DNA of 64,000 nucleotides. It comes from Burkholderiaceae bacterium. Lineage in GTDB: Bacteria > Pseudomonadota > Gammaproteobacteria > Burkholderiales > Burkholderiaceae_E. The notes under the pieces were generated by a model. That model saw only the letters and a list, made by a program, of their open reading frames with translations, did no database searches and had not been told where the DNA came from. Location: NCBI GenBank assembly GCA_023954045.1, contig JAMLIR010000001.1, forward strand, positions 248,001 through 312,000, written 5' to 3'. Made by a program: the position numbers and the translations under genes. Shown in pieces: positions 1 through 64,000 of this stretch; the stretch's first letter is position 1, and every line of letters starts with the position of its first letter.

Positions 1-299
1 ATGATCGCCGACATCCCCGAGGCCGTCGCGCGGCAGTCCTCGGCGCCTTCGAGCGCGGCGAGGCGCTCCTCGAACAGCCGCACCGTCGGGTTGCCGAAGC
101 GCGAGTAGATGAAGCCCTCGGCCTCGCCGGCGAACTTGGCGGCGGCGTGTGCCGCGCTGTCGTGCACGAAGCTCGACGTGAGGAACATCGGCTCGGTGTG
201 CTCGCCATACTGCGTGCGCTCGAAGCCCGCGCGCACTGCGCGCGTGTCGAAACCGTACTCGTCGCCTTCGCCGGGCGCCTGCGCCGCGCGATCGCTCAT
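1..299 (-). CDS. metZ: O-succinylhomoserine sulfhydrylase, N-terminal part (cut by window edge)
   Basis: This is the first 99 codons of a Cys/Met-metabolism PLP-dependent enzyme. The reading frame opens with ATG at 299 (MSDRAAQAPG) and leaves the window within the conserved stretch ATASGMSAI, which forms part of the cofactor pocket in this family. The FIYSRFGNPT motif is also typical. MetZ makes homocysteine from O-succinylhomoserine and sulfide in the cytoplasm. It starts 34 bp after the purF stop, and the cvpA-purF-metZ order is standard in Burkholderiales and Pseudomonas, which favours MetZ over MetB or MetY. The catalytic lysine lies outside the window, so the exact substrate cannot be verified. 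Confidence 0.82.
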   Translation of the reverse strand, partial: MSDRAAQAPGEGDEYGFDTRAVRAGFERTQYGEHTEPMFLTSSFVHDSAAHAAAKFAGEAEGFIYSRFGNPTVRLFEERLAALEGAEDCRATASGMSAI

Positions 300-333
300 C
301 GTCGTTGCTTCCGCCGCTGGATCGTGCCCGGGG

Positions 334-1863
334 TCAGTCGGTCGCCACCGGGAACTGCAGGTTCATCTGGTTCTTCGGCGCATCCTCGTCGTAGCCGCCC
401 GAGGGGCCGAGCAGCCGCTCGCGCTCGATCCGGTCGAGGTACTCGGGCGTCACGTCCCCGGTGATGTAGACGCCATCGAAGCACGAGGCCTCGAAGCTCC
501 TCAGCTTCGGGTTCACGTCGCGCACCGACTGCTTCATCGCCTCCACCGTCTGGTAGATCAGCGCGTCGGCGCCGATCGCCATGCGGATCTCCTCGTCGGT
601 GCGGCCGTGCGCGATCAGCTCGCTGCGGGTAGGCATGTCGATGCCGTAGACGTTCGGATAGCGCACCGGCGGCGCGGCCGACGCGAAGAACACCTTGTTG
701 GCGCCCGAGTCGCGCGCCATTTGCACGATCTCGCGCGAAGTCGTGCCGCGCACGATCGAGTCGTCGACGAGCAGCACGTTCTTGCCCTTGAACTCGACGC
801 TCATCGCGTTGAGCTTCTGGCGCACCGACTTCCTGCGCACCGCCTGTCCCGGCATGATGAACGTGCGCCCGACGTAGCGGTTCTTCAGGAAGCCTTCGCG
901 GTAGTTGAGCCCCAGCTTCATCGCCAGCTGCATTGCCGACGGCCGAGACGTGTCGGGGATCGGCATCACGACGTCGACGTCGCCGCGCCACAGCTCGCTG
1001 GCGAGGCGTTCTGCCAGGTATTCGCCCATCCGCAGCCGCGCCGAATAGACCGACGCGCCATCGATGATCGAGTCGGGCCGCGCGAAGTAGACGTACTCGA
1101 ACACGCAGGGATTCAGCGACGGCGACGTCGCGCACTGCCGCGAGTGGAAGTTGCCGTCGAGGTCGATGAAGATCGCCTCGCCCGGCGCGACGTCGCGCAC
1201 CATGCGGAAGCCGAGCCCCTCGAGCGCCACCGACTCGGACGCCACGAGGTACTCGACGCCCTGGTCGGTCTCGGCCACTCCGTAACACAGCGGGCGGATC
1301 CCGAACGGGTCGCGAAACGCGAGGATGCCGTAGCCCGCGATCTCGGCCACGCAGGCGTAGGCGCCGCGCACCCGCGCGTGCAGCTCGCCCACTGCGGAGA
1401 AGATCGTGTCGGGATCGAGCGAGACGCCGCGCGCCGACGCCTGGAGCGAGTTCGCCAGCACGTTGAGCAGCACCTCGGAGTCCGAGTCGGTGTTGATGTG
1501 GCGGCGGTCGCGCCGGAACATCTCGTCCTTCAGCTGCTCGGAATTCGTCAGGTTGCCGTTGTGCGCCAGCATGATCCCGAACGGCGCGTTCACGTAGAAC
1601 GGCTGGGCTTCCTCGGAATTGGCGGCCGACCCGGCGGTCGGGTAGCGCACGTGCGCGATTCCCGAATGACCGCCCAGCGAGCGCATGTTGCGCGTGCGGA
1701 AGACGTCGCGCACCAGGCCGTTGCCCTTCTGCATGTGGAACGCCTTGCCCATCGCCGTCGCGATGCCGGCGGCGTCCTGGCCGCGGTGCTGAAGCAGCAG
1801 CAGCCCGTCATAGAGCAGCTGGTTGACCGGCGAGCGCGCTACGACGCCCAGGATTCCGCACAT
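334..1863 (-). CDS. purF: Amidophosphoribosyltransferase
   Basis: PurF catalyses the first committed step of purine synthesis, glutamine + PRPP to 5-phosphoribosylamine. The 509-residue protein is close to the usual length of about 505. I start it at the internal ATG at 1863 because that gives MCGILGVV, which exposes Cys2 as the N-terminal nucleophile of the class II glutaminase domain once Met is removed; the open frame extends 25 codons further upstream without homology. The PRPP-binding motif [13 protein letters not shown] lies in the C-terminal phosphoribosyltransferase half. It sits 23 bp after cvpA and is probably co-transcribed with cvpA and metZ. Confidence 0.97.
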
Positions 1864-1886
1864 CTGAGGCTCCCCGATTCCGGCGT

Positions 1887-2381
1887 TCAGGCCTGCCTGA
1901 CCGGCTCCGAACGCGAGGGCAGGTACGGCGACACCCACGATACCAGTTCGTCGAGCAGCGGTCTCGAAAGCGCCTGCTGCCAGGCGGGCTCGCGGTCCGC
2001 GCCGAGGTGCCGGCCGACCACGGCGACGATCGTCACGATGATCAGCGCGCGCACGACGCCCAGCACCGCCCCGAGCGATCGGTCAGCCGCGCCGAGGCCG
2101 ACTTTCGCCAGCGCGCGCGCGAGCAGCCCGCCCAGCAGGCGCACCGAAATCAGGAGCGCGAAGAAGACGAGAACCGCGACGAACAGCGGGTGCAGCGACC
2201 AGCCGGTCGCCGCCAGCAGCGGCCCCGTGACGAGCGGCGCGCCCAGCAGCGCTACGACCCAGGCCGCCAGCGCGAACACGGTGCGCACCAGCCCGCGCAG
2301 CAGGCCGAGCGCGACCGAGATCAGCAGCGTGGCGATCACGAAGTAGTCCCAGCCGGTCAGCGCGGCGATGCTCACCGACAT
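1887..2381 (-). CDS. cvpA: CvpA family inner-membrane protein
   Basis: A 164-residue hydrophobic protein with about four predicted membrane segments, beginning with a segment rich in Ile, Leu and Val after WDYF. CvpA proteins are linked to colicin V production, bile or envelope stress and purF operons; their molecular role is not settled. The gene lies between the SPOR-domain protein (2 bp gap) and purF (23 bp gap), the usual place. Assignment rests on length, hydrophobicity profile and context. Confidence 0.92.
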
Positions 2382-2383
2382 CG

Positions 2384-3157
2384 CTAGAGCGGAACCACGG
2401 CGGAGTCGATGCCGATCGCCTTCAGCTTCGCGCGCGCCTGGTCGGCGGCCTCGCGACTGGCGAACGGGCCGACCCGCACCCGGGTACGCTCGCCCTGCGC
2501 GGTCTTCACCGTCTCGGTGTAGGCGCGAACGCCCGCCTTGCGCGCCTTGTCGGCTTGCGCGCGCGCGCTGCCGGCGTTGGCGAACGCGCCCAGCTGCACG
2601 GCGAAACGCGTCCCGGCCGGGGTCGTCGCGGTGTCGGGCTTCGTCGCCGTCGCGCTCGACTTCGGCGCCTCGGCAGGCTTCGGCGGCGACTTCGCAGCGG
2701 GCTTGTGCTCGTCCGCTGCCTTTGCGGGTGCCGCCGCCTTCGGCGCCGGAGCGACGGGCGCGGCGACCGCGGCCTTCGGCGGCTCGGCCTTCGGCGGCTC
2801 CGCCTTCGGGGTTTCGGCCTTCGGCGGTTCGGCCTTCGGCGGTGCGACGGGCGGCGGCTCGGGTTTCTCGGGCGCCGCGGGCGGCGCCGGCTCGGGCGGC
2901 GGTACCACCGCGACCTCGCCGCCACGCGCGGGTGCCTCGTCCGCCTTGGGCGGCAGCGGCGCGTCGCGCGGCGGAATCTCGACCTGGACGTCGGTGATGG
3001 CCTGGCGCGGCTCGGAGTCGAGCACCAGCGGCAGCACGATCACCGCCACGAGCCCCAGCACCAGCGCTCCGACGAGCCGCCGGCGCGCGCGCTTCTTCTG
3101 GGTCAGAGCCGGATCGAGGGCGCCGCCGTCGCCCCCGCTCGCATCACGCCTGGCCAT
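2384..3157 (-). CDS. SPOR-domain, DedD-like cell-division protein
   Basis: A 257-residue bitopic membrane protein: a short basic cytoplasmic tail (KKRARRR), one membrane segment at about residues 27-46, a long Pro/Ala/Lys linker and a C-terminal SPOR domain at about residues 182-257 (FAVQLGAFANAGSARAQADK). SPOR domains bind denuded glycan strands at the septum, so a role in constriction is likely. The linker carries tandem PPKAE-type pentads, given as a separate repeat. It lies between folC and cvpA, the position of dedD in many proteobacteria. Confidence 0.88.
   Translation of the reverse strand: MARRDASGGDGGALDPALTQKKRARRRLVGALVLGLVAVIVLPLVLDSEPRQAITDVQVEIPPRDAPLPPKADEAPARGGEVAVVPPPEPAPPAAPEKPEPPPVAPPKAEPPKAETPKAEPPKAEPPKAAVAAPVAPAPKAAAPAKAADEHKPAAKSPPKPAEAPKSSATATKPDTATTPAGTRFAVQLGAFANAGSARAQADKARKAGVRAYTETVKTAQGERTRVRVGPFASREAADQARAKLKAIGIDSAVVPL
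2771..2842 (-). repeat. Tandem 15-bp repeat encoding PPKAE units
   Basis: About five copies of a 15-bp unit (plus-strand form close to ggcggctcggccttc) encode the PPKAE/TPKAE pentads of the SPOR-protein linker. One unit is variant (Thr replaces the first Pro). Such in-frame repeats can change copy number by slippage and so alter linker length without breaking the frame. Confidence 0.75.
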
Positions 3158-3231
3158 GGGCGTCCGTGCTCGCCGATCCCGGCACGCATGCGCTGCTGCG
3201 CGAGTCGAAGGAGGAGCCTGGGAAGCGCACG

Positions 3232-4518
3232 CTACGCAGCACGGGCGGCAAGGATGTCGGCGACGGTGAGGAAGGATCCGAAGACGATGATTCTATCATT
3301 GACGCCCGCGCGAGCCCGCGCCGCGGCGAGTGCCGACGCGGGGTCGGCGTGGCACTCGATGCTGGTCTTCGGCCCCGAGCGCGCGATCCCCGCCGCTTCC
3401 AGGCGCTCGGCGATCCACCCGGCGCGCGCGGCGCGCGGCCCGGGCAGGTCCACCGGCAGCCAGTGGTCGACACGGTGCCTGAGCGCGGCGATCACGCCGT
3501 CGACGTCCTTGTCGCGCATCACGCCGAACACCGCGAAGGTCTGCCTGAACGCGCCCATCGCGTCGAGGTTGACGGCCAGGTGCGCCGCCGCGTGCGGGTT
3601 GTGCGCGACGTCGAGGATCACGATCGGCTGCCCCGGCAGCACCTGGAAGCGCCCCGGAAGCTCCACGGTGGCGAGCCCCTGCCGCACCGCCTGCTGCGGC
3701 ACCGGCAGCCGATCGCGCAGCGCCTCGAGCGCCGCGAGCGCGCCGGCGGCGTTCTGCAGCTGGTTGGCGCCGCGCAGCGCGGGGTACGCGAGCCCGCTGC
3801 GCCGCTGCGCGCGCCCGCCGTACGACCACTGCTGGCGATCGCCGGTGTGGTTGAAGTCGCGGCCGTGCAGCCACAGGTCGGCACCGATCTCGTTCGCGTG
3901 CTCGACCAGCGTCGCCGGCGGCAGAGGGTCGCTGCAGATTGCGGGGCGCCCGGCGCGAAAGATGTGCGCCTTCTCCCAGCCGACGCGCTCGCGCGTGTCG
4001 CCCAGGTACTCGGCGTGGTCGACGTCGATGCTGGTGACGATCGCGCAGTCGGCGTCGACGATGTTCACCGCATCCAGCCGACCGCCCAGGCCGACCTCCA
4101 GGATCGCGACGTCGAGCGCGCTGCGCTGGAACAGGCGCAGCACCGCCAGCGTCGTGAACTCGAAGTAGGTCAGCGCGACGTCGCCGCGCGCGGCCTCGAC
4201 CGCCTCGAACTGCTCGACGAGCGCCGCGTCGTCGACCGGCACGCAACCGATGCGCGCGCGCTCGGCGAAGCGCACCAGGTGCGGCGAGGTGTAGAGCCCG
4301 ACCCGGTAGCCGGCCGCCATCAGGATCGACTCGAGCATCGCGCAGGTCGAGCCCTTGCCGTTGGTGCCGCCCACCGTGATCACGATGCATTCGAGCGACA
4401 GCGGCAGTCGCCCGGCGACCTCCCGCACCCGCTCGAGCCCCAGGTCGATCGTCTTCGGGTGCAGCCGCTCGATGCGGCCCAGCCAGTCGCGAAGCGCCGG
4501 CGAGTCGGCGGAGGTCAT
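3232..4518 (-). CDS. folC: Bifunctional folylpolyglutamate/dihydrofolate synthase
   Basis: FolC adds L-alanine-to-glutamate ligations on dihydropteroate and folates, using ATP. The 428-residue protein has the Mur-ligase-type P-loop GTNGKGST at about residues 50-57 followed by TSPHLVRF, the family signature, and ends with the characteristic VFGSFLTVADIL. Its start at 4518 is 7 bp after the accD stop, so it is probably translated from the same message as accD. Length matches the family (E. coli 422). Confidence 0.96.
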   Translation of the reverse strand: MTSADSPALRDWLGRIERLHPKTIDLGLERVREVAGRLPLSLECIVITVGGTNGKGSTCAMLESILMAAGYRVGLYTSPHLVRFAERARIGCVPVDDAALVEQFEAVEAARGDVALTYFEFTTLAVLRLFQRSALDVAILEVGLGGRLDAVNIVDADCAIVTSIDVDHAEYLGDTRERVGWEKAHIFRAGRPAICSDPLPPATLVEHANEIGADLWLHGRDFNHTGDRQQWSYGGRAQRRSGLAYPALRGANQLQNAAGALAALEALRDRLPVPQQAVRQGLATVELPGRFQVLPGQPIVILDVAHNPHAAAHLAVNLDAMGAFRQTFAVFGVMRDKDVDGVIAALRHRVDHWLPVDLPGPRAARAGWIAERLEAAGIARSGPKTSIECHADPASALAAARARAGVNDRIIVFGSFLTVADILAARAA

Positions 4519-4525
4519 GCGCGTG

Positions 4526-5391
<866 letters not shown>

Positions 5392-5395
<4 letters not shown>

Positions 5396-6210
5396 GGAGT
5401 CACCTCCGTGTGAGCCCTGCTGTCGAGGGCGGCGCGAATCTCGGCCATGAATGCGCGGGCGCGCTCGGGCGCCTCGCCCGGCGGCCCGTCTTCGAGCAAC
5501 TCGATCGTGCGGGTGCCGATGATCACCGCGTCGGCCGCCTCGGCCACCGCGCGCGCGGTCGCGCCGTCGCGAATGCCGAAGCCCACGCCCACCGGCAGCT
5601 TCGTGCGTTGCCGGATCGCGCCGACGCGGCGCACGACGTCGGCCGTGTCGATCCGGCCGCCGGTGATCCCCTTCAGCGACACGTAGTAGACGTAGCCACT
5701 GGCGATCGCGAGCACGCGCCCGATGCGCTCCCCGGTGGTCGTCGGCGCGAGCAGGAAGATCGGGTCGATGCCGCGACCTCGCGCGGCCGCCGCGAACGCC
5801 TCGCACTCCTCGGGCGGGTAGTCGACGACGAGCACGCCGTCCACGCCGGCCGCCGCAGCCTCGTCGAGGAAGCGCTCGACGCCCATGCGCTCGACCGGAT
5901 TGGCGTAGCCCATCAGCACCACCGGCGTCGCGTCGTCGCGGCTGCGGAACTCGCGCACGAAACCGAGCACGCCGCGCAGGCCCACGCCCAGCGCGAGCGC
6001 GTGCTCGTTGGCGCGCTGGATCACCGGGCCGTCGGCCATCGGATCGGAGAACGGCACGCCGAGTTCGATCGCGTCGGCGCCGCCCGCGACCAGCGCGTGC
6101 ATGATCGGCACGGTGAGCGCCGGCGCGGGGTGGCCGGAGGTGACGTAGGGAATCAGGGCCTTGCGGCCGGCGGCGGCCAGCCGCCCGAAGGTCGTCGCCA
6201 GCCGCGACAT
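5392..6210 (-). CDS. trpA: Tryptophan synthase alpha subunit
   Basis: TrpA cleaves indole-3-glycerol phosphate to indole and glyceraldehyde 3-phosphate; indole is channelled to TrpB. The 272-residue protein retains both catalytic acids in canonical positions, Glu49 (ELGVPFSDP) and Asp60 (PMADGP), and the phosphate-binding loop GFGI near residue 211. Its ATG overlaps the trpB stop (TGATG at 6208-6212) and its stop overlaps the accD start, so trpB-trpA-accD are translationally linked. Confidence 0.97.
5401..5407 (-). promoter_or_regulatory. Ribosome binding site of accD, inside trpA
   Basis: GGAGGTG on the minus strand, five bases before the accD ATG. It decides the accD start, because the frame stays open far upstream through antisense trpA sequence, and shows that accD can be initiated independently of trpA although the two overlap. 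Confidence 0.75.
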
Positions 6211-7409
6211 CAGAGGCGGATCCCCGCGCGCTGCGCGACCGTGTGCATGTCCTTGTCGCCGCGCCCGGACAGGCTGACCAGGATGATGCGGTCCTTCGGA
6301 AGCGTCGGCGCGAGCCGCGCCGCATAGGCGAGCGCGTGGCTCGACTCGAGCGCCGGGATGATGCCCTCGATGCGGCAGCAGTCGTGGAACGCCTTCAGCG
6401 TCTCCTCGTCGTCGACCACCTCGTAGCTCGCGCGCCCGGTGTCCTTCAGCCACGCGTGCTCGGGTCCGACGCCCGGGTAGTCGAGGCCGGCCGAGACCGA
6501 ATGCGTGTCGATGATCTGCCCGTCGGCGTCCTGCAGCAGGTAGGTGCGGTTGCCGTGCAGCACGCCGGGCGTGCCGGCGGTGAGCGACGCGGCGTGCCGG
6601 CCGGTCGCCAGCCCCTCGCCGCCGGCCTCGACGCCGACCAGCTGCACGTCGGGCAGGTCGAGGTACGGGTAGAAGATGCCGATCGCGTTCGAGCCCCCGC
6701 CGACGCAGGCGACGACGTAGTCGGGCTGTCGGCCGGCGTCGACCGGCATCTGGCGCCTGCACTCGATGCCGATCACCGACTGGAAGTCGCGCACCATCAT
6801 CGGGTACGGGTGCGGGCCGGCGACCGTGCCGATGATGTAGAAGGTGTCCTCGACGTGGGTGACCCAGTCGCGCATCGCCTCGTTCAACGCGTCCTTCAGC
6901 GTCTTCGAGCCCGAATCGACCGGCACCACCTCGGCGCCCAGCAGTTTCATCCGGTAGACGTTCTGCGCCTGCCGCGCGACGTCTTCCGAGCCCATGTAGA
7001 CGACGCACGTCATCCCGTAGCGTGCTGCCACCGTCGCGGTGGCCACGCCGTGCTGGCCGGCGCCGGTCTCGGCGATCACGCGCGGCTTGCCCATCCGCTT
7101 CGCGAGCAGCGCCTGGCCGATCGTGTTGTTGATCTTGTGCGCGCCGGTGTGGTTCAGGTCTTCGCGCTTGAACCAGATCTGGGCGCCGCCGAGGCGCTCG
7201 GACCAGCGCTTCGCGTGATAGACGGGGCTCGGGCGGCCGACGAAGTGTTCGAGCTCGTACTGGAACTCGGCCACGAATTCGGGATCGTCACGGTAACGCT
7301 CGTAGGCGACACGCAGCTCCTCGAGCGCGTGCACGAGGGTCTCTGCGACGAAGATGCCGCCATAGGGTCCGAAGTGGCCCCGGGCATCGGGAAGATCGTA
7401 CGGCTTCAT
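6210..7409 (-). CDS. trpB: Tryptophan synthase beta subunit
   Basis: TrpB condenses indole with L-serine to L-tryptophan. The 399-residue sequence has the PLP lysine Lys92 in [10 protein letters not shown], the catalytic ETGAGQHG loop, the phosphate-binding [10 protein letters not shown] loop and the C-terminal SGRGDKD. Start ATG at 7409 overlaps the trpF stop as ATGA. Length and motifs are standard for the TrpB1 type that works with TrpA. Confidence 0.98.
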
Positions 7410-8068
7410 CGTGAATCCTGTCGTGCCGAATCGGCCCGCAGCACTTCGGCGACGAACCGTTCCATGAGCTCGCGCGACTTCGCGCGCGGATCGGGATCCG
7501 GCCCCCCGACCTGGATGCCCGTCGACACGTCGACCATCGTCGGCCGCAGCTGCGCGATCGCCGTCGCGACGTTCTCCGGTGCGAGGCCGCCCGAAAGAAC
7601 GACAGGCCTCGGCCGTTCGCGCGGCACCCGCGACCAGTCGAAGGTTTCGCCGCTGCCGCCGTAGCCGGGACTGTGCGAATCGAGCAGCAGCGCCTCGGCA
7701 CCGGCATACCGGTCGAAGGATTCTAGCAAATCGACCCCTTCGCGCATCCGGATGGCGCGCCAGTACGACAGTCCGGCAGGGCGCTCGTTCTCGCAGGTGC
7801 GCGGATCCTCGTCGCCGTGGAACTGGATCACGTCCAGCCCGACCGCGCCGGCCACGCGCCGGATCGCACCCTCGGGGGCATTGACGAACAGCCCCACCGC
7901 CGCCATCCACGAGGGCAACAGCCGGCGCAATCCCGCGGCCTGCACGACGTCGAGCAGCCGGGGACTCTTCGGATAGAACACGAAGCCCACGGCATCGACG
8001 CCGAGGGCCGCGGCAGCGCGAACGTCCTCGGCGCGAACCAGTCCGCAGAACTTGATCCGGGTGCGCAT
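7406..8068 (-). CDS. trpF: Phosphoribosylanthranilate isomerase
   Basis: TrpF performs the Amadori rearrangement of N-(5-phosphoribosyl)anthranilate in tryptophan synthesis. The 220-residue TIM-barrel protein begins [10 protein letters not shown], with Cys8 in the conserved KxCG motif, and contains the family motifs [10 protein letters not shown] and [14 protein letters not shown] (general acid Asp). An in-frame ATG 22 codons upstream (8134) exists but adds no homologous sequence. trpF, trpB and trpA are coupled by overlaps; trpE, trpG, trpD and trpC are not in this window, as usual for split trp genes in this group. Confidence 0.95.
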
Positions 8069-8148
8069 CGGCGGCAGTGTATCCGCCGCCTGGCGGGCGT
8101 GGGCGAGGCGCGCGTCGGTGACGAGCCCGGTCATCGGCGGCCGCACGC

Positions 8149-8937
8149 TCAGGCGAAGCACCCGGACAGGTCGTCGCCCCACGACGGCACCGCGAAGCGT
8201 GCGTCGTACTGCGCGCCGTCGAAGTACAACCCGTCGGGGGCGAACGTCGCAGGCCCGCGCCGCCGGTCGCGGCCCGCGAGCAGCTCGCCGATCCACCCCG
8301 GGGGCCGACGCCCCTCGCCCACCGCAACGAGCGCCCCCATCAGGTTGCGGATCATGTGGTGCAGGAACGCGTTGCCGGTGAACGTGAACACGACGAACGC
8401 GCCCTGCTCGCGCAGCGTCAACTCCTCGAGCCGGCGCACCGGCGACGCCGCCTGGCACTCGGCCGAGCGGAACGCCGAGAAGTCGTGCTCGCCGACGACA
8501 AGGGCCGCCGCCTCGCTCATCCGTGCGACGTCGGGATCGCGGAAGGTCCAGCCGGCGCGCCGCGCGAGCAGCGGATGGCGAACCGCGGAGCGATACAGCA
8601 GGTAGCGATAGCGGCGCCGCGCCGCGCCGTAGCGCGCGTGGAAATCGTCGGCCACCTGCGTCGCGCTGCGCACCGCGAGCCCTTCGGGCAGGTGCGAGTT
8701 CACCCCGCGCACCCAGGCCGAGAGCGGGCGCGCGGCGTCGCTGTCGAAGTGCACGACCTGGCGCAGCGCGTGCACGCCGGCATCGGTGCGGCCGGCGCAG
8801 ATCGTGCCGACCGGGTGGCCGGCGATCGTCGCGAGCGCGCGCTCGAGCACGTCCTGGGCCGCCTCGCCCCCCGGCTGCGTCTGCCAGCCGTTGAAGCGGC
8901 TGCCGTCGTAGGCGAGCGTGAGCGCGAATCTTGGCAT
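8149..8937 (-). CDS. truA: tRNA pseudouridine(38-40) synthase
   Basis: TruA isomerises uridines 38-40 in the anticodon arm of many tRNAs. The 262-residue protein shows the N-terminal [12 protein letters not shown] and the catalytic Asp52 within [11 protein letters not shown], plus the C-terminal HHMIRNLMG motif. I start at ATG 8937, which directly precedes the conserved N-terminus. An intrinsic terminator lies only 15 bp upstream, so truA needs readthrough or its own promoter. Confidence 0.96.
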
Positions 8938-8951
8938 CGGCAGGCGCAAAG

Positions 8952-8977
8952 AAAAAAGGGGAAGCCGAAGCTTCCCC
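8952..8977 (-). terminator. Intrinsic terminator after fimV
   Basis: On the minus strand a perfect 8-bp stem (GGGGAAGC with GCTTCCCC) closes on a TTCG tetraloop and runs into six T residues. It begins 22 bp after the fimV stop and ends 15 bp before the truA ATG, so it should end most fimV transcripts inside the otherwise compact block. Confidence 0.9.
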
Positions 8978-8998
8978 AGGCACTCCGGTGACGGGAAC

Positions 8999-11899
8999 TT
9001 ATCCGATCTTCGCGAGCATCGAACGTGCCTTCTGCTGTTGTGCGTTGTCCCCGCCCTTGAGCACCTCCTCGAGCAGCTCGCGGGCGCCTTCCTTGTCGCC
9101 GATCTCCTCGTAGGCGGACGCGAGATCGAGCTTGGTCGCCATCTCCTGCCAGCGCGACGAGTCGACCGTCGGCGCGACCGCAGTCTCGGCCGCTGCCAGG
9201 CCCAGGTCTCCGCCCGCCTCTCCGAGCGCCGGACCTTCGTCGATCGCCGGGCGCGTGTCCAGCCCTTCGAGCGACGGGAGGTCGATCTTGAAGTCGCCCA
9301 GGTCGGCGAGCGCGTCGGCCTCTGCGGCCGCCGCCGATGCCTGCTCCCCGAACGACGAGCCGGCCGGCTCGATGTCGAGCGAGGGCAACTCGAAGCGCCC
9401 GTCGATCGCGCGCGCCAGGTCCGATTCGGCAATTTCGCCCGACTCCGGCTGCGCGCCGGCCGCCTCGCGCATGCTCGCCGCGCGGCCGATCGTCGTGTCG
9501 AGGTCGAGGTCGAAGTCGAGCGACGGCATCTCGCCGGCCGCCGCAGCCTCGCCCTCCATCGGCACCGTCTCGGCGAACGAGCCGGTGACCGCCCCGGGCG
9601 GACGCTCGATCATCCCGGCGTCCGGCAGCATCCGGTCGCCGAGCGCGGTCGCGGCCGCGCTCGCCGCTGCCGCCAGGCCGGCTGCGCCGAGCCCCGCGGC
9701 GGGCGCCGCGGCACCTGCATCGGGCGCGACCACCGCCGCCGACGGGGTGCCGCCCGAGGATGCGTCGCCGTGGCCCGTGTAGAGCGGGTTGGCCGGGTCG
9801 ATCGACAGGCCGAGGGTGACCACCTTCGGCCACTCTTCGTTCTGCCCGCCGGTCATCTCGTACATTTCCTGTGCCAGCGTGCCGAAGGCGACCGGATCCT
9901 TGCGGCCCGCGTAGATCTCGAGCAGCTTCAGGCGAATCGCCTGCCGCTCGGACTGCTTCTTCAGCGCTTCCTTCAGGATCTCTTCGGCCTGCGCTTCACG
10001 ACCGTAGGCGATGTAGACCTCCGCCTCGGCAATCGGGTCGACCTCGGTCGAGTGGACGTCGACGCCGCTGTCGCGTGCGCTGGTGGCGAACAGGCTGTTG
10101 CTGGTGTCGACCGCCTGGCCGCCGGTCGAGCCGAACAGCGAGTTCGCGGTGAACGCGTCGGCCGGGATCAGGCTGTCTTCCTCGAACTTCTCGTCCTTCT
10201 TGCGGCGCCGCATCGAGTACATCCCGTACGCGCCCAAGGCCAGCACGATCGCGCCGAGGCCCGGAAGCGTCAGCGGGTTGGCCAGCAGCGAATCGACGAA
10301 ACCGGGCTCGGGCGCAGGCGCGGGCCTGGCCGCTGCCGGCGCCGCAGCGGCCGGCGGCTTCGTCTCGCCGGCTGCGGTCGGCGGCGTCGTCGGGGCGGCG
10401 GCGGTCGCGGGTTCGGCGGCCGGGGCGGAAGGCTGGCCTGCCGGCGCAGCGGCCGACGCAGCGGGTCCGGTTTCCGGCGCTGCCGGCGCTGCCGGCGTGG
10501 CCTGCGCCTGCGCGGTCGCCGGCGGCGCCGCCTCGGCAGCCGGCGCAGCGCCCGCCGCGGCCACCGTGCCGGCCGCGGTGGTGCCCGCGGCGCGAGCGGC
10601 CTCGACCTGGCGCTGGAGCTCGGCCAGCTGCTTGTTCTTCAGTTCGACCAGCTGCTGCAGGTCGGCGACGTTCTTCTCGAGCGCAGCGACGCGCTCCTGC
10701 TGCTCGCGCACCGCCGCGTCGCGCGCGACCTGCGCCTCGGCCGACGCATCGGCACCGCCGCTCGTGCTACCGGTAGCGCCCGCAACCTTGCCTGCGGCGC
10801 CTTTGGAGCGGGACAGCTTCAGCTGGTCGCCGGCGGCGGCGCCCGCTGCCTTGTCCTCGACCCGGGCCGTGACCGAGCCGGCAGCACTCTGGCCGGCCTG
10901 CGCCGGCTCGACGCGGCGCGCCGCGGCGGCGAGACGCTCTCGATACGCGCGGAAGTCGGCTGCCTGGGCCCGGATCTGCCTGGTGGCGGCGGCGGCGTCG
11001 ACGGCTGCCATCGCGTCGTGTCCCGGAACCTCGAGCCGCTTGCCGGCCAGCATCTGGTGGACGCTGCCGAAGAACGCCGACGGGTTCGCGTTGTAGATGG
11101 CGATGATCGCCTGGTCGAGCGAGACGTCGGCCGGCTTGACCCGCGCCGCGATCCCCGCCAGCGTGTCGCCGTTGCGGGTCGTGACCTCGCCCGGCGCGCC
11201 CGAGGGCGCAGGCGCGGCCTGCGCGCTGCGTTCGGGCGCGGCTGCCGGGGCAGGCGCGCCAGCCCGGCTGCGCGCCGCCGGCGCGGGCGCTGCCGTCGCC
11301 TGCGCCGGTACCGCCGGCGCGGGCTGCCCGCTCGGGGCGGGCGCCGCCGCGACGCTCGGCGTCACCACCTGCTGCGCCGTCGCGGCGCCGGCCCCCGCTT
11401 CGCGGCCCAACCGAAGTTCGGGCGGATCGAGCAGGAACGTGTATTCGCGGACGAACTTGCCCGAGGCCCAGTTCAATTCGACCAGCAGATCGACGAAGGG
11501 CTCGTTGATCGGCTGCGACGACGTGATCCGCACGACCGCCGACCGGTCGGCGCGCCGGTCGATCGCGAAGCGCAGGCTGGTCAATGCCGGGTTGTATTCG
11601 AGTCCGGCCTGCCTGAAGGCTTCTGCCGGGGCGAGCCGCGCGCTGAGGGATCCGAGTTCCTCGAGGCCGACCGAGGTGACTTCGACTTCGGCCCGGAGCG
11701 GCTGGCCCAACGCAGACTGGACGGTGAGGCGCCCGAGGCCCGCTGCATCGACGGCGGTGGGAACCCCGCCCGCGAGTGCCGCGGCCACCGCCAGCGCGAG
11801 GATCGTCGGAGTGCCCGTTCGACGCCGCCCGAGCGGCTGTGCTTGCGTTGATTTCACGCTTTTCCCCAGTCGCATTAAGCGATTTTTCGAGCCTAACAT
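8999..11899 (-). CDS. fimV: FimV/HubP family polar landmark protein
   Basis: A 966-residue inner-membrane protein that, in known members, organises the cell pole and supports type IV pili and twitching. Order of parts: signal segment at about 30-52, FimV N-terminal periplasmic domain to about 165 (LGQPLRAEVEV), an Ala/Pro-rich stretch, a LysM peptidoglycan-binding domain at about 238-293, a coiled coil at about 393-437, a second Ala/Pro-rich region, one membrane segment at about 543-561 followed by RRRKK, an acidic cytoplasmic region, and the conserved C-terminal motif LDLASAYEEIGDKEGARELL. ATG 11899 is used; a second ATG eight codons in is also possible. Flanked by asd and truA as usual. Confidence 0.93.
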   Translation of the reverse strand: MLGSKNRLMRLGKSVKSTQAQPLGRRRTGTPTILALAVAAALAGGVPTAVDAAGLGRLTVQSALGQPLRAEVEVTSVGLEELGSLSARLAPAEAFRQAGLEYNPALTSLRFAIDRRADRSAVVRITSSQPINEPFVDLLVELNWASGKFVREYTFLLDPPELRLGREAGAGAATAQQVVTPSVAAAPAPSGQPAPAVPAQATAAPAPAARSRAGAPAPAAAPERSAQAAPAPSGAPGEVTTRNGDTLAGIAARVKPADVSLDQAIIAIYNANPSAFFGSVHQMLAGKRLEVPGHDAMAAVDAAAATRQIRAQAADFRAYRERLAAAARRVEPAQAGQSAAGSVTARVEDKAAGAAAGDQLKLSRSKGAAGKVAGATGSTSGGADASAEAQVARDAAVREQQERVAALEKNVADLQQLVELKNKQLAELQRQVEAARAAGTTAAGTVAAAGAAPAAEAAPPATAQAQATPAAPAAPETGPAASAAAPAGQPSAPAAEPATAAAPTTPPTAAGETKPPAAAAPAAARPAPAPEPGFVDSLLANPLTLPGLGAIVLALGAYGMYSMRRRKKDEKFEEDSLIPADAFTANSLFGSTGGQAVDTSNSLFATSARDSGVDVHSTEVDPIAEAEVYIAYGREAQAEEILKEALKKQSERQAIRLKLLEIYAGRKDPVAFGTLAQEMYEMTGGQNEEWPKVVTLGLSIDPANPLYTGHGDASSGGTPSAAVVAPDAGAAAPAAGLGAAGLAAAASAAATALGDRMLPDAGMIERPPGAVTGSFAETVPMEGEAAAAGEMPSLDFDLDLDTTIGRAASMREAAGAQPESGEIAESDLARAIDGRFELPSLDIEPAGSSFGEQASAAAAEADALADLGDFKIDLPSLEGLDTRPAIDEGPALGEAGGDLGLAAAETAVAPTVDSSRWQEMATKLDLASAYEEIGDKEGARELLEEVLKGGDNAQQQKARSMLAKIG

Positions 11900-12014
11900 C
11901 AGCTACTTACCCACGCAAGCTTAAGCAGTGGCGCAGGTTCGCCGCGTGGCCCTCATGTGACGAACGGCGCCCCACGGGGACCCGACGGCGGGCACCTGCC
12001 ACCGGCCGAGACGC

Positions 12015-13136
12015 TCAGGATGCCAGGAGCCTCAACATGCGCCTGAGCGGCTCGGCGGCGCCCCAGAGCAGCTGGTCGCCGACCGTGAACGCGCTCAGAT
12101 AGCCGGCGCCGAGCGACAGCTTGCGCAGGCGCCCGATCGGCACGGTCAGGCTGCCGTTGACCGCCACCGGCGAGAGCTCGCGGATGCTGGCCTCGCGCGT
12201 GTTCGGCACGAGCTTCACCCACGCGTTGCCCGAGGCGACGATCGACTCGATCTCGTCGAGCGGCACGTCGCGGCGCAACTTGATCGTCAGCGCCTGGCTG
12301 TGGCAGCGCATCGCGCCGATGCGCACGCACAGGCTCTCGATCGGGATGTGGCCCGGCCCCGACGCGGGCAGCCCGAGGATCTTGTTGCACTCGGCTTCGC
12401 CCTTCCACTCCTCGCGCGAGGTGCCGTTGCCGAGATCCTTGTCGATCCACGGAATCAGGCTGCCGGCCAGCGGCACGCCGAAGTGCTCGGCCGGGAACGC
12501 CTTCGAGCGCATCGCCTGCGAAACCTGCGCGTCGATCTCGAGGATCGCCGAGCCCGGGTCGGCCAGCAGCGGCGCCACCGCCGCGTGCGCGGCGCCCATC
12601 TGCGCGAGCAGTTCGCGCATGTTCTGCGCGCCTGCGCCCGAGGCCGCCTGGTAGGTCATCGCGCTGATCCACTCGATCAGGTTTTCGCGGAACAGGCCGT
12701 TCAGGCCCATCATCATCAGGCTGACCGTGCAGTTGCCGCCGACGAAGGTGCGCCCGCCGCGCGCCAGCGCGTCCTTGATCACGTGCAGGTTCAGGGGGTC
12801 GAGGATGATGACCGCGTCGTCCTTCATCCGCAGCGCCGAGGCCGCGTCGATCCAGTAGCCGTTCCAGCCCGCCGCCCGCAGTTTCGGGTAGGCCTCGTTG
12901 GTCCAGTCGCCCCCCTGGCAGGTGAGCACGACGTCCATCTTCTTCAGCGAATCGACGTCGCCGGCGCCGTGCAACCTGCGATCGCCGAGATTGGGCACTT
13001 CCGGGGCGGCGCCGCCGGCGTTCGAGGTGCTGAAGAACACCGTCTCGACCTGCGCGAAGTCGTTCTCCTCGCGCATCCGCTGCATCAGCACGGAACCGAC
13101 CATCCCGCGCCACCCGACCATCGCCACCTTCAGCAT
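12015..13136 (-). CDS. asd: Aspartate-semialdehyde dehydrogenase
   Basis: Asd reduces aspartyl phosphate to aspartate semialdehyde with NADPH, feeding lysine, methionine, threonine and diaminopimelate synthesis. The 373-residue protein has the nucleotide motif VGWRGMVGS, the active-site Cys136 in GGNCTVS, and the long form typical of Gram-negative bacteria. I start at ATG 13136 (MLKVAMVGW), preceded by GGGAG at a good distance, rather than at the longer frame from 13166. It lies 49 bp after leuB. Confidence 0.97.
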
Positions 13137-13185
13137 GACATCGCTCCCGCATCGCGCCGGCGCCATTGCGCCGGCGGCGTCGTCT

Positions 13186-14250
13186 TCAAAGCGCCGCGAG
13201 CACCGCGTCGCCCATCTCTTTCGTTCCCACCGTCCGCTTGCCCGGCTCGGCGATGTCCGCCGTCCGGAACCCCTGCGCCAGCACCTTGCGCACCGCCGCC
13301 TCGACCCGCTGCGCCGCCGCCTCCTGGTTCAGCGAGTGCCGCAGCAGCATCGCCGCGGACAGGATCGTCGCCAGCGGATTGGCCACGCCCTTGCCCGCGA
13401 TGTCGGGCGCCGAGCCGTGGATCGGCTCGTACAGGCCGAAGCCGCGCGCGTTCAGCGACGCCGACGGCAGCATCCCGATCGACCCGGTGAGCATCGACGC
13501 CTCGTCCGACAGGATATCGCCGAACATGTTGCCGGTGACGATGACATCGAACTGCCTGGGGTTGCGCACCAGCTGCATCGCCGCGTTGTCCACGTACATG
13601 TGCGTGAGCTCGACGTCGCGGTATTGTCCGTGCACGTCGGTGACGACCTCGCGCCAGAACTGCGTGGTCTCGAGCACGTTGGCCTTGTCCACCGAGCAGA
13701 CGCGGCGCTGGCGCTTGCGCGCCGTCTCGAACGCCAGCTGCGCGATGCGGCGGATCTCGCCTTCGGTATAGCGCATCGTGTCGAAACCCTCGCGCTCGCC
13801 GTGCTCGTTGGTGCGCACGCCGCGCGGCTGGCCGAAATAGATGTCGCTGGTCAGCTCGCGCAGGATCAGCAGGTCGAGGCCGGCGACGACCTCGGGCTTG
13901 AGCGTCGACGCGTGGGCGAGCTCCGGGTAGACGATCGCCGGGCGCAGGTTCGCGAACAGGTCGAAGTGCTTGCGCAGCCGCAGCAGCCCCTGCTCCGGGC
14001 GCTTGGCGCGAGGAAGCGTGTCGTACTTCGGGCCCCCGACCGAGCCGAACAGGATCGCGTCGGCCTGGCCGGCGACCTTGAGCGTCGCCTCGGGCAGCGG
14101 GTCGCCGGCCGCGTCGTAACCGGCACCGCCGACCGGCGCGTCCTCCATCTCGATGCTCAGGCCGTCGGTGGCCAGCGCCCGCAGCACGCGCACCGCCTGC
14201 CCGGTGATCTCGGGTCCGATGCCGTCGCCGGCCAGCACTGCGATTCTCAT
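13186..14250 (-). CDS. leuB: 3-isopropylmalate dehydrogenase
   Basis: LeuB oxidises and decarboxylates 3-isopropylmalate in leucine synthesis. The 354-residue sequence starts [16 protein letters not shown] and shows the substrate and NAD signature ([20 protein letters not shown]) and [11 protein letters not shown] near the adenine site. A strong terminator stands between leuD and leuB, so leuB with asd is likely expressed partly from a separate promoter or by readthrough. Confidence 0.98.
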
Positions 14251-14277
14251 GTCCAGGAATTCCGCTCAGTGATCTGC

Positions 14278-14310
14278 AAAAAAAAACCCGGCCTCGCTTT
14301 CCGGGCCGGG
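14278..14310 (-). terminator. Intrinsic terminator between leuD and leuB
   Basis: On the minus strand a perfect 7-bp G+C stem (CCCGGCC with GGCCGGG), 10-base loop, is followed by nine consecutive T residues. It lies 45 bp after the leuD stop and ends 27 bp before the leuB ATG. It divides the leucine genes into leuC-ecn-leuD and leuB-asd. Confidence 0.9.
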
Positions 14311-14355
14311 CCGCCTCGGTCGATCTCGACAAGACGCCTGCGAGCCCGGTCTCCG

Positions 14356-15009
14356 TCAGCCGGCGAGGGTGGTCGCCAGCCACGGCTGCTCGACCAGCCG
14401 CCTGCTCTCGTAGTCGCGGATCGCGTCCGCGTGCTTCAGCGTGAGCCCGATCTCGTCCAGCCCGCCCAGCAGGCACTCCTTGCGGAACGGATCGACCTCG
14501 AACGCGAAGCTGCGCGAGCCGTCCACGGTGCGCACCTCCTGCGCGGGCAGGTCGACGACCAGTTCGAAGCCGGTGAACGCGTTGACCTGGTCGAACAGCC
14601 AGTCGACGTCGGACTCCGACAACCGCACCGGCAGCAGCCCGTTCTTGAAGCAGTTGTTGAAGAAGATGTCCGCGTACGAGGGCGCGACGATCACCCGGAA
14701 GCCGTAGTCTTCCAGCGCCCACGGCGCGTGCTCGCGCGAGGAGCCGCAGCCGAAGTTCTTGCGCGCGAGCAGGATCGAAGCGCCCCGGTAGCGCGGCTGG
14801 TTCAGCGCGAAGTCGGGGTTCAGCGGCCGCCGGCTGTTGTCCATGCCCGGTTCGCCGCGATCGAGGTAGCGCCATTCGTCGAACAGGTTCGGCCCGAAGC
14901 CGCTGCGCTTGATCGACTTCAGGAACTGCTTCGGAATGATCGCGTCGGTGTCGACGTTCGCCCGATCGAGCGGCGCGACGAGACCGCGGTGAACCGTGAG
15001 GCTTCGCAT
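14356..15009 (-). CDS. leuD: 3-isopropylmalate dehydratase small subunit
   Basis: LeuD is the swivel-domain subunit of isopropylmalate isomerase and works with LeuC. The 217-residue protein shows the family motifs [12 protein letters not shown] near residue 21 and [15 protein letters not shown] near residue 85. It is separated from leuC by the small entericidin gene, an arrangement common in Burkholderiales. Confidence 0.97.
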
Positions 15010-15031
15010 GACCGCAGGTGCCCTCTCGCCG

Positions 15032-15163
15032 TTACTTCTTGGCCGCGCCCTGGATCGTCTCGCCGGCTTTCTCGATGTCCTTGCCCGCGCCCGAGATCGT
15101 GTTGCAGGCGCCCAGCGACAGCACGAACGCGCCGGCCAGCACCGCTGAGATGATTCGCTTCAT
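15032..15163 (-). CDS. Entericidin-family small lipoprotein
   Basis: A 43-residue peptide starting [11 protein letters not shown] with a lipobox LGAC (lipidated Cys20), then a short charged amphipathic tail ending QGAAKK. It is the Entericidin A/B type of outer-membrane or inner-membrane-anchored lipoprotein, linked in E. coli to programmed lysis and toxin/antidote pairs. It sits between leuC (18 bp) and leuD (22 bp), a conserved insertion in Burkholderiales leu operons, so expression follows leucine genes. ATG 15163 is preceded by AAGGAGC at a suitable distance. Confidence 0.9.
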
Positions 15164-15181
15164 CGTTTGCTCCTTCCTGAA

Positions 15182-16591
15182 TCAGATGCGCCGCACGTCG
15201 ACGAAATGCCCCGCGACGGCTGCGGCAGCCGCCATCGCAGGACTCACCAGGTGCGTGCGCCCGCCGGCGCCCTGCCGGCCCTCGAAGTTGCGGTTCGAGG
15301 TGGACGCACAGCGCTCGCCCGGCTCGAGCCGGTCGGCGTTCATTGCCAGGCACATCGAGCAACCGGGCTCGCGCCACTCGAAGCCGGCGTCGCGGAAGAT
15401 CCGGTCGAGCCCCTCGGCCTCGGCCTGCTTCTTCACCAGCCCCGAGCCCGGCACGACCATCACCAGCTTCACGTTCGAGGCCTTGTGCTTGCCGCGCACG
15501 ACGGCGGCCGCCTCGCGCAGGTCTTCGATGCGCGAGTTGGTGCACGAACCGATGAACACCTTGTCGACACGGATGTCGCCGATCGGCGTGTTCGGCTTCA
15601 GGCCCATGTACTGCAGCGCGCGCTCCATGCCCTCGCGGCGCACCGAATCGCGTTCCTTGTCGGGGTCGGGCACGCGGTCGTCGACCGGCACCACCATCTC
15701 GGGCGACGTGCCCCAGGTGACGTGCGGCTTCAGTTGCGTCGCGTCGACGTCGATCACCAGGTCGAAGCGCGCGCCAGGGTCGGAGCGCAGCGTGCGCCAG
15801 TAGTCGACCGCCTTGTACCAGTCGGGTCCGGCCGGCGCCATCGGGCGGCCGCGCAGGTAATTGAGCGTCGTGTCGTCGACCGCGACCATTCCGGAGCGCG
15901 CGCCGGCCTCGATCGCCATGTTGCAGATCGTCATCCGGCCTTCCATCGACAGCGAGCGGATGGTGGAGCCAGCGAACTCGATCGCGTAGCCGGTGCCGCC
16001 GGCCGTACCGATTCGGCCGATCACGGACAGGATCACGTCCTTGGCCGTGACCCCTCGCGGCAGCGCGCCGTCGACCTTGACCAGCATGTTCTTCATCTTC
16101 TTCGCCACCAGCGTCTGCGTGGCGAGCGCGTGCTCGACCTCCGAGGTGCCGATGCCGAAGGCCAGGCACGCGAACGCGCCGTGCGTGCTGGTATGCGAGT
16201 CGCCGCAGACCACCGTCATGCCGGGCAGCGTCGCACCCTGCTCGGGCCCGATCACGTGCACGATGCCCTGGCGGCGATCGTTGATGTCGAAGTACGGAAT
16301 GCCGAACTCGTGCGCGTTGGCGTCGAGCGTCTCGACCTGCAGCCGCGAGATCGGGTCGGCGATGCCCTGCGACCGGTCGGTGGTCGGCACGTTGTGGTCG
16401 ACCACCGCCAGGTTGGCCGCGACGCGCCACGGCTTGCGGCCGGCCAGCTTCAGCCCCTCGAACGCCTGCGGACTGGTGACCTCGTGGACCAGGTGACGAT
16501 CGACGTAGATGAGCGCGGTGCCGTCGTCTTCCTGGCGGACGACGTGGGCATCCCAGAGCTTGTCGTAGAGGGTGCGGGGCGCGATCGACAT
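15182..16591 (-). CDS. leuC: 3-isopropylmalate dehydratase large subunit
   Basis: LeuC carries the [4Fe-4S] cluster that isomerises 2-isopropylmalate to 3-isopropylmalate. The 469-residue protein shows the aconitase-family motifs [26 protein letters not shown] (cluster Cys) and CSMCLA (two cluster Cys). Start ATG 16591 gives [13 protein letters not shown], the usual N-terminus. It is the first gene of the leuC-ecn-leuD unit. Confidence 0.98.
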
Positions 16592-16669
16592 CCTGAAATT
16601 ATGCCATGCGCCCTCGCGCCGGCCCGGCGCGACCCCGGGGCCGCGGCGCGCTGGCCGCGGGCCCGCACC

Positions 16670-17494
16670 CTAGCGGCGGCGCGCCTGCTCGTACAGCGGC
16701 ATCACCCGCGCCGAATAGACCTCCAGGTCCTTCAGCCGCGTCTCGGCCGACGGGTGCGTGCTCAGGAACTCCGGACCGCTGCCGCCGCCGTTGCGCGCCA
16801 TCTTCTGCCACAGCGTGATCGCGGCGCGCGGGTCGTAGCCGGCGCGGGCCGCGATCTCGACGCCGATCCGGTCGGCTTCGGTCTCGTGCAGGCGGCTGTT
16901 CGGCAACCCGAAGAAGGCCTTGTAGAAGACTCCGCCCAGGTCGGATCCGGCCTGGCCGACCCCCAGCAGGATCGACGCACCGGTGATCACCGCCTGCGCG
17001 CCCATCTGCTCGGACGCGCGCTCGCGCGCGTGCTCGCGGAGCGCGTGTGCGATCTCGTGGCCGACCACCGCGGCGATTTCGTCGTCGGTCAGGTTCAGCT
17101 TCGTGACGAGCCCGGTGTAGACCGCGATCTTGCCGCCCGGCATGCACCAGGCGTTGATCTGGTCGGAACGGATCACGTTGACTTCCCACTTCCACTGCCT
17201 GGCGTCGGGGCGGAACGCCGCGCTGGCCGGGATCAGCCGGTTGGTGATCGCGCGCACCCGTGCGGTAAGCGCCGGATCGGCGTTCAGCGCGCCCTTCTGC
17301 CGCTCGGTCGACAAGGTCTCGCGGTACGCCAACTCGGCCTGCTGGCGCATGTCGGCCTCGGACACCATCGACGACATCCGCTGCGTGCGCTCGACGCCCA
17401 CCGCGCCCGCGCTGGTGGTCTTCACCGACTGGCAGCCGGCAAGCAGCGCCGCGGAGGCGACCAGCGCGGCCGCGAGGACCCGTGTCTTGCTCAT
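16670..17494 (-). CDS. M48 family metallopeptidase, lipoprotein
   Basis: A 274-residue zinc protease with a lipoprotein signal (lipobox LLAGC, Cys21), so it is anchored to the periplasmic face of a membrane. The catalytic motif HEIAH is at 146-150 and the third-ligand helix HETEAD at about 203-208. It resembles the periplasmic proteases LoiP and YcaL, which degrade misassembled outer-membrane proteins. It lies alone between leuC and the aroC-MFS pair on the same strand; a 7-bp G+C hairpin (17512-17531) lies in its 5' leader. Confidence 0.88.
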   Translation of the reverse strand: MSKTRVLAAALVASAALLAGCQSVKTTSAGAVGVERTQRMSSMVSEADMRQQAELAYRETLSTERQKGALNADPALTARVRAITNRLIPASAAFRPDARQWKWEVNVIRSDQINAWCMPGGKIAVYTGLVTKLNLTDDEIAAVVGHEIAHALREHARERASEQMGAQAVITGASILLGVGQAGSDLGGVFYKAFFGLPNSRLHETEADRIGVEIAARAGYDPRAAITLWQKMARNGGGSGPEFLSTHPSAETRLKDLEVYSARVMPLYEQARRR

Positions 17495-17604
17495 CGTTCG
17501 TCTCCCTGACCGGGCGGCCGTCGCGCCGCCCTTGCGACCTTACGTCGTGGCCGATTCTCGCAAAGGGCGGCTGCAAAGGCCAAACCCCCGGCCCGGCCCG
17601 GTGC

Positions 17605-18771
17605 TCAATGGGCGACTTCGACCGCTTCCGGCTCGCGGCAGCGGCGAAACACCCACGCGCCGATCGCCGCTGCCACGGCCGACACCAGGAACGCCGCCGA
17701 AGGCGACACGGCGGTCCACACCCAGCTCGCGGCGAGCGTACCCAGCGCGCCGCCGAGCCCGTAGCCGACCATCACGTACAGCGCCTGCGCCCGTGCCTGC
17801 TGCGCCGGCTCGAACCAATGCTGCAGCGTGGCCACCGTCGCCGTGTGATGGACGCCGAACGTCACCGCGTGAAGCAGTTGCGCGATCGCCAGCGCCGGCA
17901 GCCACCCCGCGGCCAGCCCGATCAGCGCGAAGCGCAGCGCCGCGACCCACAGGCTCGCGCCGAGCAGCCGGATCGCGCCGAAGCGGTCGAACAGCCGCTG
18001 CTGCACCCAGAAGATCGCGATCTCGGCGACGACCCCGAGCGCCCACAACAGCCCGATCGCCGTCTTGCTGTAGCCGAGCTGCGCCAGGTACAGCGACAGG
18101 AACGCATAGAGCGCCGCGTGCGCGAACAGCATCAGGAACGCCGACGCGAAGAACGCCTGCACGCGCGGCTGGCGCAGCCGCTCGCGCACCCGCATCGCCG
18201 GCGGCCCGGACTGCGGCACCGGCACCGCGCGCAGCATCCAGGTGCTCGCGGCGAGCGCCACGAGGATCGCCGCCATCCACCACGGCAGCGAGCGCATCCC
18301 CCAGGCGTCGAGCACCGACCCCATTGCCACCACGCCGACGATGAAGCCCGCCGAGCCCCAGATGCGGATGCGCCCGTAGCGGCCGGCGTCGCCCCCGGCG
18401 TCGCGCATCGCGATCGTCTCGCCGATCGGCATCTGCGCCGCGGTCATGAAGAACAGCAGTGCCAGCACCGGCAGCAGCGCCACGAAGCGGTCGCCGGCCC
18501 AAGGCAGCAGCAACGCCGAGAGGAACGCGCCGACCGAACTCACTCGGAGCAGCAGGACGCGGCTACCGCCGCGATCGGCCATCCAGCCCCAGAACGGCGG
18601 GCCGACGATCCGCAGCACCTGCGGCACCGCCATCAGCACGCCGATCTGCGCGATCGACAGCCCGATCGCGGCCAGGTACAGGCTCAGGTACGGCGAGAAC
18701 AGCCCGACGTAGGTGAAATAGGCGAGATAGAGCGCCCGGATGCCGGCGGCGCCGGTGCCGCCGGCGCTCAA
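17605..18771 (-). CDS. MFS transporter, LacY/HcaT-like
   Basis: A 388-residue, 12-segment permease of the MFS_1_like type (motifs [13 protein letters not shown] near residue 55 and [12 protein letters not shown] near 125). HcaT-like proteins carry aromatic acids or nucleosides, but the substrate here cannot be read from the sequence. No ATG lies in frame ahead of the first membrane segment. The best start is TTG at 18771, which overlaps the aroC stop as TTGA and gives [18 protein letters not shown]. This coupling means it is probably expressed with aroC. Confidence 0.85.
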
Positions 18772-19880
18772 CGCGCGCCGCGCGGCGCCGGCCCCGCGAT
18801 GCGCGGCGTAGCCACCGACACCTCGGCGTTCTGCGCGCGATCGCGCAGCGCGTGGTCCATCAGCACCAGCGCCAGCATCGCCTCGGCGATCGGCGCGGCG
18901 CGGATGCCCACGCACGGGTCGTGCCGGCCCAGCGTCTCGACCGTGGTCGGCGCGCCCGCGAGGTCGATCGAGCGCCGCGGCACCCGGATGCTGGAGGTCG
19001 GCTTGATCGCCAGTTCGACCACGATCGGCTGGCCGGTGGAGATGCCGCCCAGCACTCCGCCCGCGTGGTTGGTCGCGAAGCCTTCGGGCGTGAGCTCGTC
19101 GCCGTGCTCGCTGCCCTTCTGCGTCACGCAGGCGAAGCCCGCGCCGATCTCGACGCCCTTGACCGCGTTGATTCCCATCATCGCGTAGGCGATGTCCGCG
19201 TCGAGCTTGTCGTAAAGCGGCTCGCCCAGCCCTACCGGCACGTTCTCGGCCACCACGCGCACGCGCGCGCCGCAGGAATCGCCCGCGCGCCGCAGCGCGT
19301 CCATGTATTCCTCGAGCTTCGGCACGACGCCGGCGTCGGCAGCGAAGAACGGGTTGTTCGGCACCTGCGCCCAGTCGGTGACCGGGATGACGACCTCGCC
19401 CAGCTGCGTCATGCAGCCGCGGATCTGCGTGCCGAAGTGCTCGCGCAGCCACTTCTTCGCGATCGCCGCGGCGGCGACCGCCGGCGCGGTGAGCCGCGCC
19501 GACGAACGCCCGCCGCCGCGCGGATCGCGCACCCCGTACTTGTGCCAGTAGGTGTAGTCGGCGTGGCCGGGGCGAAAGGTCCGCGCGATCGTCGAGTAAT
19601 CCTTGCTGCGCGCGTCCTGGTTGCGGATCAGCAGCGCGATCGGCGTGCCGGTGGTGCGCCCCTCGAAGACGCCGGACAGGATCTCGACCGCGTCGGGCTC
19701 CTGCCGCTGCGTGACGTGGCGCGAGGTGCCCGGGCGGCGGCGATCGAGGTCGGGCTGGATGTCGGCCTCGGACAGGGCCATGCCAGGCGGGCAGCCGTCG
19801 ACCACGCAGCCGATCGCGGGCCCGTGCGATTCGCCGAAGGTGGTGACGGTGAAGAGGCGACCGAACGTGCTGCCGGACAT
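18768..19880 (-). CDS. aroC: Chorismate synthase
   Basis: AroC converts EPSP to chorismate using reduced FMN, the last common step for aromatic amino acids. The 370-residue protein has all three signatures: [14 protein letters not shown] near residue 17, the central [10 protein letters not shown], and the C-terminal [17 protein letters not shown]. It stands 51 bp after gltX and overlaps the start of the MFS gene. Confidence 0.98.
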
Positions 19881-19931
19881 CGGGGGGACCTCGTGGTGAC
19901 TGATCGATTCTAGCGGAGCCGGCGTTCGTGG

Positions 19932-21326
19932 CTACGCCATCAGCCGCGCCAATACGGTCTCGCGCGGCATCGCCGCCAGCACCGCATCGACCGACGGCGT
20001 CTGCGTCGTGCCGAACACCTTCAGCCGCACCGGGATGGCCAGTTGCGGCATCTTGAGCCCGTGCTCGACCAGCGTGTCCTTCAGCGCCGCGGCGATTGCC
20101 TCCTTCGTCCAGTCGCCGCCCGCGAGCCGCGCCGCGAGCGCGGCGAGCGCCGGCCCCAGCGCCGGCGGCGCCGCATCGAGGTGCTTCGCACGATCGGCCT
20201 CGGCGATCGCCGGCTGCACGTAGAACATGTGCGCGAGCTCGGCCAGCTCGTTCAGTGTCTGCGCGCGCTCTTTCAGCAGCCCGCAGACCGTCGCGAGATC
20301 GGCCGCGCCCGGCGCGGGCACGACGCCCGACGTGCGCAACCGCGGAAGCACCCGCGCCGCCAGGTCGGCGTCGGCCGCCGCCTTGATGTAGTGGTGGTTC
20401 AGCCAGCGCAGCTTGTCGAAGTCGAAGCGCGACGGCGAGCGGCTCACGTGCGAGCCGTCGAACCACGCGACGAACTGCTCGCGCGAGAAGATCTCCTCGT
20501 CGCCGTGGCTCCAGCCGAGCCGAGCCAGGTAGTTGACGATCGCCTCGGGCAGGTAGCCGTCGTCGTCGTACTGCATCACCGACACCGCGCCGTGACGCTT
20601 GGACAGCTTCTGGCCGTCGGGGCCGTGGATCATCGGCAGGTGGCCGTACTCGGGCACCGGAGCGCCCAGCGCGCGCAGGATGTTGATCTGCCGCGGCGTG
20701 TTGTTCACGTGGTCGTCGCCGCGCAGCACGTGCGTGATCCGCATGTCCCAGTCGTCGACGACCACGCAGAAGTTGTAGGTGGGCGTGCCGTCGGAGCGCG
20801 CGATGATGAGGTCGTCGAGCTCGCCGTTGTCGAACGCGATCGGCCCCTTGATCGTGTCGTTCCAGCTGGTCGCGCCGTCCACAGGGTTGCGAAATCGCAC
20901 CACGGGTTCGACCCCGGCCGGCGGCGCCGGCAGCTTGCGGCCCGGCTCGGGACGCCAGCGACCGTCGTAACGGGGCTTGAGCCCCCTCGCCTCCTGCTCG
21001 GCGCGCATCGCCTCGAGCTCCTCCTTCGTGCACCAGCAGTGGTAGGCGGTGCCGTCGGCGAGCATCTGCTGGATGACTTCGCGGTAGCGCGGCATCCGCT
21101 GCATCTGGTAGAACGGGCCCTCGTCGGCGTCGAGCCCGAGCCAGCGCATGCCGTCCAGGATCGCCCGCACCGCCTCCGGGGTCGAGCGCTCGAGGTCGGT
21201 GTCCTCGATGCGCAGGATGAAGGTACCCTTGTGGTGGCGCGCGAACGCCCACGCGAACAGCGCGGTGCGGGCGCCGCCGATGTGGAGGAAGCCGGTCGGG
21301 CTGGGAGCGAAGCGCGTGCGAACCAT
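19932..21326 (-). CDS. gltX: Glutamyl-tRNA synthetase
   Basis: A class I aminoacyl-tRNA synthetase of 464 residues that charges tRNA-Glu. The HIGH motif appears as HIGG ([14 protein letters not shown]) and KMSKS as KLSKR, both normal for GltX. The zinc-site region contains CWCTKEE. Divergent from the MgtE-like gene, with 99 bp between the two starts. Confidence 0.98.
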
Positions 21327-21425
21327 GTCGCGAGAGTCCGGGAAGCGAGGGCAAGCGTCCGATTTTACGCGAGCGGGCTCGCCTCACGGCGCGCGACGCC
21401 GCACACCGGCGGGGCGCAGTCTGCG

Positions 21426-22460
21426 ATGAGCGCGCCCGAGCCGCAGCCGAACCCCGAGCCGCCCCACCCTGCGCCGGACGCCGAGGCGCTGCCCACGCAC
21501 CCCGACACCGCGGGCGAGCACCTCGTCCTGCGGGTACTGCACGCGTCGCCGCACGAGAACGTCGGCGCGCTGCGCCGCCGCCTCGCCGACGGCGTGCAGG
21601 TCGATTCGGCCGAGGCCGTCTACCTGCTCGACGACAGGCGCCACCTGCTCGGCCTCGTGCCGATGAGACGTCTGCTGGGCGCCCGCCCCGAGCAGATCCT
21701 CGCCGACATCGCCACCGCGCCGGTGCCCGCGGTACGCAGCGGTGCCGACCAGGAGCACGTCGCGTCGCTGGCGATCCAGCACGGCCTCACTTCGATGCCG
21801 GTGGTCGACCGGCGCGGGCACCTCGCCGGCGTCGTGCCGCCGCTGGCGCTGCTCGAGGTGCTGCGCCGCGAGCACGTCGAGGACCTGCACCGATTCGCCG
21901 GCATCGGCCCCGAGGAAAGCGGCCGCGCCCGCGAGGCGATCGAGGCGCCGCCGATTCGCCGCGCGCGCGACCGCCTGCCCTGGCTGCTGGTGGGCCTCGT
22001 CGGAAGCATGCTGGCCACCTTCATCGTCGCCGGCTTCGAGGCCGCGCTCGAGGCGCGCGTCGCGATCGCGTTCTTCGTGCCCGGCATCGTCTACCTGGCC
22101 GACGCGGTCGGCACCCAGAGCGAGGCGATCGCCGTGCGCGGCCTGTCGCTGAGCCGCCTGCCGCTGGCCCGCCTGCTGGCCGGCGAGCTGCGCACCGGCC
22201 TGCTGATCGGCATCACGCTGGCGCTGCTGGTGCTGGGCCCGATCTGGTGGTGGTTCGGCGACGCCGACCTGGCCGTGGCGGTCGCCGTCGCGTTGCTGGC
22301 CGCCAGCACCTGCGCCACGACGATCGGTTTTGCGTTACCGTGGCTGCTCGCGCGCACCGGACGCGACCCCGCGTTCGGCAGCGGACCGATCGCCACGATC
22401 ATCCAGGACATGTTGAGCCTGCTGATCTACTTCTGGACCGTGAAGGCACTCTTGTTCTGA
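21426..22460 (+). CDS. MgtE-like magnesium transporter with reduced cytoplasmic part
   Basis: A 344-residue protein: Pro-rich N-terminus, two CBS repeats at about residues 40-165, then about five membrane segments at 180-344 (LVGLVGSMLATFIVAGFE). The membrane part matches the MgtE pore domain, but the N-terminal helical MgtE_N domain is missing, so the Mg2+-sensing gate must differ from the full-length form. Genes of this shorter type are common in proteobacteria. It is one base from the following methyltransferase gene and likely shares its message. Confidence 0.83.
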   Translation: MSAPEPQPNPEPPHPAPDAEALPTHPDTAGEHLVLRVLHASPHENVGALRRRLADGVQVDSAEAVYLLDDRRHLLGLVPMRRLLGARPEQILADIATAPVPAVRSGADQEHVASLAIQHGLTSMPVVDRRGHLAGVVPPLALLEVLRREHVEDLHRFAGIGPEESGRAREAIEAPPIRRARDRLPWLLVGLVGSMLATFIVAGFEAALEARVAIAFFVPGIVYLADAVGTQSEAIAVRGLSLSRLPLARLLAGELRTGLLIGITLALLVLGPIWWWFGDADLAVAVAVALLAASTCATTIGFALPWLLARTGRDPAFGSGPIATIIQDMLSLLIYFWTVKALLF

Positions 22461-22461
22461 C

Positions 22462-23052
22462 ATGGAGAAGCCGTTTTCGCCCGCCTGCGAGCGCAACCGC
22501 GAGCCGATCCTCGAGGTGGTGCGCGAGTGGTTCGCCGACCGCAAGCACGTGCTCGAGATCGGCAGCGGCACCGGCCAGCACGCGGTGCACTTCGCTGCGG
22601 CGCTGCCGAAGCTGCGCTGGCAGACCTCCGACGTCGCCGAGAACCTGCCCGGCATCCGCCTGTGGCTGAAGGAAGCGGCGCTGGCCAACACGCCGGCGCC
22701 GATCACCTTCGACGTCAACGACGCGCCGCCCGAGGGCGAGTACGACGCGGTGTTCAGCGCCAACACGCTGCACATCATGGGCTGGAAGGAAGTGGAGCGG
22801 ATGTTCGCCTCGCTGCCGAAGCTGACGAAGCGCGGTGCCGTTCTGGTGATTTACGGGCCGTTCAACTACGAGGGACAGTTCACGAGCCAGAGCAACGCGC
22901 AGTTCGACGAGGCGTTGCGCAGCGGAAACCCGAAGCGCGGGATCCGCGATTTCGAGGAGGTGGATGCGCTGGCGCACGCGGCCGGGTTCGCGCTGAAGGA
23001 GGACCGCGCGATGCCGGCGAACAACCGGTGCCTCGTCTGGAAGCGGGGGTGA
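22462..23052 (+). CDS. DUF938 SAM-dependent methyltransferase-like protein
   Basis: A 196-residue Rossmann-fold protein with the SAM motif VLEIGSGTGQHAVHF near residue 30 and the DUF938 landmarks FSPACERNREPIL, FSANTLHIM and YGPFNYEGQFTS. The substrate of this family is not known. It begins one base after the MgtE-like stop, so the two are co-translated. Ends shortly before the tRNA-Val promoter. Confidence 0.88.
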   Translation: MEKPFSPACERNREPILEVVREWFADRKHVLEIGSGTGQHAVHFAAALPKLRWQTSDVAENLPGIRLWLKEAALANTPAPITFDVNDAPPEGEYDAVFSANTLHIMGWKEVERMFASLPKLTKRGAVLVIYGPFNYEGQFTSQSNAQFDEALRSGNPKRGIRDFEEVDALAHAAGFALKEDRAMPANNRCLVWKRG

Positions 23053-23081
23053 GAGAGGCGTTGCCGGGGGCGCGGGCGGAT

Positions 23082-23110
23082 TTGATCGGGGTTGCGGATT
23101 TGCCTACAAT
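23082..23110 (+). promoter_or_regulatory. Sigma-70 promoter of tRNA-Val
   Basis: A -35 box TTGATC at 23082-23087, 17-bp spacer and -10 box TACAAT at 23105-23110 (5 of 6 matches to consensus). The expected start near 23117 lies about 11 bp before the mature tRNA 5' end. Confidence 0.7.
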
Positions 23111-23127
23111 TGCGCCTCCCTCCCCAG

Positions 23128-23202
23128 GGGCGGCTAGCTCAGCGGTAGAGCACTGCCTTCACACGGCAGGGGTCACAGGTTCGAACCCTGTGCCGCCCAC
23201 CA
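23128..23202 (+). tRNA. tRNA-Val (anticodon CAC)
   Basis: A 75-nt cloverleaf with encoded CCA: acceptor stem GGGCGGC pairs with GCCGCCC, D-arm GCTC...GAGC, anticodon stem CTGCC/GGCAG with loop TTCACAC (anticodon CAC, decoding GUG), and T-arm with GGTTCGAACCC. It lies exactly at the junction between the high-G+C housekeeping block and the catabolic region, so its 3' end is a plausible integration site. Confidence 0.97.
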
Positions 23203-23462
23203 GTAAGAACAAGGGCTTAGGGCAGGCGCCCGCAAACAGCTCGCCCGCAAACTGGAACCAGCCCGCCCGCATCCACGGGCAATCCCCTTCAGAAGAGTCC
23301 ACTTGCGAATGCCCGCCGGCCATGGGAGCCCGGGGGACGACCCGACCCGCCCTTGGTACGAAGGATGCGCCCAATGGGCGACTCGCCTGTCCATGACACG
23401 GGCCAGCCACGCCATCGGAGATCGCATCCAGTCCCGGCACGATTCGAGGCGGCGAATTGCCG
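23203..23462. other. Non-coding junction after tRNA-Val
   Basis: About 260 bp with no credible gene in any frame. It separates the plus-strand tRNA from the minus-strand end of the catabolic operon. No second copy of the tRNA 3' end, integrase or clear terminator was found here. Confidence 0.5.
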
Positions 23463-24254
23463 TCACTTCAGCCCCGGCGTCCGCTTCTCGATGAACGCTG
23501 AAATTGCCTCGCCGTGCTCGGGAGTCTTGTGTGCCATCGACTGGAATGCAGCCGACAGTTCGAGCAGCGCATCCAGGCTCACACGCTGCCCTTCGCGAAG
23601 CAGTCTCTTGGTCAGCCTGAGCGTCGGACCAGAGTGCAATGCGATCCGCCGCGCCAGGTCTTTCGCCGCATTCATCAACTCGCCCGATGACACAACGCGA
23701 CTCACGAGCCCACAGGCCAGCGCCTCGTTGGCATCGATCGCCTCGCCGGTAAACGACATTTCGGCAGCCTTCGACATCCCCACAATGCGTGGGAGAAACC
23801 ACGCTCCTCCGTCGCCTGGAATGATGCCGACCTTGACGAAGCTCTCTGCAAACTTCGCAGTGTCGGCCGCGATCCGGATGTCGCACATGCAGGCGAGATC
23901 ACAGCCGGCCCCTATCGCCGCACCATTGACCGCTGCAATCGTCGGCACCTCGAGGTTGTATAGCGCAAGCGGCAAGCGCTGGATGCCGTGGCGGTACTCG
24001 TCGCGGATCTGCATTGGCGGGATCGCATCGCGCGAATAGCGAAGCATGTCCTTGAGGTTTCCACCCGAGCAGAACGCCGGACCCGCGCCCGTCAGGATCA
24101 CGGCCTTGACGGTCTGATCGGAATTGATGCGCCCACACGCCTCGACGAATTCCGGCACGGCGCTATTGCCAGTCAATGGATTGCGCATTTCCGGCTGATT
24201 CATCGTCAGGGTTACGACGTCACCGTTCTGTTCGTAAAGCAGGAATGCTGGCAT
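23463..24254 (-). CDS. Crotonase-superfamily (enoyl-CoA hydratase/isomerase-like) protein
   Basis: A 263-residue crotonase-fold enzyme acting on an acyl-CoA thioester. The oxyanion-hole region FCSGGNLKDM and NGAAIGAGCDLACMCDI are clear. The two glutamates of classical enoyl-CoA hydratase are not conserved: the first is Asp (GAGCDL) and the second is Phe (AESFVKVGIIPGDGG). A different activity, for example isomerase or hydrolase, is therefore more likely than simple hydration; the Asp of PGDGG is a candidate acid. It is the last gene of catabolic operon I, 89 bp after the acyl-CoA dehydrogenase. Confidence 0.85.
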   Translation of the reverse strand: MPAFLLYEQNGDVVTLTMNQPEMRNPLTGNSAVPEFVEACGRINSDQTVKAVILTGAGPAFCSGGNLKDMLRYSRDAIPPMQIRDEYRHGIQRLPLALYNLEVPTIAAVNGAAIGAGCDLACMCDIRIAADTAKFAESFVKVGIIPGDGGAWFLPRIVGMSKAAEMSFTGEAIDANEALACGLVSRVVSSGELMNAAKDLARRIALHSGPTLRLTKRLLREGQRVSLDALLELSAAFQSMAHKTPEHGEAISAFIEKRTPGLK

Positions 24255-24343
24255 GGTCGATCACGCTCCGGCATGTTCGGTCATTGATGTGCAGGGCAAG
24301 CTTTTCAGCGTCGCTTACGCGCCGCCTGAATCCGACGCGTCGG

Positions 24344-25504
24344 TCATCCTCTGCGCATCAGCTCCCGCCCGATGATCAACTGTTGAATCTGTGTGGTTCC
24401 TTCGTAGAGTCGCATCAGGCGCACGTCGCGGTAAAAGCGCTCCACTTTCGATTCATGCATGTAGCCAGCGCCACCGTGGATCTGGACGCTTCGATCGGCA
24501 ACCCTGTTGACCATTTCGGTGCTGAACATTTTTGCGCAGGCCGCCCGCATGCTCACGTCCGGCTCACTTTGCGAGGCAGGTTTCGCGTCGTAGCGCATCG
24601 CACAGTCCTGAACCATCGACCACGCCGCATACGATTCAGCCTGACTGTCGGCCAGCATCGCCTGTATCAACTGGAAATCGCCGATCCTCTGGCCGAACTG
24701 ACGGCGATCGCGCGCATAGTGAAGCGCCTCGTCGAGCAGACGCTCGGCCATTCCGCACGCCAACGCCGACAGGTGAAGTCTGCCGCGATCCAGAACCTTC
24801 ATCGCGGTCTTGAACCCACGTCCAGGGACGCCGCCGATGATCATCCGGGCCGGCACGCGCACGTCCTGCAGAGTCACGTCACAGGTCTTCGTCCCACGCT
24901 GGCCCATCTTTCGATCAGGCTTGCCCAGGCTGATCCCCGGCAAGTCGGACGGCACGATGAACGCACTGATTCCGGCCGCCCCCGGCCCATCGGTTCTGGC
25001 CATCAGCGTGAACGCCCCTGCACGCGCCGCATTGGTGATGAAACGCTTCGAGCCGTTCAGCACGTAGTGGTCCCCGTCACGTTGGCCAAGCGTCCGGATC
25101 GCGGCCGCGTCCGAGCCAGCATCCGGCTCAGTCAGGGCGAACGAAATGATCAGATCCCCAGTGGCAATGCGTGGAAGGAACTCGTGGCGCTGCTCTTCGG
25201 TGCCGTCCATGAGGATTCCCTGGGAACCGATGCCCACGTTGGTGCCGAACACCGAACGAAACGCCAGTGCGGTATGTCCGAACTCGTATGCGACCCGGCA
25301 CTCCTGGCTCATCGACAAGCCGATGCCGCCGTACTCCTCCGGAATCGACAACCCGAACAGGCCCATTTCCTTCATGTCCGCGACGATATCAGCCGGGACA
25401 TCGTCCTGATCCTCGAGGTCGTCCTCGCTCGGTATCAGTCGATCACGAATGAAGCGTTGCACGGAACCCAGCAGGAGGGCGAACGTTTCCGCGTCGAGCG
25501 CCAT
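24344..25504 (-). CDS. Acyl-CoA dehydrogenase
   Basis: A 386-residue FAD flavoenzyme that introduces an alpha,beta double bond into an acyl-CoA and passes electrons to ETF. Motifs: FALTEPDAGSD (FAD/substrate loop near residue 122), the middle beta domain, QIHGGAGYM, and catalytic base Glu368 in RLYEGTTQIQ, the position seen in short and medium chain and isobutyryl/butyryl enzymes. Chain specificity cannot be read. It starts 3 bp after a possible small gene coupled to the metallo-hydrolase. Confidence 0.94.
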   Translation of the reverse strand: MALDAETFALLLGSVQRFIRDRLIPSEDDLEDQDDVPADIVADMKEMGLFGLSIPEEYGGIGLSMSQECRVAYEFGHTALAFRSVFGTNVGIGSQGILMDGTEEQRHEFLPRIATGDLIISFALTEPDAGSDAAAIRTLGQRDGDHYVLNGSKRFITNAARAGAFTLMARTDGPGAAGISAFIVPSDLPGISLGKPDRKMGQRGTKTCDVTLQDVRVPARMIIGGVPGRGFKTAMKVLDRGRLHLSALACGMAERLLDEALHYARDRRQFGQRIGDFQLIQAMLADSQAESYAAWSMVQDCAMRYDAKPASQSEPDVSMRAACAKMFSTEMVNRVADRSVQIHGGAGYMHESKVERFYRDVRLMRLYEGTTQIQQLIIGRELMRRG

Positions 25505-25507
25505 GGC

Positions 25508-25666
25508 TCAATCTCCGAAGTTGTCGAAGCAGTCCCTGACACAGACGGTGAAGCCGACCTTGGCTGCGTCTTCGATTCCAAAGGTGCAACCGTCGTCGCA
25601 TACCAGTCGCGACAGCGAGCCGCTCGACGCAGCGCGAAAGATGCAGTCAACGGCCCTCGCGATCAC
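25508..25666 (-). CDS. Possible 52-residue cysteine-rich protein
   Basis: An unrecognised small frame that fills the gap between the metallo-hydrolase and the acyl-CoA dehydrogenase. Its GTG start overlaps the upstream stop as GTGA and its TGA is 3 bp before the downstream ATG, the same packing as real gene pairs in this cluster. Five cysteines are present, four of them as two C-x3-C pairs (CDDGC and CVRDC), suggesting metal binding or disulfides. Third codon positions are mostly G or C like its neighbours. There is no separate Shine-Dalgarno site, so translation would rely on coupling. It could also be the decayed end of a longer gene. Confidence 0.42.
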   Translation of the reverse strand: MIARAVDCIFRAASSGSLSRLVCDDGCTFGIEDAAKVGFTVCVRDCFDNFGD

Positions 25667-26460
25667 CGTGTCGGAGGAAGGTGCAGGCAGCTGATACCGA
25701 TCTCGTCGCCAGGGACAGCCGGATAGTTCTGTCGCACCAGTGGATCGTGTCCCGGAATCACGTGCTCTGCCGAATCCGCGGCACCCAACAGACGACGATG
25801 GCCTTCGAGCATCGTCGGGACACTGTCGACCAGAGGAAACGCACGGCCAGCGTGCAGATTCTCGTAGTAATGACTGGCGTCCGAGGCCACGACCACCCAT
25901 CCGCGCGCGGTGTGCACGCGCACGGCCTGCAGGCCGCGCGTGTGTCCGCCGATCAGCATCAGTTCGATGCCCGGCGCAAGCGTCTCATCGCCGTCGTGGA
26001 ACACTACTCGGTCTGCGTAGACCTTTCGCACGAGTTCGGTCACGTCGTCGACCGAGTAGGTATGGCGAATCGACGCGTGGCACATGCAACGCCCGGTCGC
26101 AAATGCGAGCTCCGAATCCTGCACGTGAAACTTCGCGGCAGGAAGCTTCGGCAGATTCCCCGCATGGTCGTAGTGCAGGTGCGTCAGTACAACATCCTCG
26201 ATCTGCGAGGCGCTCACGCCAAGGACCCTTAGCGCGTCGATCGGACATCTCAGCAGCTTGCGGTCGCGGGTCCGCGCAGTTGCTGAATTGAAACCCGTGT
26301 CGATCAGCACTATCCGCTCAGGCGAGCGTATCAGCCACACGAAGAAGTCCATCGGCATCGCGCTGTCGTGCGGATCACCGGATATGAAGTTGTCCCGGCG
26401 CCGACGCGGCATCTCCGCATAGCGAATTGCATACACTTCGTACTCGGGCAGTACGTTCAT
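25663..26460 (-). CDS. Metallo-beta-lactamase-fold hydrolase (lactonase-like)
   Basis: A 265-residue MBL-fold enzyme with the dinuclear metal motif HLHYDHAGN (His94, His96, Asp98, His99), GGHTRGLQ as the next ligand region and IPGHDP near the C-terminus. The layout is close to N-acyl-homoserine lactone hydrolases of the AttM/AiiA type, but in this catabolic setting a lactone or thioester substrate made by the pathway is as likely. Its ATG overlaps the IclR stop as ATGA. Confidence 0.83.
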   Translation of the reverse strand: MNVLPEYEVYAIRYAEMPRRRRDNFISGDPHDSAMPMDFFVWLIRSPERIVLIDTGFNSATARTRDRKLLRCPIDALRVLGVSASQIEDVVLTHLHYDHAGNLPKLPAAKFHVQDSELAFATGRCMCHASIRHTYSVDDVTELVRKVYADRVVFHDGDETLAPGIELMLIGGHTRGLQAVRVHTARGWVVVASDASHYYENLHAGRAFPLVDSVPTMLEGHRRLLGAADSAEHVIPGHDPLVRQNYPAVPGDEIGISCLHLPPTR

Positions 26461-27239
26461 GGCTGCTCCATCATCCTTCTGGCCCGGGCCTGAACTCTGC
26501 CGGCCCCGCGCCGGCTGGCCGATGGCCAGGGCCCTCCCAGAGCGCGCGACGCTGTTTCAGCCGCAGCAAGCAGCAGTCGCGACATCTCGTCGATCCGTGC
26601 GCCAGTGAAGCGCTCGAGCGGGCCCGACAAAGAGATCGCGCCGAGCAGCTCGCCACCCGGGCCGAACACCGGGCAGGAGAGCGCTCCGCATGCCGGATCC
26701 CGCTCGCCGATCGATCTCGACACCAATTCCACGTTTGCGTGGCCGTCCCATCCAGCACGAAACGTGCGAAGCACCCTGCCCGGTGCCCCCCTGTCCATGG
26801 GTAGCAGGTCGCCGGCACGTACCCGATCGAGCGTCGCGTGCGGCGAATCGACGCGAAGAAGGCACAGCCGCGCGTCGTCGCCGTGTCTGACGTGGAACGA
26901 CGAGCTCTCGGTTCCGTTCGCGACAAGCCATTCGAGCACTGGAACGACGCACTCTCTCATGTGGTAGTTCGTCTCGAAGGCGCGCCCAAGCCTGAAGGCA
27001 AATGGCCCCAGGCCATAGCGGTGGTCCGGACGCCGTACCACCAAGGCGCCTCGCTCGAGCGACGCGATCAGCCTCAGCAGCGTACTCTTGTAGAGGCCGG
27101 TGGCGCGCGCCAGGTCAGCCAGACTCAGCGGCCCGCTGGCCTTCTCGATCGCGTAGACGATCTTCAGCGCACGATCCACGGCGGCAACGCCGTCGACCGG
27201 TGTCGCGGCTCCTGCCCCTGGCTTCGACTCGAGCGCCAT
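26457..27239 (-). CDS. IclR family transcriptional regulator (operon I)
   Basis: A 260-residue regulator: winged HTH at about residues 20-80 (SLADLARATGLYKSTLLRLI) and an IclR effector domain to about 240. I use ATG 27239; a TTG three codons upstream is possible. It lies inside operon I, between the dehydrogenase and the metallo-hydrolase, so it probably controls its own operon. A palindrome near the operon promoter (30986-30999) is a candidate site. Confidence 0.92.
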   Translation of the reverse strand: MALESKPGAGAATPVDGVAAVDRALKIVYAIEKASGPLSLADLARATGLYKSTLLRLIASLERGALVVRRPDHRYGLGPFAFRLGRAFETNYHMRECVVPVLEWLVANGTESSSFHVRHGDDARLCLLRVDSPHATLDRVRAGDLLPMDRGAPGRVLRTFRAGWDGHANVELVSRSIGERDPACGALSCPVFGPGGELLGAISLSGPLERFTGARIDEMSRLLLAAAETASRALGGPWPSASRRGAGRVQARARRMMEQP

Positions 27240-27261
27240 GGCGTACAAGCGATCGGGGGGT

Positions 27262-28146
27262 TCAGGCGCCGATCAGGCGACTGACCACCGGGTGGTACTG
27301 CTCGCCCAACCCGCTCTCGATTGCCTTGCGGAACCACTGGTCGACGTTGGCAGCCCCGCGCGCATCGATCCCCGTCTGCTCTGCGAGCCTCAAGGCATAC
27401 GCCAGATCCTTGCGCGCGTAGGCGACCGAAAACGCACGCTCGGGGAACTGGTTTGGCAGGATCGACTTCATGCCGTGATTGCGCAGCGCGAAGCTGTCGG
27501 CCGAACCCTTCGACAGCGCGTCGAATAGCAGTACCGGGTCAACGCCAGAACGCTCACCGATTGCCTTGGCCTCGGCAAGTGCAACGACCGTCTCGAACAG
27601 GACCATGTTGTTGAGAATCTTCACGACCTGTCCGCACCCTACCGGCCCGCAATGAATGATGTCGCTTGCGAACGTGGCCAGCAGCGGCTTGACGCGCTCG
27701 AGCCCGTCGGGCTCGGCGCCAACCATGATCGCCAAGGTACCGGCCTCCGCTGCTGCGCGGGTGCGTGCCACAGGCGCATCGATGAAGTCGGCACCGTGTT
27801 CGGCGAAGCGGGCGGCCAGGTCGCGCGTGACATCTACCGGCGAAGTACTGAGGTCGACGACGGTCTGCCCGGCGCGAATTACGCCAAGGAGGCCGCCCGG
27901 ACCCTCGCAAACCTGGCGTACGACCTCCCCCGACGGCAGGGACAGGAAGATGGTCGACGCATGCTCTGCTGCCTCCCGCACCGACGTCGCGCTGACGATA
28001 CCGTGCCCGGCAAGGCGCTGCAGGGGCGCGGGATCGCGGTCGTAGCCGCGCACCGCAAGGCCGCTTCTGGACGCCAGGTTCCGACACATGGGCTCGCCCA
28101 TGACGCCCAAGCCGATGAATCCGATGATCATGCCGGATGTACTCAC
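27262..28146 (-). CDS. 3-hydroxyisobutyrate-dehydrogenase-like NAD(P) oxidoreductase
   Basis: A 294-residue beta-hydroxyacid dehydrogenase: N-terminal dinucleotide motif GFIGLGVMGEPM, catalytic Lys176 in GCGQVVKILNN, all-helical C-terminal domain. The substrate loop reads DAPVARTRAAAEAG where most members have DAPVSGG, so the substrate may be atypical. GTG at 28146 is the chosen start because GGAGGGAGG sits just upstream; an in-frame ATG is five codons later. Paired with an aldehyde dehydrogenase 26 bp upstream, it may oxidise a branched hydroxyacid to a semialdehyde for that enzyme. Confidence 0.88.
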   Translation of the reverse strand: MSTSGMIIGFIGLGVMGEPMCRNLASRSGLAVRGYDRDPAPLQRLAGHGIVSATSVREAAEHASTIFLSLPSGEVVRQVCEGPGGLLGVIRAGQTVVDLSTSPVDVTRDLAARFAEHGADFIDAPVARTRAAAEAGTLAIMVGAEPDGLERVKPLLATFASDIIHCGPVGCGQVVKILNNMVLFETVVALAEAKAIGERSGVDPVLLFDALSKGSADSFALRNHGMKSILPNQFPERAFSVAYARKDLAYALRLAEQTGIDARGAANVDQWFRKAIESGLGEQYHPVVSRLIGA

Positions 28147-28172
28147 GCGACCCTCCCTCCGTTCACGGATCT

Positions 28173-29630
28173 CTATTGAGCCGGGAGACCGAAATAGATG
28201 CCCTTCGCCTGCTGGTAAAGACGCATGCCACTGACACCCTTCTCACGCCCGATCCCGCTTTCCTTGAAACCGCCAAACGGCGTCGCAATGGAGAGCTGCT
28301 TGTAAGTATTGACCCATACGGTTCCGGCCTCGAGCCGCCGTGCCACGCGCCAGGCCCTGCGATAGTCGGCTGTCCAGACTCCGGCGGCGAGCCCGTAAAC
28401 CGAATCATTGGCCTGCGCGATCAGATCGTCCTCCGAATCGAACGGAAGTACGCAAAGCACCGGACCGAATATCTCTTCCCGCGCAATCGCCGCACGGTTG
28501 TCGATGCCGTCGATTACTGTGGGCAGGTAGAAGGACCCCTTCGCGAGATCCGGCGCTTGCGGCGGCCCACCTCCGGTCAGGATTCTCGCCCCCTCGCTGC
28601 GCGCGCGTTCGACCATTGACGCGACCCGATCGCGGTGCGCAAACGTCGCAATCGGCCCCATCTGCGCGCCCGGTCGATCGGGAAGGTCGACGCGCAGCGT
28701 CCGCGCTGCCGCGACGACCGCCTGGACGACCCGATCGTAGATCGGGCGCTGCACGAACATGCGCGACCCCGCGACACAGGACTGCCCGGTGCCTTCGAAG
28801 ATTCCGCCGATGATCGCCGCAACCGCCGCGTCGAGATCAGCATCCTCGAACACGATATGCGGCGACTTGCCGCCCAGTTCGAGCGCGACTGGCATGAGTT
28901 TCGCTGCAGCGATCTCGGCGATCCGACGGCCACTTGCGGTACCTCCGGTGAACGACACCATTCCGACGCCCGGGTGCGCAACCAGCGCCCCACCGGCTGC
29001 GATTCCCGTGCCGGGCAGCACGTTCAGGATCCCCCGCGGAAGACCCGCTTCCAGGGCAATCCGACCAAGCTCGAGCGCGGGCGACGGCGTCACCTCCGAT
29101 GGCTTCAGGATGACCGCGTTGCCGGCGGCGAGGGCCGGTGCGACCTTCTGCGCCTCCATCGTCATCGGTGAATTCCACGGCGTTATCGCCGCCACCACTC
29201 CGAACGGTTCATGGATCGACATGGAGAGGTACTCGCCGCGCGACGGCGTCAGTTCCGACGACACCGTTTCGCATACCGACGCGTAGTAGCGGAAAGTCGC
29301 GGCCGCGCTCCTTACCTGCGCGACGCACTCGGACCAGACCTTGCCGTTCTCGACCATTTGAAGACGCGCAAACGTCTCGATGTTCGCCAGCATCGCGTCG
29401 CCGATGCGGTGCAGGATCGCGGCCCGCTGGTGTGGAAGCAGACGTGCCCAGACCGGATCAACCACCGCTCGTGCCGCCGCCTTCACGGCGACATCGACCT
29501 GACGGGGACCCGCGGCGCTCACCCGGTGGTTATCCTCGCCGTTGGCAGGGTTGACGGAGATTAGCGCGTCGGGCGTTGAAAGCCACTCGCCGTCGATCAG
29601 GAGTGGCCTCGCGGGTTGGGCTGCCGACAT
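28173..29630 (-). CDS. NAD(P)-dependent aldehyde dehydrogenase
   Basis: A 485-residue ALDH-superfamily enzyme with all catalytic residues: Asn153 (PWNSPM), Glu251 (LELGGKSPH) and nucleophile Cys285 (GQSCVAGSR). It oxidises an aldehyde to the acid in the cytoplasm. It lacks features of the CoA-acylating methylmalonate-semialdehyde class, so a free acid is the likely product. Third gene of operon I, 58 bp after the alpha/beta hydrolase. Confidence 0.93.
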   Translation of the reverse strand: MSAAQPARPLLIDGEWLSTPDALISVNPANGEDNHRVSAAGPRQVDVAVKAAARAVVDPVWARLLPHQRAAILHRIGDAMLANIETFARLQMVENGKVWSECVAQVRSAAATFRYYASVCETVSSELTPSRGEYLSMSIHEPFGVVAAITPWNSPMTMEAQKVAPALAAGNAVILKPSEVTPSPALELGRIALEAGLPRGILNVLPGTGIAAGGALVAHPGVGMVSFTGGTASGRRIAEIAAAKLMPVALELGGKSPHIVFEDADLDAAVAAIIGGIFEGTGQSCVAGSRMFVQRPIYDRVVQAVVAAARTLRVDLPDRPGAQMGPIATFAHRDRVASMVERARSEGARILTGGGPPQAPDLAKGSFYLPTVIDGIDNRAAIAREEIFGPVLCVLPFDSEDDLIAQANDSVYGLAAGVWTADYRRAWRVARRLEAGTVWVNTYKQLSIATPFGGFKESGIGREKGVSGMRLYQQAKGIYFGLPAQ

Positions 29631-29688
29631 CGATGATGCGTCCAGGGTGCGGGTGAGGAAAAGCGATCGAGCCGATCGTGGATCGGCG

Positions 29689-30540
29689 CTACGACGAGCG
29701 GATTTCTTCGAGGACAGGTAGCAGGTACTCCCGAAAACGCGCCGGGTTCTCGCTCATCGGAAAATGGCCCAACTCTCTCATGATCGTGACCTTCGCGCCC
29801 TCGATCGCTTCCGCAGTGCGCAGCGTGTCTTCCGGCGTGCACGAGAAGTCGTATTCACCCGTGAGAAGGTAAAGCGGACAGACGCCAGTGTCGATTCCGT
29901 CCAGCCTGCCGCGCAGATCCGCATCGACACGGTAGAAGTAAAGGTCACCGCGGAATACACCTGGTCCGCCCTGCATGTACTGCCAAAGGGTTTCGTTCCG
30001 ATACTGCGATGGACTCTGCGGGGCAACGAGGCCCGACACGAGGGCCGCGCAGACTTCACCTCCGTGAACGTCGGGCCGATGAAGCCAACTCGTGTCATAC
30101 CAGGGTTGCTGGAAGTCTGCCGCTTCGAGTCCGATCAGTGCGCGAAACTCGGCTCCGTGCGCGTGCGCCAACTGAAGCACGATGCGTCCCCCGATCGAGC
30201 AGCCCATGACGACAGGCCGCTCCAGCCCGAGTGCGCGGCAGAAGGCCCTGATCGTCTCCACATAGCGCTCGGTCGTCAGCCGGTATTCCTGCATCTGCCA
30301 GCCCACCGGGGGGTACGACTTGCCGTGCCAGGGCATGTCGAACGCAACAATCCGATAGTGAGCAGTGATCGCCTCGTCGCACATCAGATGCCTGAACTGT
30401 CTGCTGTCCGCACCGGCGGTATGCAGGCACACCAGCGGAATTCCGCTACCGGCTTCCTCGACATGAATGCGACACGATTCGCCGAGAACTTCCAGATTGA
30501 GATAGCGCCCGACGATCGGCTCGTACACCGGCGCAGTCAT
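29689..30540 (-). CDS. Alpha/beta hydrolase
   Basis: A 283-residue alpha/beta-fold hydrolase. The nucleophile elbow is GCSIGG (Ser115), the oxyanion region LHTAGADS, a candidate acid Asp in the TGEYDFSC stretch, and the catalytic His259 in ELGHFPMSENP. Possible roles are ester, lactone or carbon-carbon bond cleavage; nothing in the sequence decides. Its ATG overlaps the stop of the preceding small gene (ATGA), indicating that the two products act together. Confidence 0.88.
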   Translation of the reverse strand: MTAPVYEPIVGRYLNLEVLGESCRIHVEEAGSGIPLVCLHTAGADSRQFRHLMCDEAITAHYRIVAFDMPWHGKSYPPVGWQMQEYRLTTERYVETIRAFCRALGLERPVVMGCSIGGRIVLQLAHAHGAEFRALIGLEAADFQQPWYDTSWLHRPDVHGGEVCAALVSGLVAPQSPSQYRNETLWQYMQGGPGVFRGDLYFYRVDADLRGRLDGIDTGVCPLYLLTGEYDFSCTPEDTLRTAEAIEGAKVTIMRELGHFPMSENPARFREYLLPVLEEIRSS

Positions 30541-30962
30541 ACGAGCACCTCGCGCGGCATCACAAGCAGGTCCTTGAAATACTGGAGGCTCGACATGAAC
30601 GGATGCAGGTTGCCCTCGACCCGGAGGTCACCATGCTTCGTCAAGGCGAACAGATCGTGACGCCCGGGCTCAGGGATTGCGCGCCAGAGCGACACCCACG
30701 CGCACGCGGGACCGCGCACGCAGAAATCCCATGAGCACAACAGAGGCAGTTCCGCGTGCACTTTGAGGACACCCTCGCGAACCTCCACGAGGATCTGTGC
30801 GTCACCGATGCCGACCAGCATCCGCGCAGACGTCCACAGGCCGCGGCGGGTCAGGTCGCGCAATGCCGGCGAGTCGGATTCGAGAGAGGTGAGAAACAGC
30901 GCCGCCAATTCTTCGTCGGTGGCTGGCAATTCAGGACCCGGCTTCGAAGAGATCATGGCCAT
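30537..30962 (-). CDS. Small SCP2-like protein, first gene of operon I
   Basis: A 141-residue protein without signal peptide or membrane segment. The pattern of a hydrophobic beta core, an aromatic segment (CAWVSLWRAIPEPGRHD) and a helix-rich end suggests an SCP2 sterol-carrier-like lipid-binding fold, but similarity is weak and the call is an inference. It is coupled by a 4-bp overlap to the alpha/beta hydrolase. ATG 30962 follows a promoter and palindromic operator at 30986-31046; a second ATG two codons later is equally possible. Confidence 0.6.
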   Translation of the reverse strand: MAMISSKPGPELPATDEELAALFLTSLESDSPALRDLTRRGLWTSARMLVGIGDAQILVEVREGVLKVHAELPLLCSWDFCVRGPACAWVSLWRAIPEPGRHDLFALTKHGDLRVEGNLHPFMSSLQYFKDLLVMPREVLV

Positions 30963-30985
30963 CGTCTCATTGCGTTCTCTCCCAC

Positions 30986-30999
30986 AGAACGATAGTTCT
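30986..30999 (-). promoter_or_regulatory. Palindromic operator of operon I
   Basis: AGAAC-TATC-GTTCT, a perfect 5+5 inverted repeat on the minus strand, 16 bp after the -10 box and 24 bp before the first ATG. This downstream position suits a repressor. The core GAAC-N4-GTTC recurs in the promoter region at 49748-49759. An IclR-type regulator is the likely ligand. Confidence 0.6.
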
Positions 31000-31015
31000 C
31001 TTTTTTGGGTCGGCG

Positions 31016-31046
31016 ATTATACGACCCGTGCAGTTCGTTGCGTCAA
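31016..31046 (-). promoter_or_regulatory. Sigma-70 promoter of operon I
   Basis: Minus-strand -35 TTGACG (31046-31041), 19-bp spacer and a perfect -10 TATAAT (31021-31016). It lies just after the carboxylase alpha-subunit stop, so operon I has its own start and need not depend on readthrough from operon II. The spacer is two bases longer than ideal. Confidence 0.65.
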
Positions 31047-31066
31047 CTTCTGCGCACCGCCTCGTG

Positions 31067-33052
31067 TCATCGGACTTCGAGCAGTACCAGGGCCTGACCG
31101 CCGCTCACGCTGTCGCCCACATCGACCATGACCTGTTCGACGATGCCGTCGCATTGAGCGACCACCGGGTTCTCCATCTTCATCGCTTCCACGACGGCAA
31201 GCACCGCGCCGCGCTCGACCCTGTCTCCGGGACCAACGTTGATCAGTGCGACACTCCCGGCCATCGGCGCGGTCGCCACGCGTTCACCGTCACTCGGCAC
31301 CGACTCGTCGAGGTTGGTCTCCAACCGGACTCGCTGACCCGCAATGACCAACTCGACGGCACCCGGCACTTCGAGCGCAGACCAAGGCATTGCGTCAACC
31401 GTTCCTCCCCACACCCCGTCGCGGGCCTCGATGGTGACGTCGCAGATCAGGCCATCTTCCTCGCCGACTGCAATGCGCGCCGACGCGCGGCCGATCGCCA
31501 GCAGTCTCGCGCTAGCCCAATGTTCTCCCTGCCGGAGGGCGATTCGCCCGAACGGCGCCCCAGGGTCGAGTCGTGCACGGTCCAGGATCCCGGTCGGAGT
31601 GGTCGATTCCCAGGGCGAGCACCCCGCCGTCCCGGTCACCGTCCGCGCCCTGCCAACGGACCACAGCGCCGCAACGCACGCAATTGCCTTTGAGCCATAC
31701 CCGGAGTCGTCGAGGAATCGATCGAGATTCGCGTCGATGTATCGAGTACTGACCTGCCCCTCGACGACTCCGCGATCGGCCAGCAATCTGTCGAGGAATC
31801 CGACATTCGTCGTCAGGCCGAGCAACCCCGTGTGTTGCAGTCCGCTTCGCATTGCCTGCATGGCCTGCCGCCGATCAGGTGCCCGGGCGATCAACTTGGC
31901 GACCATCGGGTCATAGTGTGGCGACACATCTTCCCCGTCGCGCAGCGCGGTCTCGATGCGCAAGTGCGCGGGCCAGATCACGCGCCGCACCCGGCCCGGG
32001 GTCGGCTGGAAATTCTTCGAAGGATCCTCCGCGTAGACCCTGCACTCGACCGCATGCCCGCTCGCAACGATCTCGTGCTGCTTCAGCGGAATCGGCTCAC
32101 CATCGGCTACGCGCAGTTGCCACTCGACCAGATCGATGCCGGTAATCTCTTCGGTGACCGGGTGTTCGACCTGCAGACGTGTATTGACTTCGAGGAAATA
32201 GAACGAACCATCGACGCCGACAATGAACTCGAACGTCCCGGCATTGCGGTATCCGATCGCGCGCGCGCCGCGCACCGCCGCCGACAACAGTTGCTCGCGG
32301 ATGCGCTGGTCCAGGTTCGCGGCCGGGGCCTCTTCGACGATCTTCTGGTGGCGCCGCTGCAGCGAGCATTCGCGCTCGAACACGTGTACCACGTTGCCGT
32401 GGGAATCACCGAAGATCTGTACTTCGATGTGTCGCGGGTCCTGCACCAGGCGCTCGACGAGCAGGCGGCCGTCGGCGAACGACGAACGAGCCAATCGGAT
32501 CGCTGATTCCGCTGCCGCCGACAGACCGTCCCAGGCCGTGACGACCTGCATGCCCTTGCCACCCCCGCCAGCCGCCGGTTTCAACAGTGCCGGCAGCCCG
32601 ACCGACTTCGCCATCTTCACAACGCGCGACGGATCGTCGCTGGCTTCGGTCGACCCCGGAATGACCGGCACGCCCGCCTCGCTCATGAGCGCCTTGGCCC
32701 GCCCTTTGTCTCCCATCGCCGCAATCGTCTGCGCGTCGGGGCCGACGAAGACCATGCCTGCATCGACGACCGCGGCGGCGAAGGCCGCATTCTCAGACAG
32801 AAATCCGTAGCCCGGATGCACCGCGTCGCAGCCAGTCTTCCTTGCCGCATCGAGCAATCGCTCGATGCTCAGGTAGCTCTCGCTCGCCGCAGTCGGCCCC
32901 ACGCAGACGCTGCTGACCGCCCCTTCACGGTAGCTCGCCCCGGCGTCCGCCTCCGAATGGACAGTGACGTACTCGATACCCATCCGACGGCAGGTTCGCG
33001 CAATTCGTCCGGCGATCTCCCCTCGGTTCGCTATCAACAGGCGGGCGATCAT
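31067..33052 (-). CDS. Biotin-dependent acyl-CoA carboxylase, biotin carboxylase/BCCP subunit
   Basis: A 661-residue alpha subunit: ATP-grasp biotin carboxylase domain at about 1-445 (GGGGKGMQVV, EVNTRLQVEHPVTEEITG), a linker domain, and a biotinyl domain whose biotinylated Lys625 lies in VEAMKMENP. It carboxylates its own biotin with bicarbonate and ATP and hands the CO2 to the beta subunit encoded 3 bp upstream. The partner AtuA genes point to a geranyl-CoA-like or 3-methylcrotonyl-CoA-like substrate (AtuF/LiuD type). It is the last gene of operon II. Confidence 0.93.
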   Translation of the reverse strand: MIARLLIANRGEIAGRIARTCRRMGIEYVTVHSEADAGASYREGAVSSVCVGPTAASESYLSIERLLDAARKTGCDAVHPGYGFLSENAAFAAAVVDAGMVFVGPDAQTIAAMGDKGRAKALMSEAGVPVIPGSTEASDDPSRVVKMAKSVGLPALLKPAAGGGGKGMQVVTAWDGLSAAAESAIRLARSSFADGRLLVERLVQDPRHIEVQIFGDSHGNVVHVFERECSLQRRHQKIVEEAPAANLDQRIREQLLSAAVRGARAIGYRNAGTFEFIVGVDGSFYFLEVNTRLQVEHPVTEEITGIDLVEWQLRVADGEPIPLKQHEIVASGHAVECRVYAEDPSKNFQPTPGRVRRVIWPAHLRIETALRDGEDVSPHYDPMVAKLIARAPDRRQAMQAMRSGLQHTGLLGLTTNVGFLDRLLADRGVVEGQVSTRYIDANLDRFLDDSGYGSKAIACVAALWSVGRARTVTGTAGCSPWESTTPTGILDRARLDPGAPFGRIALRQGEHWASARLLAIGRASARIAVGEEDGLICDVTIEARDGVWGGTVDAMPWSALEVPGAVELVIAGQRVRLETNLDESVPSDGERVATAPMAGSVALINVGPGDRVERGAVLAVVEAMKMENPVVAQCDGIVEQVMVDVGDSVSGGQALVLLEVR

Positions 33053-33055
33053 CTA

Positions 33056-34663
33056 CTACATCCTGAATACGCCAAAGCGCGTGTCCTCGTGTGGAGCACC
33101 CGCCGCCAGCGCCAGTCCCAGCGTCAACCAGTTGCGCGTCTCGGCAGGCTCGATTACGGCGTCGATCCATAGCCGCGAGGCCGCGTGCACCGGATTGCTG
33201 GCACGCTCGTAGGTCTCGCGCACCGGCTGCTTGAACGCTTCGATCTCTTCCGGACTCATCGTCAGCCCCCTGCGCTCCATCTGCGCCTGCCGAACGAGCG
33301 CCAGCACCGTCGCAGCCTGCTCGCCACCCATCACCGACGTGCGCGCGTTGGGCCACATCGCCATCAGACGGGGGCCGAACGCGCGGCCGCACATCGCGAA
33401 GTTGCCTGCGCCATAGCTGCCGCCGATGATGACGCTGAACTTGGGCACGCGTGCGCACGACACCGCGGCGACCATCTTCGCGCCATGCCGCGCGATGCCC
33501 CCCGCCTCGTAGGCCTCGCCGACCATGAATCCACTGATGTTGTGCAGGAACAGCAGTGGAATACGGCGCTGCGCACAAATCTCGATGAAGTTGGCTGCCT
33601 TCTGCGCGCTCTCGGAGAACAACACGCCATCGTTCATCACCACACCGACCGGCCAGCCATTGATTGCGCCCGTGCCACAGATCACGGTCGGCCCGTAACG
33701 CGCCCGGAACTCGATCATCCGGCTGCCATCGAGCAAGCGCGCGAGTATCTCGCGTGCCGGAAGCGGCTCGCGCGGATTGGCGCTGATGATGCCCGGGATA
33801 TCCGATGAGTCATACAGTGGCGGCTGCGGTGGCGTCGGCGGCGACGGCAACGGGTGCGTGGCCGATCGCGCAACGATTTCACGCACCAGCGCCAGCGCGT
33901 GATAGTCGTCGTGAGCAAAATGGTCCGCAACTGCACTCGAACGGGTGTGAACGTCCGCCCCGCCAAGCCTCTGGGCATCGACCACCTCGCCGGTTGCCGC
34001 TTGCACAAGTTGCGGTCCGCCCAGGTAGATGGTGCCGGTATCGCGGACGATGACCGTCTCGTCGCTCATGGCCGGGATGTACGCACCGCCTGCGGTGCAC
34101 TGGCCCATCACCGCGGAGATCTGCGGCAAACCCATCGCCGACAGTTCGGCGATATTGCGGAAGATCCGTCCGAAGTGGTGCTCGTCGGGGAACAAGTCCT
34201 CCTGCAACGGCAGAAACGCGCCACCCGAGTCCACGAGGTAGATGCATGGCAGACCGTTCTCGCGCGCCACCTGCTGGGCACGGACGTGCTTCTTCACCGT
34301 CAGGGGATAGTAGGTTCCCCCCTTCACGGTCGCGTCGTTGGCGACGATCGCGCAAGCGCGTCCCTCGACCATGCCGATGCCGGCGACGATACCCGCCGAA
34401 GCGACCGCATCTTCCTTTCGCGATTCGTATCCGGCCAACTGACCGATCTCGAGAAACGGTGTCGCAGGATCGAGCAGGTGCGAAATGCGCTCGCGCGCGG
34501 GCAGCTTGCCTCGGGACCGGTGCAGCTTCAGCGCCTCGGTTCCTCCCCCCGCAAGCGTGGCTGCGCGCGCCGCCTCGACCGCAGCGCGGTGGACCGCAAA
34601 TGCCTCGAGGTTCCGTCGGAAGGCGGCGCCGTTGCGGTCGATACGGGACGTGAAGACGGTCAT
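33056..34663 (-). CDS. Acyl-CoA carboxylase, carboxyltransferase (beta) subunit
   Basis: A 535-residue carboxyltransferase with two crotonase-like halves: N-terminal CoA-side motifs (DSGGAFLPLQEDLFPDE, CTAGGAYIPAMSDE) and C-terminal biotin-side motifs (FLHNISGFMVGEAYEAGGIA, GGSYGAGNFAMCGRAF). This pattern is that of methylcrotonyl-CoA or geranyl-CoA carboxylase (LiuB/AtuC), which carboxylate a gamma-methyl group of beta-methyl enoyl-CoAs. I start at ATG 34663 (MTVFTSRIDR); the frame upstream is not homologous. Tightly packed with the alpha subunit and the small AtuA-like gene. Confidence 0.92.
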   Translation of the reverse strand: MTVFTSRIDRNGAAFRRNLEAFAVHRAAVEAARAATLAGGGTEALKLHRSRGKLPARERISHLLDPATPFLEIGQLAGYESRKEDAVASAGIVAGIGMVEGRACAIVANDATVKGGTYYPLTVKKHVRAQQVARENGLPCIYLVDSGGAFLPLQEDLFPDEHHFGRIFRNIAELSAMGLPQISAVMGQCTAGGAYIPAMSDETVIVRDTGTIYLGGPQLVQAATGEVVDAQRLGGADVHTRSSAVADHFAHDDYHALALVREIVARSATHPLPSPPTPPQPPLYDSSDIPGIISANPREPLPAREILARLLDGSRMIEFRARYGPTVICGTGAINGWPVGVVMNDGVLFSESAQKAANFIEICAQRRIPLLFLHNISGFMVGEAYEAGGIARHGAKMVAAVSCARVPKFSVIIGGSYGAGNFAMCGRAFGPRLMAMWPNARTSVMGGEQAATVLALVRQAQMERRGLTMSPEEIEAFKQPVRETYERASNPVHAASRLWIDAVIEPAETRNWLTLGLALAAGAPHEDTRFGVFRM

Positions 34664-34676
34664 CGCATCGATCGCC

Positions 34677-34991
34677 TCAACCAGCGACCTTGACGGGCAG
34701 GCGCAAGATTGCGTTACCGAGCGACTTGCCAGTCTGGTCCAGACGCAGCGTTCGCGTCGCACCGCCGCCGAGGCCATGGTTCAGCACCACGACCACCGCA
34801 TGAATGTTGTCCATCCTGTAGATGTCGACGGGCCCCTTGAGCCAATCCCCGAACAGTTTCCGGACCGATTGCTCGTCGACGCTATCCACGATCGACCGAT
34901 AGTCCCCCGGAGTGCGGGCAATGACGCCTACAGTCACCGTATCGCCTTTGTCGCCAGACCGAACGTATGCGACATCGCGGAGCAGGCGCAT
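34677..34991 (-). CDS. AtuA small domain (ferredoxin-fold) protein
   Basis: A 104-residue protein carrying the motif YVRSGDKGDTVTVGVIAR, the landmark of the C-terminal domain that in classical AtuA proteins is fused to the DUF1446 part. Here it is encoded separately, 2 bp after the large subunit. AtuA-type proteins are essential for acyclic terpene or isoprenoid acid use and are found with geranyl-CoA carboxylase and a hydratase, but the reaction is not established. ATG 34991 chosen because the conserved sequence starts there. Confidence 0.85.
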   Translation of the reverse strand: MRLLRDVAYVRSGDKGDTVTVGVIARTPGDYRSIVDSVDEQSVRKLFGDWLKGPVDIYRMDNIHAVVVVLNHGLGGGATRTLRLDQTGKSLGNAILRLPVKVAG

Positions 34992-34993
34992 GC

Positions 34994-36358
34994 TCAGACC
35001 TCCAGGATTTCGACGTTTTGCGAGATCAACTCGCGCGGCACGAGGGTCGGCCAGACCGCCACCACAGGCCTCGCTTTCATCGGCGTGCCGAATGACGTGC
35101 CGCCCGGTCCCATGATCCACAGATGCGAACACGCCCTGCGCACCTTGTCCGCTTCCTCGCGGCTGGCCGTGTGGACTGCTACACGCAGACCCACTTCGTT
35201 CGGCTCCCCGATGGGCTCTGGCGCGGCCGGACCATGGAGCATATTCACGCCGACGAAGTCGAACTGGATCGCATCGGCACGCAGGCCCATCCGCTCGAAT
35301 CGTTCGCCAAGCGTCTCCTTTGCCTTACGAGCCCTCGCAAGCGCATCAGGCCACGGAAAGAACAGCATCCCTTCGCCGATCCAGCCGTCCTGGTATCCGA
35401 TCACGAGCTTCAGGGTGTCCGGCCGCCGGCGCCCCCCCATTCGATCGACCCGAACACGGTCCGGTCCGACCTCCTCGAGCCGAAGGCGCGTGAAATCCGC
35501 GATGCCGTCCGGCATGAGGTAATTCGCAGGGTCGTGGATCTCGTAGACCAGGTGCTCCTTGACCGTAAAAGGATCGACGCGCCCGCCTGTTCCTCGCAGC
35601 TTGGTGATTACCGCAGTCGCGTCGCGCCCGAACTCGACGATCGGGAAACCCACGCGCCCCATATGAGGCATCTCGGCGAATCGCGACGACATGCCGCCGG
35701 TGCAGGCTGCAGCGCACTCGACGATATGCCCGACCGTGATCGCCGCGGCAATGCTGTCCGGATCGGTGCCATCGTGCGTCCAACCGAACTCATGCATGAT
35801 CGGCCCGACGTAGAGCGCGTTGTCCGAGACGCGTCCGGCAATCACCACATGGGCATCGCACCGCAGCGCTTCGATGATTCCGGTACTGTCCGTGTACGCA
35901 TTCGCGGCGACGACCCGCTTGCGTATCGCCGCGAAGTCGCTTTCACCGGTCTCCATGTTCGCGAGCGGAACGCCGTCAGCGACGAATCGATCGAGTCGGT
36001 CGAGAACGTCGTCGCCTTCGACGAGGGCCACCCTCGTTCCCGTGAGCCCGAGTTCTCGCGCCAGATCGCGAATTCGCGCAGCACCCGCACGCGGATTCGC
36101 ACCCCCGCCGTTGCAGATCAGGCGTGCGCCATGCTTGCGCGCCAGCGGAAGCAGCGCGTTCATGTGCGGCACCAGGTCCGGCACAAAGCCTTCATCGGGA
36201 GCCTTGAGCCTCTGTCGCTGCAGCAGCGCCATCGTGAGTTCGGCGAGATAGTCCATGCACAGGTAGTCGAGATCGCCTTCCCTGAGCAGTTCCTCGGCCG
36301 GATCGAGCGCATCGCCCCAGAACCCCGAGCCGGAGCCAAGTCGAACAATGGATTTCAT
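34994..36358 (-). CDS. AtuA large domain (DUF1446) protein
   Basis: A 454-residue protein with the DUF1446/AtuA signature: RLGSGSGFWGDA at the N-terminus, DYLCMDYLAELTMALLQ, NGGGANPRAGA, and VIAGRVSDNALYVGP. In Pseudomonas the same sequence with the small domain forms one protein of the acyclic terpene utilisation cluster. Here the two domains are adjacent genes 2 bp apart. I start at ATG 36358 (MKSIVRLGSG), with AGGAA upstream, rather than 11 codons earlier. It probably works on the acyl-CoA intermediates made by the linked carboxylase. Confidence 0.88.
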   Translation of the reverse strand: MKSIVRLGSGSGFWGDALDPAEELLREGDLDYLCMDYLAELTMALLQRQRLKAPDEGFVPDLVPHMNALLPLARKHGARLICNGGGANPRAGAARIRDLARELGLTGTRVALVEGDDVLDRLDRFVADGVPLANMETGESDFAAIRKRVVAANAYTDSTGIIEALRCDAHVVIAGRVSDNALYVGPIMHEFGWTHDGTDPDSIAAAITVGHIVECAAACTGGMSSRFAEMPHMGRVGFPIVEFGRDATAVITKLRGTGGRVDPFTVKEHLVYEIHDPANYLMPDGIADFTRLRLEEVGPDRVRVDRMGGRRRPDTLKLVIGYQDGWIGEGMLFFPWPDALARARKAKETLGERFERMGLRADAIQFDFVGVNMLHGPAAPEPIGEPNEVGLRVAVHTASREEADKVRRACSHLWIMGPGGTSFGTPMKARPVVAVWPTLVPRELISQNVEILEV

Positions 36359-36397
36359 TTGCAATTCCTGCGTCCCGCGGGCCATCCCCAAGAAGGC

Positions 36398-37180
36398 TCA
36401 GTTGTTCTCACCCCGTGGCGCCAGGAAGGCTGCCAGCCGCTGCTTGTGCCCTTCCGAACGGAACGCGAAGCTCTGCAGGTAGGCCTCGTACTCGAGGCTC
36501 GCCGCCAGACCAGCCTCCGGAGATCGGCGCAGCGCCATCTTCGTGATCGTTGTCGCGCGCCGCGACTGGGCCGAAATCGAGCGCGCAATGCGCAGAGCCT
36601 CTTCGCGGAGCCGGTCGGCAGGCACCGCCGCGACGAACAGACCGAGCTCGACGCCGAGTCGGGCATCGACCTGCGCGCCCGTGAGCATCAGGTGGTTCGC
36701 TCGCGCAGCACCGACGTGGCGCTGCAACAGGTACGGCGCCCCCATGTCCGCGCCCGACAAGCCGATTCGCCCGAAGGCGAAATGATAGGCACCTTGCTCG
36801 GAGGCCAGCGCGAAATCGCAGGCCAGCGCAAGGCAGGCGCCCCCTCCGATCGCCGGACCATTGACCGCTGCGATGATCGGCCGCTCGAAGTAGTAAAGCC
36901 GCGAGATCAGCGTGTTGTACCCGCGAATCAGCTCGAACTCCCACTCCGGGTCCGACTGCTCCACGTTCATGATCTCCTTGAGGTCGCCGCCACCACCGAA
37001 CACTGGCCCGGCACCGGTGAGTATCGCAACCGACACGTCCGGATCGCGCTCGACCCGATCGAGTGCCGAGAGCATACTCGCCGCGAAGGTCACGCCTTGC
37101 GCGTTGCGCTTCTCCGGCCGATTCAAGACGATCCAGGCGATCTGACCGTCCTTTTCGATTACGACTTCGTCGCGTGCCAT
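36398..37180 (-). CDS. Crotonase-superfamily protein (enoyl-CoA isomerase/hydratase-like)
   Basis: A 260-residue crotonase. The oxyanion loop FGGGGDLKEI and CoA pocket NGPAIGGGACLALACD are clear. Neither hydratase glutamate is present: they are replaced by Cys (GGGACL) and Arg (FGRIGLSGADMG). The Asp in SGADMG matches the acid found in dienoyl-CoA-isomerase-type members, so double-bond isomerisation is a fair alternative to hydration. ATG 37180 is chosen because GGAG lies nine bases upstream; a TTG three codons earlier lacks such a site. It follows the acyl-CoA dehydrogenase by 12 bp. Confidence 0.85.
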   Translation of the reverse strand: MARDEVVIEKDGQIAWIVLNRPEKRNAQGVTFAASMLSALDRVERDPDVSVAILTGAGPVFGGGGDLKEIMNVEQSDPEWEFELIRGYNTLISRLYYFERPIIAAVNGPAIGGGACLALACDFALASEQGAYHFAFGRIGLSGADMGAPYLLQRHVGAARANHLMLTGAQVDARLGVELGLFVAAVPADRLREEALRIARSISAQSRRATTITKMALRRSPEAGLAASLEYEAYLQSFAFRSEGHKQRLAAFLAPRGENN

Positions 37181-37192
37181 CGTGAACAACTC

Positions 37193-38380
37193 CTAAAAGT
37201 CGTAGCGACCGAGAAGTTCACGAGCGATGATCATGCGTTGAATCTGGCTCGTGCCCTCCCCGATCTGGTACATCTTCGCATCGCGGTAGAAGCGCTCGAC
37301 CGGGAGATCGCGCATATAGCCGTATCCGCCATGGATCTCGATCGCAGCGCTGCAGGCTCTGAGAGAAGCCTCGGCAGCGAAGTACTTCGCCATTGCTCCT
37401 TCTTTCTTGATCGACAGTCCGGCCTCGTACATACGGGCAGCGTTCAGGGTCAAGAGGCGCGCGGCCTCGATGTCGGTCGCCATCTCGGCGATCGGCCACT
37501 GAATCCCCTGGAACGCCGCGATCGGGCGTCCGAACTGATTGCGCACCTTCGCGTATTCGACCGCGGCGTCCATGGCCGCCTGGGCCAGCCCGACCGAGAG
37601 CGCCGCGACGTTGATCCGGCCACGGTCCAGCGTCTGCGCGAACTGCCTGAACCCCTTTCCCTCGTCGCCAACGAGGTTCTCACGGGGAACCTCCACATCT
37701 TCAAAGAAAAGCTGCGCGGTCGGCGATCCATTCATGCCCATCTTCCGATCGTCCTTGCCGATCGAGAAGCCCTTCATGCCACGCTCGAGAATGAACGCCG
37801 ACACGCCCTGCGATCCGGAGCCTTCGGCAGTCCTTGCAGTCACCACGAAGATATCGGCGACGGTGCTGTTGGTGATGAATGCCTTCGCACCGTTCAGAAC
37901 ATATCGATCGCCGCGGCGAACAGCCTTGGTCCGGCACGCAGCGGCATTCGAGCCGCCCGACGGCTCTGTCAACCCGAAGGCACCGATCTTTCGGCCCGAC
38001 GTGAGCTCGACCAGATACTTGTGTCGCTGCTCCGCGGTGCCGTGGCCGGCAATGACGGATGAAGCGAGGCTGATGTGGGCATTGAGCGAACTGCCGACGG
38101 CGCCCGAGGCGCGTGAGACTTCCTCGAGCAGCAGACACACCATGACCGCATCGCAAGCAGCCCCGCCCCACTCCTCCGGATACGGCGCGCCCATGAAGCC
38201 GACCGCGGCCATCTCCTTGAACAGATCGATCGGAAACTCGGAGGTGGCATCGATATCGGCCGCGCGCGGTTCGATGCGCTCCCGGCAAAACCGCCTGACG
38301 CTGTCGAGGAACGCGAGCTGATCGTCGTTCAGCTGGTACTTGTTGGCAGAATTCGATCCGGCGACGGGTGCTTCGCTCAT
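37193..38380 (-). CDS. Acyl-CoA dehydrogenase
   Basis: A 395-residue FAD enzyme with [14 protein letters not shown], the substrate loop, [22 protein letters not shown] region, and catalytic Glu375 in [11 protein letters not shown]. The sequence pattern suits short or branched substrates such as isovaleryl-, 2-methylbutyryl- or citronellyl-CoA, but this is only a tendency. Its ATG overlaps the CoA-ligase stop (ATGA). Confidence 0.94.
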
Positions 38381-39930
38381 TTTTTCTTCCCGCTCATGTG
38401 TTCACTCGCGAGCAGCTCGCGCAGCGCGACGCGCCTGATCTTGCCGGACCCGGTTAGCGGCATGGCGTCGACGAAGGTCACGCGCTTCGGGCGCTTGAAG
38501 CTCGCCAGCGCCCGGGTGCAATGCCGCAGCACCTCCTCTTCGTTCAACCGGGCATCCGGGCTGGCGACCACGAACGCGTGAATCAACTCGCCGCTGATCT
38601 CGTGCGGAACGCCGACAACAGCGACCGACTGCACTCCGGGCAGCTCGGCGATGACGTTCTCGACCTCTTTCGGATAGACATTGAAGCCATTGCTGACGAT
38701 CATGTCCTTCGTGCGGTCGAGAATATGGATGTGTCCGCGCTCGTCGAGTTTCCCCACGTCTCCGGAGCGCAACCACCCGTCGCGTAGCGCCACGGCGGTC
38801 GCCTCCGGCTGGTTCCAGTACCCGATCATCAAGGTCGGCGAGCGGAACTGAAGCTCCCCTGCTTCGCCTGTCGGTGCCGGAGTACCGTCCAGTGCAATGA
38901 CGCGAACCTCGATTCCGGGAAGCGGTGCCCCGCACGAGCCGATCGAATTGTCCCCACCGGGAGGCTGCACGCTCGCAACCGGCGAGATCTCGGTGAGCCC
39001 GTAGCTCTCGACGACTTCGAGGCCGAAATCGTCTCGCAGCGACTGCTTGAGCCGGGGCGCCACCGGCCCGCCCCCTACGTCCATCAACCGGAGGCTGGAG
39101 ATGTCTCGCCCCGCGATGTTCGACGGGTCGAACATCCGCGCGAACATGGTTGGAACTCCCGCAATGAAGGTGACTCTCAGGCGTTCGATGCAGTCGACGG
39201 CCACGCGCTCATCGAACTGCTCCATGATCACGGTCGATGCGCGCACCAACCCGGCCTGGAGGAAGTCGAATGCATGCCCGAAACTGCTGAACATCGGCAG
39301 GATCGCGAGGTAGCGATCCGTGCTGCCGGTACCGAGGACGCGCGAGGTCATTCGAGCATTCAGCACCAACGCCGAGTGCCGCAGCAGGATCCCCTTCGGG
39401 GCACCGGTGGTGCCAGAACTGTAGATCATCATGGCCGGATCGTCCGGCGATGCGCCGTCGGCCCGCTCGACCGGGTTCGACCGGGCGATCAATGCGTCGT
39501 AGGCTTCCCAGCCAAGAGGCACCTCTTCCTTTTGCGCGACGACTCTCAGGCACATCCTGGCGACCTGCGCGCTGGACAGCACGCGCTCGAGCAGTCGCGC
39601 CTCGACCACGATCGCAGAAGCATCGCAGTCGGCGAGGATTCGATCGACCTCGCGTTCGGTGCTCATGGCGTTGATGGCGACGCCGATCGCACCGGCCAGA
39701 CCGCACGCTATGTAGAACTCGACGATCTCGCGCGAATTGCGCATCAGCCCGGCGACGCGGTCGTCCTTGCGCGCACCTGCCGCAACCAGTGCACCGGCGA
39801 GCCGGGCCGCCCGTTCGTAAGTCTGCGCATAGGTGATCTCGGTGCCGTCCACCAGAAGCAACTGGACGGCGTCGCCCGCTTCGCGCGCGGCACTGCGAAA
39901 GACGTCGTCCACCCGCATCGGGACGTTCAT
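38377..39930 (-). CDS. AMP-dependent acyl-CoA synthetase
   Basis: A 517-residue ANL-superfamily ligase that activates a carboxylic acid to its CoA thioester via acyl-AMP. Motifs: P-loop [12 protein letters not shown] near residue 168, [12 protein letters not shown], hinge [23 protein letters not shown] region, and the catalytic lysine in LTGSGKIRR near the end. Start at ATG 39930 ([11 protein letters not shown]). It provides the entry step of operon II and precedes the acyl-CoA dehydrogenase with a 4-bp overlap. Confidence 0.93.
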
Positions 39931-39946
39931 GATCTCTCCAATCCCG

Positions 39947-40690
39947 TCAAATCGACATCCTCTGGCCGCCGTCGACGACGATTGTCTCGCCCGTGATGAA
40001 GGCGGCCTTCTCGGAAACCAGAAACGCCACCAGTTCGCCGATCTCCCTGGGCTGACCGACCCGCCGAAGCGGAATGCGCGACACGATCCGCCTCGACAGA
40101 TCGGGATCGTCGAGTACATCCCGGGAGATCTCGCTGAGGATATAGCCGGGCGCAACGCACACGACGCGGATGCCATCGCGCGCCCACTCGGCTGCGAGCG
40201 CCCTGGTCAGGCCTTCGACCGCAGCCTTGGACGCACAGTAGGCCGCCGCGCCGGGCACGCCCATGGCGCCGAACATCGAGCCGATGTTGATGACCACGCC
40301 ACCGCCGCGCGCCCGCATTGATGGATGCGCCGCGCGGGCCAGCGCGTACTGCGCGACCAGGTTGACCTCTATCGCGTCGCGAAACCGCTGAACGCTCAAT
40401 TCGGCGGTGCGTGCTTCCGGCATGATTCCGGCGTTGTTGACCACCACGTCGACTCCACCGTGTGCCCTGGACGCCTCGGAAACGAAGTCGTTCAGCACCC
40501 CTTCATCGCTTACGTCGCCGAGGTGGACCGAGACGGACGCTCCGACCTCGCGCACCAGTGCCGCCGTCTCCTCCAGTGCCGCCGCGTCGCGGGCGAGGCA
40601 TGCAATCGCATAGCCTTCGCGCGCAAGCGATAGCGCGATGGCACGCCCGATGTTGCGGCTTGCGCCCGTGATCAGCGCAACCCGACTCAT
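39947..40690 (-). CDS. Short-chain dehydrogenase/reductase
   Basis: A 247-residue classical SDR with TGASRNIGRAIA (NAD(P) site), NNAGIM, active-site Ser and YCASK, and a FabG-like C-terminus TGETIVVDGGQRMSI. It probably acts on a 3-hydroxyacyl-CoA or an alcohol of the pathway. Start ATG 40690 overlaps the preceding SDR stop (ATGA). Confidence 0.92.
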   Translation of the reverse strand: MSRVALITGASRNIGRAIALSLAREGYAIACLARDAAALEETAALVREVGASVSVHLGDVSDEGVLNDFVSEASRAHGGVDVVVNNAGIMPEARTAELSVQRFRDAIEVNLVAQYALARAAHPSMRARGGGVVINIGSMFGAMGVPGAAAYCASKAAVEGLTRALAAEWARDGIRVVCVAPGYILSEISRDVLDDPDLSRRIVSRIPLRRVGQPREIGELVAFLVSEKAAFITGETIVVDGGQRMSI

Positions 40691-41493
40691 GCCTGGCCAT
40701 CCCCGAGGTCGGGCAAGACGAAGGCGCCCTTGTTGAGCCATTCGCCTCCGTCGATCGTGAACACCTCACCGTTGACGTAGTCCGCGGCCGACGAACAGAG
40801 GTAGACGCCCGCCTCTACCGTTTCTTCGACCGTCCCGAACCGTCCGGCCGGGATGCGGTCGATGATGCGTTGTTGGCCTTCCCGCGTCGGCCAGAGTACC
40901 GCGTGCGACTGCTCGGTGTCGACAAAGCCTGGGCACAGACAGTTGACCTGCACGTTCCTCCCGCCCCATTCGGCCGCCAACGTCTTCGACATTGCGATGA
41001 GGCCCGCCTTGGCCGCGGCCGAGTGGACCGTGCCGGGGCCACCGACCCACGCGTAGCTCGCAGTAACGCTCAGGATCTTGCCGCCCCCCTGCGCGAGCAT
41101 GCGCCGTCCGGCAGCCATGGTGCAGTATGCCGACCCATTCAGCACGATGTTGACGACCGAGTTCCAGCCGTTGGGCGTGATCTTCTCGGCACGACAGATG
41201 AAGTTCCCGGCAGCGTTGTTGACGAGCACATCGAACCGACCGGTCGTCTTGGCCACGCGATCGACGGTTGCTTCGACCGCCTGGGGGTCGCGGATGTCCA
41301 GGGGACAGACCAGCGCCTTGCCGCCGCGTTCCCGAATCGTCTCGGCGGTCGCTTCCAGTCGATCGACCTGTCGCGCCGCGAGCGCCACGGTGGCCCCGAG
41401 CTCAGCAAATCGCAATGCGAACGCGCGCCCGAGCCCGGTGCCCGCGCCGGTTACGAATGCGGTCTTGCCGCCGAACGAGTCGAACCCCTTCAT
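40687..41493 (-). CDS. SDR of the 2,4-dienoyl-CoA reductase type, first gene of operon II
   Basis: A 268-residue SDR with TGAGTGLGRAFA and NNAAGNF, the latter typical of 2,4-dienoyl-CoA reductases. The usual YxxxK tyrosine is absent: the segment reads TVHSAAAKAG, as in the DECR family where SxxxAKAG replaces it and another tyrosine acts. It is therefore likely to reduce a dienoyl-CoA with NADPH. Start ATG 41493 has AAAGGG upstream; a GTG three codons earlier would place that site too close. Promoter and operator lie at 41525-41579. Confidence 0.88.
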   Translation of the reverse strand: MKGFDSFGGKTAFVTGAGTGLGRAFALRFAELGATVALAARQVDRLEATAETIRERGGKALVCPLDIRDPQAVEATVDRVAKTTGRFDVLVNNAAGNFICRAEKITPNGWNSVVNIVLNGSAYCTMAAGRRMLAQGGGKILSVTASYAWVGGPGTVHSAAAKAGLIAMSKTLAAEWGGRNVQVNCLCPGFVDTEQSHAVLWPTREGQQRIIDRIPAGRFGTVEETVEAGVYLCSSAADYVNGEVFTIDGGEWLNKGAFVLPDLGDGQA

Positions 41494-41524
41494 CGTCGTC
41501 ACCCTTTGCCTGATGGACGCACCG

Positions 41525-41579
41525 AGTATGTGCGACCCGGAAACGTCCCGTCAAGAAATTATGGAATTGCGTTCCGCAC
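41525..41579 (-). promoter_or_regulatory. Promoter and shared operator of operon II
   Basis: Minus strand: operator GTGCGGAAC (41579-41571), which extends to GGAA-CGCAA-TTCC, exactly 16 bp before the -35 box TTGACG (41554-41549), then an 18-bp spacer and -10 CATACT (41530-41525). The predicted start is about 25 bp before the first ATG. GGAA-N5-TTCC matches the spacing of the E. coli IclR box. The same 9-bp motif at the same distance from the -35 occurs at 44219 and 49889. Confidence 0.78.
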
Positions 41580-41646
41580 AATGGACCTTACTGGAGATCC
41601 GCTCGAAGACGACCACGAACTTCCGCCTCTTGTCTGTCGATGGCGA

Positions 41647-42534
41647 TCAGTCGGCGACCACCGGACGTGCATCGGCAGCAACGGCTCCATGGGCACCGGT
41701 CTGCGCGCAGACGGCGTCTCTCACCGCGATGAGGCGCCTGCCGATCTCGTCCATCGTGCGACGCGGAAGGTGGCGCGCGGGCGCTCCACACGAGATCACC
41801 AGCGGCGGTCCCTCGACGCAGGTAAGCGGCACGGCCACACCGTTGATATCGAGCCGCCAACTCGCGACCGACCAGGTATACCCGCGCTCCCCGAACTGCC
41901 GCACCCCTTCGTCAATCTTGGCCGAGATGTCGGCCCAATGTTTTGCGTGACGGAGCCGCAGATGTTCCATCAGGAGGCGTCGCTCGGAATCCGGAAGAGC
42001 CGCCAACAGCGCATGTCCAGTCGCGGTGCCGGCCAGCGGAATACGCGATCCGACTTCGAGGCGCAGAGTCATGAGCGTCTTCTTGCTGTGGCAGACCTCC
42101 AGGTGGATGACGTCGAGTCGGTCGCGCCCCCCGAGCGCCGCGTGAACGCCGAATTCATCGGCGAGTTGTTCAAGGTACGGCCGCACCAGATCGCCCATGC
42201 TGTAGCTATCACGCGCGGCAAAGCCCAGGGCGAGTACTGCGGTACCCAGCCGATACTGGCGCCTGCGCTGCGAGTAGTGCAGGTAGCCCATCGCCGCAAG
42301 GCCCTGCAGCAGGCGCGAGGCAGTTGGCTTCGGCAGGCGCACGGCGTTGGCGACTTCAGTACTGCTTTGCCAGACCGAGCGATCGGCGAAGCTCTCGAGC
42401 ACCATCAGGCCCCTACCGAGCGCGGTCACGAAGTTCCGATCTGCGGATACCGCGCCGCGCGTGCGTCGCCTCGACAAGCGCTCGCGCACCGGGGCAAGCG
42501 TCGCACCCACCGGCTCCATTTCATCCGAACCCAC
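41647..42534 (-). CDS. IclR family transcriptional regulator
   Basis: A 295-residue regulator with a winged HTH at about residues 35-95 (SSTEVANAVRLPKPTASRLL) and an IclR effector-binding domain to the end. The GTG at 42534 is the chosen start because AGGAGG lies eight bases upstream. It stands 13 bp after a second IclR gene and directly upstream of operon II. Candidate regulator of the GTGCGGAAC sites. Confidence 0.93.
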   Translation of the reverse strand: MGSDEMEPVGATLAPVRERLSRRRTRGAVSADRNFVTALGRGLMVLESFADRSVWQSSTEVANAVRLPKPTASRLLQGLAAMGYLHYSQRRRQYRLGTAVLALGFAARDSYSMGDLVRPYLEQLADEFGVHAALGGRDRLDVIHLEVCHSKKTLMTLRLEVGSRIPLAGTATGHALLAALPDSERRLLMEHLRLRHAKHWADISAKIDEGVRQFGERGYTWSVASWRLDINGVAVPLTCVEGPPLVISCGAPARHLPRRTMDEIGRRLIAVRDAVCAQTGAHGAVAADARPVVAD

Positions 42535-42547
42535 GGCAGAGCCCTCC

Positions 42548-43375
42548 TCACTCGTTCCAGAACGTCATGCCAAGGCTCGCAACCGTGTTCGCGATGTCGC
42601 CGGCGAGGTCGATCAACGCGGGACCCAGTACGCGCCGGAACTTCTCTTCGGTGTGGTGAGGACGCCTGGCGCCGCAGTTCAAAGCCAGAATGGTGGCGCC
42701 TTGGTCGAGTACCAGAGGCACTCCGACGGCAAATATCTCCGGCTTCCACTCACCAAAGGAGACCGCGTAGCCATCGCGCGCCACCTGCTGCATGGCCAGG
42801 CGAATCCGCTCCCGGACCTGCGGCGCCTGTTCGCCTGCCTGCTCTTCGATCAACCGCAATCGCGCTTCGCGATCGTCGGCCGACATTGCGTGCAGATAGG
42901 CACGCCCCATTGCGGTCGAGCTCATCGGGATCTCCGTGCCCACGCGCAATCGCATCGCAACGGTCCTGGGGCCCACACACGTATCGAGATACACCATCCA
43001 TGCGCCGTCCCCGGCGCCCAGGCCCACCGGCATCTCGTGGCGCTGTGCGAACTCGGCCATCAGCGGATGGGCGATCTGACGCACCGGAAGACCACGCAAC
43101 AGCGCGTGGCCGAGCGTGCTCACCTTGTCGCCGAGGTGATACTGACCTGCCGGTCCGGCCTTGCGAAGGTAATCCATGCGGACCAGTGTGTACGTGAGCC
43201 GCGCAACGGTCGCCTTCGGCAACCCCGTGCGCTCGGCGATCTCCTTGTTCCCCAACGGACCATCGACGGACCGGAATGTCCGGAGGATCTCGAGCCCGCG
43301 CCGCAGCGAGGTCGCCCCCACGTCGCCACCGTTGGGCGATTCCAGAATCGGGGTCGGCTTCCGGGGCAGCGGCAT
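42548..43375 (-). CDS. IclR family transcriptional regulator
   Basis: A 275-residue IclR protein: HTH at about 15-75 (GNKEIAERTGLPKATVARL) followed by the effector domain. It differs clearly in sequence from the neighbouring IclR, so the pair is not a recent duplication. ATG 43375 lies one base after the crotonase stop; the frame is open further upstream but only as antisense of that gene. Second candidate for controlling operons II to IV. Confidence 0.93.
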   Translation of the reverse strand: MPLPRKPTPILESPNGGDVGATSLRRGLEILRTFRSVDGPLGNKEIAERTGLPKATVARLTYTLVRMDYLRKAGPAGQYHLGDKVSTLGHALLRGLPVRQIAHPLMAEFAQRHEMPVGLGAGDGAWMVYLDTCVGPRTVAMRLRVGTEIPMSSTAMGRAYLHAMSADDREARLRLIEEQAGEQAPQVRERIRLAMQQVARDGYAVSFGEWKPEIFAVGVPLVLDQGATILALNCGARRPHHTEEKFRRVLGPALIDLAGDIANTVASLGMTFWNE

Positions 43376-43376
43376 C

Positions 43377-44162
43377 TCAGCGGCCAACCCAGACGGGCTT
43401 GCGCTTCTCGGCGAAGGCGCGCGGCCCTTCCTGAGCATCTTCGCTCGCGTAAACCTTCTTGTAGATGGTCTTCGCATGGTCGAACCCGGCGGCGCAGCCC
43501 AGATCCATGGCCCCCAGGATCGCCTCCTTTCCCGCCGCGACGGTCAGGGGAGCATTGTCACGAATGCTCCGCGCAACATCCATCGCACGCGCTCGAACTG
43601 CTTCGGGGGTGAGCTCGACGTAGTTGACGAAGCCGAGCGCGTGCAGGCGCTCGACTGGCATCATCACCCCGGTCAACAGCATCTCGGCCACGATTGGCTG
43701 CGGAAGCATCCATAGCAGCGGCACGGCCCACGGTGAGCCGCGGCCGATCTTCGCTTCGGTGACTCCGCCGCGCGTGCCCGCAAGCCCCACCCTGATGTCC
43801 GAGTTCAGGCACAGCATCATGCCGCCAGCCGCGAAGTGCCCGGTCATCGCCGCAACGATCGGCTTGCTGACCACGCGCATCCGCTCGTAGAAGGGATCGG
43901 AGAGGACGTCGAGGATGTCGACGCCGCGCTCGCGCCGGATCTCGGCCGCTTCCTTCAAATCCATGCCGGCGCAGAAGGTGCCGCAATCTGCCGATGTCAG
44001 TACGGCGGCCCTGACCTCCGGATCACGATCGAGCTCGTACCACAAGGCGTGCAGACGCTCGGCGGCGGCGATCGACAGCGCGTTGCGTCGTTCCGGTCGA
44101 TTGAGAGTAATCACTGCAATGCCGTCATCGACCGCGTACTGGACGATCTCGTTATCGCTCAT
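43377..44162 (-). CDS. Crotonase-superfamily protein (enoyl-CoA hydratase-like)
   Basis: A 261-residue crotonase with oxyanion region FCAGMDLKEA. Of the two hydratase glutamates, the second is kept (VTEAKIGRGSPW) while the first is Met (AAGGMMLCLNSDI). One-glutamate members include isomerases and some dehydratases or hydrolases, so the exact reaction is open. It leads a minus-strand unit with two IclR genes and is divergent from operon III, sharing a 141-bp control region. Confidence 0.86.
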   Translation of the reverse strand: MSDNEIVQYAVDDGIAVITLNRPERRNALSIAAAERLHALWYELDRDPEVRAAVLTSADCGTFCAGMDLKEAAEIRRERGVDILDVLSDPFYERMRVVSKPIVAAMTGHFAAGGMMLCLNSDIRVGLAGTRGGVTEAKIGRGSPWAVPLLWMLPQPIVAEMLLTGVMMPVERLHALGFVNYVELTPEAVRARAMDVARSIRDNAPLTVAAGKEAILGAMDLGCAAGFDHAKTIYKKVYASEDAQEGPRAFAEKRKPVWVGR

Positions 44163-44218
44163 GCCCGGGTTTCCGAGTTCGTGAATGTGACCACGAATGA
44201 TAGCGCCTGAATACCACT

Positions 44219-44272
44219 GTGCGGAACCTTTTTTCAATATTTGTTGCGCTAGTGCCCATCGCTTGGCATCAT
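44219..44272 (+). promoter_or_regulatory. Promoter and shared operator of operon III
   Basis: GTGCGGAAC (44219-44227), 16 bp, -35 TTGCGC (44244-44249), 17-bp spacer, -10 CATCAT (44267-44272). Predicted start about 25 bp before the GTG start codon. The right half of the operator is weaker (TTTC) than in operon II. Because the crotonase-IclR-IclR unit starts on the other side, the same site could also affect those genes. Confidence 0.74.
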
Positions 44273-44303
44273 CGCCTGAGCAAACCTTGGCAGGAGTGCG
44301 CGC

Positions 44304-45467
44304 GTGGAAACTGGATCGACCCCATACCTCGACTTCGGGCTTGAACCCGAACACTTGACCTTTCGCGAGCAGTTCCGGCGCTTCGTACAGGATCAACTCG
44401 AGCCGATCGCCATCGAGGCAGAGGCGAAGGGCGAATTCCCAAAGGAGGTTTACCGGAAGCTGTCTGAACACGGCTACCTCGGCGTCAATTTTCCCGAGGA
44501 GATCGGCGGCGGTGGCGGCGACCTGCTGATGGGCTGCATCTTCTACGAAGAGCTGACGAGAGCGTCGGCTGGCATCTCGGCGGGCGTCTTCGCCCACCAG
44601 CACCTTGCAGCCGGTCCGGTATTGAAGTTCGGCACCGAGGCGCAGAAGTCCGAGTTCGCGTACCCAGCCGCACGCGGCGAGCGGATCGGTGCGTTCGGCC
44701 TCACAGAGCCTGATGCCGGGAGCGACATCCGGGGCATCAAGACCCGAGCCCGGAAAGTCGGCGGCAACTGGGTCATCAACGGCAGCAAGCTCTACATCAC
44801 CAACGGCGGGATTGCCGACTTCATCTTGGTGGCAGCACGAACCGGCGATGACCGCCGTTCGGACAGTCTGACCCTGTTCCTGGTAGATACACGCGACAAA
44901 GGCGTGAACGCATCGGAGCTTCGGAAGGTCGGCAACCATTCATCCTCGACCGCCTTCATAAGCTTCGAGGACGTGACGATCGCGCCGGACTACGTGCTGG
45001 GAAGTGTCGGCCAGGGTTTGAATCAACTCAAAGCCACCCTGACCGAGGGCCGGATCCTCGTCGCCAACCGCGGCCTCGGCATCGGTCAGGAAGCCTGCGA
45101 ATGCATCCTGCGCTACGCACGCGAGCGAAGTGCATTCGGGCAGCCAATCGCCAAGTTCCAGGCGATCGCATTCAAGGTAGCAGAGATGGCGATACGATGT
45201 GACGCCGCGCGGCTGATGATCTATCGGGCCGCTCGCCTGAAGATGGCAGGCGAGGATTGCATCCGCGAAGCCTCGATGGCCAAGTTCATGGCGAGCGAGC
45301 TTGCCGTACAGGCTGCAACGTCATCGCTGCTGCTGCACGGCGGCGCCGGCTACATGGAAGAGATGAAGGTCGCAAGGCTTTTTCGTGACGCACCCGAAGC
45401 GTGGATCGGCGAAGGAACCAACGAGATCCAGTTGTTGGTCATCTCGAAGGCGCTGGGCCTACTTTGA
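44304..45467 (+). CDS. Acyl-CoA dehydrogenase
   Basis: A 387-residue FAD enzyme with FGLTEPDAGSDIRG, LLLHGGAGYMEEM and catalytic Glu370 in WIGEGTNEIQ. Third acyl-CoA dehydrogenase of the region, in a separate operon and clearly different in sequence from the other two, so a different step or chain length is likely. It starts at GTG 44304, supported by AGGAG eight bases upstream. First gene of operon III. Confidence 0.93.
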   Translation: METGSTPYLDFGLEPEHLTFREQFRRFVQDQLEPIAIEAEAKGEFPKEVYRKLSEHGYLGVNFPEEIGGGGGDLLMGCIFYEELTRASAGISAGVFAHQHLAAGPVLKFGTEAQKSEFAYPAARGERIGAFGLTEPDAGSDIRGIKTRARKVGGNWVINGSKLYITNGGIADFILVAARTGDDRRSDSLTLFLVDTRDKGVNASELRKVGNHSSSTAFISFEDVTIAPDYVLGSVGQGLNQLKATLTEGRILVANRGLGIGQEACECILRYARERSAFGQPIAKFQAIAFKVAEMAIRCDAARLMIYRAARLKMAGEDCIREASMAKFMASELAVQAATSSLLLHGGAGYMEEMKVARLFRDAPEAWIGEGTNEIQLLVISKALGLL

Positions 45468-45481
45468 CGGAGCAGGCTGTG

Positions 45482-47446
45482 ATGGCAAGGCAACTGCAAG
45501 CGCTCGAGCAGGCGCCGCACGACGGCAACCACGCCTATCCGTCACTGTTCTCGCCATTCCGCTTGGGCCGCCTGCAGTTGCGCAACAGGGCGATGGTGCC
45601 GGCCATGACGACGAACTTCGCGCAGGCCGACGGCTCTGTGGGCGATGCCCTGATCGGCTATCTCGTGGAGCGGGCGCGCGGTGGCTTTGGGTCTATCGTC
45701 ACCGAGAATATCGGCGTGCACCCCGGGGGTCGCGTAATGCCCCGCATGGTGATGGCCGACGATGATCGCTACGTTCCCGGATTGCGCCGCCTTGCGTCGG
45801 CTGTGCATGGCGCGGGCGGCGTCCTGATCGGACAGATCAGCCACGCGGGCCGTCAGACACGCAGCCGGATTACGGGCCAGCAACTCGTCGCGCCATCCGC
45901 GATCCCGTGTCCACTGAACCGCGAACTGCCGCGCGAGCTGTCGGCCCTGGAGATCGAACGGCTCGAAACGGCGTTCATCGACAGTGCGCAGCGGCTCGCT
46001 GACGCAGGATTCGACGGAGTAGAGATCCACGGCGCGCACGGCTATCTGGTCGGTTCGTTCCTGTCCGCTTACTCCAACCGCCGCAACGATGCATACGGCG
46101 GCACCCCGGAAAACCGCATGCGCTTCCTGCGCCGGATTGTCTCGGGAATCAGAGCCCGACTCGGCGATGAGTTCCCGCTGATTGTCCGAATCAGCGCCTG
46201 CGAGTTCGTGCCGGACGGCCTCGACGTCGAACAAGCTGTCGTGATCGCCAACCAGCTCCATGCCGACGGAGTTCACGCGCTCTCGGTCTCGGTCGGCGTC
46301 TACGAATCGTTCAACAAACTCTCGATGATCACCGGGGAGCCGGAAGGACAGTGGCTGACCCTTGCCGGGCAGATCAAGAGCCGCACGACGATGCCGGTAG
46401 TCGGCGTCGGGCGGATCAAGCGCGCATCGGTCGCCGAAGCAGCAATCGCGACTGGACAGATCGACATCGCCGCGTTTGGGCGCGCGTCAATTGCAGATCC
46501 GCGGATTCCGGCGAAAATTCTGGCCAACCAGGAGCGAGACACAGTCTGGTGCCTGGGCTGCAATATCTGCCTCGGTCGCTCGGCGCGACCCGAAACGATC
46601 TGCCCGGTAAATCCTCTGGTCGGGCGCGAAAGTTCAATCCGGTTGCGGCTCGCTCGTCACCCGCGTGCGCTCGCGATCCATGGCACTTCGATCGCCGCCT
46701 TGACCGCCGCCTGGATCGCGGCGGCTCGCGGCCACCCGGTCACAGTCGTCACCCGCGCCGACGAGCCGGTCGGCGGAATGCAGGCATGGCGTGCAAAGGT
46801 TCCGGGTCAGCGGGAGTACGGCGAAGTCGTTGACGCCGTACTGCGGCGCGCAGTCAACGCCGGCGTACGGGTCGGTGATTCGCTCACAATCAACGAGGAT
46901 GTACAGATCTGGCGCACGCGGCAGTACCAGCCGATCGATCAGGACCGGCTTGATGACCTGCCCGGCTCAATATCGAGTTATGCACTGCTGGCGCAATCCG
47001 TGAGCGTCCCCCCTGGCCGCCGTGTGGTGGTGATCGGCGATGACCTTTCCGCGGCCGAAGCGGCGCTTCTGGCCGCGTCGCGCGGAGCGCGGGTCATTCT
47101 TCATTCGTCCACATCAGCCATCGCGGTCGACGCCCATCCAGGCTACCGTGAGATCACGCTGCGCCAGATCCTTGCCCATGGCGGAAAGGTAACGCAGGAT
47201 GCGCCTCGATACGATCCCGGAGACCTCGTCGTCGTCGGGCACGCCCGGAACGCGTCCTATGACGATGCAGATAACTGGTCGTTGCCGCTCGATCCGGCCG
47301 AGCGCCTGCTTTCGGATGCCTACGAACCCGGGGCCATGACCAGGGGAATATACGAAGCGTTCGCTATGGCGATGGACTTCGGCGGGCCGCATGCCGACGA
47401 GCCGTCGTGCGGCGACGAACCGCTGGCTCGACTGGCAGGCCTTTGA
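45482..47446 (+). CDS. FadH-like 2,4-dienoyl-CoA reductase/NADH:flavin oxidoreductase (FMN, Fe-S, FAD)
   Basis: A 654-residue multidomain flavoenzyme: old-yellow-enzyme TIM barrel at about 20-350 with EIHGAHGYL (Tyr188 at the proton-donor position of FadH), a [4Fe-4S] motif at Cys357, Cys360, Cys363 and Cys374, and a C-terminal FAD/NAD(P) region. The usual first dinucleotide motif is degenerate (AIHGTSIAALTAAW lacks GxGxxG), so FAD binding may be altered. Likely reduces an unsaturated acyl-CoA. Start ATG 45482 lies 14 bp after the dehydrogenase stop; 16 bp precede the next flavoenzyme. Confidence 0.85.
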   Translation: MARQLQALEQAPHDGNHAYPSLFSPFRLGRLQLRNRAMVPAMTTNFAQADGSVGDALIGYLVERARGGFGSIVTENIGVHPGGRVMPRMVMADDDRYVPGLRRLASAVHGAGGVLIGQISHAGRQTRSRITGQQLVAPSAIPCPLNRELPRELSALEIERLETAFIDSAQRLADAGFDGVEIHGAHGYLVGSFLSAYSNRRNDAYGGTPENRMRFLRRIVSGIRARLGDEFPLIVRISACEFVPDGLDVEQAVVIANQLHADGVHALSVSVGVYESFNKLSMITGEPEGQWLTLAGQIKSRTTMPVVGVGRIKRASVAEAAIATGQIDIAAFGRASIADPRIPAKILANQERDTVWCLGCNICLGRSARPETICPVNPLVGRESSIRLRLARHPRALAIHGTSIAALTAAWIAAARGHPVTVVTRADEPVGGMQAWRAKVPGQREYGEVVDAVLRRAVNAGVRVGDSLTINEDVQIWRTRQYQPIDQDRLDDLPGSISSYALLAQSVSVPPGRRVVVIGDDLSAAEAALLAASRGARVILHSSTSAIAVDAHPGYREITLRQILAHGGKVTQDAPRYDPGDLVVVGHARNASYDDADNWSLPLDPAERLLSDAYEPGAMTRGIYEAFAMAMDFGGPHADEPSCGDEPLARLAGL

Positions 47447-47462
47447 CGACGCAGACCCCGCC

Positions 47463-48602
47463 ATGGCGCGACCACTGCTCTTCACTCCCATCAGGCTGCG
47501 TGCGGTCGAACTGCGCAACCGTTTGGCGATTTCGCCGATGTGCCAATACTCGGCCCGCGACGGGTTGGCCAGCGATTTCCATCTTGTGCACCTTGGAAAA
47601 TTTGCGATGGGCGGCGCAGGTCTGGTGTTCGCCGAGGCAACTGCCGTGCACGAACGTGGCCGGATTACGCACGGCGACCTCGGCCTGTGGCACGACGGTC
47701 AGATTGCGCCACTCAAGCGCATCACCGATTTCCTGCGACAGTTCGGCGCCGTGCCGGCAATACAACTTGCACACGCAGGACGCAAGGCGAGCATGCAACG
47801 CCCGTGGAACGGCAATGGTCCTCTCGACGAGCGCGATTTCGCCGCCGGCGAGATCCCTTGGCCCATCGTCGCCCCGAGCGCTTTGCCGGTCGCCGCGGGC
47901 TGGCTCGTGCCACACGAACTCTCAATTGCCGACCTAGGTGCGCTCAGGGAAGCTTGGCGAGCCGCCGCATTGCGCGCACTGGATGCCGGCTTCGAAGTCG
48001 CGGAGGTACACGGCGCCCACGGATACCTGCTGCACGAGTTCCTGTCGCCACTTTCGAACCGCCGCAACGACGCGTACGGAGGTGGCCTGGCCGCTCGGAT
48101 GCGCTTTCCGCTCGAGGTCGTCGAAACGGTGCGTGCGGTCTGGCCCGCCGATAAACCTCTTTTCTTCCGGATCTCCGCCGTCGACGGGATCGACGGCGGA
48201 TGGACGCTGAACGACAGCGTGACCTTCGCCCGAGCGCTCCGGGAGCGTGGCGTGGACGTCGTCGACTGCTCGTCCGGAGGCCTGACAGGGTCGGCAACTG
48301 CAGCCCGCAGGCCGCGAAGCCCCGGCTTCCAGGTCCCATTCGCGGAGACGATACGACGCGAGGTATCAACCGCGACGATGGCGGTCGGTCTGATCTTCGA
48401 CGCCTTTCAGGCCGAACAGGTACTGCAGAGCGGTGCCGCCGATCTAGTCGCCATCGGCCGCGAAGCACTGTACAACCCGAACTGGCCGCTTCATGCCGAA
48501 AAGGCGCTCGGCGCCGCCAGTCAATTCCATTCCTGGCCGAGCCAATACGGCTGGTGGCTCGAGCGACGCGCGCGCGAACTGGCGGCATGCAAAGCCAACT
48601 AG
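47463..48602 (+). CDS. Old yellow enzyme family NADH:flavin oxidoreductase (YqjM/NamA-like)
   Basis: A 379-residue FMN TIM-barrel enzyme. SPMCQYSARDG near residue 22 carries the Cys typical of the thermophilic-like YqjM class; HGAHGYLLHEFLSPLSNRR gives the substrate His and FMN contacts. Enzymes of this class reduce activated C=C bonds of enones or enoates. I start at ATG 47463 (MARPLLFTPIRL), 16 bp after the FadH-like gene. Two ene-reductases in a row suggest a conjugated, possibly terpenoid, substrate. Confidence 0.9.
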   Translation: MARPLLFTPIRLRAVELRNRLAISPMCQYSARDGLASDFHLVHLGKFAMGGAGLVFAEATAVHERGRITHGDLGLWHDGQIAPLKRITDFLRQFGAVPAIQLAHAGRKASMQRPWNGNGPLDERDFAAGEIPWPIVAPSALPVAAGWLVPHELSIADLGALREAWRAAALRALDAGFEVAEVHGAHGYLLHEFLSPLSNRRNDAYGGGLAARMRFPLEVVETVRAVWPADKPLFFRISAVDGIDGGWTLNDSVTFARALRERGVDVVDCSSGGLTGSATAARRPRSPGFQVPFAETIRREVSTATMAVGLIFDAFQAEQVLQSGAADLVAIGREALYNPNWPLHAEKALGAASQFHSWPSQYGWWLERRARELAACKAN

Positions 48603-48857
48603 CCAACGATCGGCACGGCAAACCAGTTGAAAGTGGAAGCGCTCACGGAACGCGTTGACCGTGCCTGCGGAACGACCACACGGTGCACTCAATTCGCAGT
48701 CACAGAAGCCAGCGCGTCCCATGGAGCATTCCCTCCGCGACTGATCAACCATCGCCCCACGAACCGAGTCGGCGCGAGGCGCGCCACCGACACTGATGTA
48801 GATTCGGCCCGAGTGCCCTGTCTTGACCAGCAGCCCTGCGATCCGGGAGCCACCAGC

Positions 48858-49613
48858 ATGCAGAAAGCGATCCGCTACGAAGAACTGAACACGGACAGTC
48901 TCGAGGTCGGAGCGTACCGACGCGCCATCGTTCCGATAGGTTCGTGCGAGAGCCACGGCGGGCACCTTCCATTCGGAACGGATGCGATGATCGCACGCGA
49001 CCTCGCGCTCGCCGTCGGCGAACGCCTCCAACGCACCTTCGTGTTGCCGCCGACATGGTTCGGGATGAGCGAGCACTATCGGCACCTCCCGATGTCGATC
49101 TCGCTCTCGACCGACACGGCGACGCGTCTGTTCAGCGACATTTTCCGCTCGCTGGCGCATTGGGGAATCGAGGAGGTGATCGTCATCAACGGCCACGACG
49201 GGAATCTCCCCTGCCTCGAGATCGCAGCGAGAAACTCGCGACAGTCCAATCCGGAGATGCGTATCGCGGCGCTCGCGACGTGGTGGAGTACGGTGACGAA
49301 ACTGCTGCCGCGCGAAACATTCGGCTCGATTCGCGGAATGGGACATGGAGGCGAAGGAGAGACTTCCCTCGCGCTCGCGTTGTTTCCGGATCTCGTGGAT
49401 GTGACGAAGGGACGGCGAGCGATACCGCGCACGGATCGCCACATCGTCCAGTACTGGACGTTCGAGGAGTTGACCGATTGCGGCTCGACCGGAGACCCCT
49501 CCGCAGCAACGCCTGACAAGGGTCGCGCGATGCGCGATGCGCTGGTGAAGTGCGTAGTCGAGTTCGTCGAAAACGTCGAGCGCAATGGCTGGGACCGTCG
49601 CGGACCGACGTGA
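48858..49613 (+). CDS. Creatininase-family amidohydrolase
   Basis: A 251-residue metal-dependent amidohydrolase with ligand motif GSCESHGGHLPFGTD (Glu31, His33, Asp42), VINGHDGN and HGGEGETSLAL, matching creatininase and the mycofactocin protein MftE. True creatinine use is unlikely in this context; cleavage of a cyclic amide, formamide or other C-N bond is possible. Start ATG 48858 follows CGGGAG at a good distance; the 255 bp before it contain no other convincing gene. Last recognisable gene of operon III. Confidence 0.86.
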   Translation: MQKAIRYEELNTDSLEVGAYRRAIVPIGSCESHGGHLPFGTDAMIARDLALAVGERLQRTFVLPPTWFGMSEHYRHLPMSISLSTDTATRLFSDIFRSLAHWGIEEVIVINGHDGNLPCLEIAARNSRQSNPEMRIAALATWWSTVTKLLPRETFGSIRGMGHGGEGETSLALALFPDLVDVTKGRRAIPRTDRHIVQYWTFEELTDCGSTGDPSAATPDKGRAMRDALVKCVVEFVENVERNGWDRRGPT

Positions 49614-49706
49614 TCAGGACTGATGTCGCACCGATCCGTCTTGACCGTTGCCTTGTCCGGGCCGCGAAGTGGTGCGCCCGGGTCGCCGCGGCACGCAAAA
49701 CCCGTA

Positions 49707-49772
49707 TTGACGCCCAGGGACTCGACAAACATACTCGATCGGTGTCGGAACGTTTGTTCTGTTCAATAGAAC
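49707..49772 (+). promoter_or_regulatory. Promoter with downstream GAAC/GTTC palindromes
   Basis: A -35 box TTGACG (49707-49712), 17-bp spacer and -10 CATACT (49730-49735), followed by GAAC-GTTT-GTTC (49748-49759) and GTTC-AATA-GAAC (49761-49772). The palindromes would cover about +6 to +30, a repressor position. The architecture is the same as the operon I promoter at 30986-31046. Distal promoter for the liv operon region. Confidence 0.65.
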
Positions 49773-49888
49773 GCCATTCGCGATGTGCCGATTGCTCAGG
49801 ACGCGATCCGGACTTGCCCATGGCGGCTTGATGTGCGCCCCACTCGAGTCCCGTTCTAGCAAAGCTTGCAGGGAGCATCTGGTCCACA

Positions 49889-49942
49889 GTGCGGAACGTG
49901 ATTTTAAAAATGCTTGGCCTTCTGATCGAGTTCCGCTAGCAT
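49889..49942 (+). promoter_or_regulatory. Promoter and shared operator of operon IV (liv)
   Basis: GTGCGGAAC (49889-49897), 16 bp, -35 TTGGCC (49914-49919), 17-bp spacer, -10 TAGCAT (49937-49942). Third copy of the module seen before operons II and III. The predicted start is about 650 bases before livK, which makes the leader unusually long. Confidence 0.72.
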
Positions 49943-50590
49943 GGCCCGAGTTGCGGTTGCACATTCGGGGCTTCAGATCGAGACGCTGTTGCCGGAGGCA
50001 CGCTCGCGGGGCGAGAGACCGCCGTGGCCTGCGGTGTGCGCGGATCGCGCGCTCTCCGGGCACTGGAAGTCCGAAAGGCACAGTGCTGCAATGATGACCA
50101 AGGGAGACAGGACGATGTGGAACAAATCGGTAGTAGGCCCGGCTACTCGACATTGGCGCCGTGCTTTGCCGCGGGCGCCGGGTACTCGGGTTGCGGCCTA
50201 GCGGTCGACGTCTTCGGATCGCAACACGCCCTCGATTCGTCGCCGATGGACTCGGGCGCAGGACCGCTTGGGATGGAGACAAGCTTCGCGGCGCCAGGGC
50301 CATGTGCCTCACAGGAGTCCAGCGACCCCGCCGGTGTCTCGCTGTTTCTGCGCGGCGTCGGTGGCTCGTGCGCCGTGTATCCCGCAGTCACGGAACAGTC
50401 GAACGCGATCGTCAGGGCGCTGTGGCGCTCCGCGGCCTCCGGCACCAACAGGTGCGACATGTGTGTTCAGGACGGTTTGGTGCGCAGGCAGTCCGGCGAA
50501 GGAAGGCGGGCGGCATCGCTAGGTGGTAGGGGCAACGGTCAGGCAACGGCCGCGGCGTCTACCGAGTGGAGCAGGACGGCTACTACTTGA

Positions 50591-50596
50591 AGGAGG
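50591..50596 (+). promoter_or_regulatory. Ribosome binding site deciding the livK start
   Basis: A perfect AGGAGG stands directly against an ATG at 50597 and six bases before a second in-frame ATG at 50603. Only the second has workable spacing, so livK starts at 50603. Confidence 0.8.
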
Positions 50597-50602
50597 ATGA
50601 AG

Positions 50603-51775
50603 ATGAACAGTATCCGGGCGATGAGAGCGGCAGGCGCTCTAGCCTTGGCGGCGGGCCTCGCATGGGCGAACCCTGCCATGGCCCAGACCGAGGTCCTGAA
50701 GATGGGGGTGGTGAGTGCACTGACCGGACCGGGCTCGGAATGGGGCCTGGCGCAGGACGGGGCCCTCAAGATCGCAGCGGCGGAGGCGAATGCCAAAGGC
50801 GGTCTGAAGGTCGGTAACAAGACCTACAAGATCGAAGTCATCTCATACGATGACCAGTACAAGGCGGCCCTGTCCGTGTCTGGCGCGACGCGCCTGATCG
50901 AGCAGGACAAGGTCAAGTTTGTCTTCGGCCCGATGGGGTCGGCTGCTCTCCTGGCCGTCAAGCCCCTGTACGAGAAGAACAAGATTCTCGCCGTCATCGG
51001 CGCCTACACCGAAAAGGCTCTCGACAAGGACACCAAGTATTCGTATCGGGGATTTCCGACCCAGACCGAATTCGCGGGCCCTATCGCGAAGTGGGTGAAG
51101 AGCAACCGCCCGAATCTGAAGACGGTGGCACAGCTCGAGCCGAACGACGAAACCGGCTGGGCATCCCAGCGTTTGCTCAAAGCCGACTATCAGACGGCGG
51201 GTTTCGAAATCGTGTCCTCCGAGCTGGTCGAGCGCAGCGTGAAGGACTTCCAGCCCGTACTCACGCGCATCCTGGCCTTGAAGCCGGACATCATCGAGCT
51301 CGGTACGACCCCGCCCGGCACGTCCGGACTGATTGTTCGGCAAGCACGTGAAATGGGATTCAAGGGACAGTTCGTCAAACTCGGCGGACCGGGCGTGCCG
51401 CAGATCGTGGCGGCGGCCGGCAAGGAGTTCGCAGAAGGCCTCATCTGCTATGCCGCGGCCGACACCACCACCAAGGCCTACAAAGACCTGGAGGTGAAGT
51501 ACGCGCAAGTGCTGAAGCCGCCGATGAACGAGTTCACCGTGTACTTCTACGACATGGCTCGCATGCTGCTGGAAGCGATCCAGCGGGCCGGCACCGTGGA
51601 TGACACCGACAAAGTCCGGGCTGAGTTCGAGAAGTTGAGCCCCTTCCCCGGCGTCCAGGGTGCGGTTCGATGGAGTGGCATGAATAGCTATGGATCCAAC
51701 CACCAGATCATCACCCCGGTGTTTGTCGGAACGATCAAGAATGGCGAGCAAGTGATCGCCGGAAAGATCGACTAG
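50603..51775 (+). CDS. livK: Branched-chain amino acid-type ABC transporter, substrate-binding protein
   Basis: A 390-residue periplasmic binding protein (Peripla_BP_6 fold). A typical Sec signal runs MNSIRAMRAAGALALAAGL and ends at an AMA-Q cleavage site near residue 27. The mature part begins EVLKMGVVSALTGPGSEWG, the usual lobe-1 strand and ligand loop. The family binds Leu/Ile/Val but also aromatic, dicarboxylic and terpenoid acids. In this setting a carboxylic acid degraded by operons I to III is likely. First gene of the importer operon. Confidence 0.9.
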   Translation: MNSIRAMRAAGALALAAGLAWANPAMAQTEVLKMGVVSALTGPGSEWGLAQDGALKIAAAEANAKGGLKVGNKTYKIEVISYDDQYKAALSVSGATRLIEQDKVKFVFGPMGSAALLAVKPLYEKNKILAVIGAYTEKALDKDTKYSYRGFPTQTEFAGPIAKWVKSNRPNLKTVAQLEPNDETGWASQRLLKADYQTAGFEIVSSELVERSVKDFQPVLTRILALKPDIIELGTTPPGTSGLIVRQAREMGFKGQFVKLGGPGVPQIVAAAGKEFAEGLICYAAADTTTKAYKDLEVKYAQVLKPPMNEFTVYFYDMARMLLEAIQRAGTVDDTDKVRAEFEKLSPFPGVQGAVRWSGMNSYGSNHQIITPVFVGTIKNGEQVIAGKID

Positions 51776-51791
51776 CGCAAGACCAGAGCCC

Positions 51792-51818
51792 CCGCCGCGG
51801 CCGGACCTGCCGCGGCGG
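51792..51818 (+). other. Intercistronic hairpin between livK and livH
   Basis: A perfect 9-bp inverted repeat (CCGCCGCGG with CCGCGGCGG), 9-base loop, 16 bp after the livK stop. Only a short T run follows at a distance, so it is more likely to stabilise the livK message or cause partial termination, giving more binding protein than permease, as in other binding-protein operons. Confidence 0.75.
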
Positions 51819-51844
51819 CCCCTTTCGCTGACGGGGCAACCACC

Positions 51845-52696
51845 TTGGAACTCGCATTGCAGATTGTAGTGAACGGCCTCATGTCGTCACTGGTCTACAT
51901 CTTGATGGCCCTGGGCTTCACGCTCATCTTCGGCATCATGCGCGTGGTCAATTTCGCTCATGGCGAGATGTACATGATCGCGGCGTTCCTGGTCTATGCG
52001 TTGGTCGGCTCCCTTGGCTGGAACTACTACCTGGTGGTCATCCTATCTGCGCTCGCGTTGGGCCTGTTCGGCGCGACGCTCGAGCGCGTACTGTTCCGCC
52101 CCTTCGTCGGACGCGAACTGCAGGGCATGATCATGGCGCTGGCCGTCTCGATCACGCTCCAGGCCGCGGCGTTCATACTCTTTGGTGCGAACGATCTGTC
52201 TGTACCGCGGCCAATCTCCGGCGTATTCGACTTCGGGGCGATGGTAATTCCGCGTGATCGCCTCGCCGTGGGCGCATGCGCATTGGTCGTACTCCTGGCG
52301 TTCTACGTGTTCATGCGCTATACGAGGACCGGACTCGCGATGCGGGCCGTCGTGCAGGACGAGGACATCGCCTCGATCCACGGCGTGCGCCCGAAGATCA
52401 TCCATCCCCTCGCATTCGGCATCGGCGCCATGCTCGCAGGCTTTGCGGGCGCGCTGATGGCCCCGATCTACACCATCCACCCCTATATGGGCGCGCAGCC
52501 CATGCTCAAGGCTTTCATCGTCGTGATCCTCGGCGGCCTGGGGAGCGTACCCGGGGCGGTGCTTGGCGGAATCGTCCTGGGCCTGCTCGAGTCGGTATTT
52601 GCCACCCTGCTCAACACGACGGTCGCCACGATGATCTCGTTCGGAATCGTCGTGCTGATCCTGCTCTTCAAGCCGACCGGGCTGCTGGGGCGCTGA
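51845..52696 (+). CDS. livH: Branched-chain-type ABC transporter permease LivH
   Basis: A 283-residue inner-membrane permease with about eight segments, beginning LALQIVVNGLMSSLVYILMA and carrying the LivH motif VVNFAHGEMYM. The start is TTG at 51845, since no ATG precedes the first membrane segment at a suitable place and family N-termini align here; the ribosome site is weak. It pairs with LivM, two bases downstream, to form the pore. Confidence 0.93.
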   Translation: MELALQIVVNGLMSSLVYILMALGFTLIFGIMRVVNFAHGEMYMIAAFLVYALVGSLGWNYYLVVILSALALGLFGATLERVLFRPFVGRELQGMIMALAVSITLQAAAFILFGANDLSVPRPISGVFDFGAMVIPRDRLAVGACALVVLLAFYVFMRYTRTGLAMRAVVQDEDIASIHGVRPKIIHPLAFGIGAMLAGFAGALMAPIYTIHPYMGAQPMLKAFIVVILGGLGSVPGAVLGGIVLGLLESVFATLLNTTVATMISFGIVVLILLFKPTGLLGR

Positions 52697-52698
52697 CG

Positions 52699-53643
52699 AT
52701 GAAAGTCCTATTGAAGTACCTCGTGCTTCTGGCGCTGCTGGCCGCGGCGCCCTTCGTCGTGCTAACCCCCTTCCTCACGCACATCGGGGTGATGATCGGG
52801 ATCTATACAGTGCTGGCGTTGAGCATGAACCTGATGCTGCGAATCGGACAGATCTCCTTCGCACATGGAGCGTTCATGGGGCTGGGTGCCTATGGCTCGG
52901 CACTCATGATGATGCGCCTGGACTTGCCGTTCGCGGTAGCGTTCTTCGCGGCGGCCCTCGGCGTCACCCTGCTGGCCTGGCTCGTCGGGGTTCTCTTTCT
53001 GCGCATCCGCGGCGTTTACTTCGTCCTGCTGACCTTTGCGTTCGGCGAGATCATCGTTCTGACCTTCGTCGAGTGGGTGAGCCTCTTCGGCGGCAGCGGC
53101 GGCTTGCCCGGGGTACCCTCTCCCCGCTTGTTTGGCTACGTGATCGCCAGCCGCGAAGGCTTCTACCTGCTGTCGCTGGCACTGGCCGCGTTCGCCTATG
53201 CGTCGGTGCGGGCCATCTACCGCACGGAACTCGGCGCCGTGATCACTTCGCTGGACGAAAACGAAGCGCTCACTCGCTCATTGGGCATAGACTCGCGTCG
53301 TTACCGGCTCCTGACGTTCTGCTTCAGCGCATTCTTGGCCGGCATGGCCGGCGCACTCTACGGTCACTACCTTACGCTGGTGACGCCGGAGGACTACGGC
53401 TTCTGGGTACCGGTGAACCTGGTGATGATGAACGTCATCGGCGGAATTGCCCACCCCATCGGTTCCGTCCTCGGCGCGCTGCTGTTGGTGCCCCTGCCTG
53501 AGTTGTTGCGCGACGCGAAACAGTATCAGATGCTGCTGTACGGCATCGTGCTCATCTTCTTCCTGTTGTTCATGCCCGACGGCGTACACGGGTTGATCAA
53601 CAAACTCAGAGGGCAGCTGACGAGAAGGGAGATCTCGCGGTGA
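52699..53643 (+). CDS. livM: Branched-chain-type ABC transporter permease LivM
   Basis: A 314-residue permease with the LivM signatures LMLRIGQISFAHGAFMGLGA near residue 50 and SLDENEALTRSLGID (cytoplasmic loop for the ATPases). ATG 52699 is two bases after the livH stop. The end overlaps livG as GTGA. Confidence 0.94.
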   Translation: MKVLLKYLVLLALLAAAPFVVLTPFLTHIGVMIGIYTVLALSMNLMLRIGQISFAHGAFMGLGAYGSALMMMRLDLPFAVAFFAAALGVTLLAWLVGVLFLRIRGVYFVLLTFAFGEIIVLTFVEWVSLFGGSGGLPGVPSPRLFGYVIASREGFYLLSLALAAFAYASVRAIYRTELGAVITSLDENEALTRSLGIDSRRYRLLTFCFSAFLAGMAGALYGHYLTLVTPEDYGFWVPVNLVMMNVIGGIAHPIGSVLGALLLVPLPELLRDAKQYQMLLYGIVLIFFLLFMPDGVHGLINKLRGQLTRREISR

Positions 53644-54410
53644 ACGATGTGGTTCTCGAGGTCTCGGGACTGACCAAAGCCTTCGGCGGCGTGCACGCGA
53701 TCAACAACCTGTCTTTCAGCACAAGACGCGGAGAAATCCTCGGCGTCATCGGACCGAACGGATCCGGCAAGACAACCCTCTTCAATGTGATCACCGGCGT
53801 GATCCCGGCTACCGCTGGTCGTGTGCGCTTTCGCGGCGAGACGATAACCGGGCTCTCCACGGACACGATCTCACGGCGTGGCCTGATTCGTACTTTTCAG
53901 TCGGCCACTGTCTTCAGGAACGAGACCGTATACGAAAACATTCGCCGCAGCAGCATGTTTGGCTGTATCGGGAAACCGAGCTGGTTTTTTCGGCCTGGCG
54001 TCGTGGCCAACGGGCAGCGCAGGGCGAAGGAAATCGTCGCCGAGTTGCTCGAGTTTTCCGGCCTCACGGATGTGGCGACGACGATTGCGGGCACCCTGCC
54101 CTACGGGAAGCAGAAGATACTGGGTGTGGTGATTGCACTTGCGCAGCAGCCGACGCAACTACTCATGGACGAACCCGCCGCAGGGTTGAATCCCACCGAG
54201 ACTGTGGCCATGGGGGCACTCGTCGCCCAGATCCGAGACCAGCGCAGTATCGATGTGGTCCTGGTCGAACACGACATAAAGATGGTCACCAGCGTCTGCG
54301 ATCGGATTCTCGCGCTGAACTACGGAAAGGCAATCGCGATCGATGTGCCAGAGAAGATCGTGCGCCATCCTGAAGTGATCGATGCCTACCTGGGTGTGGA
54401 TCATGAATAG
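53640..54410 (+). CDS. livG: Branched-chain-type ABC transporter ATPase LivG
   Basis: A 256-residue ABC ATPase: Walker A GPNGSGKTTLFN near residue 39, Walker B LLMDEPAAGLNPTE, and H-loop VLVEHDIKMV. The signature motif is degenerate (TLPYGKQKILGV region in place of LSGGQ), which is normal for LivG. The GTG start at 53640 overlaps the livM stop. The stop lies 8 bp inside livF. Confidence 0.95.
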   Translation: MNDVVLEVSGLTKAFGGVHAINNLSFSTRRGEILGVIGPNGSGKTTLFNVITGVIPATAGRVRFRGETITGLSTDTISRRGLIRTFQSATVFRNETVYENIRRSSMFGCIGKPSWFFRPGVVANGQRRAKEIVAELLEFSGLTDVATTIAGTLPYGKQKILGVVIALAQQPTQLLMDEPAAGLNPTETVAMGALVAQIRDQRSIDVVLVEHDIKMVTSVCDRILALNYGKAIAIDVPEKIVRHPEVIDAYLGVDHE

Positions 54411-55191
54411 TCTGGAAACGCATGGCCTGACCGTTGCCTACGGTAGTGCAGTCGCGCTGGAAGACATGAATGTGTCCGTGAGGGCAGGTACGGTCGCATG
54501 TATCCTGGGCGCCAATGGCGCGGGCAAGTCCTCTTTCCTCAAGTGCCTGGTAGGACTCGCTCCTGCCCGATCGGGCAAGGTGCTCCTGGACGGGCAGGAC
54601 GCTACCAACATCAACGCCTACGAAGCTGCGGCACGAGGGATAGCACTGTCCCCGGAGGGCCGACGGCTCTTTCCCGATCTGACCGTCTATGAGAACCTCT
54701 GCGTAGGAGCCTACCTCCGACGCCGAGACGCGAGTTTCAGGAGCGACATCGACAAGGTGCTTGGCTACTTCCCGCGTCTGCAGCCGAAGATGCAACAACT
54801 CGCAGGTAGCTTGTCGGGCGGAGAGCAGCAGATGGTCGCTATCGGTCGGGCGCTCATGTCGCGGCCGCGCCTCCTGCTGCTGGATGAACCCTCGCTCGGC
54901 CTCGCGCCGCTGATCGTCTCGCAGCTCGCCTCCATCATCACTGCGATCAACCGCGAAGGGCTGACAATAGTTCTGGTCGAACAGAACGCGCGACTCGCGC
55001 TGCGCCTGTCGCACTATGGTTATGTATTCGAAACAGGCCGGCTTGCCCTGGAGGGTCCGAGTTCCGAGTTGCTGCAAGACCCATATGTCGCCGAACTCTA
55101 CCTCGGTGGCAAGTCGCGATCCGATTCGAACAAGGGGGACAGCGAACCGGTCGGGTCATCGCTGAATGTCGGGCCTCTCGATCCGGTGTAG
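54403..55191 (+). CDS. livF: Branched-chain-type ABC transporter ATPase LivF
   Basis: A 262-residue ABC ATPase: Walker A GANGAGKSSFLK near residue 38, ALSPEGRRLFPDLTV (LivF landmark), signature LSGGEQQM, Walker B LLLLDEPSLGLAP. Start ATG 54403 overlaps livG by 8 bp. It ends 6 bp from the convergent tcuB end; no clear terminator is visible between them. Confidence 0.95.
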   Translation: MNSLETHGLTVAYGSAVALEDMNVSVRAGTVACILGANGAGKSSFLKCLVGLAPARSGKVLLDGQDATNINAYEAAARGIALSPEGRRLFPDLTVYENLCVGAYLRRRDASFRSDIDKVLGYFPRLQPKMQQLAGSLSGGEQQMVAIGRALMSRPRLLLLDEPSLGLAPLIVSQLASIITAINREGLTIVLVEQNARLALRLSHYGYVFETGRLALEGPSSELLQDPYVAELYLGGKSRSDSNKGDSEPVGSSLNVGPLDPV

Positions 55192-55197
55192 TCCGGG

Positions 55198-56310
55198 TCA
55201 TTCGCTGGTCAGCTTGATCTCACTACCGCCGCGCTTCTCGACAGCCCAACGCAGCAAGGCCGCACTCCGATAGATGCCGTGGGCGAACTTGCTGTACGGC
55301 ATCGTCGCGAACAGCGCCATGACCGCTCCCAGGTGCAACGCAAGCAGCAGCGGAAGCGCTGTCTGGCGGCCCAGAAGGGCAAGCGCCAGGCCGGTCGCCG
55401 CCGTCAGCCCCAGCAACGCGATGAACCCGAGGTCCATCGACTTTCGTTCGGGAGCACCCTGCAGCGGATGCCGCGTCAGGTTCAACCAGAACAGCCCGAC
55501 TGTACCGACGACGAGCAGCACGCCACCACCCATGCCCAGGATCTTCGGCAGACTGGTGAAGCCGTAAGGCGCCGGCATATCGCCGACGTAGTGATAGAGC
55601 GTCGCGACCGAAGTGGCCGCGAAACACAGCATGAATCCGTAGAAGGTCGCATGGTGAAACCGGCGCCGCACCAGGCTGAACGCGTCGTCGCTGTTGTTGC
55701 ACCCGTCGCCATGCCCGCCACCGAGGTACTTCAGGCTCAGCACGTCCCCGGCGGCCTCCCGCATTGCGGCCACGGACGATGGGCCCGGAGGGTTGCTCCG
55801 CCAGAACCGCGTAACGCCGATCATGAGCGCAGCAACAGCCCAGCCGAACACCGGAGCGAACAGGCCGACCATCACCTCATGCGACACCAGTGCGTAGAAG
55901 CCACCATCAGGGACCGCCCAGAGCGAACCTGCCGAGGCCATCACCAGGGCGAGGAACGACGCGATCGTCGCAGCGAGCGCCAGCGACAGCACGAGACCGT
56001 TGCGCTGATAGAGACTGCCCAGCGCCCGAGGCCAGGCGTATTCGGACCAGGTCTTCACGCGCACGCGGGCCATCGCCTGTGGAACGTTCAGGGCGAACTC
56101 GTGGGGAGGCGCGTACTGACATGCGTGCAGGCAGGCGCCGCATTGATGGCAAAGGTTCGCAAGATAGTGCACGTCCCGCGGGCCAAACTCGAGCCGGCGG
56201 AACGTCGCCGGGAATACCGCGCAAAAGCCCTCGCAATAGCGGCACGCATTGCAGATGCCCAGCACCCGCGCCGCCTCTGCCTCCTCGACAAGCGCCTCAA
56301 GCGGCGACAT
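55198..56310 (-). CDS. tcuB: Tricarballylate utilisation electron-transfer protein TcuB
   Basis: A 370-residue membrane protein. Two [4Fe-4S] motifs stand at the N-terminus: Cys20/23/26/30 and Cys54/57/60/64 ([11 protein letters not shown]), followed by about six membrane segments from residue 105. TcuB (CitB) re-oxidises the FADH2 of TcuA and passes electrons to the quinone pool. ATG 56310 overlaps the end of tcuA by 14 bp, so the two are co-translated. Confidence 0.93.
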
Positions 56311-57724
56311 CGTCGTCTCCGTTCGTTGCCCGTCTCCCTCGCGCAGCGGCCGCCGCGCGCGCACCGGCGATGCGACCGAACGCGGTGCCGATCGTCATGC
56401 CCACGCCTGCGGTGTATCCCTTGCCGAGCACGTTGCCGGCCATCATCTCTCCCGCGACGAACAGGTTGTCGCTCGGAACGCCAGCGAAGCGGACCGCGGA
56501 ATCCTCGCCGGTCTTCAACCCGAGGTAAGTGAACGTCACGCCCGGTCGTACCGTGTAACCGAAGAACGGCGGCGTGTCGATCGGCCGGGCCCAATGCGTC
56601 TTCGGCGGCGCAAGGCCTTCGGTGCGACAATCGTCCAGCACCGTGTGGTCGAACTTCCCGACCCGACACGCGGCGTTGAACTGCTCGACCGTGGCAACCA
56701 GCCGCGCCTCGTCCAGGCCCAGCCCCCGCGCCAACTCGGGAAGCGTGTCGGCCCTGACGCCGGGAAACACAGGCGGCATGAACCTTCCGACTGCCTTCGC
56801 GTCGATGATCGAATGGGCGATCTGCCCGCGCTGCCGGGCCACCAGGCGGCCCCAGATCGCGTACCGCTTGGGCCAGAAATCCTCGCCTTCGTCGTAGAAC
56901 CGCTCGGCGTCGCGGTTGACGACGATACCGAGCGAGACGCAATCGATGCGGGTGCAGATGCCGCCGTCGTATAACGGCGCGCGCGCATCGATGGCCACCA
57001 TGTGCGATTGCGACGGATCACCGATGCGGTCAGCCCCTATCTCGAGCATGAACGCGAGCAATGCGCCGGTATTGAATCGGGTGCCGCGGATCAGAAAGTT
57101 GTCGGCGGGGTACTCGCCCCACTGATTGCGGCCCCAAGCCTCCCGCAGCCACTCCCTGTTCGACTCGAAGCCCCCCGCCGCAAGCACACAGGCGCCCGCC
57201 ACGATGCGCTCGTCGCGCACCCACGCGGCCACGAACTGCCCGTTCTGCACCTCGAGCCGTTCGACCGGCGCCTCGTAGCGCACCCTGACCCCAAGACGCT
57301 GCGCACTACGGTAGTAGGCGTTGAGCATCGCCTTGCCGCCGCCAAGGAAGAACGCGTTCGTGCGGGCGGTGTGCAGCGCACCGGTCAGCGACGGCTGGAA
57401 ACGCGCGCCGTGCCTGACCAGCCAGGGCCGGCAGCTGGCCGATGCGCGAATCGCGATCCGCGCCAGCGTCTCGTCGGTAAGCCCACCGGTCACCTTCAGC
57501 AGGTCCCGCCAGAACTCCTCTTCCGGATACGCATCGACCAGCACGTCCTGCGGGGCGTCGTGCATGCAGCGGATGTTCCGGATGTGCGCGGAGTTGCCGC
57601 CTCGCCATGCGCGCGGCGCTGCCTCGAGAAGCAAGACGCTCGCGCCGGCCTCGCGCGCCGCCAGGGCGGCACACAGCGCGGCGTTGCCTCCCCCGATCAC
57701 CAGTACGTCGACGGCTTCCTCCAA
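56297..57724 (-). CDS. tcuA: FAD-dependent tricarballylate dehydrogenase TcuA
   Basis: A 475-residue flavoprotein of the fumarate reductase/succinate dehydrogenase type, with FAD motif [21 protein letters not shown] at the start, [21 protein letters not shown] and C-terminal [17 protein letters not shown]. It oxidises tricarballylate to cis-aconitate, which enters the TCA cycle. The match to characterised TcuA is strong along the whole length. The start is TTG at 57724, five bases after a possible but out-of-frame ATG; no strong ribosome site is seen. Confidence 0.94.
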
Positions 57725-57807
57725 GGCATCGGCTTTCGAAATCCAATATAGCCGAGAGTATGAGGCCGACGAGCGGCGGCTGGAAGCCGCTTGCGCTCAA
57801 GAGGGTT

Positions 57808-58734
57808 TCACGATTCGTGAAGAGCGGCTCCGGCCCACATCCGCTCGCGAACCAGCCGGCGGGCAACCTCGACCGTCACCGCGCGGGTCGCGAGGCCAGC
57901 CGGCGAGAGTTCGTCGTCGTTCAGGCTGGCCAGGAGGATCGGCCGCCTCGCACTGGCGTCGGTCAGCGGCACCGCGGCCAGCTCTCCCGGGGCCAGCCTC
58001 GCGATCGCCGCCCCGGGCTGGATCGACGCCGCGAGTCCGCCGGTGACCAGGTCCATCAGTGTCGACAGGCCGTCGATCTCGGCGACGACGTTTGGGGTCA
58101 CCCGCGCACGCGCAAAGGCCTGGTCCAGCATCGATCGCAGGTCGTGCGGCGCGCTCGGCAGCACGAGCGGTAGCGACCCGAGCGAGGCGAGGCGCACACT
58201 TCGCTCGGCAGGCATGCCAGATAGCGACGGGCGACCGATGACGAACAGCCGTTCCTCGAGCAGCGGCGTCACGCTGAAACGCCTCGCGAGGTCGGCGCGA
58301 AAAAGGATGGCGAGGTCAAGCACGCGCGCAGTCAGCATGTCGGCGAGGTGTCCCGACAGGGTCTCGACGAAATGTACGCGCACGCCGAAATGACGCTCGC
58401 GCATCGCGAGGATCAACGGCATGCCCAATACGCTGGCAGTCGTAGGAGACATTCCGATGCTGACGTGCCCAGACAGGCGCGCACTTTTCGCCGCGTTCGC
58501 GGCGGCATCGACGTGACGAAGTGCCAATCGTGCCTGGTGCAGAAAGGCGAGGCCCGCCTCGGTGGGCTGGATGCCTGCGCTGCTCCGTTTCAGCAGCCGC
58601 GTGGCCAGCTCGCTCTCGAGGCGCGAGATTTGCTGGCTCAGTGCTGAAGTGACGAGCCCCAACGCCGCGGCGGCCTGGCTGAAGCTGCCGAGTTCCACGA
58701 TACGCACGAAGTAACGGAGTTGGCGAAGTTCCAT
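57808..58734 (-). CDS. tcuR: LysR-type regulator TcuR
   Basis: A 308-residue LysR regulator: winged HTH at residues 1-60 (GSFSQAAAALGLVTSALSQQ) and a periplasmic-binding-like effector domain. It precedes tcuA on the same strand with an 83-bp gap, as in the Salmonella tcuRABC cluster, where it activates the genes in response to tricarballylate. The tcuC permease that completes that cluster is missing here. Confidence 0.9.
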   Translation of the reverse strand: MELRQLRYFVRIVELGSFSQAAAALGLVTSALSQQISRLESELATRLLKRSSAGIQPTEAGLAFLHQARLALRHVDAAANAAKSARLSGHVSIGMSPTTASVLGMPLILAMRERHFGVRVHFVETLSGHLADMLTARVLDLAILFRADLARRFSVTPLLEERLFVIGRPSLSGMPAERSVRLASLGSLPLVLPSAPHDLRSMLDQAFARARVTPNVVAEIDGLSTLMDLVTGGLAASIQPGAAIARLAPGELAAVPLTDASARRPILLASLNDDELSPAGLATRAVTVEVARRLVRERMWAGAALHES

Positions 58735-59276
58735 TCGAGGCCCCTTCCTGTAGGACGGAGTGCGTGAATGTCGGCTCCTCTCTCTGTGCTCGGAAGACCG
58801 AACGGAACGCTCACCAGTTGCAGCAGTCCGCCTTGCGGAATTCAGCCGGTGACGTCGCGTAGGCAGCGTTCGAACTCCGCGCCCTGTCTCGTGCGCGCCA
58901 CCTCTGATGCCGCTGGGGCGTCCGCGGACAGGTCAATTTCTCACCGGAGCATTCGCCCGTCCCGCAAATCACGTCACTGCGGAGCACCAGGGGGACAGTC
59001 GCGCCGACGAGTGCTCGCCCCCGTTCTCTCGGGCAAGCCTTCGAACCCCATTGCTCGCAGTTGGACTCTCGACAGGCGGAGAAGGCCGTCACTGTACCGA
59101 ATCGGCCCTCTCGTCACAACGCAGCGCCCTCTTTCACGACCCCAGTGCAGTATCGCCGTCTTGCCGCCGGATCGCGCCGATCCTTTACGCATGACGTATA
59201 GTCCCCTCATGGTCGCGCTCTCGCCTGGTTGAACGGACGATGGCGCGTCACACGCGAATGAGCAACTGGGACTCGC
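58735..59276. other. Gene-free stretch between tcuR and the DUF169 gene
   Basis: About 540 bp with no credible gene; the open frames on both strands lack recognisable motifs and good start sites. It must hold the divergent control regions of tcuR and the DUF169 gene. A short inverted repeat TACG-N5-CGTA (59186-59198) and a possible -10 TATAGT (59197-59202) lie about 75 bp before the DUF169 start. Confidence 0.4.
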
Positions 59277-60071
59277 ATGGATACAGTTTCCGGAACACCC
59301 CGCCAGGCTTGGAGTGAACAGGTCGAGGCCCTCGTGTCGCTGCTGCGCCTGAAGACGACGATCACAGGCATGAAGCTGTTCGAGCGCATCGAGGACATGG
59401 AAGCGATACCGAAGATCCGGCGTCCCGATGCGATCCACACCGCGGACCAGATCGTCGGCATGGCGGCGCGGATGAACTGGACGGTGGGTATCACGGCGGA
59501 CGACCTGATTGGCGACCAGTGCCGCGCGATCATCGGCTTGGCGCCGCGAAGCCCGGAGTGGCTCGGCGGTCGCCGATACGTCGGCATCTGGCACGCGACG
59601 CCCGAAGATGCCGCAGAGCGTCAGAAAGCGCTGGTGACGGTGCCGCATGGAAAATACCAAGCCATGGCGGTAGCGCCGCTCGCCTCCGGACGGCTTGACC
59701 CACCTGATATCTGCCTGATCTATGCAACCCCCGGACAGATGATCATTCTGATCAACGGGCTGCAGTGGCGTGGCTATCGGCGCTTCGACTGGAGCGTCGT
59801 CGGCGAAAGCGCATGCGCGGACTCGTGGGGACGCGCATTGGCCACCGGCGAACCGAGCCTCTCGCTCCCATGTTATGCGGAGCGACGCTATGGGGGTGTT
59901 CCTGACGACGAGATGCTCATGGCCTTGCCGCCGCGCTTCCTGCAACCAGCGATCGACGGGTTGCGCGCCCTCGCCGCGAACGGACTGCGCTACCCGATCC
60001 CTCCCTACGGCATCCAGAGCGACGCCCGCCAGGGCATGGGCGCCAGCTATTCATCCGTTAGGAACGGTTGA
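59277..60071 (+). CDS. DUF169 domain protein
   Basis: A 264-residue soluble protein of the DUF169 type: AIHTADQIVGMAARMNWTVG, a conserved DQCRAIIGL segment, PDICLIYATPGQMIILINGL and GESACADSWGRALATG. Two or three conserved cysteines (GDQC, SAC, PCY) could bind a metal or cofactor. The function of the family is not known. It stands alone on the plus strand between tcuR and a minus-strand lyase gene. Confidence 0.82.
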   Translation: MDTVSGTPRQAWSEQVEALVSLLRLKTTITGMKLFERIEDMEAIPKIRRPDAIHTADQIVGMAARMNWTVGITADDLIGDQCRAIIGLAPRSPEWLGGRRYVGIWHATPEDAAERQKALVTVPHGKYQAMAVAPLASGRLDPPDICLIYATPGQMIILINGLQWRGYRRFDWSVVGESACADSWGRALATGEPSLSLPCYAERRYGGVPDDEMLMALPPRFLQPAIDGLRALAANGLRYPIPPYGIQSDARQGMGASYSSVRNG

Positions 60072-60291
60072 GCTTCCCGATGCCAGCGGTAGGAGACACC
60101 GCACGCCGCTGCCATACGTTGCACCCAAGGCACTCGAAAGGCGGGCGACAACGCAGAAGACGGCAACTTGCCGAGGCAAAGCTGACGTTCGAGGCTCTTG
60201 GCGCTACGCTGTCGGCCATGGGTACGCCAACTCACCCGGCGTACAGCGTCTTCGCCGACTTGGCGGCGCTTCGCCGCCCGTAACGCAAGGC

Positions 60292-61662
60292 TTACGGCGC
60301 GTCAATCCGATGACCCGCCTGGATATCTTCCAACGCGCGGTCCACGATTTCAGGTGAGGAACCGACATAGGTGGTCGGGTCCAGCAGCACGTCGAGATCT
60401 TCAGCACTTACCGCCGCACGGATTGCTTCATCCTCCAAGAGAGCATCCCTGAAGGTCAGGCCACTTTCGATCCCTCTCATCGCCGCCAGATACACTTCTT
60501 CATGCGCGGTCTGCTTGCCCATCTTGTCGGCGAGCGCGAACATGACCCTCTCGGCCAGGGCGTAGCCCTTCAACAGGTTGAGATTGACCAGCATCTTGTC
60601 TTGCTTCACCTCGAGCCCGGCGAGTACGAATTTCAGGTTGTCAAGCACCACCGACAGCATCAGGCAGATTTCGGGAATTATCTTCCACTCCATTTTCCAG
60701 ACAGCACCGTCGCGCTCGTGCTCATGCTTGGTGATGTCTGACAACATATTGATATTGGACTTGAGCGTGTTGCTGACGGTCACCGAGTTCTCGGTCACTG
60801 CGGGATTGCGCTTGTGTGGCATCGTCGATGAGCCGACCTGCCCTTCGCCAAATGGTTCGGCGATCTCGTCGAACTCGTTGTGAGCCAACAAGAGCAACTG
60901 GTTGCCGATCTTGTTCAGCGTGGCGTTAATGCCGCCTAGCACTGAACCGAACTCGTAGAAACGGTCCCGGGCGGACTGCCAGGAGATGTTCGGCGTCGCG
61001 AGGCCGAGACGCTCATTCACCGCCTTTTCCAATGCATCGGCCTTTGGTCCAAAAGCGGCCTTGGTCCCCACCGCACCGACAATCGAGCCCACAAAGACGC
61101 GCGGTTCGATTTCGTCCATGCGCTGAAGGTGCCGGTCGATTTCGGATAGCCAGATCGCAGTCTTGAAACCGAAGGTGATGGGGATGGCCTGCAAGGAAAG
61201 AGTTCTACCCATCATTGGCGTGTTTCGATGCTCCTTGCTGAGTCGCCACAGGTCGCTCGCGATGCCCTTCAAGTCGCGTCGAACGATCTGGAAGGCGTTC
61301 CGCATCTGAAGAACCAGGCCCGTGTCCATGATGTCCTGTGTCGTCACGCCGAAATGGACATATTCGCCCGCACCTCCCGCGCAAGCATGCTCGAGCGCCC
61401 GCACCGTCGGCACGAGAGGATGTTTGGTAATTCTCAGGTAATGCAGCACCTGGTCCTTGTCGATCGCTTCATAGCGCGACTTGGCCGCTATTTCCTGCCC
61501 GGCACTTTCTGGGATAATGCCCAGTTCGGCCTGTGCTCGCGCGAGCGCTGCTTCGACGTCGAGCCAGCTCTGCATACGGGCCTGATCGTTGAAGACATTC
61601 CGCATCTCCTCTGTCGACCATGAATTCTTCAGAAGGTCGGAATCAAAAACACTTGTTCCCAT
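60292..61662 (-). CDS. Class II fumarase/aspartase-superfamily lyase (PurB/PcaB-like)
   Basis: A 456-residue lyase with the superfamily signature GSSTMPHKRNP near residue 290 and the region VTTQDIMDTG near 100, closer to 3-carboxymuconate cycloisomerase and adenylosuccinate-lyase relatives than to fumarase. The catalytic serine loop GQVGSSTMP is intact. Codon use is less G+C-rich than in its neighbours, a hint of separate origin. Start ATG 61662 (MGTSVFDSDLL) has AGGAA upstream. Beside an SDR, a tricarboxylate-type receptor and tcuAB it may cleave or form a polycarboxylic acid, rather than act in purine synthesis. Confidence 0.85.
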   Translation of the reverse strand: MGTSVFDSDLLKNSWSTEEMRNVFNDQARMQSWLDVEAALARAQAELGIIPESAGQEIAAKSRYEAIDKDQVLHYLRITKHPLVPTVRALEHACAGGAGEYVHFGVTTQDIMDTGLVLQMRNAFQIVRRDLKGIASDLWRLSKEHRNTPMMGRTLSLQAIPITFGFKTAIWLSEIDRHLQRMDEIEPRVFVGSIVGAVGTKAAFGPKADALEKAVNERLGLATPNISWQSARDRFYEFGSVLGGINATLNKIGNQLLLLAHNEFDEIAEPFGEGQVGSSTMPHKRNPAVTENSVTVSNTLKSNINMLSDITKHEHERDGAVWKMEWKIIPEICLMLSVVLDNLKFVLAGLEVKQDKMLVNLNLLKGYALAERVMFALADKMGKQTAHEEVYLAAMRGIESGLTFRDALLEDEAIRAAVSAEDLDVLLDPTTYVGSSPEIVDRALEDIQAGHRIDAP

Positions 61663-61782
61663 GATCAATTCCTGACTTTTTCGATGGTTGACCATGCCAA
61701 TTCAAGCCGACATCGGAATGGGCCGAGTTGCATTGTGCGTGGCCAATCTCGAGCACGACCTTGGCTCGGCGTCTGGTGCGAA

Positions 61783-62550
61783 TCAATACGTGGCGCGCCC
61801 GCCTGAGAGATCAAAAGCGGCCCCTGTCGAGAACGAGCAGTCCTCCGAGACCAACCATGCGATCATTTTCGCGACCTCGTCGGGCGTTCCAACGCGATTC
61901 ATCGGAATCTTCGCTTTCAGAGAATGCATCAGCGCCTCGGGCATTCGCTGCAAGCTGGCCCGGTGCATCGGTGTATCGATCAACGCGGGTGTAATGCAAT
62001 TGACGATGACGCCCGTCGTCGCGTATTCCTTTCCAAGCGTCTTGGTGAGCGCGATCACTCCGGCCTTCGATGCGCTGTAGCCGGACGACATGGGGTTGCC
62101 CTCTTTACCGGACATCGACGACAGGTTCACGACACGTCCATACCCGTTGCGAAGCATGTACGGGAGCACCGCGCGGCAGCAATAGAACACGCCGGTGAGA
62201 TTGACGGCAAGCTGTCGATCCCAGGCATCCAGCGGGTATTCATCGCATCGCGCGAAAGGGCCGGAAATCCCCGCACTGTTCACGAGGATGTCGATGTGGC
62301 CGAAAGCCGAGGACACACGCGCCGCGGCCTCCTCGACCTGCTCGTAGACACTGACGTCGACGACCTGGACATCGATCGTTCGCTCTGTCGCCCTGAGGCT
62401 GCTCGCCGCCTCCCCGAGGCGCTCTGTCGAATGGTCCCAGAGCGAAACGCTCGCACCCGATTCGAGCAGACGTTTCGCCGCGTGGAAACCGATTCCGTTC
62501 GCACCGCCGGTCACCACGGCCACGCGCCCTCTCAGGTCGTAGACATTCAT
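61783..62550 (-). CDS. Short-chain dehydrogenase/reductase
   Basis: A 255-residue classical SDR: TGGANGIGFHAAKRLL, NSAGISGPFARCDE, catalytic Ser in NLSSMSGKEGNPMSSG and YSASK. The NAD-type Asp (LWDHST) after strand 2 favours NADH over NADPH. It lies 17 bp after the periplasmic receptor gene and 120 bp before the lyase on the same strand, probably one operon. Confidence 0.92.
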   Translation of the reverse strand: MNVYDLRGRVAVVTGGANGIGFHAAKRLLESGASVSLWDHSTERLGEAASSLRATERTIDVQVVDVSVYEQVEEAAARVSSAFGHIDILVNSAGISGPFARCDEYPLDAWDRQLAVNLTGVFYCCRAVLPYMLRNGYGRVVNLSSMSGKEGNPMSSGYSASKAGVIALTKTLGKEYATTGVIVNCITPALIDTPMHRASLQRMPEALMHSLKAKIPMNRVGTPDEVAKMIAWLVSEDCSFSTGAAFDLSGGRATY

Positions 62551-62567
62551 GATCGAGCGCGCACAGG

Positions 62568-63542
62568 CTAGTCGATATTGGGCATGTTCGCCCGACGCAC
62601 CACATCCCGCCAGTACGCATATTGGCTGCGGTGGAATGCACCGAACTCCGTCGCCGAGCCCTCTCCGGGTACGGAGCCGACCGAGTCCAGGAGCGCTGCA
62701 ATGTCCGGCTCGCGCGTTGCGCGGACGAACTCACGATTCAGGAGATCGAGCACTTCGGGCGGCGTGCCGGATCGGGCGTATACCCCGTTCCAGGACGCGA
62801 ACTCGTACGACGGCAAGCCCGATTCGGCGACAGTCGGAACATCCGGCAGAACTGATGAACGCGTCTTCGAGGTCACTGCTATCGCCCGAAGGCGTCCGGA
62901 TCGGACGTGATTGATCACCGTAGGAATGTCACCGAAGTACACGTGTGACTCTCCGGAGATCATCGCAACCATCGTCGGCGCCCCGCCGCGATACGACACG
63001 AAGGTCATGTCAACGTTGGCTTCGAGTCGGAACAGCTCGGCAGCCAGCCGCGTAGTGGCGCCTGCGGACGCCACGTTCGCACCTGAGTTTCCGCGCAGAT
63101 AGTCGATGAGTTCCCGCACGCTCTTCACCGGCACGTTCGGATTTACTACGATGACAAACGGAAAGGTGCTCACCCGTGCCACTGCATCGAGGCTGGCCAC
63201 CGGGTCGTACAAGGGTGTCTTCATGAGATGCGGGAAGACGACGATTGCCATCGAATCCATCACCAGTGTGTGACCATCTGGTGGCGCTGCAGCCAGTTCG
63301 CGCTGTGCGATCGCGCCCAGACCGCCGCTCTTGTTTTCGATGATCATTCGCTGCCCAAGCCGGCCTGAAATCTTCTCGGCGATAGCCCGGGCGACAAGAT
63401 CGGTTCCTCCCCCAGGGGGAAATGGCACCAGGAGACGAATGGTGCGGTTCGGGTATGTCGCTGCGGATGCCTGCCGCAGTGGCCCGGCGGCCATCCCGGT
63501 CAACAGGCTGGAGGCAACGATGATTGCTCTACGTCGATCCAT
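62568..63542 (-). CDS. Bug-type tripartite tricarboxylate transporter receptor
   Basis: A 324-residue periplasmic solute receptor (TctC/Bug family) with a signal peptide (MDRRRAIIVASSLLTG, cleavage after ASA) and the ligand loops VPFPPGGGTDLVAR and ENKSGGLGAIAQ. Such receptors bind citrate, other carboxylates or aromatic acids, usually for a TctAB membrane pair that is not present here. Bug proteins without TctAB are very common in this group. Start ATG 63542; first gene of the SDR-lyase unit. Confidence 0.92.
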   Translation of the reverse strand: MDRRRAIIVASSLLTGMAAGPLRQASAATYPNRTIRLLVPFPPGGGTDLVARAIAEKISGRLGQRMIIENKSGGLGAIAQRELAAAPPDGHTLVMDSMAIVVFPHLMKTPLYDPVASLDAVARVSTFPFVIVVNPNVPVKSVRELIDYLRGNSGANVASAGATTRLAAELFRLEANVDMTFVSYRGGAPTMVAMISGESHVYFGDIPTVINHVRSGRLRAIAVTSKTRSSVLPDVPTVAESGLPSYEFASWNGVYARSGTPPEVLDLLNREFVRATREPDIAALLDSVGSVPGEGSATEFGAFHRSQYAYWRDVVRRANMPNID

Positions 63543-63809
63543 TTCCGGCTTCCTCCCCTCCCGACTGCATGTATGTTCGCCGCCGAGGTCGCGACGCATC
63601 CGCGCATGCGTTCGGCGAAAAGCGAACCCTGGACCTCGGTGCGCACCGCGAGACGCAGTGCGTCGCAGCGAAGTGCATCAAGTCTGAACCAAGTCTCGGC
63701 GTCAATAAACGATGCAAGAGGAAGTTCAGAACGTCCGATTTGTAGAGAATGCGCGACGGCCCGCAGCGGGGGAGCGGTCAGCCGGACGGTACCTGCGTCG
63801 AGAGCAAGT
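63543..63809. other. Intergenic region upstream of the receptor gene
   Basis: About 270 bp without a credible gene. On the minus strand it should hold the promoter of the receptor-SDR-lyase operon; a TTGACG box preceded by the palindrome GTTC-T-GAAC (63725-63733) is visible, but no matching -10 box is convincing. Confidence 0.4.
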
Positions 63810-64000
63810 CTAGGGCTTGAACCTGGCGCGTTCTTCGGGTTCGAGGAGAGCGACGAGGCCCTGCTCCCACGCCAGGTACTGGCGGGCCGCTTCGAGGTTC
63901 CCTTCGTGGCGATCGTGCACGAAGAACAAATAGTCGATGGCGTCCCGGTCGGTCGGCACCTCGGGAGACGCCTCGGTGGGTCGGCCCTCTGCCACCCAAC
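63810..64000 (-). CDS. C-terminal part of an unrecognised protein (cut by window edge)
   Basis: The minus-strand frame is open from the right edge to a TAG at 63810 and encodes at least 62 residues ending YLAWEQGLVALLEPEERARF plus Lys-Pro. Codon use is coding-like. The end is helical and acidic, with no known motif. A GTG at 63995 could be the start, but the frame continues to the window edge, so the gene may be longer. Confidence 0.5.
   Translation of the reverse strand, partial: WVAEGRPTEASPEVPTDRDAIDYLFFVHDRHEGNLEAARQYLAWEQGLVALLEPEERARFKP

Follow-up and report, generated by a model that had tools for sequence, protein, structure and literature searches.

The question raised by this locus is whether three neighbouring gene sets are controlled through a common site and, if so, which protein reads it. 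The window, i.e., the whole 64,000-nucleotide stretch of Burkholderiaceae DNA that was analysed, contains three sets of genes predicted to serve the uptake and breakdown of an organic compound, and one conserved switch site appears to be common to them. The first set, the Atu-like operon (31067..41502, minus strand), encodes two SDR proteins, an AMP-ligase, an ACAD, an ECH, AtuA, a carboxyltransferase, and a biotin carboxylase; its AtuA-family protein and biotin-dependent acyl-CoA carboxylase were recognized by PF07287, PF01039, PF00289, and PF00364, and gene order suggests that the operon is one transcript. The second, the ACAD operon (44304..49613, plus strand), encodes an ACAD, two OYE-family flavoenzymes, and a creatininase-family protein. 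The third is a liv-type ABC importer (50597..55191, plus strand) with a binding protein, two permeases, and two ATPases. A regulator operon on the minus strand begins with an enoyl-CoA hydratase (ECH) gene (43377..44162; PF00378) and continues with IclR2 (42548..43375) and IclR1 (41647..42534). Both IclR proteins matched PF09339 and PF01614 above the gathering score cut-off (IclR2 was scanned with a longer start).

A Repeat Upstream of Three Predicted Promoters

An earlier note had reported copies of GTGCGGAAC upstream of the three gene sets, each separated by exactly 16 bp from a −35 box. All three are present, at 41571-41579 (minus), 44219-44227 (plus), and 49889-49897 (plus), and a spacer of exactly 16 bp separates them from a downstream TTGACG, TTGCGC, and TTGGCC, respectively. 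The −10-like hexamers are likewise in place. Promoter 1 (41525..41554, minus), directed into the Atu-like operon, combines TTGACG with CATACT 18 bp further on; promoter 2 (44244..44272, plus), directed into the ACAD operon, combines TTGCGC with CATCAT at 17 bp; promoter 3 (49914..49942, plus), which precedes the importer, combines TTGGCC with TAGCAT, also at 17 bp. Neither promoter 2 nor promoter 3 matches the consensus well in its −35 or −10 box.

There are four copies of GTGCGGAAC in the window, compared with a mean of 1.13 in shuffled sequences (at least four in 2 of 100 shuffles). The fourth copy (38602, plus), which was not part of the earlier claim, lies within a coding frame and has no TTG at the 16-bp distance; it was set aside. 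When the genome from which the window comes (4,020,733 bases, 97% complete) was searched for GTGCGGAAC-N16-TTG, three matches were obtained, all at the claimed sites and with no unrelated hits, while the reversed-pattern control gave none. Allowing one mismatch in the gapped pattern abolished this specificity (23 matches versus 14 in the control). The 9-mer alone, with one mismatch, occurred 38 times in the window versus 27.5 expected, a count reached in 6 of 100 shuffles.

Anatomy of the Operator

Alignment of 19 sites from the window and related loci revealed three boxes, NYCR upstream, the core TGCGGAA(Y), and TTYYA downstream, and GTGCGGAAC is the middle of this larger operator. In box 1, which played no part in picking the sites, C at −4, a purine at −3, and a pyrimidine at −5 are present in 19/19, Y at −2 in 16/19, and T at −6 in only 11/19. 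GCGGAA is found in all 19 sites, an invariance that is partly by construction, because the sites were located via the core; C9 is present in 15/19, and the first middle base is G in 9/19. In box 3, T14 and T15 are each conserved in 17 sites, Y16 in all 19, C17 in 15, and A18 in 18. With a strict core and looser outer boxes, the operator is asymmetric. Identical columns in an alignment of the window with L041 and L042 tell the same boxes from their surroundings: 10/12 in box 1, 22/24 in the core, 13/15 in box 3, and 17/18 in the −35 box, compared with 75/210 in the upstream flank.

Operator 1 (41558..41586, minus) has box 1 at 41586-41581, core at 41578-41571, and box 3 at 41566-41562; it is kept in L041, in L042, and before the orthologous SDR gene of a Hyphomicrobiaceae genome, and the −35 box of promoter 1 is identical in the alignment with L041 and L042. 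Operator 2 (44212..44240, plus; box 1 44212-44217, core 44220-44227, box 3 44232-44236) lies in the gap from which the ECH-IclR2-IclR1 and ACAD operons diverge. Operator 3 (49882..49910, plus) has its boxes at 49882-49887, 49890-49897, and 49902-49906.

The site had been described as the 9-mer plus a T-rich centre, with GGAA-N5-TTCC in its best copy. The latter motif is indeed present in the first site, but as a full description it gives way to the three boxes, because box 1, overlooked before, is about as conserved as box 3. A search with core plus box 3 again returned just the three claimed sites in the genome (control, 0). Box 1 plus core without box 3 was tried and is not useful for searching, because it gave 49 matches versus 15 in the control.

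Conservation of the Operators with the Regulator Pair

The ECH-IclR2-IclR1 cluster was found in ten loci across nine genomes or plasmids. In the nine loci that are not ended by a contig edge, operators precede both the importer operon and acyl-CoA genes, and a further one adjoins the regulator operon, though on the plasmid this last is weak; the operator beside ECH is likewise seen in 9/9 loci that cover the region, with the same weakness. The target genes are alike among loci (importer, CoA activation or ACAD/SDR, AtuA operon). The operators are kept in sequence, place, and gene context from beta- to alpha-proteobacteria.

As a held-out test, a matrix was trained on the nine beta-proteobacterial sites only and then run on the other loci. 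It found operators in alpha-proteobacteria. L043, L044, L087, L088, and L089 each have three sites scoring 21-35 bits, though these locus counts are not independent, since L087-L090 are close relatives. Scores in the same range were obtained at one site in L090, where the locus ends at a contig edge, at the SDR site of L091, and in L080. The plasmid sites, which depart from the consensus in box 3, scored 26.8, 18.8, and 18.6 bits, and the third, weak one has TGCGAAAT in place of the usual core. In five loci, 30 column-shuffled matrices produced 1 match of at least 20 bits, compared with 15 for the real matrix.

Within the family, the exact pattern was matched in 13/74 genomes, three times each in the genome of the window and in G060, and once in each of the other 11. 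Two of the matches were not counted as sites: that in L081 (13.1 bits) lies inside a long open frame, and that in L067 scored 16.6 bits. IclR1 had matches in 14/74 genomes of the family, at most 40% identical apart from G060.

The 16-bp spacing, proposed as a fixed code, is exact in 9/9 beta-proteobacterial sites (window, L041, and L042) and recurs in the Hyphomicrobiaceae genome at the site before the SDR gene. Elsewhere the distance is 13, 14, 15, or 17 bp, and no TTG was found 11-19 bp from the L044 AtuA site or the L080 site. A strict code is therefore ruled out.

It could be argued that the repeats arose by chance or serve an unrelated factor. The pattern was picked after the fact, its one-mismatch form is just mildly enriched, and box 1 plus core is not specific. 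Such an origin is nevertheless extremely improbable, given that the sites keep their sequence, position, and gene surroundings, along with the IclR pair, across alpha- and beta-proteobacteria and match the IclR three-box consensus at key positions. Genome-wide uniqueness and conservation with the pair also support the earlier proposal that an adjacent IclR regulator controls uptake and degradation as a single regulon. The regulon is very probably real, and a repeat spotted by eye becomes a testable system: a single operator type at three promoters, a candidate for its reader, and a delimited set of genes.

Which IclR Protein Is the Likelier Reader of the Operators

Both IclR genes are present in 10/10 loci, and so co-occurrence cannot tell IclR1 from IclR2. 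IclR2 is the likelier reader, because its HTH is far better conserved than the remainder of the protein and because some distant IclR2-like regulators share the operator. Measured against the window protein, IclR2 from the alpha-proteobacterial loci and the plasmid was 71-81% identical in the HTH and 47-60% in the remainder; the corresponding values for IclR1 were 52-75% and 52-70%. Three IclR2-like homologs from Burkholderiales (L047, L052, and L059), 38-41% identical to IclR2, carry a site of this kind, scoring 25.3, 15.0, and 23.9 bits, in the stretch that separates the IclR gene from a divergent acyl-CoA dehydrogenase; the comparison covers these three elements. What distant homologs show is confounded by taxon, however: among own-family homologs nearer IclR2 than IclR1, core plus box 3 was found in 0/11.

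A reversed assignment, with IclR1 reading the operators and IclR2 having another role, appears quite unlikely. IclR1 adjoins IclR2 in all ten loci, is the better conserved protein outside the HTH, and TGCGGAA was found upstream of 8/19 homologs retrieved with it. However, the difference between HTH and remainder identity in the alpha-proteobacterial loci and the plasmid is −3 to +6 points for IclR1 and 16-29 points for IclR2 (10 and 13 points, respectively, in L042); invariant positions in a 13-residue recognition stretch number 7 in IclR1 and 10 in IclR2; and core plus box 3 accompanies 0/10 distant homologs nearer IclR1 versus 11/27 nearer IclR2, counts that are confounded by taxon.

Alternatively, IclR1 and IclR2 might occupy the asymmetric three-box site jointly as a mixed complex, with DNA read by the latter and the effector sensed by the former. 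We hold this to be doubtful, though several observations are in line with it: the genes are paired in 10/10 loci, each retrieved via only one of the two; the operator itself is asymmetric; and constraint is strongest in the HTH of IclR2 and relatively stronger in the remainder of IclR1 (84/186 versus 68/205 invariant columns). Against it, individual IclR regulators, PcaU among them, are known to have three-box sites (PMC8222616), and the pairing could reflect merely two effectors. A literature search, judged by title and start of abstract, found no IclR heteromer paper. A broader version, in which a conserved, horizontally moving pair acts as such a complex and travels with changing uptake and acyl-CoA genes, is a shade more speculative still. 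Either way, a gene pair found together in ten of ten loci offers a system for testing whether IclR proteins form mixed complexes.

Proposed Mode of Action

Taken as a whole, the sequence evidence makes it probable that a single three-box IclR-family operator is present here in three copies and that IclR2, possibly with IclR1, binds these and activates the three gene sets as one regulon. The regulator would occupy the operators at roughly −68 to −44, directly upstream of the σ70-type −35 boxes, and we infer activation from this position. IclR2 may sense an intermediate of the pathway, conceivably an acid or an acyl-CoA, whereupon all three gene sets would be switched on together; via operator 2, IclR2 may control its own operon too.

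The same regulator on the same operators could act chiefly as a repressor, which we consider possible, if rather unlikely. The IclR family includes repressors, activators, and dual regulators (PMC8222616), and no −35 box is visible at the usual distance from the L044 AtuA site or the L080 site. Yet the operator lies upstream of the promoter core, not over it, and the poor consensus match of promoters 2 and 3 fits activation.

Relation to Known Systems

A class of three-box IclR operators has been published, and sites of PcaU, PobR, and HmgR are cited for it (Suvorova and Gelfand 2021, PMC8222616). The present sites share with that class three half-sites of alternating direction and appear to be a well-supported further case of it, adding a clear example to a predicted class. 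Boxes 1-2 fit the group 1 consensus (GKTYCRYW3-4RYGRAMC) and boxes 2-3 that of group 2 (TGRAACAN1-2TGTTYCA) at most key positions (PMC8222616). Unlike in published group 2, the leading T is replaced by C in 19/19 sites; the middle triplet with G in 9/19, the looser outer boxes, and the two accompanying IclR genes are further differences from published three-box sites. Alternative dimerisation has been suggested for three-box operators, and its authors say that experimental validation is needed (PMC8222616).

Within the collection of papers searched, none linked IclR with TGCGGAA, none dealt with PcaU and sequence repeats, and none linked IclR with AtuA and acyclic terpene; neither GCGGAA nor TTCCGC occurs in the main text of PMC6449761. 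For both IclR proteins, the best NCBIfam match is the PcaR/PcaU/PobR subfamily (TIGR02431), at 108.8 and 117.6 bits, far under its curated cut-off of 284.75 bits; both PcaU and PobR are cited as having three-box sites (PMC8222616).

The gene content of the Atu-like operon resembles the acyclic terpene utilisation (Atu) cluster, in that an AtuA-family protein, biotin carboxylase, carboxyltransferase, ACAD, ECH, SDRs, and a ligase occur together. The known regulator of the Atu cluster, AtuR, belongs to the TetR family. Unlike the known cluster, the present locus has an IclR pair, together with OYE enzymes, a creatininase-family protein, and a liv importer.

Operator Sites in the Window and Their Anatomy

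Three copies of the 9-mer GTGCGGAAC, which the earlier note had placed before similarly built promoters, were confirmed within operators 1 (41558..41586, minus strand), 2 (44212..44240, plus strand), and 3 (49882..49910, plus strand), each consisting of box1, the core TGCGGAA, and box3. Downstream of every copy, a gap of exactly 16 bp leads to a TTG-type hexamer, and a −10-like hexamer comes 17–18 bp after that. When the genome was searched for GTGCGGAAC-N16-TTG, three matches were obtained, all at these places (reversed control, 0). With one mismatch allowed, the genome gave 23 matches (control, 14) and the window had 38 matches to the 9-mer alone (27.5 expected), so only the exact form of GTGCGGAAC is informative. 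Core plus box3 (DTGCGGAAYNNNNTTYYA) had three matches in the genome (control, 0); box1 plus core without box3 had 49 (control, 15) and is not specific. Specificity comes from the three boxes together, not from box1 plus core alone. A fourth GTGCGGAAC copy, at 38602–38610, lies in coding sequence without a TTG 16 bp on, and was rejected as an operator; it is also found at the same place in the Lautropia locus L041.

In an alignment of nineteen sites, position 1 is the base that opens the 9-mer. The invariance of TGCGGAA at positions 2–8 is partly by construction, as the sites had been found through this motif. In box1, which lies outside the columns used for picking, position −5 is a pyrimidine, −4 is C, and −3 is a purine in 19 of 19 sites; downstream, T14 and T15 are each found in 17, and A18 in 18. 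A weak third site on the Sulfitobacter dubius plasmid, outside this alignment, reads TGCGAAAT. The same three-box arrangement has been described for IclR operators (PMC8222616). The operator class is already known; no earlier report of this putative regulon was found in the literature searched.

If transcription begins ~7 bp downstream of the −10 box, the operator would occupy about −68 to −44, just upstream of the −35 box. This position, together with the poor −35/−10 boxes of promoters 2 and 3, favors activation rather than repression.

Gene Rows and Predicted Target Genes

Operator 1 is followed on the minus strand by an Atu-like row (SDR, SDR, AMP-ligase, ACAD, ECH, AtuA, carboxyltransferase, biotin carboxylase), operator 2 on the plus strand by ACAD, two OYE-family enzymes, and a creatininase-family protein, and operator 3, also on the plus strand, by a liv-type importer. 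Each row is probably a single transcript. The two OYE-family enzymes (one resembling BaiCD) and the creatininase-family protein (45401–49613) form an unusual mix beside the Atu-like row, and may represent an undescribed acyl-CoA pathway. Some 650 bp (49943–50596) separate promoter 3 from the first importer gene. This segment aligns with L041 over 532 bp (82%). With the Burkholderiales SJ14 locus L042, the match is limited to the surroundings of the operator and resumes only around the start of the gene, so the segment looks like an unconserved leader.

L041 and L042 share the predicted targets of the window. In the Hyphomicrobiaceae locus L043 and its contig, the targets are ACAD, a liv-type binding protein, a second ACAD, and SDR. 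In L044 (Marivibrio halodurans) and L087–L089 they are an ADP-forming-type acyl-CoA synthetase, a TAXI-TRAP type (NMT1-like) binding protein, and AtuA; L090 has the synthetase. On the plasmid, the targets are a gene of the acetate-CoA ligase family and a TRAP binding protein, with the ECH/MaoC region as a weak third. At L043 1390, L044 2024, and L080, a mechanical open frame crosses the site, and the conserved part of the protein starts after it.

The genes for ECH, IclR2 (42548..43375), and IclR1 (41647..42534) are consecutive on the minus strand (44162 to 41647). In 9/9 loci that include this region, an operator (a weak one on the plasmid) adjoins ECH, which heads the regulator row, an arrangement that would fit autoregulation.

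Conservation of Sites and Spacing

All three sites are retained in L041 and L042, each with N16. Identical columns among the window, L041, and L042 amount to 10/12 in box1, 6/9 in the middle triplet, 22/24 in the core, 7/12 in the N4 spacer, 13/15 in box3, 12/21 at positions 19–25, 17/18 in the −35 box, 65/90 at positions 31–60, 45/101 beyond, and 75/210 in the upstream flank.

A matrix built on the six window and L042 sites revealed three strong sites in L043 and another three in L044, in both cases separated by a gap from the next match (25.2 vs. 11.2 and 19.1 vs. 8.7 bits, respectively). A second matrix, trained only on the nine beta-proteobacterial sites (window, L041, and L042), was run on the alpha-proteobacterial loci and the plasmid; L087–L090 contributed to none of the matrices. 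It detected three sites each in L043, L044, L087, L088, and L089 (21.4–34.1 bits), one strong site in L090, which is cut off at a contig end (32.2 bits; next, 17.4), and one in L080 (28.2 bits); the plasmid sites, three in number, were weaker (26.8, 18.8, and 18.6 bits). In L091, the SDR-site locus of the Hyphomicrobiaceae genome, the SDR site scored 34.6 bits, and the other match is the L043 1390 site again. In the window, L043, L044, L087, and L088, the real matrix gave 15 matches of at least 20 bits, and thirty column-shuffled matrices gave one in total.

Core plus box3 (ending in R) matched the genomes of L041, L042, L043, and L044 3, 3, 6, and 4 times (controls, 0, 1, 0, and 0). Of the extra matches in the L043 genome, one has N16-TTGACG and precedes an SDR whose ortholog in the window directly follows operator 1; another, on a different contig, is close to the gene of a liv-type binding protein but is directed away from it, and lacks a TTG at the usual distance. 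The third (L081, inside a long open frame) and the extra match in the L044 genome (L067, low score) were rejected.

The proposed spacing of exactly 16 bp holds at 9/9 sites of the window, L041, and L042, and at the SDR site of the L043 genome. Elsewhere it varies: 15, 17, and 17 in L043; 17, 14, and none in L044; 14, 17, and 17 in each of L087, L088, and L089, where the middle site also has a TTG at 14; 14 in L090; and 13, 14, and 14 on the plasmid. No TTG was present at the distances scanned from the L080 site. The rule is therefore local.

Candidate Reader of the Operators

Both IclR genes are present in 10/10 loci, each of which had been fetched with only one of the two. In the alpha-proteobacterial loci and the plasmid, IclR2 is 71–81% identical to that of the window in the HTH and 47–60% in the remainder; the values for IclR1 are 52–75% and 52–70%. 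The recognition stretch KATVARL of IclR2 is unchanged in 10/10, and the corresponding stretch of IclR1 varies.

In 37 loci of more distant IclR homologs, the 23,824 positions at most 330 bp upstream of the gene contain 27 copies of TGCGGAA (spread over 19 of the loci), and the 248,458 positions elsewhere contain 21. Core plus box3 was found in 11/18 loci fetched with IclR2 and 0/19 fetched with IclR1, or, grouped by alignment score, in 11/27 closer to IclR2 and 0/10 closer to IclR1. Since the two sets differ in the taxa they represent, seven of the 11 loci belong to one family, and own-family homologs closer to IclR2 have core plus box3 in 0/11 cases, these counts are support for IclR2 as the reader, not proof.

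The best 12 matches in 48 control loci (169,008 bases) scored 15.0–26.6 bits; 11 of them fall in loci that had been retrieved as distant homologs of IclR2, and the other in L032. Judged from these matches, the operator is shared by a larger group of IclR regulators and extends beyond the pair. At three distant IclR2-like regulators of Burkholderiales (L047, L052, and L059), a similar site separates the IclR gene from a divergently oriented acyl-CoA dehydrogenase gene.

Distribution of the Cluster

Four loci were confirmed in a scan of genome contigs with IclR2: L041 (Lautropia sp. SCN 69-89, 93% identity), L042 (Burkholderiales SJ14, 81%), L043 (Hyphomicrobiaceae PRO8, 64%), and L044 (Marivibrio halodurans, 55%). 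A close IclR2 was found in only the own genome and G418 among 399 genomes drawn from the order of the window, the other listed matches being 34–42% identical, and IclR1 exceeded 40% identity only in G060 among 74 genomes of its family. With IclR1, four of 43 genomes of the Marivibrio order matched (Marivibrio and three more), leading to loci L087–L090, and the plasmid search yielded one record, the conjugative Sulfitobacter dubius plasmid (54%). The rare and patchy occurrence of the cluster, together with the plasmid copy, suggests horizontal movement. The plasmid relative (L065, NZ_CP085149.1) carries the IclR pair, AtuA, carboxylase, and ACAD, with a TRAP importer replacing the liv importer. 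One genome, G472, contains two IclR-pair clusters (L087 and L088), with three operators at each.
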